Part shown: piece by piece, positions 1-27,972 of the stretch | How positions within the stretch are numbered: the first letter of the stretch is position 1 | How the letters are laid out: every line of letters starts with the position of its first letter | Source: a virus | Virus record (IMG/VR): IMGVR_UViG_3300035199_000441 | Location: 1 to 27,972 of that record | Length of the DNA stretch: 27,972 nt | Strand: one strand, 5' to 3' | The notes under the pieces: generated by a model | What the model was told of the DNA's origin: nothing | Seen by the model: the letters and a program-made list of their open reading frames with translations, nothing else | The model's database searches: none | Position numbers and translations under genes: made by a program

Positions 1-3000
1 GCTACTTCACATAAGATCGGCGACCCGGTTAATGTAGGCGATATTGAGGCTGTTCTCGCAGATCAGACTCGCGTAGATGGTGTGGACTATGAGATTTACA
101 ATGCTGCGAGGCTGAAAGACAAGCGCGGTGCGGTCAGGGTGTTCGATGCTGATTCTGGGAACACGGTAAGCCTCACCAAATACAAGACCTACGATCAAGC
201 CGAAGCGGCCTACAAAAAGGCTGTGGCAACGGCTAAGAGTGCCGAAGCGCTTCCCCCCGCCGAAGCCCCCCGCGCCGCCGAGGGTGCGGGTCGCCCCGTA
301 GAATCTGTGCTTGACGAATACGGGGAGATAGACGAGGCAATCGACACTGCTGCCCGTGCTCTTGCCAGAGATGCGGATATGGGCATCACCAAAGATCGGG
401 ATCTGTCCTCCGTAGTGAGGGACGAAAATGGTGAGGTGATCGGTGCGCAGTGGAGGTCATTCGATGGCGACAATTACGAGTTTGATGTTGTAGTTGCCCC
501 GGAACACCAAGGTTCAGGCGTAGGCAGAAGCCTTATCGATGACGGGATTGCTGGGTTCGATGAGCATTTGGAGTTCAATCCAGATGCGACGATGAGACTC
601 TCCGTAACTTCCGATGTGTCTGAAGCCGCTCTTTCTCGCAGGGGCTTTGAAGTTGTCGGTGGGGACAACCGTATCAAGGTAATGGAACGCACCCCCCGCG
701 CCGCCGAGGTTGCGCCGAAAAAGCCCGCGCCGAAGAAGCCCGCGCCGAAGAAGCCTGCGCCGAAGAAGAGGGAAGGTGACGAGGCGCGCTATTGGAAAAG
801 TATTACCAGGAGGTCGCCGGGGTGGTCCAAACAAAAGGTTGATATTGAGGTCGGTGACGAGGGTAAAACGAAGAAATTCAAAACAGAAGCATTGGCTCTC
901 GATGACTCATGGGCCATTACCCGTGGTGTTATTGAAATCAAAGGCGAGCTTGTTCCAATAGACAGGCGACATCTGGACGCTGGCGATTGGAAAGAACACA
1001 AACACAAAGAATGGAACTTAACATACCTTCCCTCTGGCAAGAGCGTTGCCTCAGCATCAAAAACTAGGCTCAGGCATCTTTATCAGATGCTTCAAGACGC
1101 GGGTCTCGCGTTTCCGAAAACGACTGCCGGCTGGCAACATATGCAGAAAGCGAAAAAGGGCGCTCTTTTGGAGGAAGCGCGCCATGTGGTGTCGGCCTGG
1201 GAATCCAAGAGCATGGCTGCCCTCCCCGACGACCTGCGCAAGCAGATTTTAAGTGTTGTTGAGGCCCCCGACCCCGGCATAACGGCAGACATGATTTTAG
1301 ATTTGGCTGATTTGAAAGGGGCCCGCCAGGGCATGGAGATCATTAGGGGCCTTGTCAGGGAAGTGCCGGAGTTTGCTTACGACCCAATTTTCATTGTTGG
1401 CAACGACAAGAAACTTGTGTTTCGGGACCACTATGTTTATCGACTCGAACCGTCAATTTTCAATATCGACGCAGACAGCCTCGCGGTGGGACAATCGGTC
1501 GGTGTCAACCTGCCTGACCTGGGCATAAAAAAAATCACCTCCAAGGCAGAGGTCATCAAAAAGGCCCTTAAGGTTGCGGGGTATAAGGCTTCTCAGGGGG
1601 CTGCGCGTAAGCAGGAAATTATCGACGCGATTCAGTGGGACCAGAAAAAGACGCAGGCGGGCATTGTTGCCAAACCCGCGCCGGCCAAAGAAGAGGTTTT
1701 GCCGAGTGGTGCCGGTGTGGTCGCCGCGCCTTCACGAAGCTACTCGTCAGACCTTGCGGCCGTCAGGGGGAAAAAAGATCGCGCCGCTGATGCCAAGACC
1801 AGGAATTACAGGGCCAAACGACGGGCTGAGCGAGACGGGCAAAAGGCCCGCGATGCGGACAGCATTTACGATCTCATTGAGGACGTTTCTAAAAAAATGG
1901 GGATGGGCGCCCCGAGCGTAGATCGAACCAGTCGAATGTCGTGGGCGGCAGCCTGGTACGACCCACACACCGAAACGGCGAGAATCAAGTTTGGATCATA
2001 CGTCGGGCCGTTTTTGCACGAAGTCGGACACCACCTTCACAAGTTACTCTTCACGCTACCTGCAGCAGAGCGTGCCGGCCAGAAACACCTTGGGCCAAAA
2101 GAACGACGAAAAATCAAATCGGACGAGCTTCCAAAAGAGTGGCGTCCTGATCTTCATGTTTTGGGGAAGGATGCTTACAAAGACAGAACACCTTCGAGTG
2201 GGTACGAAGCAGAGGGGTGGGCCGAGGCGATTAGATTTCTTTTCGTAGATCCCGACCATTTCAAGGAGAGAACGCCCAAGCTCTATCAGGAATTGACAAC
2301 GATGTTGCAAGCGGAACACCCACGAACATGGGATCTTATCGAACAAGGGCGACATCGAATTCAGGATTTTATTCAGGCAGCCGAAGACGATCCGGTCGCA
2401 CATCGAATCTACCGGGGCAGAACAAATTCTTGGTTGAAGACAACGCTGCAACAGAAGTTAACCTGGTTTCGGACCAGGTTCACCGATCGAAACGATTTTG
2501 CGAACTACTTGCAGGCTGTTTTGGGCCTCACGGGCAGAAAGGCCGACCCCAAGTTAGCTGCAAGGTTAACACCGTCCAAAGACGTTCACTTGCGGGCGCT
2601 GCGAAGCCCAAGCATGATCGTGGGAACGATGGAGGAAATCGTCCAGGGTAGTGGGCTGTTTCCCTACGACGATCCCACCGGCTCCTGGGACGAGTTTGTC
2701 AAAAGTAATCCCGACCTTAATGTAAAAGACCGGAGTTCACTTAGAGATCGACTGGCCTTGATAAAAAACGACGTGGAAATGGAGCGATTTGAAAGCTATA
2801 TGGTCGCTCTGCGGGCCAAAGAAAAGCGCAAACAGGGCTTTAAGGTATTGGGAACGCCGGGTGACGCCAGCATGCTGACCGATTTCTCTGACAAGAGTCT
2901 CGACGAGCACCTGGCCGATACGGAAAAGGAATACCCGCACTTCGCTGAGGTTGCAAGGTCGTTTTCGGAATTCGATAGGTGGGTTATCGGTTGGATGGTA

Positions 3001-5436
3001 CACAGGGGCATGTTGACCAGACAAAGCGCGAAACTAATACTGGATGCCAACCAACACTACATCACATTCTCTCGAATGCCTCTTCGAGATGTAGCCAGTC
3101 GTGGTTGGTCAGGTGGGCTCGGGTTTGCAAATAAAACCCCCGGACTAAAGCGGTTCTTCGACGATCGCGGGGAGGCGATGGTGCCGCCGCTCGATGCATA
3201 TTTAGGCCATCTTATGCATGTGTTGGGGCAAATAGAAAACAACGAGGTTGTCAGGGCGTTGGGTCAGTTGGATCAAATTGTTGAGGGTACCGGAAGGTTT
3301 TTCACCGATCCCGGCCCATACATGAAGCCGCACTTTGTTTCCAAAGATCAGGTGGTGAAGCATGTTCTTGATCAGCTTGGCATTGGAATCGACGGCGAAG
3401 GTAACCGGCAGATTCCTTCTTGGTTGGAAAACATTCCCAAAGAAGAGGTCGAGGAAATAATTGAGGCCTTTCACACCATTGAGGGCGGCTCGTTTTGGGC
3501 CACCAGCATCGATCCGTCGATGAACAGGCACAAGATTTTCTCGTATTTGGACGAGAATGGAAAACGGGTTTATCGCCAGGCAAGCAACGACAAGAATGGA
3601 GAAATGCTGTTCTCTTTTCTGAAAGGGTTGAATAACCCCAAGATTGTGTCTGGTTGGATGAAATTTTTGACCATTCCTCGCCGGGTTCTCATGAAGGGCG
3701 CAACGGAACTAAATCCATCGTGGTCGATCCCCAACCTGATTCGAGACACGGTGTCCGCAATAACGATGTCAGAGGGAGATTTTCTCAAACTACCGTTGGC
3801 CGATGGCCATCGTATGCGGGGTATGAAAACGGCGTTCTTGGGCGGCGACTTGTCGAAAGTAATGGCTCTTAGCGGCGGCAATATGTCGGGCCTTTATCAC
3901 GACGCATGGGATGGGTCGCATGTCAGCGAAAAAGCTCTACTTGGCCCCAGGCCGAAATTGATGGGTCTTATCAAAGGGGACAGGGTTTCGGCTGTCTTGG
4001 GCGATTTGCTGACTCTTGGTCCGATATCCAGGTTGAATCGCGCCCTCGAGCGCATGAACCGGCTGGCCGAAGCGGCGATTGTTCTGGACAAGAATCGGGG
4101 GCGTCTCGAAGACTATCGTGCGCATAGACGTGAGAGAAACGAGCTTATAGCAAACGCCGAAGCTTTGTTCACCGGGCGGGCGGCTCAAGGTGGCGTCCGT
4201 TTTGCCGAGGAGTCCGAGTCAATTGCCCAGGAGTTGCTGAGGCTTGAGGAAAGGGAAGCCACGATGTGGAGTGCCTGGGATGTCATGCTCACCTCCGGTC
4301 AGGCATCAGCAGACATCACCATAGACTTCCATCGTGGCGGAACGTGGATCAAGGAGATGAACCAGTTCATTCCCTTCCTTAACGCCGCCGTCCAGGGCAC
4401 CAGCAAGCTCGCGCGGTTTATTTCCAAAAACCCAGGGGCCGCACTTGGAAGAATCTTCACCATGACGGTCGTTCCCAGTATCGCACAAATCCTACTTGTG
4501 TGGGACGACGAAGAGTATTGGTCAAAGCCACAATATAGCCGTGACCGATACTACTACTTTCCTATTGGACGCGACAACAACGGAAATCGTGAATACCTAA
4601 AGATTCCGAAGCCGTATGGTCTTGGCGTGTTTGCCATTGCAACAGAACGGTCCATTACGAGAATGATCGGCATGGACCCGATCACCGGCAAGCATACCGG
4701 AGACCCCGGCGTTGATGTGTCGGGCACGGTATGGAGTCTAGTAAAAGAATTGCGTCCACAGCTAAGCATTGCGGCCCTGCAGCCATTTATGGAAGTGATG
4801 GCCGGCAATGAGGGCTACGACTACTTCCGAAAACAATCCATCGTCAGTTTCAGGGATCGGGATCTCCCCAAGAGTCTCCAGGGGGCATCCAGGTCGTCTG
4901 AGTTGGCCCGGTATTTCGGAGAAATGCTGGACTATGCGCCGGCCAAGATAGACCACCTCATATATGGGTATTTCGGCGGCCTGGGCAGAGATGTCGTGGG
5001 AATAAGCGATCGCGTCGTGCGAGCGGTTTCTTCAGAGGCTCGCAAAGGAGAGCCGCTTGGGTTTTCAGACTGGCTTATTGTTCGTCGATTCCTCGAAACG
5101 GGAACCACGACTCAACACGAAGCGGTACGCCGGTTTTACGACGACTGGGATGAGATCAGATCAACGTATCGCGGACTAAAGGCACAAACCAGCGCCGATG
5201 CAAGGCGACAATACGCCAAGACCAACAAGCTCAAGCTGTCGCTCTACAAAGGCTACAGCCAGTCCAGCAGAACCATGTCAAAATATTTCGGAAGCCTCCG
5301 AAAGCTGTACGATGCTACGGACATGGATGCTTACGAGCGAGAAAAGAAAATGAATGATCTACAAGAGGCAATCATAAAGCGCGCCCAGGCAGTGCAACAG
5401 TATCACAGAAGAATAAAGGAATCCGTCGATGAGTGA
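1..5436 (+). CDS. Giant phage polyvalent protein (GNAT-like, HExxH and LPD38-like regions), 5' end outside window
   Basis: The frame is open from base 1, so the real start lies upstream; 1811 residues are visible. In order, numbering from the first window codon: a GNAT acetyl-CoA-binding signature (VxPEHQGSGVGRSLID) near residues 163-180; a low-complexity APKK repeat near 239-257; a zincin-like HEVGHH motif at about 673-678 with a downstream EGWAEAIR segment near 739-745 that could supply the third zinc ligand; and an LPD38-like region with ELNPSWSIPNLIRDT (about 1236-1250) and NQFIPFLNAAVQGT (about 1455-1468). Such multidomain proteins are known in podovirus-like phages and are thought to be packaged and ejected with the DNA; that role is inferred here. 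The C-terminus is charged and helical. The stop overlaps the next gene by 8 nt, suggesting translational coupling. Activity of the GNAT and protease parts is unproven. Confidence 0.85.
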   Translation, partial: ATSHKIGDPVNVGDIEAVLADQTRVDGVDYEIYNAARLKDKRGAVRVFDADSGNTVSLTKYKTYDQAEAAYKKAVATAKSAEALPPAEAPRAAEGAGRPVESVLDEYGEIDEAIDTAARALARDADMGITKDRDLSSVVRDENGEVIGAQWRSFDGDNYEFDVVVAPEHQGSGVGRSLIDDGIAGFDEHLEFNPDATMRLSVTSDVSEAALSRRGFEVVGGDNRIKVMERTPRAAEVAPKKPAPKKPAPKKPAPKKREGDEARYWKSITRRSPGWSKQKVDIEVGDEGKTKKFKTEALALDDSWAITRGVIEIKGELVPIDRRHLDAGDWKEHKHKEWNLTYLPSGKSVASASKTRLRHLYQMLQDAGLAFPKTTAGWQHMQKAKKGALLEEARHVVSAWESKSMAALPDDLRKQILSVVEAPDPGITADMILDLADLKGARQGMEIIRGLVREVPEFAYDPIFIVGNDKKLVFRDHYVYRLEPSIFNIDADSLAVGQSVGVNLPDLGIKKITSKAEVIKKALKVAGYKASQGAARKQEIIDAIQWDQKKTQAGIVAKPAPAKEEVLPSGAGVVAAPSRSYSSDLAAVRGKKDRAADAKTRNYRAKRRAERDGQKARDADSIYDLIEDVSKKMGMGAPSVDRTSRMSWAAAWYDPHTETARIKFGSYVGPFLHEVGHHLHKLLFTLPAAERAGQKHLGPKERRKIKSDELPKEWRPDLHVLGKDAYKDRTPSSGYEAEGWAEAIRFLFVDPDHFKERTPKLYQELTTMLQAEHPRTWDLIEQGRHRIQDFIQAAEDDPVAHRIYRGRTNSWLKTTLQQKLTWFRTRFTDRNDFANYLQAVLGLTGRKADPKLAARLTPSKDVHLRALRSPSMIVGTMEEIVQGSGLFPYDDPTGSWDEFVKSNPDLNVKDRSSLRDRLALIKNDVEMERFESYMVALRAKEKRKQGFKVLGTPGDASMLTDFSDKSLDEHLADTEKEYPHFAEVARSFSEFDRWVIGWMVHRGMLTRQSAKLILDANQHYITFSRMPLRDVASRGWSGGLGFANKTPGLKRFFDDRGEAMVPPLDAYLGHLMHVLGQIENNEVVRALGQLDQIVEGTGRFFTDPGPYMKPHFVSKDQVVKHVLDQLGIGIDGEGNRQIPSWLENIPKEEVEEIIEAFHTIEGGSFWATSIDPSMNRHKIFSYLDENGKRVYRQASNDKNGEMLFSFLKGLNNPKIVSGWMKFLTIPRRVLMKGATELNPSWSIPNLIRDTVSAITMSEGDFLKLPLADGHRMRGMKTAFLGGDLSKVMALSGGNMSGLYHDAWDGSHVSEKALLGPRPKLMGLIKGDRVSAVLGDLLTLGPISRLNRALERMNRLAEAAIVLDKNRGRLEDYRAHRRERNELIANAEALFTGRAAQGGVRFAEESESIAQELLRLEEREATMWSAWDVMLTSGQASADITIDFHRGGTWIKEMNQFIPFLNAAVQGTSKLARFISKNPGAALGRIFTMTVVPSIAQILLVWDDEEYWSKPQYSRDRYYYFPIGRDNNGNREYLKIPKPYGLGVFAIATERSITRMIGMDPITGKHTGDPGVDVSGTVWSLVKELRPQLSIAALQPFMEVMAGNEGYDYFRKQSIVSFRDRDLPKSLQGASRSSELARYFGEMLDYAPAKIDHLIYGYFGGLGRDVVGISDRVVRAVSSEARKGEPLGFSDWLIVRRFLETGTTTQHEAVRRFYDDWDEIRSTYRGLKAQTSADARRQYAKTNKLKLSLYKGYSQSSRTMSKYFGSLRKLYDATDMDAYEREKKMNDLQEAIIKRAQAVQQYHRRIKESVDE

Positions 5437-5944
5437 CCGTCCCTCCATGGTGGCAATGAGCAAGATGCATCGCAAGAAGCTCACCGAAGAGTCTAAGAGC
5501 CGAGGGATTAGCATCAGGGAAACGATTGAGATGATATTGGACGACTTTTTCGCCAAGCCGGCAGAAACCGCCGCCCCGAAGACCGATTTCGATTTCCATG
5601 CTGAGGAGTTTTACTGCGTTGACTTTTCCAGCATGATGGAGATGAAAATCCTTGGCACGGAAAGCGGCGGCCCGCTGATATTCGATTCGAGGAAAGCTGC
5701 GATCAAGTGTGCCCAAGAACACGAGGCCAACGTGCTGTGCATCGAGAACAGCGAGTACGGGGTTGATGGCCTTGCCTCATACAACCTGGCACCAATGGCG
5801 ATTCCGGTGCCAGACAACGCTATCTTGTTGAAAGATTACCGTGATATACGGCCCATAAGTGTTCGACTACCCGATCCGGTAATTCGGGTCGGAGAGCCCA
5901 GGGTCGCAGGCATAGTCCCGGTCAGTCGTATATCGCAGCCTTGA
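5429..5944 (+). CDS. Small phage protein with possible ribbon-helix-helix-like N-terminus
   Basis: This 171-aa ORF starts 8 nt before the end of the giant polyvalent gene (ATGAGTGA overlap), so the two are probably cotranslated. Residues 10-40 (KMHRKKLTEESKSRGISIRE followed by an amphipathic helix) resemble the arrangement of ribbon-helix-helix or helix-rich DNA-binding N-termini, but this is weak. The middle has acidic and aromatic residues, and the C-terminal 40 residues are Pro/Val-rich with no recognised motif. Its 3' end overlaps the convergent minus-strand gene by 23 nt. It could be a virion accessory or regulatory protein. I do not recognise the family. Confidence 0.75.
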   Translation: MSDRPSMVAMSKMHRKKLTEESKSRGISIRETIEMILDDFFAKPAETAAPKTDFDFHAEEFYCVDFSSMMEMKILGTESGGPLIFDSRKAAIKCAQEHEANVLCIENSEYGVDGLASYNLAPMAIPVPDNAILLKDYRDIRPISVRLPDPVIRVGEPRVAGIVPVSRISQP

Positions 5945-6323
5945 TGTGCTCGACGCCGTGTTGAAGGTAATGCTCTCCACGCATTACGGCGCGCCTGGTT
6001 TCTTCGATCGACGAAAGCAGTTCGGAGTATTTCTTGTGCGCCCGTTCTGCTGACTCGTTAAGGTCCGCGCCAGCAGCCGGATTAATACCGTGGACGGTCA
6101 GGTCATGCGCGAGAAGCATTTGCTGCAGGTTCATGATGATGGACGTGTTGACATCCATTGATCGGGCCATCTGAATCTGGGCGCTCACAATGGTATCCAG
6201 GCGTTTGGCAAATTGGGACATCATCCATCGTAGGACGAGAATGAATGCGCCGCCGAGCACGGCGAACCCGCCGAAGTCCAACCACTTGCTCGGGTCAGTT
6301 CCTATCTGAGATAAAAGCTCCAT
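5922..6323 (-). CDS. Single-TM, coiled-coil small protein; holin-like topology
   Basis: This 133-aa protein has one hydrophobic segment at about residues 17-36 (FGGFAVLGGAFILVLRWMM), followed by a long charged helical tail. An N-terminal TM plus cytoplasmic coiled coil is seen in BhlA/UviB-type holin-like proteins and in some phage membrane accessory proteins, so a lysis or membrane role is possible but not shown. It is preceded by a rho-independent terminator that ends the upstream decoration-protein gene, so it probably has its own promoter or depends on read-through. No strong Shine-Dalgarno is visible before the ATG. Its end overlaps the convergent plus-strand gene by 23 nt. Confidence 0.7.
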   Translation of the reverse strand: MELLSQIGTDPSKWLDFGGFAVLGGAFILVLRWMMSQFAKRLDTIVSAQIQMARSMDVNTSIIMNLQQMLLAHDLTVHGINPAAGADLNESAERAHKKYSELLSSIEETRRAVMRGEHYLQHGVEHIKAAIYD

Positions 6324-6337
6324 GTTCTCATGTCCCG

Positions 6338-6379
6338 AAAAACTGGGCCCGCAGAGTTACACCCAAACTCTGCGGGCCC
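6338..6379 (-). terminator. Rho-independent terminator after the decoration-protein gene
   Basis: A perfect 14-bp stem (6345-6358 with 6366-6379, GGGCCCGCAGAGTT and its complement) encloses a 7-nt loop. On the minus strand it is followed by AG and then five T residues (6342-6338). It lies 30 nt beyond the stop of the 6409-7281 gene, so it closes the capsid transcription unit. Confidence 0.9.
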
Positions 6380-6408
6380 ATAAGCAAGAAGAATCCATTT
6401 CCGTGCGT

Positions 6409-7281
6409 CTACTGCTGCGTGGTCACGATGCGGGTGTCGCCGTGTCGAAGCTGCGCACACTTCCACCAGTCAATCGTGAGGGTCTCGGACGTGCCGGCAC
6501 CGTTGTTGATGCACGCGATGAAGCCCAGGCCGATGTCGGACGGCGTGGTAGTCGCCGCGTTGTCATCAGCCTGATCCGTCGTCGGCTGCGCCGCGCCGTC
6601 GATGTACCATGTGATCTTCCCCGAAGCGTCCATGTGGAAGCCGAGGTTGATGTAGGTATCGACCGCGAGCGTGCCCACGGCATCGTTCACCGTGTTCACG
6701 GTTCCGCCGTTGAGCATGGTGACGCAATCAATCCCGGTCGTGTCCGCTTCGAGCTGGTGGAATCCGACAAAGTTGGAATCGGTATCCAGCGTGCCGTCCG
6801 CCTCGATCGGCTTGGTTGCGGTCATCGTCTGCGCGTCGATCAGTCCGACGAGGATTCCCATCTCGAGCGTGGTGATCGTGCTCGGCTTGACGCGAGCCTC
6901 GAACCAGAGCGCGCCACTGCCGGACGAGAGCCGGTACGGCTGGTGGAGAGTCCGGATGCCCACGTTGTCGTTGTTGGTCGCGTTCGTGAGGACCAACTCA
7001 CCGCCACATGTGTTGGTGGTGGTGACGACCGTGCCGGGCGCGGCGTCTCCAAACGAGTGATACAGGATGTGCGCACGCTCGTCGTGCAGGTCGTCCGACG
7101 TGATCGTGCCGGAGATGCCCAGGTCGAGGAAATCGTCGAACTGGTAGTACCCGACGCCGGGGTCGAGCATCATTTCGAGCAACGGGCAATCGTTCCAAAA
7201 CGAACTTAGACCCGTTGCCTTGGTCGTTCCGCCCGGCGCTGTAGCTTGCTGATGAGAGGTAACAGGATATGGAATAGCCAT
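6409..7281 (-). CDS. Probable head decoration / structural beta-rich protein
   Basis: This 290-aa protein lies directly downstream of the major capsid gene (15-nt gap) and has a strong site, AAAGGAGGG, 5-6 nt before the ATG. It is rich in Thr, Gly, Asn and Asp, with alternating hydrophobic strands and a LamG/jelly-roll-like flavour (LWFEARVKPSTITTLEMGI, then INLGFHMDASGKITWYIDG). In tailed phages this position is usually a head decoration or head-completion protein; that assignment is inferred. Third codon positions are much more GC-rich than in the neighbouring capsid and portal genes, which creates a long antisense shadow ORF and suggests separate acquisition or translational selection. It ends at a strong terminator. 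Confidence 0.75.
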   Translation of the reverse strand: MAIPYPVTSHQQATAPGGTTKATGLSSFWNDCPLLEMMLDPGVGYYQFDDFLDLGISGTITSDDLHDERAHILYHSFGDAAPGTVVTTTNTCGGELVLTNATNNDNVGIRTLHQPYRLSSGSGALWFEARVKPSTITTLEMGILVGLIDAQTMTATKPIEADGTLDTDSNFVGFHQLEADTTGIDCVTMLNGGTVNTVNDAVGTLAVDTYINLGFHMDASGKITWYIDGAAQPTTDQADDNAATTTPSDIGLGFIACINNGAGTSETLTIDWWKCAQLRHGDTRIVTTQQ

Positions 7282-7296
7282 GCTATCCCTCCTTTC

Positions 7297-8340
7297 TTAT
7301 GCAGGGTTGGCAGTTGCCAACAGGAAGTTGCGGCGGCGGTCACGGCATTCCACCTGCACGGTGCAATCGATATGCGTTTCGCTCACGTTGTGTTGGCCGT
7401 GCTTAGCTGAAATTGTTGTTTCTCGCATCATGTCGCCAGCGAGGAACACGAACTTAAAGACGCCCCAGTTAATGCCGTAAATTGGACTTCCGGTTTTGGA
7501 ATCAAGTTGGGGAACCCAAACGACCGGGTTTTGCCGGAACATCGTTCGCCCGGCCATGCTGTTAAGGTCTGAACCAAGGTTGCTGTTCTGGCTTTCCAGA
7601 ATCTCTTCCATGGTGCTCAGGACGCTATACGGAACGTAGTATCCGAAGTCATTGCCGGTGTTGTACGACGAGACGTTAGACCCGAGAGGCGACACAAATC
7701 CGCACTTGGTCGATGCTTCTCGCATCTTCCTGATCGCATCTGTGCGACTGACTGAGGTGTATTGGTCCGTGTAATTCCGCCAACGCGGGTAGGTGGTGGT
7801 GTTTAATCCGGCAACATCACTGAATCCACTCGGCGTTCCGCCGTTGAATCCCGAGGTGGCCGAGTAAACGAGCCAGTAATCGACTCCGTACACCTGGTCG
7901 TCGGTAGCCGAAGTTGCGGGCTTTGACCAGAAATCGGTTTCGACCAATTCTGCCAAAGAGATCATTGCATCTGCGCGCCGGCCCTTGGCCAAATCAAGAA
8001 TACGCGCCGGGTCTCTGTTCATGAGCACTTCTCTAACGTCCAGGGCCCATCCCGAAGTCCAGTGAGACCACGGAATCGAGGCTCTTACGAATACATCCTG
8101 TACGTTCAGTGAGTCTGTGCTGAAAAGTCCGGTACGCCTTGCGGCACCAGAATGCTTCACCATTACGGAGAATTCAACCCCGTAACCACTGGTGATTTGG
8201 CGGCGTTTGCGCCGCATCAATTCGTTAAAGGCAACATGAGAAGCTGTGTCGGTCGCAATCTCTGTCCACTTGAATTTGCCTAGTTCTCTCTGAGTTAGTG
8301 CGACGAGATCGGCAATATCATCGCTGTTTAAGACGGCCAT
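7297..8340 (-). CDS. Major capsid protein (probable)
   Basis: This 347-aa protein follows the scaffold-like gene in a portal, scaffold, capsid order typical of podovirus-like head modules. The sequence has features common in HK97-fold phage capsids: a helical N-terminus rich in Lys/Arg (FNELMRRKRRQITSGYG), a long mixed alpha/beta body, and a C-terminal region (GDMMRETTISAKHGQHNVSE then TVQVECRDRR) like the P-domain/A-domain strands. No protease-type prohead domain is seen. The ribosome site is AGAAAGGGG, about 8 nt before the ATG. The call rests mainly on size, position and overall character; no catalytic motif exists to check. Confidence 0.85.
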   Translation of the reverse strand: MAVLNSDDIADLVALTQRELGKFKWTEIATDTASHVAFNELMRRKRRQITSGYGVEFSVMVKHSGAARRTGLFSTDSLNVQDVFVRASIPWSHWTSGWALDVREVLMNRDPARILDLAKGRRADAMISLAELVETDFWSKPATSATDDQVYGVDYWLVYSATSGFNGGTPSGFSDVAGLNTTTYPRWRNYTDQYTSVSRTDAIRKMREASTKCGFVSPLGSNVSSYNTGNDFGYYVPYSVLSTMEEILESQNSNLGSDLNSMAGRTMFRQNPVVWVPQLDSKTGSPIYGINWGVFKFVFLAGDMMRETTISAKHGQHNVSETHIDCTVQVECRDRRRNFLLATANPA

Positions 8341-8372
8341 CCGGCTGCCCCTTTCTTATATGAAAAGCGGGT

Positions 8373-9431
8373 CTACCCGTCGAAGTCTATTTCATCTTCA
8401 GAAACAGAGGTGGGGGCCCCAGTGCCATCAATCATCCCGCGATCTTTCATGAACTGCGCAATGCGGCTCAATGTGGCGCGCCTCCCGGTCGTATCCCTGG
8501 TGGCGCTCGTGGGACGGTGAAGCATTTGCCCCCTTCGGTCTTCGACTTGTTTCTCGACCTGCTTTCTCGCAATCTGCTGGTGAAAATCGTTAAAGGAAAT
8601 ACTTACGGCTCGTTCCATCAACGCCTTTTCGTCCAAGACTTGACCACGTTCGGCCAGCGCTATCCTCTGCACTTCCATTTCATCTCGAACGCGCTGGCGA
8701 TTCTTGAAATGGGCGCCCGTTGGTCGGAGGTCCGACGTTGGGCCTGCTCCGAACTTATGCTGCCATTCCTGGCTTTCCCCATCAAACATTTGGTCGAAGG
8801 TTTGGGCTTCTTCGTTCTGTCGTTTCAGCCTGTGTTCTTCAATCATCGAATTGATGGCGTCTTCCCGCTCACCGAGCGCAACCACGCTTGCGTTTATAGA
8901 TTCAACCATAGAATCCATCTGCGCAATTAGGTCTTCGTCGTATAGATCGGGGTCAAGCGTATTGGTCAGTTTTTGGGCCGGCGAGGCGTCGGGATTTGCC
9001 GACTCTTCCCGAACAGGAGCGTCCGGCTCCACGGTGTTCGGGGCATCGGAACGCTTGTCCAAAAGATCCAACATTTTGGAAAGCTGTTCCGGCGTGCCAA
9101 ATTCATTTGCGTCATCTGGCGAAAATCCGTAATCGGACGCTCTAAGAATGAGATCGTCTGAAATCTCATTCGGAGTAACCGCCTTGGGCTCGGGCTCATG
9201 GGGGCCCTCGGCGCTCTCAAGTTCGTCAATCTGTTCGTCGTCTGAACCCGCGCCATCGACTTCCGTGTCGGGCGCGGGCGCGGCATCTGCTTTTTGAACT
9301 TCGGGGCCCAAGTATGCATACTCGGCTTCCTCAGATGCCGGATCGAAACCTTCTGAGCCGTCCATGGCCTCGGCGTCGATTTCTTTTTTCATATCTTCTG
9401 GCGTTTCAGCCATCGTTGCTTGTTTTGGCAT
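8373..9431 (-). CDS. Scaffold-like acidic protein
   Basis: The 352-aa protein is strongly acidic and disordered in its first 150 residues (many Glu, Asp, Pro, Ala), followed by a predicted coiled coil (about 165-300, e.g. QIARKQVEKQVEDRR) and a basic, Arg-rich C-terminal helix region ending in an acidic tail. This composition and the place between portal and capsid genes match phage scaffolding proteins, which guide procapsid assembly and bind coat protein through a basic C-terminal helix. DNA at 8635-8679 within this gene reappears in permuted order at 21598-21638. The tRNA gene lies 39 nt upstream. Confidence 0.8.
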   Translation of the reverse strand: MPKQATMAETPEDMKKEIDAEAMDGSEGFDPASEEAEYAYLGPEVQKADAAPAPDTEVDGAGSDDEQIDELESAEGPHEPEPKAVTPNEISDDLILRASDYGFSPDDANEFGTPEQLSKMLDLLDKRSDAPNTVEPDAPVREESANPDASPAQKLTNTLDPDLYDEDLIAQMDSMVESINASVVALGEREDAINSMIEEHRLKRQNEEAQTFDQMFDGESQEWQHKFGAGPTSDLRPTGAHFKNRQRVRDEMEVQRIALAERGQVLDEKALMERAVSISFNDFHQQIARKQVEKQVEDRRGQMLHRPTSATRDTTGRRATLSRIAQFMKDRGMIDGTGAPTSVSEDEIDFDG

Positions 9432-9470
9432 ATCTGATTTACTTTTGATTGTCCGTTTGTCAGGAATACT

Positions 9471-9541
9471 AGCGGGAACAGGATTTGAACCTGCGACCTC
9501 CTGCTTATGAGGCAGGCGAGCTACCCCTGCTCTATCCCGCT
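9471..9541 (-). tRNA. tRNA-Met (anticodon CAU)
   Basis: The 71-nt cloverleaf is complete: acceptor AGCGGGA/TCCCGCT, D stem GAGC/GCTC, anticodon stem CCTGC/GCAGG with loop CTCATAA, 5-nt variable loop, T stem GCAGG/CCTGT with loop TTCAAAT. The 3' CCA is not encoded. CAU could be elongator Met, or Ile2 if the C is lysidine-modified. The C-G rich initiator pattern (three G-C pairs at the loop end of the anticodon stem) is absent. It sits inside the late head operon between small genes and the scaffold gene. Confidence 0.93.
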
Positions 9542-9590
9542 ATGGCAATCGTAGGGCCACCTATATGCGGTTACAACCCATATTGCGGCC

Positions 9591-9956
9591 CTAGTCTCCA
9601 TAGCAGCCATCCTTGTCGAACATTTGCCTGTGCTTCAAATATCTGCTCCTTGCCTTCCGATCACGAATCTCGCATATCCCGCATTCCTTGAAGTTTATTC
9701 CGGTAATGCCAGCCTTGCGGGCATCAGCCTGGGCCTCCTTGGCTTGTGAGGGATGAACGCCAAGAGCGTCACACTCCTTGGGCCAGTTGCCAGGAGTCGC
9801 ATCGAACCCACCCATTTCGGCCGCCTTGTTGCGCCGGGCCGGGCGTCCGTCGTCTAAAACGATCATTTTTGGGGGGGGGTCGCCCCTGGTCGTGAGGAAA
9901 ACGTCTACCAGTTCTCCTGGCGATCGGCAAAATATGGTCTCGTAGGTAAACAGCAT
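9591..9956 (-). CDS. Small conserved-looking phage protein between portal and scaffold
   Basis: I chose the ATG at 9956, giving 121 aa, because it starts 8 nt after the stop of the preceding small gene; a longer open frame reaches 10064 but would overlap that gene entirely. The C-terminal half (DALGVHPSQAKEAQADARKA, later RDRKARSRYLKH) resembles small phage proteins that describe a helix-rich 'GVHP(S/D)Q' segment and end in 'DGCYGD/GGYGD'. Two cysteines lie close together (KECGIC). Its function is unknown; position suggests a head-assembly or virion accessory role. Confidence 0.7.
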   Translation of the reverse strand: MLFTYETIFCRSPGELVDVFLTTRGDPPPKMIVLDDGRPARRNKAAEMGGFDATPGNWPKECDALGVHPSQAKEAQADARKAGITGINFKECGICEIRDRKARSRYLKHRQMFDKDGCYGD

Positions 9957-9963
9957 TACAGGA

Positions 9964-10215
9964 CTACCGTTTTCGGCCAGCGGTCTTTTTTTTCCGACCA
10001 ACGGCCACTTTTCCGGCTGCGCTAACAACGGGCCCCATGGGCCGACTTTTTCGGGAGGCGGCATCTGCCAGCATCTCCCTCGCCAAGATCGACCGGGATG
10101 CGGCTTCGCTGATGCCGCCCGGTGCCTTCTTTCTCACCCTCTTTTTCTTTGCGGCCTTCGCTGCAGCCATTCCTGATGCGGTATAGGGGTATTTTTTTGA
10201 TCCAACCCGTGGCAT
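9964..10215 (-). CDS. Small Lys/Arg-rich protein downstream of portal
   Basis: This 83-aa, very basic protein begins MPRVGSKKYPYTASGMAAAK, a pattern I recognise from short hypothetical proteins located next to portal genes in podovirus-like phages (G-K-K-x-P-Y-T followed by an Ala/Lys helix). The C-terminus is again Lys/Arg-rich. It starts 17 nt after the portal stop and ends 7 nt before the next gene, fitting an operon. Strong positive charge suggests nucleic-acid or acidic-scaffold contact, but this is inference. Confidence 0.75.
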   Translation of the reverse strand: MPRVGSKKYPYTASGMAAAKAAKKKRVRKKAPGGISEAASRSILAREMLADAASRKSRPMGPVVSAAGKVAVGRKKKTAGRKR

Positions 10216-10232
10216 GGATATCTCCTGTGTGT

Positions 10233-12035
10233 TTATTCCTCGCGCCCACTAAGCGGGCGATCGAGGGTCGCAGTCTGGTCTTTGTTTGCGCCGCCACCAA
10301 GAAGAACAGACTGAAGGATGTTGGATGTGCCCTCGCGTGATTTGCCAGGAATCGAACGCCGGATTTCAGTCCTGGTTGTGTTGGGTGACTTTCTCGGCAT
10401 TTCCTTGCCTGGCGACCCGCCGGCATTCTTTGCCGGAATTCCAGTCAGCACATCCCTTATCTCTGGTGTGTCTGAATATCTGGCAATCAGGTCAAACAGG
10501 GCGACCGGATCAATACCGACGCCCTGAGCCATAAATTGATCTTGCATGGGCAACACCAATTCCTTCAGGACTAGGTTGATCGTTTGTAGTTTCTCTCCTG
10601 GTGACCGATGCTGCATAGAGAACGGAGAGATGCTCAGGTTGTAATCCAGCCGGTCTCCCTCCCTCAACTCTGGACTAAACCTGATGGGAAGCTCCATCGA
10701 GGTTCCTTCTACTCGCTTCACCAGGGGAAGGTCTATCAGCGGGTCGTACCAGAGATAGTCGGCCAAATCCTCGACAACGCCCTGCACAAACGTGACCGTG
10801 TGATCCTGCATCTCAAGGATTCTCTGAGAGGCAGCGGACGAGAGCATTCGCTCCTGTCCGTATGTCTCTGCTTGCGGACTTAATCCGGCCAGGGAATCGA
10901 TATTGCCATTCAGGTAGACGAACAGGTCTCTCGTGTTCGAGAAAAACAGCATCTGCTCGCCGCTGATCCCTCCATATTTGACTTCTTTGAACGCTTCAGG
11001 GTTTTCCGTTCTCACCATTTCACCGCTTTTGGCGGTTCGTACCCGATCGGCGTCAGCTTCGTGTCCAGCCTGATAAAGGCCGACAGTCTTCTGCCTTTCT
11101 GCATCCCGCCCCATCTTGTTAAACAGCGTATTGGCGAGCAGGTGAAGGTCCATCATGATCGACACCGGAGCCAGGGGCATGACGTTGTTCGGAACCCTGT
11201 TGTAACCCAGGTGGTGATACGGCCCCCTTTCGGGGCCCTCCCAGTCAACTATGCTGACCGGCTTGGGAACGATGTTTCCCGAATCGTCTACCGCAAGAGA
11301 TACGACAAGCCTGTCATGAGGCAGCCAGAGATCCCATATCTCAACAATGTCTTTGAACTCTTCGTCGCCCCCGGTTTCGCCCCCAGTGGACAAGCCAGAT
11401 ACCCGCTCGTCCCCCTGCTCGTTGAAAGCGGTACGCATTGTCGGCCTGGTGCCACCAGATTTGAACACTGGCGACTCGTTGAAGTCTTCCCACCGCATCC
11501 GGAAGCGATTGCCGGCAAACGCAACCTCCTCGTACCGCTTTACCGTCATATCGTGGCACCAGTCGTCCAGATCCACCGGATCTGCAAACGGCTGGCCGGC
11601 GTTGTGTCGGAATCCCAGGCTCTCACCGAGAGACGGATCTGTAATGCCAACCTTCATGATGCCGAAAGAGAAAAGGGCGTCTACAACCACATCGTCTATA
11701 GATCGCCGCAGGTCTATTTCTTTAATCAGGTGGTTGATTGCCAGTGCGAAATCTGAGGAGAACGGCTTAAGTGAATTATCCAGCGCATTGACAACGACTT
11801 GTGGCGATCTGGCTGATAGCTGACGACGATACGTCGATACCGCAAGCTCCATTAGGTTGATGGGAACCCGATCCTCTGCCCCGGAGTGGTCTTCGGTGTA
11901 ATGGAACCCAACAAACTGCTTTATCGCCTCAAGCCTGTGGGACCGAAACGCCTCCTGCTTTTTACGAGACCACTGAACGGCGTTCACAAGCCGAGACATT
12001 TGACGTTCGTTTTTTGGATTGAATCTCTTAGCCAT
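10233..12035 (-). CDS. Portal protein
   Basis: The 600-aa protein has the usual length and position for a podovirus-type head-tail connector: immediately downstream of the large terminase and upstream of scaffold and capsid. The N-terminus (KKQEAFRSHRLEAIKQFVG, then RVPINLMELAVSTYRRQL) matches the helical start of many portal proteins. The central part has a long helix and crown-like region, and the C-terminal 80 residues are Pro/Ser/Arg-rich. A GGAG site lies 6 nt before the ATG. Portals form the dodecameric DNA channel in the capsid vertex. A 44-bp stretch, 10444-10487, encoding residues around IARYSDTPEIRDVLT, has an inverted near-copy at 22619-22662. Confidence 0.88.
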   Translation of the reverse strand: MAKRFNPKNERQMSRLVNAVQWSRKKQEAFRSHRLEAIKQFVGFHYTEDHSGAEDRVPINLMELAVSTYRRQLSARSPQVVVNALDNSLKPFSSDFALAINHLIKEIDLRRSIDDVVVDALFSFGIMKVGITDPSLGESLGFRHNAGQPFADPVDLDDWCHDMTVKRYEEVAFAGNRFRMRWEDFNESPVFKSGGTRPTMRTAFNEQGDERVSGLSTGGETGGDEEFKDIVEIWDLWLPHDRLVVSLAVDDSGNIVPKPVSIVDWEGPERGPYHHLGYNRVPNNVMPLAPVSIMMDLHLLANTLFNKMGRDAERQKTVGLYQAGHEADADRVRTAKSGEMVRTENPEAFKEVKYGGISGEQMLFFSNTRDLFVYLNGNIDSLAGLSPQAETYGQERMLSSAASQRILEMQDHTVTFVQGVVEDLADYLWYDPLIDLPLVKRVEGTSMELPIRFSPELREGDRLDYNLSISPFSMQHRSPGEKLQTINLVLKELVLPMQDQFMAQGVGIDPVALFDLIARYSDTPEIRDVLTGIPAKNAGGSPGKEMPRKSPNTTRTEIRRSIPGKSREGTSNILQSVLLGGGANKDQTATLDRPLSGREE

Positions 12036-12103
12036 CCTTGGCTCCAGAGGTATGTGTAGTCTATACCATTCTTACGCCCGCGCTTACGGGTAACGACAGG
12101 CAT
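11984..12103 (-). CDS. Possible small ORF overlapping portal start
   Basis: The 81-nt gap between terminase and portal contains an ATG at 12103 opening a 39-codon frame that runs 52 nt into the portal gene in another frame. Its first part (MPVVTRKRGRKNGIDYTYLW) is basic, then aromatic, and looks protein-like. There is no clear Shine-Dalgarno sequence, and the long overlap argues against it. It could equally be non-coding leader for the portal gene. Confidence 0.25.
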   Translation of the reverse strand: MPVVTRKRGRKNGIDYTYLWSQGWLRDSIQKTNVKCLGL

Positions 12104-12116
12104 GTTCGCGGTGCCA

Positions 12117-13976
12117 TCACCACATCGTAGTCTCCAACTGCTCCTCATCCCAAATCTTCCGCCTCCAGGCAAAACATCCCACAGGAATGGTTACCGGGCC
12201 TTCGCCTGGGGGGGCCGCCTTTTCCTTGGCGATTTTATAGCAGAGGGCGCCCGCTGTAGGCCGGTCTCCGTGCTGTTCGCCGGCCCCGGATGGGTCGTGG
12301 GAGTTTGACTCTCGGGTATGCAATATCCACCTTGTATTGGTATAGATGAAGTGCCTGCATTCCTCCAACTGGTGCTTAGACCTTACCTGGAACGAATCTT
12401 CGTGAAGGGCCGCCTTGAAGTCTCCGAAAAGGCGCTGTTTTTCATCCTTGGTCGGCCACCACCCCGGAATGTTGCTTTTCCTGCGACGAACCAGACTTCT
12501 CTCATCTCGTCGGTGGTAGAAATTCCTAAAGCCCAGGTCGAGTATTCTGGCCTCAAAGTTTCGTCCCGGCCCCGGAGCCTCCCAAATCATGTGGGCCGGA
12601 TCTCCGCTGGCGTCGTGGAACCACATGGCCAAAGCCACCGCCAATTCAGCCAGTTCCTCTGGACGAATGTGGGGATCGGTGTATTCGGCAACCTGCTCCT
12701 GGGTTGTAATGTCAGATACGACTAGGCAGGAGTTGGATGCCCCCGTTCCCGACGAGATATCGGCACCTATCGCATACCTGTGATCGTAGGTGGGCCTTCC
12801 CTGTTGAAGGGGGCACCACAGATCGAGCCGGCCCTTTGCCATGGAGGAAAACCGTGTAGGCTGAATTGGGTCAACGGTGTATTCCAGCGCTCCGGTATAC
12901 CGTGGAGGCTCGACCATCGATCCAACGCACTTGTCGATTAGGCTTGGCTCGAAGTAGGTTGACGCAGAGCCGATAAAGTCCATGTCAAGCTCTTGGGCGA
13001 TATCACTGCTGTGGCGTGCCCTGGCACACTCGGCGTCGTACCAGGGACTTCTCGTTTTGCCATCACGGATAAACTTGTATCCGTCCGGCGGTGGGCTTTC
13101 GGGGTTGAGCACCCTTACGTCTGCCCGTCCGGCCACATAGAGGCCCCGGTTTTTGTTGGGGTGTATTGGCCACCAGAGCCTCATTTGCTGGAAATTCTCA
13201 GAACTGTCACCCCTGGAAATGTCGTAGGCGACGTTCCCAGAGCCTTCCGGCGTAAACAAGCAGATGCGGCAGTTGGTTACATCCCGCATTCCACGGAAGA
13301 TGGTCGCCTGGTTATCCATCTTCGAGAACTCATCCTTGAACACAGCAAGCCGACGATCAGAGACCCCAGAAAACTCTGCTGTTGTTTCGCCATCGATAAC
13401 ACTGTTGTTGTCGATGTTCAGAGAATGCAGTTCTTTCTGGTGCGTAGACGGCAGAAGCCATCCTGGCTGGTGCTGATGAAGGAATGCGAACTTGGTAAAC
13501 AGGGCCTTTGGATCTCCGGGGTTGTAAACGAGGCTCTTTTTTCGGCTCATCCACAAGAACGATGCGAACGAGTGGAAGTGCCACGTCCATTCCATTGCCG
13601 TAATGCACATCCATGAGGCCCCCATGTCGCGGGACTTCACGACGACCAAGTCGCGCTTACCTATGCAGTCGCATATTTCCAAGATTGCATCGTCTTGGAA
13701 AGGAAACGTAATAAACGGCAGAACCGCCCTAGTTCTCGGCTCAAAGATCCAGCAAAACGTGTTTATGTAGAACAGAACGTCTCTGGCGCACATGACCCAC
13801 AAGTCTTGCTGCATTTCCCGATCGCCAGCAGCGCGGTTGATTATCTTTTTGCGCCACAACAGGTTGGCGGACTGTTCTTTCGGAACAAGGTTGTAGTATG
13901 GACAGCGATCCGAGTGGTCTTCTGTCGGCGTGTACGGCAGAGCCTCGGCTCCTGGCGACTGCGGCCAAGAAATCAC
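12117..13976 (-). CDS. terL: Terminase large subunit
   Basis: The 619-aa protein carries the expected motifs of the packaging ATPase-nuclease. These are a Walker A variant KSRDMGAS at residues 114-121, Walker B AVFKDEF at 211-217, a coupling motif near FTPEGSGN (241-248), and RuvC-like nuclease acidic residues in YAIGADISSG (D406), MIWEAPGPG (E466) and ALHEDS (about 526-527). It drives genome translocation into the procapsid and cuts concatemers. The start is GTG, in a GTGA overlap with the upstream gene's TGA, giving translational coupling. All key motifs look intact. Confidence 0.95.
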   Translation of the reverse strand: MISWPQSPGAEALPYTPTEDHSDRCPYYNLVPKEQSANLLWRKKIINRAAGDREMQQDLWVMCARDVLFYINTFCWIFEPRTRAVLPFITFPFQDDAILEICDCIGKRDLVVVKSRDMGASWMCITAMEWTWHFHSFASFLWMSRKKSLVYNPGDPKALFTKFAFLHQHQPGWLLPSTHQKELHSLNIDNNSVIDGETTAEFSGVSDRRLAVFKDEFSKMDNQATIFRGMRDVTNCRICLFTPEGSGNVAYDISRGDSSENFQQMRLWWPIHPNKNRGLYVAGRADVRVLNPESPPPDGYKFIRDGKTRSPWYDAECARARHSSDIAQELDMDFIGSASTYFEPSLIDKCVGSMVEPPRYTGALEYTVDPIQPTRFSSMAKGRLDLWCPLQQGRPTYDHRYAIGADISSGTGASNSCLVVSDITTQEQVAEYTDPHIRPEELAELAVALAMWFHDASGDPAHMIWEAPGPGRNFEARILDLGFRNFYHRRDERSLVRRRKSNIPGWWPTKDEKQRLFGDFKAALHEDSFQVRSKHQLEECRHFIYTNTRWILHTRESNSHDPSGAGEQHGDRPTAGALCYKIAKEKAAPPGEGPVTIPVGCFAWRRKIWDEEQLETTMW

Positions 13977-14581
13977 TCCCCAGACTCCGATGACATCTTC
14001 TCAAGTTCTTCGATCGCGCGAATAACTTGATCTCCCTTGTCGGAAAACCGGAGTTGCGAATCCAAGTCGGCGCGGCTTGGAAAGATGCGTGTAGACAGGT
14101 CTTTCCAAAAGCAACTTTCGTTTGAAGGTGTGCGTTGTGCCCACCTGAGCATGCCATACGCCATCGGGCTCGGCGCATCCTTGGCCGACACTTCTTTCAG
14201 CACCACGTTGTCAGCGACCCACTTGACGGCAACATGCGATGGGCAGTCTCGATCTCCGAACACCTCTTTGTCCACCCGGTCGCCAAACAGGACAAGGCCG
14301 TCTTCCGGTCGCACCTTCCCTTTGGGGAGCGGCGGAAGATTCTCTGGCGACACGGGCGGAAACGATTCGGCCGCCGCCACCCAAGCCTCGCCAGCGGGAA
14401 TACCAAGTCCTATAAGCATTTCCCGCTTTTCATTGAAGGCGCCTAGGTTTCCTTCCCGAGTTAGCCGCTCGCGCGTGACCTTTTTGGGTTGCCTTGCGTA
14501 TTCGGGGTAGCTCGAATAGTCGCCGCCTTGACTTGTATCGGAGGCGCGCTTCCCTGGGATTTTATTATTGTTGTCGTCCAT
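13973..14581 (-). CDS. terS: Probable terminase small subunit
   Basis: This 202-aa, hydrophilic protein lies directly before terL, overlapping it by 4 nt, which is the standard place for the DNA-recognition subunit. The first 40 residues are disordered and basic. A helical region with EKREMLIGLGIPAGEAWVAA could be a helix-turn-helix-like segment, and the C-terminus (DKGDQVIRAIEELEKMSSES) is a predicted helix for oligomerisation. The family itself is not recognised, so the assignment is by context. Upstream is a 66-bp divergent gap shared with a plus-strand gene. Confidence 0.65.
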   Translation of the reverse strand: MDDNNNKIPGKRASDTSQGGDYSSYPEYARQPKKVTRERLTREGNLGAFNEKREMLIGLGIPAGEAWVAAAESFPPVSPENLPPLPKGKVRPEDGLVLFGDRVDKEVFGDRDCPSHVAVKWVADNVVLKEVSAKDAPSPMAYGMLRWAQRTPSNESCFWKDLSTRIFPSRADLDSQLRFSDKGDQVIRAIEELEKMSSESGE

Positions 14582-14647
14582 GACTTTTCTCTATCTGCCA
14601 AGACCCACGGTCGTCTCATTATCGAAACATTGCGTAGGATAATATCC

Positions 14648-14908
14648 ATGCATAACGACTCGACCTATCACGTCAAATTCAAGAAAAGGCTTTGGCTAAT
14701 AGATACGGGCCGGACGCTGTCGCGCACAGATGGGTTGAATCAAAACGAAGGAAGCAGCTTCAGCAAGCTCCTTACGATTTGCCAGCATCGATTCGGACCT
14801 GGATGGATTAAGCGTGATGGAGATTCGTTGACTTGGAAGCTGAACCCCAAAGCAGATGATGGCGCCAAGGCCAAGAGAAGGGCCCAACGAAAAAAGCCGC
14901 CCACCTGA
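14648..14908 (+). CDS. Small basic protein on the opposite strand (possible moron)
   Basis: The ATG at 14648 opens an 86-aa frame that fills the 400-bp gap between the terminase operon and the lipoprotein gene, divergent from the former and convergent with the latter. The sequence is protein-like: KFKKRLWLIDTGRTLSRTDG, then GPGWIKRDGDSLTWKLN, ending in a Lys/Arg-rich tail. A weak site (TAGGATAA) precedes it. It could be a small nucleic-acid-binding or regulatory protein. The plus-strand orientation inside a minus-strand late block suggests independent acquisition. A longer in-frame extension upstream to 14489 overlaps the terminase gene and is unlikely. Confidence 0.5.
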   Translation: MHNDSTYHVKFKKRLWLIDTGRTLSRTDGLNQNEGSSFSKLLTICQHRFGPGWIKRDGDSLTWKLNPKADDGAKAKRRAQRKKPPT

Positions 14909-14921
14909 GCCTGGCGACAAA

Positions 14922-14956
14922 AGAGCACCCCCCTGCCAAGACAGAACCAGGGGGGT
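14922..14956 (-). terminator. Possible terminator after the lipoprotein gene
   Basis: A 9-bp perfect stem (ACCCCCCTG at 14927-14935 with CAGGGGGGT at 14948-14956, 12-nt loop) is followed on the minus strand by GCTCTTTTG, a short T run. It sits just past the stop of the 14979-15539 gene and also past the end of the convergent plus-strand gene. The loop is long and the T run is short, so activity is uncertain. Confidence 0.5.
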
Positions 14957-14978
14957 ACGAGGGGGGGAACATTATCAA

Positions 14979-15539
14979 TTAGCCGGCGAATATCTTAGCG
15001 GCTCCCGAGTTTATGTGCCCCACCTTCACGGCATCCTTTCTAACGACCAAGAATTCCTGTCCCTCGATGCCAAATCCTGGGTTTTTGTTCAACTTTGTTT
15101 CGATTTGACGATCTCTGGCAGCCTCTATCGGCCCGGCCACCGACTTAACGCCAGCCTTTATTCCTGATTTCCGGCCCAGCAGGGTAGATATCAGGCCGGC
15201 GACCCCCACGAGAACGGGGCCGTAGGGCCCCAAGAGCGGCGCCACGGCCCCTGCGCCGGCCTGGATGCCATCGCCCAGGCTTGTGCGACTGGCCTCTACG
15301 GCGGCCTCCAGGCCATCCAGAACGTCGGTAGCCCTGTCTAGGTGGGATTCCAGAACAGATAGTTTCTCAAGATCCTCCTGCTCGCCAGTTTCTTCGAGCA
15401 TGGACCTTGTGGCATTCAACTCCTGCCGGATTTGCGACTGCGTTTGCTGCGCCTGAAGAATTGCGGACTGTAGTTCAGCGTTGCTGCAGCCACCCAAGAA
15501 CAGCACCACGCATATCGGGAGCAATACATATCGTTTCAT
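14979..15539 (-). CDS. Phage-encoded lipoprotein, spanin-like features
   Basis: I chose the ATG at 15539 (186 aa); a GTG at 15551 overlapping the upstream stop would add four residues. The N-terminus MKRYVLLPICVVLFLGGC is a lipoprotein signal with lipobox LGGC, so Cys18 should be acylated. A coiled-coil region follows (about 25-90, Gln/Glu-rich). A second hydrophobic stretch (about 97-122, VAPLLGPYGPVLVGVAGLIS) precedes a basic C-terminal part. A lipid-anchored N-terminus plus a downstream TM-like segment recalls u-spanins, which fuse the two membranes of Gram-negative hosts at lysis. However, about 60 residues follow the TM here, unlike classical u-spanins. A conversion lipoprotein is the alternative. 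Confidence 0.7.
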   Translation of the reverse strand: MKRYVLLPICVVLFLGGCSNAELQSAILQAQQTQSQIRQELNATRSMLEETGEQEDLEKLSVLESHLDRATDVLDGLEAAVEASRTSLGDGIQAGAGAVAPLLGPYGPVLVGVAGLISTLLGRKSGIKAGVKSVAGPIEAARDRQIETKLNKNPGFGIEGQEFLVVRKDAVKVGHINSGAAKIFAG

Positions 15540-15550
15540 GTCATATCTCA

Positions 15551-16276
15551 CTATTCCGACAGGTAGGACTGAGCGAATTGACGCGCCCGCTTTGCCAGCA
15601 CCTTGTCGTTGCTTGGGTCTGCAATGACCGATCCTGCTTCCCAGATCATTACGTTTGGGATCAGTCCCGTCGTTGCCTTGCGGATCGTTTTCGCCATCGC
15701 CTTGGTAGCCTTGCCCCCCTCGATGTCGAATGAAACCTTGTTCGAGAACGACACCGTTATGACCTGGGGGACGCCGGGGAATGCTTGCGCAAGCATGTCG
15801 CAGCCGTGCGATACCTCGTCAACGCCTACGGTCCAACTCTCGTCCTCTTTATGACGCCACTTACAGTCCCATCCATGATACGGAAGCGAATCGATTTCGA
15901 GCAGCTTCTCGTGCTCAGCGCCTTTGTGGTAATGAAAGAACGCATAGAGTGATGTCCCATATTCCTGTGCGACTTGCTCGAACGACTCAAGATGATCTCG
16001 CCAATACGGAATACCTTCTCGCTCTACGTCGTTCCACTTCACCCACTCAAGCGATAGGTGCTGGACGAACGGGAACGGCATCGGGAGAGTTTCGAGATGA
16101 GTCCGTAGCTTTCGATCCCAGTCCGGGTCAATCGTGCATTCATCAGTTTCGCCATCTCGATCAAGGACGGCTCCCTTATTGATCGTGAGCATCGGCTTGT
16201 AGTACCGATGTAAGATTCGCTCGAACTGAGAACCAGGGATCAGGTTTCCCAGGATCTTGTCGTCGTAGTAAAGCAT
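15551..16276 (-). CDS. Unknown 241-aa protein, possible TIM-barrel glycosidase-like fold
   Basis: A strong AGGAGG site lies 6 nt before the ATG and the stop abuts the lipoprotein gene, so the two form one unit. The sequence has strand-helix alternation and aromatic/acidic clusters: PFVQHLSLEWVKWND, SLYAFFHYHKG, then PNVMIWEAGSV near the C-terminus. These look like strand ends of a (beta/alpha)8 glycoside-hydrolase-like protein, but no family signature is clear. Location next to a lipoprotein with spanin-like features makes a cell-wall or envelope role conceivable. I do not recognise it with confidence. Confidence 0.7.
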   Translation of the reverse strand: MLYYDDKILGNLIPGSQFERILHRYYKPMLTINKGAVLDRDGETDECTIDPDWDRKLRTHLETLPMPFPFVQHLSLEWVKWNDVEREGIPYWRDHLESFEQVAQEYGTSLYAFFHYHKGAEHEKLLEIDSLPYHGWDCKWRHKEDESWTVGVDEVSHGCDMLAQAFPGVPQVITVSFSNKVSFDIEGGKATKAMAKTIRKATTGLIPNVMIWEAGSVIADPSNDKVLAKRARQFAQSYLSE

Positions 16277-16295
16277 TATCGCCTCCTGTGTTGAC

Positions 16296-16760
16296 CTAGA
16301 TACCTATTCTCGACTCGACGCACAAGGAGACCGCTATGGCATCAGAGACATCAAGCGGCTGTGGGGCGGATTTCAAATTGCACCGATCGACTACTGCTTG
16401 CTGAACCTGGGTCTTGCTTGCCACCCCAGATCCCGTCATCGACTTCTTTACGTCGGAAGGGCTTGGTTCGTATATTTCCAGACCCGCCCGCGCACAGGCA
16501 AGCAGCATGATGCCCCTGGCCTCCAGCATGGCAACCTGTCCCATGAACCGCTTGGGGTGAATAAACGGCCCCTCTACTCCAGCAACATCCGGGTCGTGGT
16601 CTTCTATGGTTTCGGTGACGTGGTCGAATAGCAAAGAAAGTCGTTCGGGCACGGTTTCTTTTCGAGGCAGTCGATAGACCCCTGCCTCAAGTATTTTCCC
16701 TGCCTCAATAACCGCGTATCCCGCAACGACGATAGCGGGGTCGAAGCCAATAACCTTCAT
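16296..16760 (-). CDS. ruvC: RuvC-family Holliday junction resolvase
   Basis: The 154-aa protein matches bacterial RuvC along its length (E. coli RuvC is 173 aa). It starts VIGFDPAIVVAGYAVIE with catalytic D7, has GVEGPF with E63, the conserved EARGIMLLACARAGLEIYEP stretch, VKKSMTGSGVASKTQVQQ with the DNA-contact Lys residues, and LDVSDAIAVSLC giving D137 and D140. All four metal-binding acids are therefore present. Phage RuvC-like enzymes resolve branched replication/recombination DNA before packaging, which fits its place in the late operon upstream of the terminase. Confidence 0.92.
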   Translation of the reverse strand: MKVIGFDPAIVVAGYAVIEAGKILEAGVYRLPRKETVPERLSLLFDHVTETIEDHDPDVAGVEGPFIHPKRFMGQVAMLEARGIMLLACARAGLEIYEPSPSDVKKSMTGSGVASKTQVQQAVVDRCNLKSAPQPLDVSDAIAVSLCVESRIGI

Positions 16761-16769
16761 GCTCGTATA

Positions 16770-17177
16770 CTATGTGTCCCACGGCTGTTCGGCCTTTGGA
16801 GCGTAGTTGTCGAGAAAAAGGTTGTTTTCCCGATCGAAGAACTGCATCCAGAATTTTCCGTCGTCTCGGTGATCAAGCATCTCGAATACGGAGATCAGTC
16901 GATTCTGGCCCTGCTGGCCGCGCCCGACACCCTTCATTGTCGTCAGATCCTCTTTCTTGAACATCAGGCCGCCCATGCTGTTGACGCGCCGGACAACTGA
17001 CTCGATCGACTTTCGTCGCATCCACGGGGCAAACGTGGGAATGTCTTCCCTGGAAAATCCATAATCTCGCCTGGGGGGGCGGATTTCAAACGGCCCGAAT
17101 CCCATATGCGGCGGAAAAAGAATGATGTACGGCCCACCTCGTCTGTCCATGAGGGGATCTTCCACAATCTTCCACAC
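16770..17177 (-). CDS. Unknown small phage protein
   Basis: The frame gives 135 aa from a GTG at 17177, with GGGGG about 7 nt upstream. An internal ATG at 17150 preceded by GGAAG would give 126 aa and is nearly as good. The sequence is mixed, with PPHMGFGPFEIRPPRRDYGF, a basic segment (WMRRKSIESVVRRVNS) and KFWMQFFDRENN at the end. No family is recognised. It begins the minus-strand late run, 9 nt before ruvC, and is divergent from the plus-strand gene at 17240. Confidence 0.65.
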   Translation of the reverse strand: MWKIVEDPLMDRRGGPYIILFPPHMGFGPFEIRPPRRDYGFSREDIPTFAPWMRRKSIESVVRRVNSMGGLMFKKEDLTTMKGVGRGQQGQNRLISVFEMLDHRDDGKFWMQFFDRENNLFLDNYAPKAEQPWDT

Positions 17178-17239
17178 AAATCAACCCCCATCCAGACCAT
17201 TTTGATATATTCCGACCATTCGTTCACGGATGACACCAA

Positions 17240-17437
17240 ATGAAACGACAGCCCACTGTTTCCCAGTTAGACGCGAGGCTCGCCGCCCTAGAGGCAAAAA
17301 TCAAAGACCTAGTCAGCCGGTGGGAACCAGAGCACCATTGGCGAACCGGACTAATCATGCGCCTGACCCGAATCGAACAGGCCATAGAAATGATTGATTC
17401 GCACCAAAGGGGCTCCAACGGCGCAACCGAACTCTAG
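17240..17437 (+). CDS. Short coiled-coil protein
   Basis: This 65-aa ORF starts 62 bp from the divergent minus-strand gene. It is almost wholly helical, with a heptad-like segment SQLDARLAALEAKIKDLVSR followed by a second helix MRLTRIEQAIEMID, suggesting a small oligomerising coiled coil. GGATG 8 nt before the ATG is a plausible ribosome site. The next gene begins 10 nt after its stop, so they are probably cotranscribed and end at the terminator at 17773-17815. Function unknown. Confidence 0.6.
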   Translation: MKRQPTVSQLDARLAALEAKIKDLVSRWEPEHHWRTGLIMRLTRIEQAIEMIDSHQRGSNGATEL

Positions 17438-17447
17438 TAGACGTGAA

Positions 17448-17735
17448 ATGGATTTCCACGCTTACGCAAACCCTCTGGCGCGTCATCCCTTTTGTCCTCG
17501 GTGCCACGACACCTTGGTCGGGTATGAAATCGTCGCAAACGCCTCCGACATTACCAGGGTTACAGTCGAGTGTCCCAGGTGTGGGGATGTCAACGGGGAC
17601 ACCGAATGGACAAGTCTTAGGGAACTGAATGACAGGTATGACCTGGACCCTCGCTGTCAGACGATCAAGGAGCGACACGACCAAATTACCCTGCTCCGAA
17701 ATCCACCCCTTTCCCGACGACGCCGAAGTAAGTAG
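17448..17735 (+). CDS. Zinc-ribbon small protein
   Basis: I chose the ATG at 17448 (95 aa), 10 nt after the preceding stop; the frame extends upstream but would overlap that gene. Two CPRC knuckles (Cys16/Cys19 and Cys42/Cys45) with about 22 intervening residues form a classical four-cysteine zinc ribbon. The C-terminal part is charged and ends in an Arg-rich tail. Zinc ribbons of this size usually bind nucleic acid or a partner protein, so a regulatory role is possible. It lies in a two-gene plus-strand unit closed by a strong terminator. Confidence 0.7.
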   Translation: MDFHAYANPLARHPFCPRCHDTLVGYEIVANASDITRVTVECPRCGDVNGDTEWTSLRELNDRYDLDPRCQTIKERHDQITLLRNPPLSRRRRSK

Positions 17736-17772
17736 AGGATCTCGACGGTATACTTGGAATAATATGATGTTG

Positions 17773-17815
17773 CCCCCGTCCCACCTTTTGATCGACTTAG
17801 GGGGCGGGGGTTTTT
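17773..17815 (+). terminator. Rho-independent terminator
   Basis: A 10-bp GC-rich stem (CCCCCGTCCC at 17773-17782 with GGGGCGGGGG at 17801-17810, one T-G pair) is followed by TTTTT at 17811-17815. It ends the two-gene plus-strand unit and separates it from the dockerin-like gene, which starts 22 nt later. Confidence 0.88.
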
Positions 17816-17836
17816 CTACTCCGGGGCGCGGTGTCC

Positions 17837-18334
17837 ATGAACGGAAGCCGCAAACAGAAGAGATCGAAACTAACGGTCGCCAGGGTGATCACCATCACCT
17901 TGTTCCTGTTGGCCGTGGCTGCTGCCTCTATGGTCTTTGCCGGCCCGGCGCAGCGCAGCAGCACCAAGTCTCAAACCAAAACGACCATCTGCTACGGTGA
18001 TTTGGACGACTCCGGATCGATCACCGCAGCAGACCTCCTCCTCCTACTTGCTGCATGGGGACCATGCCCAGGCCCATACGTTGCAGAAGTCCCCGGCGTC
18101 TACCTTTGCCCAGAAGACCTGACAGGGCCGGGGGGGCTCGTAGACGGATGGGTCGGTGTTCCAGACCTGCTGCTGATCCTGGGGGCCTGGGACGGCTGTG
18201 CCTGCTTCTCTGACGTGCAGGAATTCTGGACAGCGTCTTGGCCGTTCGTCCCTCATACCCAAGACCACACGTTGCCATGTACCCCCGATGACATTGATCA
18301 TTGGTCCCAAGACTGCGCCCAAGACCCCAAGTAG
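17837..18334 (+). CDS. Secreted dockerin/EF-hand-like protein of planctomycete type
   Basis: Start ATG at 17837 (165 aa); a GTG six bases upstream is possible. A signal peptide is clear: basic KQKRSK, hydrophobic TITLFLLAVAAASM, cleavage likely after VFA. The mature part has GDLDDSGSITAADLLLLL followed by AAWGPC, a 12-residue EF-hand-type loop (D1, D3, S5, S7, D12) as in dockerin type I. A second degenerate copy (DLTGPGGLVDGWVGVPDLLL then GAWDGC) follows. Paired loops ending in AAWG-C are, from memory, common in Planctomycetes secreted proteins. It should be exported, bind calcium and may interact with cell-surface partners. It looks host-derived, perhaps a lysogenic-conversion gene. No strong ribosome site is seen. 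Confidence 0.75.
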   Translation: MNGSRKQKRSKLTVARVITITLFLLAVAAASMVFAGPAQRSSTKSQTKTTICYGDLDDSGSITAADLLLLLAAWGPCPGPYVAEVPGVYLCPEDLTGPGGLVDGWVGVPDLLLILGAWDGCACFSDVQEFWTASWPFVPHTQDHTLPCTPDDIDHWSQDCAQDPK

Positions 18335-18357
18335 CTTGAAAACATGATGGCAATAGA

Positions 18358-18389
18358 AAAGGCCGAGGGGTGCAGCGCCCTTGGCCTTT
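18358..18389. terminator. Bidirectional terminator hairpin
   Basis: A 12-bp stem (AAAGGCCGAGGG at 18358-18369 with CCCTTGGCCTTT at 18378-18389, one G-T pair, 8-nt loop) lies between the convergent dockerin-like gene and the minus-strand gene at 18394. A-rich and T-rich flanks on each side (TTTT on the minus strand) would let it work in both directions. Confidence 0.85.
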
Positions 18390-18393
18390 CGGT

Positions 18394-18831
18394 TCACACT
18401 TTACGTCGGTCTTCTTCTTTGCCGCTGATGCACGCGATCGCCATGCGGAAGCGAGTGCCGCGTCCCTGAATGCCGCCGCAGTCGTAGCCGAACCGATCAG
18501 CCACCATCTCTGCGAATTCCCAGCCGTTGAACCCCAGAACGAAGTCGTCTGAGAGCCAGCCCCCTAATCCACGAGCCTCGATCGCGTTGAGTGTATCGAC
18601 GCGATCGTTCAAGACCATCGACGACAACTTGCCGTCAATGGACAATGTGAAGTAGGGCCCCGCCTCGTCGCGGTGGATCTTCACATAGATGAACTGCGGT
18701 GCTGTCTCAAGGAACTTGTAGCTCACGATGGAATGTCCATCCATGCCATCGTGAATCCACTTCGCCAATTCCTCTCTTTGCTCGCTCGTAATGAAATGCC
18801 AAATCGGGCAATCTGTGGTAGCTTTGCTCAT
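18394..18831 (-). CDS. Unknown 145-aa protein
   Basis: A good ribosome site (AGAAAGGAAAGG) precedes the ATG at 18831. The protein looks globular and soluble: ITSEQREELAKWIHDGMDGH, then KFLETAPQFIYVKIHRDEAG, LSIDGKLSSMVLNDRVDTLN and a C-terminal GRGTRFRMAIACIS. No motif or family is recognised. It is alone, bounded downstream by the bidirectional terminator and upstream by the repeat-containing region next to the integrase gene, so it may have its own promoter there. Confidence 0.65.
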   Translation of the reverse strand: MSKATTDCPIWHFITSEQREELAKWIHDGMDGHSIVSYKFLETAPQFIYVKIHRDEAGPYFTLSIDGKLSSMVLNDRVDTLNAIEARGLGGWLSDDFVLGFNGWEFAEMVADRFGYDCGGIQGRGTRFRMAIACISGKEEDRRKV

Positions 18832-18930
18832 GGCAACCTTTCCTTTCTGTTTTGGTTGTCAAAGAACTGGAGTCGGTGCGATGCTGCACTGACTCCATTT
18901 TACCATGAGCGTTTTTTCGACCTCTCGCGG

Positions 18931-19069
18931 CGACACCTAACATCGGTCGTTCTGCGCGTCTTTTGACGAGCGGCTTGGTTGCGCCCGTCGTTGCGCCTTG
19001 TTAGGCGTACCAAAATATTTTTGCTTTTCCGGTTCTCGCGCCCTCGGCCCCGATACCTAACATCGCGCG
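18931..19069. repeat. Att-like repeats beside the integrase gene
   Basis: A 19-bp repeat (CGAyACCTAACATCGnnCG) occurs at 18931-18949 and 19051-19069, exactly 120 bp apart. The second copy ends one base before the integrase stop codon. An inverted core (TGTTAGGC) lies between them at 18999-19006, preceded by two direct GTTGCGCC copies at 18978-18985 and 18990-18997. Position next to a tyrosine recombinase suggests recombinase-binding arm or core sites (attP). The pair ACCTAAC (18935-18941) and GTTAGGC (19000-19006) also fits the RYYYAAC/GTTRRRY boxes of an integron attC site, 72 bp long. Neither identity is proven. Confidence 0.5.
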
Positions 19070-19756
19070 CTATTTGTCGTTCGGCTGCCACCTGTGGAAG
19101 GCGTTGCTAACCGACTCGCAGGCGGCCCGCATGTCTGATTCGTTGCGGTGCGCGTAATTCGCCGCCGTCGTTCCGATGCTGGTGTGTCCAAGCTGAAGCT
19201 GAACCGCGTGCAGGTTGTTCGTTTCCCGCAGCATTTGATAGGCGACCGAATGCCTGCAGGACTTGGGCGAGTGGTGTGATGGCAGGCCGGCACGATCCAG
19301 CGCTCTCTTGAAAACACGCTTTATGGCCGTTCGTGACATCGGGTTTCCCGACCACCAGAGGATCGGGTCGCGGCCGTACAGCCCCATATACATCGTGTAT
19401 TGCGACAGGTGCGTGTTGAGAACGGCGGGAATCGGAAGCGGATCGACCAGAACGTCGTACTTCTTCAACCTCGGAACCATTATGACCTTGTCGTCGGGCA
19501 TCCAATCCTCGCACCGGAGCATACGGGCCTCGGTTGACCGCACCCCGGTCGCCAGAAGCAGGTGTACGAGCATCCATGCGCACATGCCATCGGGGGTTCC
19601 CTTCGATATTGATTCCAGGGCCCACCCCTTGCCGCTTTGAAAGAGCCGATGGCATTCATCGGCGCTCATGTATCGCTCTCTGGTGACTTTCGACACCTTG
19701 CGCTTGCGGCACAGGTACTTCGGATCGACGTTTGGGTTTTTACCGTGCGTTGGCAT
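19070..19756 (-). CDS. int: Tyrosine recombinase / integrase, catalytic domain only
   Basis: The 228-aa protein has the tyrosine recombinase catalytic set: R73 in TGVRSTEARML, a candidate Lys at 98-99 (RLKKYDVL), SPKSCRHSVA giving K165, R168 and H169 (Lys in place of the usual first His), H191 in LQLGHTS, and nucleophile Y201 in AANYAHRN. Only about 28 residues precede the catalytic domain, so the SAM-like core-binding domain found in most 300-400 aa phage integrases is missing. It may be a minimal or truncated enzyme. Candidate att repeats lie directly downstream. Upstream is a tiny membrane-protein gene. It probably mediates phage integration. Confidence 0.85.
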   Translation of the reverse strand: MPTHGKNPNVDPKYLCRKRKVSKVTRERYMSADECHRLFQSGKGWALESISKGTPDGMCAWMLVHLLLATGVRSTEARMLRCEDWMPDDKVIMVPRLKKYDVLVDPLPIPAVLNTHLSQYTMYMGLYGRDPILWWSGNPMSRTAIKRVFKRALDRAGLPSHHSPKSCRHSVAYQMLRETNNLHAVQLQLGHTSIGTTAANYAHRNESDMRAACESVSNAFHRWQPNDK

Positions 19757-19788
19757 TCTCTTACATCCTGCTGAATCCAGGCGTCCGA

Positions 19789-19923
19789 CTACAGTCCAAA
19801 CGTATCTAATAGCGCTATCACGATAGCGGCGAACACCACCAGGCTGGCAGCGTAAATCGCTGCGTCTACAACCCTATCCTGAATCGTAAGGCGCGTTTTT
19901 CGCCGCTGGCTCTTTTGTTTCAT
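19789..19923 (-). CDS. Small 44-aa single-TM protein
   Basis: A strong site (AGAAGGAGT, 5-6 nt before the ATG) starts a 44-aa protein with a basic N-terminus (MKQKSQRRKTRL) followed by one long hydrophobic helix (AASLVVFAAIVIALL). By the positive-inside rule the N-terminus is cytoplasmic. It ends 32 nt before the integrase start and is preceded by a terminator, so it may head the integrase transcript. Small phage membrane proteins of this kind can be holin-like, exclusion or regulatory factors; nothing here decides between them. Confidence 0.7.
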   Translation of the reverse strand: MKQKSQRRKTRLTIQDRVVDAAIYAASLVVFAAIVIALLDTFGL

Positions 19924-19946
19924 CGGACACTCCTTCTGCGTTGTTG

Positions 19947-19980
19947 AAAAACCCTGGCCCGACTGTCGTCGGGCTCAGGG
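19947..19980 (-). terminator. Rho-independent terminator
   Basis: A 12-bp stem with one bulge (CCCTG plus GCCCGAC at 19952-19963 pairing with GTCGGGC and CAGGG at 19968-19980) has a 4-nt loop. On the minus strand five T residues follow (19951-19947). It ends the transcript of the 20002-20259 gene and isolates the small membrane protein and integrase genes. Confidence 0.88.
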
Positions 19981-20001
19981 CGAGCACCCCGCTCATTCAA
20001 A

Positions 20002-20259
20002 TCATATGTCGCCGTGGCTGGCCCGCTCGATCCCATCCCACACCCCTTCGCGGTTATCCCAAGCGCTCGTTATCTGCTCGTCTTCGAGTGTGATTTGAAA
20101 GACTCCCGCAGGAAATAGGCCCTTGAGCGTTTCGCTGGTTAAGCGCAACAGCAATACTAAGTAGTTAAAGTCGGCATCAGAGATATCTCCAAGGGTCATA
20201 GGCTCGTCGATGTGTTGGGTCGCGGCGTCCGGTTCGGGTGTGTCAGTTGCGTCGTTCAT
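20002..20259 (-). CDS. Small acidic protein, unknown
   Basis: This 85-aa protein is acidic, with a disordered start (NDATDTPEPDAATQHIDE) and a short folded part (DADFNYLVLLLRLTSETLKG, then VFQITLEDEQITSAWDNREG). GAGAG precedes the ATG by about 6 nt. It lies 9 nt after the stop of the tiny membrane protein at 20269 and ends before a strong terminator, so it is the last gene of the methyltransferase unit. No family recognised. Confidence 0.65.
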   Translation of the reverse strand: MNDATDTPEPDAATQHIDEPMTLGDISDADFNYLVLLLRLTSETLKGLFPAGVFQITLEDEQITSAWDNREGVWDGIERASHGDI

Positions 20260-20268
20260 GGTGTTCTC

Positions 20269-20355
20269 TCAGGGGTCAATGCGTACTCGGCCGCAATACG
20301 GGACGATCCATGCAATGATTATGGCTGCCATGATGACCGCGATAGGTTCGGGCAT
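20269..20355 (-). CDS. Tiny 28-aa membrane peptide
   Basis: The site AAGGAG lies 8 nt before an ATG that opens a 28-codon frame with one hydrophobic segment (IAVIMAAIIIAWIVPYC) followed by a basic end (GRVRIDP). It sits exactly between the methyltransferase stop (its ribosome site starts there) and the next gene, with gaps of 14 and 9 nt. The tight fit and canonical ribosome site argue that it is translated. Function unknown. Confidence 0.6.
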   Translation of the reverse strand: MPEPIAVIMAAIIIAWIVPYCGRVRIDP

Positions 20356-20369
20356 ACTGGTTCTCCTTG

Positions 20370-21212
20370 TCAGACATGGGGACACGTTTTGTGAACCACT
20401 GGATCAGCAAACGCCATACGCTGCGCCATGACCTCGATCGCCTCTGGATTGCTGTCAACGAGTACCGCTTGGCGTCCCAGGTGCGCTGCGGCCTCGCCCA
20501 CGGTCCCGCTGCCGGCAAAGAAGTCGAGTACGCGATCGCCGGGGTTGCTATGGACGGCAATGATGCGGCGAATGATGCCCAGTGGCTTTTGGGTCGGGTA
20601 GCCGGTGCGCTCGCGCCCGCCAGGGCTTACGATCGTGTGCCACCATACGTCGGTCGGGGTCTTGCCGCGCGCAGCCTTCTCGGGTCCGACCAGACGCGGT
20701 GCCAGATACGGCACCCGATCAATGTCTTCGTAGCGATAGGTGTAGTTCTTGGGGTTCTTCGCGTACCACAGGATGTTGTCGTGCTTTGCCGACCATTTTT
20801 TCTTTGAACGTCCACCGTAGTCGTATGCCCAGATGATCTCGTTCATAAAGGCCCGGCGACCGAATATCTGATCGAGCATGACCTTGCAATAGTGCGACTC
20901 GCGGCTATCGATATGCAGAAAGAGCGAGCCGTTGGGCTTCAGGACACGACGAGCTTCCAGCATCCGGGGCTCCAGAAACTTCAGAAAGTCGTCAAAGCAA
21001 TCATCGAAGCTGCGCGTGCCCATACGCACGGTGCGATACCGCTGCCCACGGAATCCGGTGCGATCCCCTGCATCATCCTGCACGGTGCGGAGCGTCGTAT
21101 GTCGTCGCTTGCCGCCCGTGTTGAACGGCGGATCAATGTAGATCAGGTCGAAGGCCGCGTCGGACAACGACTGAAGGACGGGCAAGTTGTCGCCGTGGTG
21201 AATTTCGATCAT
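20370..21212 (-). CDS. Orphan DNA methyltransferase, beta class (N6-A/N4-C)
   Basis: The 280-aa enzyme has motif IV DPPFNTG at residues 27-33 before motif I FFAGSGTVGEAA at 231-242, the order that defines the beta class (PF01555-type N4/N6 methyltransferases), and the usual GYPTQKP segment (204-210) just before motif I. It transfers a methyl group from S-adenosylmethionine to adenine N6 or cytosine N4; the target site cannot be read from the sequence. No restriction nuclease gene is adjacent, so it is orphan, likely protecting phage DNA from host restriction or marking replication state. A leader hairpin repeat lies upstream, and a GGAGGGG site precedes the ATG. Confidence 0.93.
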   Translation of the reverse strand: MIEIHHGDNLPVLQSLSDAAFDLIYIDPPFNTGGKRRHTTLRTVQDDAGDRTGFRGQRYRTVRMGTRSFDDCFDDFLKFLEPRMLEARRVLKPNGSLFLHIDSRESHYCKVMLDQIFGRRAFMNEIIWAYDYGGRSKKKWSAKHDNILWYAKNPKNYTYRYEDIDRVPYLAPRLVGPEKAARGKTPTDVWWHTIVSPGGRERTGYPTQKPLGIIRRIIAVHSNPGDRVLDFFAGSGTVGEAAAHLGRQAVLVDSNPEAIEVMAQRMAFADPVVHKTCPHV

Positions 21213-21227
21213 CGACCCGATTCTCCC

Positions 21228-21279
21228 CTCCTTAGTTCGGTTGAAGCCTGCGCCAGCCCGCTAAGACGGGCGCGGGGTA
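21228..21279 (-). repeat. Leader hairpin repeat, copy 1
   Basis: On the minus strand this reads as a GC-rich hairpin (CCCG/CGGG core, flanked by GCGCC/GGCGC-like bases), then CAGGCTTCAACCGAACTAAG and GGAG, placing it 15-65 nt before the methyltransferase start. The 23 nt CTCCTTAG...AAGCCTG part is identical in copy 2 (21534) and differs by two bases in copy 3 (23055). Confidence 0.7.
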
Positions 21280-21312
21280 TGTTGTGTTAGTCGTTGACTC
21301 CGGTCGTTCTCG

Positions 21313-21525
21313 TTATTCAATGACGAAGTGCTCTCTGACGGTACGCAAAAGGTGGTTGTAGTCGCCACTGGTGGCTTCATCGTGAAACTTGTTCCAGCGC
21401 CCGTCACTCCATCCGGCTGTTCTGGCTGCCATACTGCACGCGCCCAGAATGGTAAATTCGCGGTCCCGGATGTCGGCCAGCGCGTCGTGGACGGCATTCG
21501 TCAAGATGGTCATGGTGGTGGTCAT
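21313..21525 (-). CDS. Small 70-aa protein, unknown
   Basis: A clear AAGGAG site lies 8 nt before the ATG. The protein begins MTTTMTILTNAVHDALADIR and continues with GACSMAARTAGWSDGRWNKFH and an amphipathic helix at the end (LLRTVREHFVIE). It is soluble and helical with no recognised motif. An internal ATG four codons downstream is an alternative start. It is flanked on both sides by leader hairpin repeat copies (21228 and 21534), implying it is one cassette in a series of small early genes. Confidence 0.65.
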   Translation of the reverse strand: MTTTMTILTNAVHDALADIRDREFTILGACSMAARTAGWSDGRWNKFHDEATSGDYNHLLRTVREHFVIE

Positions 21526-21533
21526 GGTCTGTT

Positions 21534-21584
21534 CTCCTTAGTTCGGTTGAAGCCTGATCCGGCCCGCTAGGACGGGCGCGGGGT
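21534..21584 (-). repeat. Leader hairpin repeat, copy 2
   Basis: Same element as at 21228: CCCG/CGGG hairpin followed by the conserved CAGGCTTCAACCGAACTAAG-GAG, ending 8 nt before the start at 21525. The hairpin arms differ from copy 1 but still pair. Confidence 0.7.
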
Positions 21585-21588
21585 GGTG

Positions 21589-22023
21589 TCATTTGGGCAG
21601 CGCTATCCTCTGCGCTTCCATTAAGACTTGACCACGTTTCAGGTAGGCGACCGAGTACGGCCCGCAGCAATCTAAGCCGCCAGACTCGTCGAATATGTTG
21701 CCGCGCTTGTGCTTGGCTGGTGCCTTCCACGTTGCAGGCTTGAAAATATCGCCTGTAGCTAGTTCGACGAAGCCGTACGCACTGCGGCTGTTGGAGTCGC
21801 CTCGCATCTGCCGTACTATGCGAGCGTACCGCTTGCCCTTCATGCTGGTGAAGTCCAAGCCGTTGTGGGCGTAGAAGGCGTACGCCGCGTACCGGCCTCC
21901 AAACGCCTCGTGCATCCACGCCGCGATCTTCTCCGTGAGTCGTTGCAAGAAGTCGGACAAGTCTGCATCGGTCACGGTTCGCGCCTTCGAGCAGGGGGTC
22001 AGGTTAGGGGTTCCGTGTTTCAT
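21589..22023 (-). CDS. Phage-type conserved protein (KPATWKAPAK-RGNIF family) with odd C-terminus
   Basis: The 144-aa protein has an AAGGAG site 8 nt before its ATG. The core AYGFVELATGDIFKPATWKA followed by PAKHKRGNIFD resembles a widespread phage hypothetical family in which a 'FV.k.tGdi.Ka.sWkaPAk.aRGnif' segment is followed by a short 'GPYG.aYL' ending. Here 14 extra residues (RGQVLMEAQRIALPK) follow YLK. Their DNA (21598-21638) is made of two pieces of the scaffold gene in swapped order, so the C-terminus looks altered by insertion. Function of the family is unknown to me. Confidence 0.8.
   Translation of the reverse strand: MKHGTPNLTPCSKARTVTDADLSDFLQRLTEKIAAWMHEAFGGRYAAYAFYAHNGLDFTSMKGKRYARIVRQMRGDSNSRSAYGFVELATGDIFKPATWKAPAKHKRGNIFDESGGLDCCGPYSVAYLKRGQVLMEAQRIALPK
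21598..21638. repeat. Permuted copy of scaffold-gene fragment
   Basis: Bases 21598-21622 match 8655-8679 at 24 of 25 positions, and 21623-21638 match 8635-8650 at all 16. The two pieces are adjacent here but in the reverse order to the scaffold gene, where they are separated by 4 nt. Orientation relative to transcription is the same (both minus-strand coding). Confidence 0.85.
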
Positions 22024-22035
22024 GGTCTGTTCTCC

Positions 22036-22062
22036 TTAGCGGCGGCGGCGGTTGTTGGTCAT
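22036..22062 (-). CDS. Possible 8-codon leader ORF
   Basis: The stop of the 22059 gene overlaps an ATG (ATGA) that opens MTNNRRRR then TAA, with four consecutive CGC codons. The TAA runs straight into the GGAG ribosome site of the 22023 gene. It could act only as a coupling or stalling leader. It may also be chance in a GCC/GGC-rich spacer. Confidence 0.25.
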   Translation of the reverse strand: MTNNRRRR

Positions 22063-22322
22063 CCGGTCTCGGCTTCGCTCCGGGCGTGCTCGTCCCAGAG
22101 GGCGCAGACGGCCGAGCCGTACTTCGTGAGGAGGGTTCGCTCGGTGCCGCTGGCGTCGGTGAAGGTGACGCTGCCTTCCTCGATCCAGGTCGCGAGGGCT
22201 TCGGCACCCTCGGTCATCAGGATCTTGCCGGCCTGCTCGCTGGCGGTCTCGCGGAGGAGGCGAACGTCGTCCTCGGTCCAGTCGGCGCCGCCGGCCGGAT
22301 CGGGCATTGGGGTGGTGGTCAT
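22059..22322 (-). CDS. Small acidic helical protein, unknown
   Basis: This 87-aa ORF has ACGGAG 8 nt before its ATG. It is acidic and mostly helical: DWTEDDVRLLRETASEQAGK, then EGAEALATWIEEGSVTFTDA and a C-terminal SAVCALWDEHARSEAETG. No motif recognised. It begins with an ATGA overlap to a possible 20-aa ORF, and its own stop overlaps the ATG of the 8-codon leader ORF, typical of a densely coupled early operon. Confidence 0.65.
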   Translation of the reverse strand: MTTTPMPDPAGGADWTEDDVRLLRETASEQAGKILMTEGAEALATWIEEGSVTFTDASGTERTLLTKYGSAVCALWDEHARSEAETG

Positions 22323-22381
22323 GGCTGGTCTCCGTTGTTGGTGGCCTCGAACTCGGCCAGGGTTAGGGTGTCAGTCTTCAT
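22319..22381 (-). CDS. Possible 20-aa coupled ORF
   Basis: An ATG at 22381, inside the last codons of the 22371 gene, opens a 20-codon frame (starting MKTDTLTLAEFEATNN) that ends by an ATGA overlap with the 22322 start. It fills the 48-nt gap exactly and its composition is protein-like. It lacks a good ribosome site, so it would depend on translational coupling. Confidence 0.35.
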   Translation of the reverse strand: MKTDTLTLAEFEATNNGDQP

Positions 22382-22556
22382 CGGCGGGCTCATGCGGGAT
22401 CTGAGGCGCCGAGACGACGCAATCGTTGATCTCTCGTTGACGGCACGGCTTGGCCATGCACGCGGGGCAGAGGTTGGCTCCACAGTGAACGCAGTAGTTC
22501 CAGAGGTGGAACTTGGAGACGGTCTCGGAGTCGAGGCTGCAACCTTCGCAGTTCAT
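22371..22556 (-). CDS. Small Cys-rich zinc-binding protein
   Basis: The 61-aa protein carries CEGC near the N-terminus, then CVHCGANLCPACM and a further Cys in KPCRQ and DCV. The CxxC pairs (CEGC and CVHC or CPAC) fit a small zinc ribbon or treble-clef knuckle. GAAAGG lies 8 nt before the ATG. It probably binds nucleic acid or a protein partner, but no family is recognised. It directly follows the gene disturbed by the portal-like fragment. Confidence 0.65.
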   Translation of the reverse strand: MNCEGCSLDSETVSKFHLWNYCVHCGANLCPACMAKPCRQREINDCVVSAPQIPHEPADED

Positions 22557-22616
22557 GCGTCGCCTTTCACGGTGGAGCCGGTGGTTGTGGGGGGCATGAC
22601 CTCCGGGTGCGAGTCG

Positions 22617-23048
22617 TCATTGCCAGATAGGCAGACACACCAGAGATAAGGGATGTGCTGACAAGCTACCGGCCGCGTAGTGCCACGTCTCTACCGCGTC
22701 GATGGCGTCCGCGAGTCGATCGTAGTCGTCCAGTGTGATTCGTCCCGCGTCGATGTCCGTGCGCTGGCCGTCGGCTTCGTCGTCTTCGTCAATCCAGTCC
22801 AAGTCCGAAGCCGCGCGCCGCATATCTTCGATGCGCTCCTCGTGCGTCGAGCCGTCCGCACCATCCGCGTACGCGGACGACGACTGAAGCGCGTCCAGTA
22901 GCGTCCAGCCGACGGTCCCGGCGCGCGCTTTGGCTTCCGCGTGCGATCGCGCGTTAGCCGCGGCTTGGATGGCCGGGACGAAGTGGCTCCGCGCCATCCG
23001 GTAGATGGAACGTCCGCACGGGTCGATGATGGTCTGTAGCGTCGTCAT
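22617..23048 (-). CDS. Unknown early protein with C-terminus replaced by antisense portal DNA
   Basis: The ORF of 143 aa begins with an AAGGAG site 8 nt before the ATG. The body is helical and acidic: IDPCGRSIYRMARSHFVPA, AANARSHAEAKARAGTVGW, RIEDMRRAASDLDWIDEDDE. The last 14 residues (SAHPLSLVCLPIWQ) are encoded by 22619-22662, the reverse complement of a portal-gene segment. Without roughly 43-44 nt of this insert, another frame could continue (…DDSHPEVMPPTTTGSTVKGDA) to an ATGA overlap with the next gene start at 22556. This suggests that an insertion truncated the original reading frame. The original function is unknown. Confidence 0.65.
   Translation of the reverse strand: MTTLQTIIDPCGRSIYRMARSHFVPAIQAAANARSHAEAKARAGTVGWTLLDALQSSSAYADGADGSTHEERIEDMRRAASDLDWIDEDDEADGQRTDIDAGRITLDDYDRLADAIDAVETWHYAAGSLSAHPLSLVCLPIWQ
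22619..22662. repeat. Inverted near-copy of portal-gene fragment
   Basis: The reverse complement of these 44 bases matches 10444-10487 at 42 positions: 31 consecutive identical bases, two mismatches, then 11 identical bases. The portal gene is transcribed from the minus strand, as is the gene here, so this transcript would carry 44 nt antisense to portal mRNA. Confidence 0.9.
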
Positions 23049-23054
23049 GGTGTT

Positions 23055-23104
23055 CTCCTTAGTTCGGTCGAAGCCAGCGCCAACCCGTTAGGGCTGGCGC
23101 GGGT
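23055..23104 (-). repeat. Leader hairpin repeat, copy 3
   Basis: GCGCCA/TGGCGC stem plus CCC/GGG with a GTTA loop, followed by GGCTTCGACCGAACTAAGGAG on the minus strand, just upstream of the 23048 start. It is the same element as at 21228 and 21534 with changed but still pairing stem bases. A related hairpin without the conserved leader occurs at 25774-25816. Confidence 0.7.
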
Positions 23105-23125
23105 GCGGGTCAAGAGCCGCGCGCC

Positions 23126-23737
23126 CTAGTGGCTGTGGGCCGTGGTCGAAGCCAGGTGCTCTACGGTTTCCCGCCGCCGGTCTTCATAGGTCGCCAGGAG
23201 GCCCTGGGTTTTTTCGGTCGGCATCAACACGCCGAGCGCGTCGCTCGTCATGAATGCCACCGGATGACCGGGCTCACCGATCATGATGTGGATGTTCCTT
23301 TGGTTCGGATGGTCCGGGGATGTATTGGCAACCGCGTCGATCATCTTCCGCAAGGCGTCGATCGACAGTGTTGTGTGGGCCTTGCTTACCCCGTCAGCCG
23401 TGGGGATCACGTCCAGAAATCCAGGAAAGCTCTGTGGCTCAACCTCGACAGGCTCACCGGTCTTCGCGTCGGCCCCCGCTACCACGATCCCGCCTTCCAC
23501 TTCAACCGATATGGTCCGTCGCTTTTTGGAGGTGGGTAGGCAAGGGCCAGGCAGGGTATGTTTCCCGGCGGGTAGGTTGTCGGCGCTGCAGTTTACGACC
23601 GCCAGCATGCGGCCATCGGTCGCCCACGCGACCGCCGATTCTCCGTCGCTGGTGATCTCGACATCTCTGACGGCGTACCGCGCGGTGTCCTTGGCTGTAG
23701 CGCGGTCGATCTTTGTTGGTATGGTGATGGTCGTCAC
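23126..23737 (-). CDS. Sliding-clamp-like protein (DnaN-related fold, short)
   Basis: I chose the GTG at 23737 because AAAAGGAG lies 7 nt upstream; the open frame continues to 23992 but that part overlaps the divergent gene. The 203-aa protein shows beta-clamp-like features: AWATDGRMLAVVNC (like the 'ATDGhrLA' motif of DnaN), SFPGFLDVIP followed by STTLSIDALRKMIDAVAN (like 'FPdyervlP...L..al'), and near the end AFMTSDALGVLMP (like 'VMPMRL'). Bacterial DnaN is about 366 aa with three domains, so this would be a shortened form with fewer domains. It may tether a DNA polymerase or act in another DNA process. Divergent from the DUF932 gene. Confidence 0.6.
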   Translation of the reverse strand: MTTITIPTKIDRATAKDTARYAVRDVEITSDGESAVAWATDGRMLAVVNCSADNLPAGKHTLPGPCLPTSKKRRTISVEVEGGIVVAGADAKTGEPVEVEPQSFPGFLDVIPTADGVSKAHTTLSIDALRKMIDAVANTSPDHPNQRNIHIMIGEPGHPVAFMTSDALGVLMPTEKTQGLLATYEDRRRETVEHLASTTAHSH

Positions 23738-23808
23738 GGCTGCTCTCCTTTTGCGGGGTGATATGTTCGCCATTATTGGCACGGCCCCTGGACAGGGCCG
23801 CGCCAGAC

Positions 23809-23827
23809 TGTACCATGTTTGTGGGGA
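23809..23827. repeat. 19-bp inverted repeat, left arm
   Basis: TGTACCATGTTTGTGGGGA here is the exact reverse complement of 23980-23998 inside the DUF932 coding region (codons for SPQTWY). The arms are 152 nt apart and enclose the ribosome binding site (AAGGAG, 23870-23875) and the start codon at 23881. Confidence 0.85.
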
Positions 23828-23880
23828 TTCGCAACACCGCCCCCCCAAAAGACACCCGCTCACAAATAAGGAGAGCACCG

Positions 23881-24852
23881 ATGACCTATGCACCCGACCT
23901 GACGCAAAAGACCACCCCGCTGGAGGCCCTGAGCAAGTATGGGCTAGACTGGACCGTCGATACCGCGCCGCTCCTCTGGTCCCCACAAACATGGTACAAA
24001 CCGGGCGCCGACGCCGTCCCCGTTCCGTCTGGCCACCGCGCGGTATATCGCGTTGTGGACGGCGAGTTCCTGGCGCCCGTGTCGGCCAAGTATCGCCCGA
24101 TCCAAAACCGCGAAATCGCCGCCGCTATCGAGTCGGCCCTACCGGGCGAGCCAACGATCGTGGCCGGCGGGGAGTATCGCGGCGGCAAGCGCGTATGGCT
24201 TCAGGCCGACCTGGGGGAAATGCAGATCGGCGGCCTGGACCCGGTGCGCCGGTTCGCCCTTTTCTATTCCGATCACGACGGCGGCGGGGCGCTCACGGTC
24301 GCCCCGGCCACGTTCCGTATATGGTGCTTAAATCAATTGAACGCGGCCACCGATCAGCACGAGCGCGTCAAAATCGTGCACCGGGGCAACCTGGACACCA
24401 GCAAAGTTGCCGACACGATCCGGGCCGCCCTGACTGGCACCGCCAGGTGGCTTGAGGAGTTCGAGCAGGCCGCTACAGCCCTTGCAGAGGACAAGGCCAT
24501 TGACGGCACCTGGCTGGGGAAGTTCTTCCAGCGGGCCTACCTGGCCGCCTGCACGCCCGCTACGCGCGATCTGATCTGCGCCCCACCATCCCACGACGAG
24601 TCGGTCAGGGCCAGGCAGATTAAAGCCGCTGGCAAGGCCGCCAAGCGGGTGGCCGCGATGGCCGAGCGCTACGAGTCCTGCGATGACGGCGAGTTACCAT
24701 CGGCCCTACAGCATTCACGCTGGCACGCCTTCAATGCGGCAACCGAAGTCATCGACCATGGGTCAAGGTTTAACGCCGAATCCGTCCAGCTAGGCCGGGC
24801 CTCTAAGGCGAAGTCGGATATCTTCGCCCTGGCCGGGTCGCTGGAAATGTGA
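23881..24852 (+). CDS. DUF932 / phage-plasmid-like protein (TIGR03299 type)
   Basis: A strong AAGGAG site precedes the ATG at 23881 by 5-7 nt; 323 aa. The sequence follows the DUF932 pattern: N-terminal LDWTVDTAPL and YRVVDGEFLAPVSAKYRPIQN, then central GEYRGGKRVWLQADLGEM, HDGGGALTVAPATFRIWCLNQLN, and a C-terminal helical part with AMAERYESC and HSRWHAFNAATEVIDHG. DUF932 proteins are common in phages and plasmids and are thought to act in DNA replication or anti-restriction contexts, but the activity is not established. It is the only plus-strand gene in this early block, divergent from the clamp-like gene, ends at a terminator, and has a 19-bp inverted repeat around its start. Confidence 0.88.
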   Translation: MTYAPDLTQKTTPLEALSKYGLDWTVDTAPLLWSPQTWYKPGADAVPVPSGHRAVYRVVDGEFLAPVSAKYRPIQNREIAAAIESALPGEPTIVAGGEYRGGKRVWLQADLGEMQIGGLDPVRRFALFYSDHDGGGALTVAPATFRIWCLNQLNAATDQHERVKIVHRGNLDTSKVADTIRAALTGTARWLEEFEQAATALAEDKAIDGTWLGKFFQRAYLAACTPATRDLICAPPSHDESVRARQIKAAGKAAKRVAAMAERYESCDDGELPSALQHSRWHAFNAATEVIDHGSRFNAESVQLGRASKAKSDIFALAGSLEM

Positions 24853-24899
24853 CCGGCCCACCATCACAAACGCCCCCGGCGATATCTCGCCGGGCCTGG

Positions 24900-24927
24900 G
24901 CCCGCAGCAATGCGGGCTCTTTTCTTT
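24900..24927 (+). terminator. Rho-independent terminator after DUF932 gene
   Basis: GCCCGCA (24900-24906), GCAA loop, TGCGGGC (24911-24917), then TCTTTTCTTT. A second perfect hairpin with no T run (CCCGGCGA/TCGCCGGG, 24875-24894) lies just before it. Confidence 0.88.
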
Positions 24928-24929
24928 GG

Positions 24930-25007
24930 GTCCACCGGTCCACCGGTCCAGCTTGCGCCAGTTTTGGCGCCAGTTTCGGCGCCAGCTTGCGCCAGTTTCG
25001 GCGCCGG
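24930..25007. repeat. Tandem GCGCCAGTTTYG repeats and GTCCACCG repeats
   Basis: From 24931 GTCCACCG occurs twice in a row, followed by GTCCAGC. From about 24955 to 25007 a 10-12 bp unit (GCGCCAGTTTTG, GCGCCAGTTTCG, GCGCCAGCTT, GCGCCAGTTTCG, GCGCCGGG) is repeated. It lies between the terminator of the plus-strand gene and the stop of the minus-strand GP88-like gene. Confidence 0.75.
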
Positions 25008-25011
25008 GCCG

Positions 25012-25758
25012 CTATGCGTGGGCCGGATACACAACGTCGGTACAGGGCTTGGCACAGGCGACACAGCGCCCACACTTGGACCGCTTGGCGCGGCGCTTGC
25101 GGTACATGATCGACTCAGCGACGGCCGGACAGACGATGCAACGCCGGCCGGTCGCCTTCTGGCGGACCTTCGCCGCGCGCTTGGCGTCGCTCAGTCGCTG
25201 GCGAGGCGGATCGGCCATCGATCCGGCGACGATCGAGCACGCGCCGGGAGCCAAGCGCCAGCGGCGCCGACTTGTCACCGATTCGCGCACCGCGACGCCA
25301 ACGCCAGCCAGGGCCGCCCGGTATCGGTTCGCCTTGCGGGCTCCCTCCACAGGCATATGCACGGGCGAACCGGCCGCCACCAGTCGCTCCAGCATGCGCC
25401 GCAGGCCAGCGGGCACGCGCCGGGGCAGCGGACCATAGGCCGACAGGCGGAACCATGGCACGCGCCAGCCGCGCGCCGATAGCTCATAGCTGGCGGCGGC
25501 GATCACGTCTTGCGGATCGGCGGCCGATAGTCGCTCCAGCTTCGCCGCGATGCCGCGCCGGACCGGGCTTGCCATCATGGCGACCGCATAGCAGGTCGGG
25601 CCAGGATCGGCCGCCGTCGTCTCTGGGTGACAGGGACAAGCGCGGGCGCACTCGGGCCCGCCGGGCAGGGCGAAGTCTAACGTAACGGCGCCAGGGCACA
25701 GCTTGCCATTAGACTCGCCGAGAACGCGCGCGCGGCCGCCGATGGTCAATTGTTGCAT
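25012..25758 (-). CDS. Cys-rich GP88-like phage protein
   Basis: I chose the ATG at 25758 (248 aa) because GGAG lies 8 nt upstream; the open frame extends further to 25821. The N-terminal half has GKLCPGAVTLDFALPGGPEC, then CPCHPE and a TCYAV motif (Cys21, 37, 41, 43, 56), close in layout to GP88-domain proteins of phages and plasmids ('CPG...C...CYA'). The C-terminus holds a second cysteine cluster (RRCIVC, CGRCVACAKPC), which could bind zinc or an iron-sulfur centre. Between them is a globular basic part. GP88 function is unknown. Composition is very GC-rich, and the gene sits in the GGCGCC-rich zone. Confidence 0.7.
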   Translation of the reverse strand: MQQLTIGGRARVLGESNGKLCPGAVTLDFALPGGPECARACPCHPETTAADPGPTCYAVAMMASPVRRGIAAKLERLSAADPQDVIAAASYELSARGWRVPWFRLSAYGPLPRRVPAGLRRMLERLVAAGSPVHMPVEGARKANRYRAALAGVGVAVRESVTSRRRWRLAPGACSIVAGSMADPPRQRLSDAKRAAKVRQKATGRRCIVCPAVAESIMYRKRRAKRSKCGRCVACAKPCTDVVYPAHA

Positions 25759-25773
25759 GGGGGGTGCTCCATT

Positions 25774-25816
25774 GTCGAGGCAATGCCAGCGCCAACCCGT
25801 CAAGGCTGGCGCCAGC
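25774..25816. repeat. Hairpin related to the leader repeats
   Basis: GCGCCAACCCGTCAAGGCTGGCGC forms a GCGCCA/TGGCGC stem and is nearly identical to the hairpin of copy 3 at 23055-23104 but lacks the conserved AACTAAGGAG leader. It lies between the 25839 and 25758 genes. Confidence 0.7.
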
Positions 25817-25838
25817 GTCAATCAATCCCTGGCGGCGC

Positions 25839-26078
25839 CTAATCCTTGGGCGCCTGATCGTCGGGCGCCTGATCGTCGGGCGCCTGGTCGTCGGGCGCCG
25901 GGCCAACGGGCCCATAAGCGCGCGGCGCCCCATTGTCGGCCGCCGCCAACATACGCTTAACGACCTCATCGCGGACGGACCCGCGATCGTCTCCGTCGAG
26001 CGGGTCCAGCACGACCAAGTTAAGATCGGCCATCAGACGGTCAATCGCGGCGCGGTGCTCTTTGGGGGTGTAGGTCAT
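25839..26078 (-). CDS. Small protein with APDDQ tandem repeat tail
   Basis: This 79-aa protein has an AAGGAG site about 8 nt before the ATG. The first 60 residues look folded (KEHRAAIDRLMADLNLVVLD, EVVKRMLAAADNGA), followed by a disordered acidic tail of three APDDQ units and a variant (APKD). The tail is encoded by a 15-bp DNA tandem repeat, GGGCGCCTGATCGTC, each unit containing GGCGCC. Function unknown. It is the first minus-strand gene after the gene-poor region. Confidence 0.65.
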   Translation of the reverse strand: MTYTPKEHRAAIDRLMADLNLVVLDPLDGDDRGSVRDEVVKRMLAAADNGAPRAYGPVGPAPDDQAPDDQAPDDQAPKD

Positions 26079-26777
26079 CGCTGCTCTCCTTGCGTTATGC
26101 CGGGCACAATTGCCCGCCAGAGCTTAACCGATATCGGCCAGGCGGGCGGTGGACTTGTGGGGAATCGCCACGAATTAAGCCGGGCCAGCCAGGAGCAAAC
26201 CGGCGCGAGCTGGCGCCAATCTCGGACAAGGCCAGCCAGGAGCAGCAGAGCCAGCAGAGCCAGCAAGGCCAGCAGAGCCGGCGGGGGCGAGCGGGGGCGG
26301 AGCAGGGCCAGAGGAGCGAGCAGGGCCAGAGGATAACTCGGCGCCTGGCTTCAGGCCTGACCGGCGCCGGCGGTGCCTGTCCAGTCAGATAGGACCGCCT
26401 GGAGGCGTAACGCTAGGCGCACCAGGGACCGCGCGCCGATTCTCGAGGGGCCATTGTCCGCCGGGCGGCAAGGCGGGCGCCATGGACGACCTGAGAGGCA
26501 GCTAGGCGGGCGCGGGCGGCAAGAAGGGACCAGGTCAGGCGGCAGGGAATCGGCCCAGAATCGTCCCCCGACCCCCCCCCCGCCCTGCTCTGTTACAGTT
26601 ATCCCCGTCTGAACTGACATCAAAAATTTTGGCACATTCAAACCGGCCTCTCTGTGCGCAGAGCATCCCCCTGGCCCGTTTCATTTTTGACGCTGACGTT
26701 TCACGCTGGCCGAACCGTCCGGTATTTCACGGGGCCGTAGCGGGGATTGGCATATCGCTCTACGGCCTCACCTGTAA

Positions 26778-26852
26778 GCCGGGCGTGGGGCAGGTGCGGA
26801 CGGAGCAGTCCAGCCAACCCAGACTCCGTTCCACACCTGCCTCACGCCGGGC
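26778..26852. other. Long imperfect stem-loop
   Basis: Left arm 26778-26805 and right arm 26824-26852 pair over about 25 bp with two mismatches, one G-T pair and one bulged A; the apical loop is about 18 nt and may contain a further GTC/GAC pair. It lies in the gene-poor region and may be a structured RNA, a replication-origin hairpin or a remnant of a mobile element. Confidence 0.7.
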
Positions 26853-26948
26853 AGGGCGTCGATGCTTGCTCAAGTGCTGGAGCGAGCGACAGTCCGCGTG
26901 ATCCACTGGGGTCTTAGGCGCTTCGCGGCGAGCGTTACCGTGATGTCA

Positions 26949-26976
26949 AAAAGTGTGACCCATGGGTCACACTTTT
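26949..26976. promoter_or_regulatory. 28-bp perfect palindrome, likely operator
   Basis: AAAAGTGTGACCCA and its exact reverse complement lie end to end with no spacer. This is the classic form of a site for a dimeric repressor or activator. It lies about 440 bp downstream (minus direction) of the HExxH gene and about 870 bp upstream of the 26078 gene. No repressor gene is identified in the window. Confidence 0.6.
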
Positions 26977-27416
26977 GAAACCCACCGACCGCCTTTCGGC
27001 AGACCGGCGGGTCGCGGCTCTATCACCGACTTGCAAAAGAAGCAGCTTGATTCGGGCCAGGGATTTGAGTGGAGGGCTATTTTCACTGGCCTGCTTCTCT
27101 TGGTCGAACTCTGGCACGTCTCGGGCCGTGCCGATATCCAAAAACCGCCGGCTAGACGCCCTGAAAAAGACCCTGGAACGCCGAGCCGGCGTGAGTCGTC
27201 GTTCTTATCAGAACAACGGATCATATGATGGAATGGATTATGGCGCTCCAATTACTTCCTGTCAAGCGATGGCTTTAACCGTCGTGGTGATCTGACAGTT
27301 ATTCTTGCGCAACGCATCGCGGTGCGTTTATATGCGGGCAATTCCAGTCTGTTAAATTCGTTTCGCGCACGCTGTGGGTCTATAGGCATGCGCGGAATCG
27401 AATTGAATCTGCCCAT

Positions 27417-27710
27417 CTATTCTTCGTCTTTGATAAACCCGCCCTTGACCAGGCATTCGACGATGACGCGCTCGGTATCCAGCACAAAGATTTCAGACAG
27501 GTTCCAGTCGGACAGGTGCAGGACTTCGTGGATGAGTGCGCCGACCGTTTCCTTTTCGGTCATGCCCCTACGAATACGGATCTCTGGCTGTGGGTAGTGC
27601 AGCGGGTCTTGCACGTCAGCGGGGGATTTCATATCCCGCCGACCCATTCGCACCGTGCAGACCAGGGGACGTTCTTCTGGCCCGACCCTCAGTGTAAACG
27701 GCGTGTTCAT
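27417..27710 (-). CDS. Small HExxH metallopeptidase-like phage protein
   Basis: This 97-aa protein contains ALIHEVLHLSDW with H61, E62 and H65 of an HExxH zinc motif, and a further Glu (E72 or E80) that could complete the site. The N-terminal half has beta character (PFTLRVGPEERPLVCTVRMG, then PEIRIRRGMTEKET). Small HExxH proteins of this design (about 90-130 aa) are frequent phage hypotheticals; substrates are unknown. Start and upstream stop overlap as ATGA, so it is coupled to the preceding phosphoesterase-like gene. Confidence 0.75.
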   Translation of the reverse strand: MNTPFTLRVGPEERPLVCTVRMGRRDMKSPADVQDPLHYPQPEIRIRRGMTEKETVGALIHEVLHLSDWNLSEIFVLDTERVIVECLVKGGFIKDEE

Positions 27711-27972
27711 TCTCTAGCCCTTGGCACCTTGGCTCGTTCGATGTTGAACTCAATACCCTCTTGGTGCCAGTAGAACTTGAGCCAATACGCGCCGATCGGT
27801 CGGGGAGCGCGGCCCTTCTCGATGTGATAGCCAGTCCCGTGTTGGTACTCATGTTTGTAGGTTGGCACTTTCACGGCAACGATTTCGCGGACCTGCTCTC
27901 GGCCCTTCTTGTCAAGGTTGAGTGCGGCAACGTCCATCGTCCATGACTGATGAACATGCCCCGACACCATGA
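27707..27972 (-). CDS. C-terminal part of a calcineurin-like phosphoesterase-type protein (partial)
   Basis: The frame is open to the right window edge, so only about 87 C-terminal residues are seen. It begins with MVSGHVHQSWTMDV; a GHxH motif with small residues before it is the last metal-binding block of calcineurin-like metallophosphoesterases. The rest (VKVPTYKHEYQHGTGYHIE, then AYWLKFYWHQEG) fits the C-terminal region of phage members that act on RNA or DNA ends or nucleotides. The exact substrate cannot be told. The stop overlaps the next gene by an ATGA. Confidence 0.6.
   Translation of the reverse strand, partial: MVSGHVHQSWTMDVAALNLDKKGREQVREIVAVKVPTYKHEYQHGTGYHIEKGRAPRPIGAYWLKFYWHQEGIEFNIERAKVPRARE

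Follow-up and report, generated by a model that had tools for sequence, protein, structure and literature searches.

The locus and its late-gene segments

The window analysed here, a stretch of 27,972 nt, is a complete, linear IMG/VR record (G000) in which two early genes end in short segments matching late genes of the same genome. The features concerned are:

8373-9431, minus strand: scaffold-like late gene (352 aa) between the portal and capsid-like genes; homologues in 12 of 26 records
8635-8679, minus: donor unit of 45 nt within the scaffold gene, native there by alignment of scaffold homologues, encoding MEVQRIALAERGQVL
10233-12035, minus: portal (head-tail connector) gene; weak PHROG_332 connector match, homologues in 14 of 15 records
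10444-10487: part of the portal gene from which the 44-nt segment comes; its minus strand codes IARYSDTPEIRDVLT
21528-21579, minus: hairpin and Shine-Dalgarno leader cassette adjoining the scaffold-derived insertion, common to contig G028
21589-22023, minus: early gene 1 (144 aa), DUF7717 / PHROG 5014 family (Pfam PF24835, 6e-12; PHROG_5014 profile)
21592-21638, minus: scaffold-derived 47-nt segment in rotated order, adjoining the stop codon TGA (21589-21591)
21592-21622, minus: piece A of the scaffold copy, 28/31 to 8649-8679
21623-21638, minus: piece B of the scaffold copy, 16/16 to 8635-8650
22617-23048, minus: early gene 2 (143 aa), its last ~15 residues from the portal-derived segment
22619-22662, minus: portal-derived 44-nt segment (42/44), antisense to portal, with the stop codon at its end
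23809-23827, minus: possible fourth, shorter case (tentative), an exact 19-nt inverted copy of 23980-23998 (E = 0.016)

The name scaffold is taken solely from gene position and from similarity inside this group of records; a search with this gene in phages gave no useful match.

An earlier note had reported that two pieces at the end of early gene 1 match the scaffold gene in swapped order, 21598-21622 against 8655-8679 (one mismatch over 25 nt) and 21623-21638 against 8635-8650 (exact). Our comparison bears this out, including the shared strand and the 4 nt that separate the pieces in the donor, and shows that the match is in fact longer, covering 47 nt. This whole segment is a rotation of one 45-nt scaffold unit: on the coding strand of 8635-8679 it starts at offset 29 and runs for a full turn plus 2 letters, giving a 2-nt overlap, with 44 of 47 positions identical and only 16 of 47 in the second-best rotation. 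The scaffold reading frame is retained in both pieces. Taken alone, piece A (21592-21622 against 8649-8679) has a BLAST E value of 1e-4, and given piece A the chance of an adjoining exact 16-mer from within ~10 nt of its donor is ~1e-8. The portal-derived companion that the earlier note had placed at 22619 likewise stands, as an inverted match of 22619-22662 to 10444-10487 (E = 2e-13). In a Markov simulation on the combined 44.7-kb sequence exact matches of at least 17 nt arose ~0.25 times per genome; this simulation, the BLAST E values and the adjacency odds rule out chance matching as the origin of the scaffold and portal copies.

Genomes compared

The sister contig G001 (IMG/VR record 3300034980_000470, 31,675 nt) is 99.3% identical to the window over 251-14972 and extends ~17 kb further on the other side; it contains both donor sequences, identical to those of the window, and the early region of the window lies beyond its reach. 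Positions 1-250 of the window have no match to G001, though the rest of the overlap is 99.3% identical. A search with the leader motif that recurs before early genes led to a further contig, G028 (3300034980_000210, 32,850 nt), which carries the same metagenome number as G001 (3300034980). Leader cassettes precede early genes at 21222-21273, 21528-21579, 23049-23100 and partly 25761-25812 in the window, and at 31540-31619, 32225-32303 and 32652-32744 in G028; they recall the start-associated sequences reported for cluster K mycobacteriophages (PMC3203893).

Three stretches of the window recur in G028, 18352-19068 (97%), 27433-27972 (91%) and 15570-15673 (98%); G028 also contains the left end of G001. 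As the left end of G001 and the right end of the window both occur in G028, the two ends are probably near neighbours, and the whole genome probably measures ~45 kb. The structural genes of G028 are unrelated to those of the window, with a portal of PHROG 2662/12 type and a different terminase; on gene content, the window phage and G028 are mosaics that have early and lysis modules in common and structural genes not. Further mosaic relatives sought via shared genes were not found, a terminase search of genome contigs aimed at the host gave no result, and a search of a phage DNA collection returned nothing useful. The window also encodes a small secreted-looking protein with repeats at 17831-18334, which has no Pfam match and whose repeats resemble dockerin-type proteins of Planctomycetes, a possible hint at the host. 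A perfect 28-nt palindrome, AAAAGTGTGACCCATGGGTCACACTTTT, lies at 26949-26976 and is perhaps an operator.

Direction of copying

Positions 9-110 of the 110-position PHROG_5014 profile align to residues 31-129 of the early gene 1 protein, so that the family profile is complete at residue 129 and 15 more residues, 130-144 (RGQVLMEAQRIALPK), are surplus to the family. DUF7717 homologues finish at a conserved Y-L-R/K that corresponds to residue 129. Those of Escherichia phage RB16, Alishewanella phage Slicko01 and viral contig L072 have their C-termini at or within a few residues of this point and lack the 15 extra residues; a C-terminus shared by family members, which the earlier note had named as grounds for giving up an insertion, is thus not seen in these three. 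On the late side, the scaffold donor stretch aligns gap-free to scaffold homologues, the motif NRxxVxEEMExLRxGY included, and the portal donor position aligns with 11 portal homologues in which a K/R-Y-S/A-N/D pattern is common; judged from this alignment, the 44 nt is native to the portal gene. Since the donor stretches align natively and the DUF7717 family ends at residue 129, the late genes are the donors. Copying in the reverse direction, from early to late genes, is ruled out by the scaffold, portal and other late-gene homologues. A search of 25 terminase relatives, many of them partial, turned up no DUF7717 gene, and early gene 1 therefore looks newly gained in the window phage. For early gene 2, the phages, viral contigs and genome contigs searched yielded no homologue.

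A third case is present in G028, where 48 nt from positions 90-137 recur inverted at 28962-29009 (46/48, E = 2e-15). The donor comprises the end of a late gene and the spacer downstream of it; its coding part is conserved with the window homologue (KRARQFAQ-YL), and hence the late gene is the donor here too. A RusA gene lies upstream of the copy, and an early DNA methyltransferase gene has its start codon 2 nt past the end of the copy. The 19-nt sequence at 23980-23998 of the window is the 5' part of a DUF932 gene, and its inverted copy at 23809-23827, upstream of that gene, is perhaps a short local template switch.

Common features and rarity of the copies

A comparison of the three copies, from two phages, showed that: 1) they are alike in size and identity (44/47, 42/44 and 46/48), each with a native late gene as donor. 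2) All lie no more than 2 nt from a start or stop codon. The earlier note had named early-gene 3' ends as the sites, which holds for the two window cases; the third precedes a start codon, so the sites are gene edges generally. 3) Orientation is mixed, with one direct and two inverted copies, sense and antisense both. 4) Two of the three lie ~1 kb apart in one genome, with their scaffold and portal donors ~12 kb away. 5) A direct repeat abutting the insertion measures 0 nt at two sites and at most 3 nt at early gene 1; target-site duplication on both ends, as left by transposase- or Cas1-like insertion, is not seen. 6) Microhomology at the joint is 2-3 nt at early gene 1 (AA or TGA) and ~0-1 nt at the other two. 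The word joint follows from the gene-edge position, because empty sites for the copies were sought in the collections and none was found.

Self-comparison of genomes (at least 30 nt, at least 90% identity, at least 500 nt apart) yields two copies in the window and, leader cassettes aside, one in G028. No comparable copy from coding sequence occurs in 16 related records and 6 reference phages, a modest set of ~0.86 Mb. The repeats that these 22 genomes do contain are repeats at genome ends, T7 promoter repeats, a pair at an annotated diversity-generating retroelement (DGR) in phage Magia, repeats located between annotated genes in Flyfo podovirus, and, in G022, an intergenic repeat of a simple motif; the 50-nt duplicate of G022, considered as a gene copy, is this last repeat instead. 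Such patches seem rare in comparable phages and not a general phage habit, and we found no description of short late-to-early copies in phages in the open-access literature searched.

Origin of the copies

We think it somewhat probable that the copies are short templated patches of the phages' own late-gene DNA, left as filler at early-gene joints formed by illegitimate recombination. Under such a mechanism, 44-48 nt of late-gene DNA would have been copied or captured where a DNA end had broken or stalled, by end joining or template switching, presumably with a polymerase or recombinase taking part, and the patch would have remained where the early gene meets its neighbour, a likely module joint. 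Patches of this kind may have been retained because they are almost harmless when inserted at a start or stop codon. The filler at 21592-21638 would have added 15 residues to the DUF7717 protein, with the ORF ending at the next TGA. Filler is favoured because no reverse transcriptase was found (PF00078 has no match in the window, G001 or G028), no repeat abuts the insertion at two sites, orientation is mixed and the copies sit at gene edges; the mixed orientation is more in keeping with an accident than with a design for regulation. The Erf-type annealing protein encoded in G001, the seemingly recent gain of early gene 1, the mosaics of shared modules and in-frame tandem repeats also speak for it. 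Against it count the narrow size range of 44-48 nt for random patches and the location of two of the three cases merely 1 kb apart in one genome; as a general explanation, it is further weakened by the related and reference phages devoid of such copies.

The rotated order of the scaffold copy would arise from a donor molecule in which 45 nt had been duplicated in tandem and in frame before copying, or from a backward jump of 45 nt along the donor during copying. The earlier note had held that a linear copy cannot give this order, which is not supported: if the donor contained a tandem duplication of 45 nt (15 codons), a linear copy of 47 nt spanning its junction would reproduce the observed order exactly, with both pieces in the scaffold frame. 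A circle is thus unneeded, and the origin of the piece from a ~45-nt circle of DNA or RNA opened at another point, with which its full-turn rotation and 2-nt overlap agree, is quite improbable, for a duplicated donor copied linearly predicts the same sequence, and neither the portal copy nor the G028 copy is anything but a simple linear segment. We infer the duplicated scaffold donor from the arrangement of the copy; tandem repeats with spacings of 30, 45, 60 and 111 nt occur elsewhere in G001 and G028. In G028 at 31731-31820 (L126 11731-11760 and 11791-11820), an early gene (PHROG 1915) contains a 30-nt exact repeat, in frame, 60 nt apart.

The earlier note had also suggested a process that inserts late-gene fragments into early genes; the scaffold and portal insertions and the third case uphold insertion as such, and its description as dedicated or new does not follow. 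That a dedicated or host-driven process repeatedly captures ~45-nt phage fragments and inserts them at gene borders in this host's phages appears unlikely: the near-equal size, identity and border position of three cases in phages with different structural genes, and the lack of such copies in the 0.86 Mb of comparison genomes, accord with it, but there are three cases only, with no consistent target-site duplication and no reverse transcriptase, donor order is rotated in just one, and random insertions likewise survive at gene edges. The related proposal, that a recurring process in this host's phages cuts out or copies late-gene pieces of 44-48 nt, fixes them at early start or stop codons and yields new protein tails and leaders, strikes us as rather improbable, and is retained mainly because the three copies agree closely in size and divergence. 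We give little credence to selection of the copies for function, whereby early protein 1 would carry a scaffold-like peptide tag and the portal piece would act as an antisense or regulatory RNA. The scaffold frame is indeed preserved in both scaffold pieces, and the portal copy is the complement of portal mRNA; yet one copy, that of scaffold, is sense, that of portal is antisense and so outside any portal frame, and that in G028 is intergenic, so that no single function fits. Antisense regulation as a general rule was rejected on the same distribution, with one of the three copies sense and one intergenic, and a regulatory repeat family on finding just two copies of each sequence and the order rotated. 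An assembly or library artefact from chimeric reads is conceivable in that every contig is metagenomic and G001 and G028 share a metagenome number; it is very unlikely, given that two contigs agree fully in the donors and the copies differ from these at 2-3 positions, that the reading frames are open to a stop, and that the G028 case is separate.

If the copies are filler, patches whose donor, size and divergence are all known would be direct physical evidence for illegitimate joints in natural phages, and filler at gene edges would offer early proteins a route to new C-terminal tails.

Comparison with known systems

Like the present copies, the template and variable repeats of DGRs, such as the pair in phage Magia, are short intragenomic copies with some mismatches. 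DGRs differ in having a reverse transcriptase, and the present copies have too few mismatches for adenine-specific change; a DGR or other reverse transcription was rejected because no reverse transcriptase was found, and adenine-biased mutation, judged by eye, on far too few changes. The mosaic exchange promoted by Rad52-like proteins of the Erf/Redbeta type also joins modules; on diverged DNA, Erf of phage D3 has a recombination efficiency close to that of lambda Red (PMC3945230). An Erf-type protein is present in G001. Such exchange is guided by homology of equivalent genes, whereas here non-homologous late scraps lie at unrelated early genes; the Erf-type protein of G001 is at most a candidate for a part in making the copies. 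Quasipalindrome template-switch mutation (PMC7202029) likewise involves inverted copying and is relevant to the 19-nt case at 23809-23827; it acts within one hairpin-forming site, in contrast to the main copies, which lie ~12 kb from their donors.

In filler DNA the copied piece can be rearranged. Templated insertions of this kind accompany polymerase-theta end joining and T-DNA joints in animals and plants, where short patches are copied from elsewhere at an illegitimate joint, as proposed for our case; polymerase theta is eukaryotic, whereas the present case is a phage with donors ~12 kb away (PMC4490562, PMC4912351, PMC8395108). The identifiable donor elsewhere that marks filler DNA is found for the scaffold, portal and G028 late-gene copies alike, and all of these donors are native.
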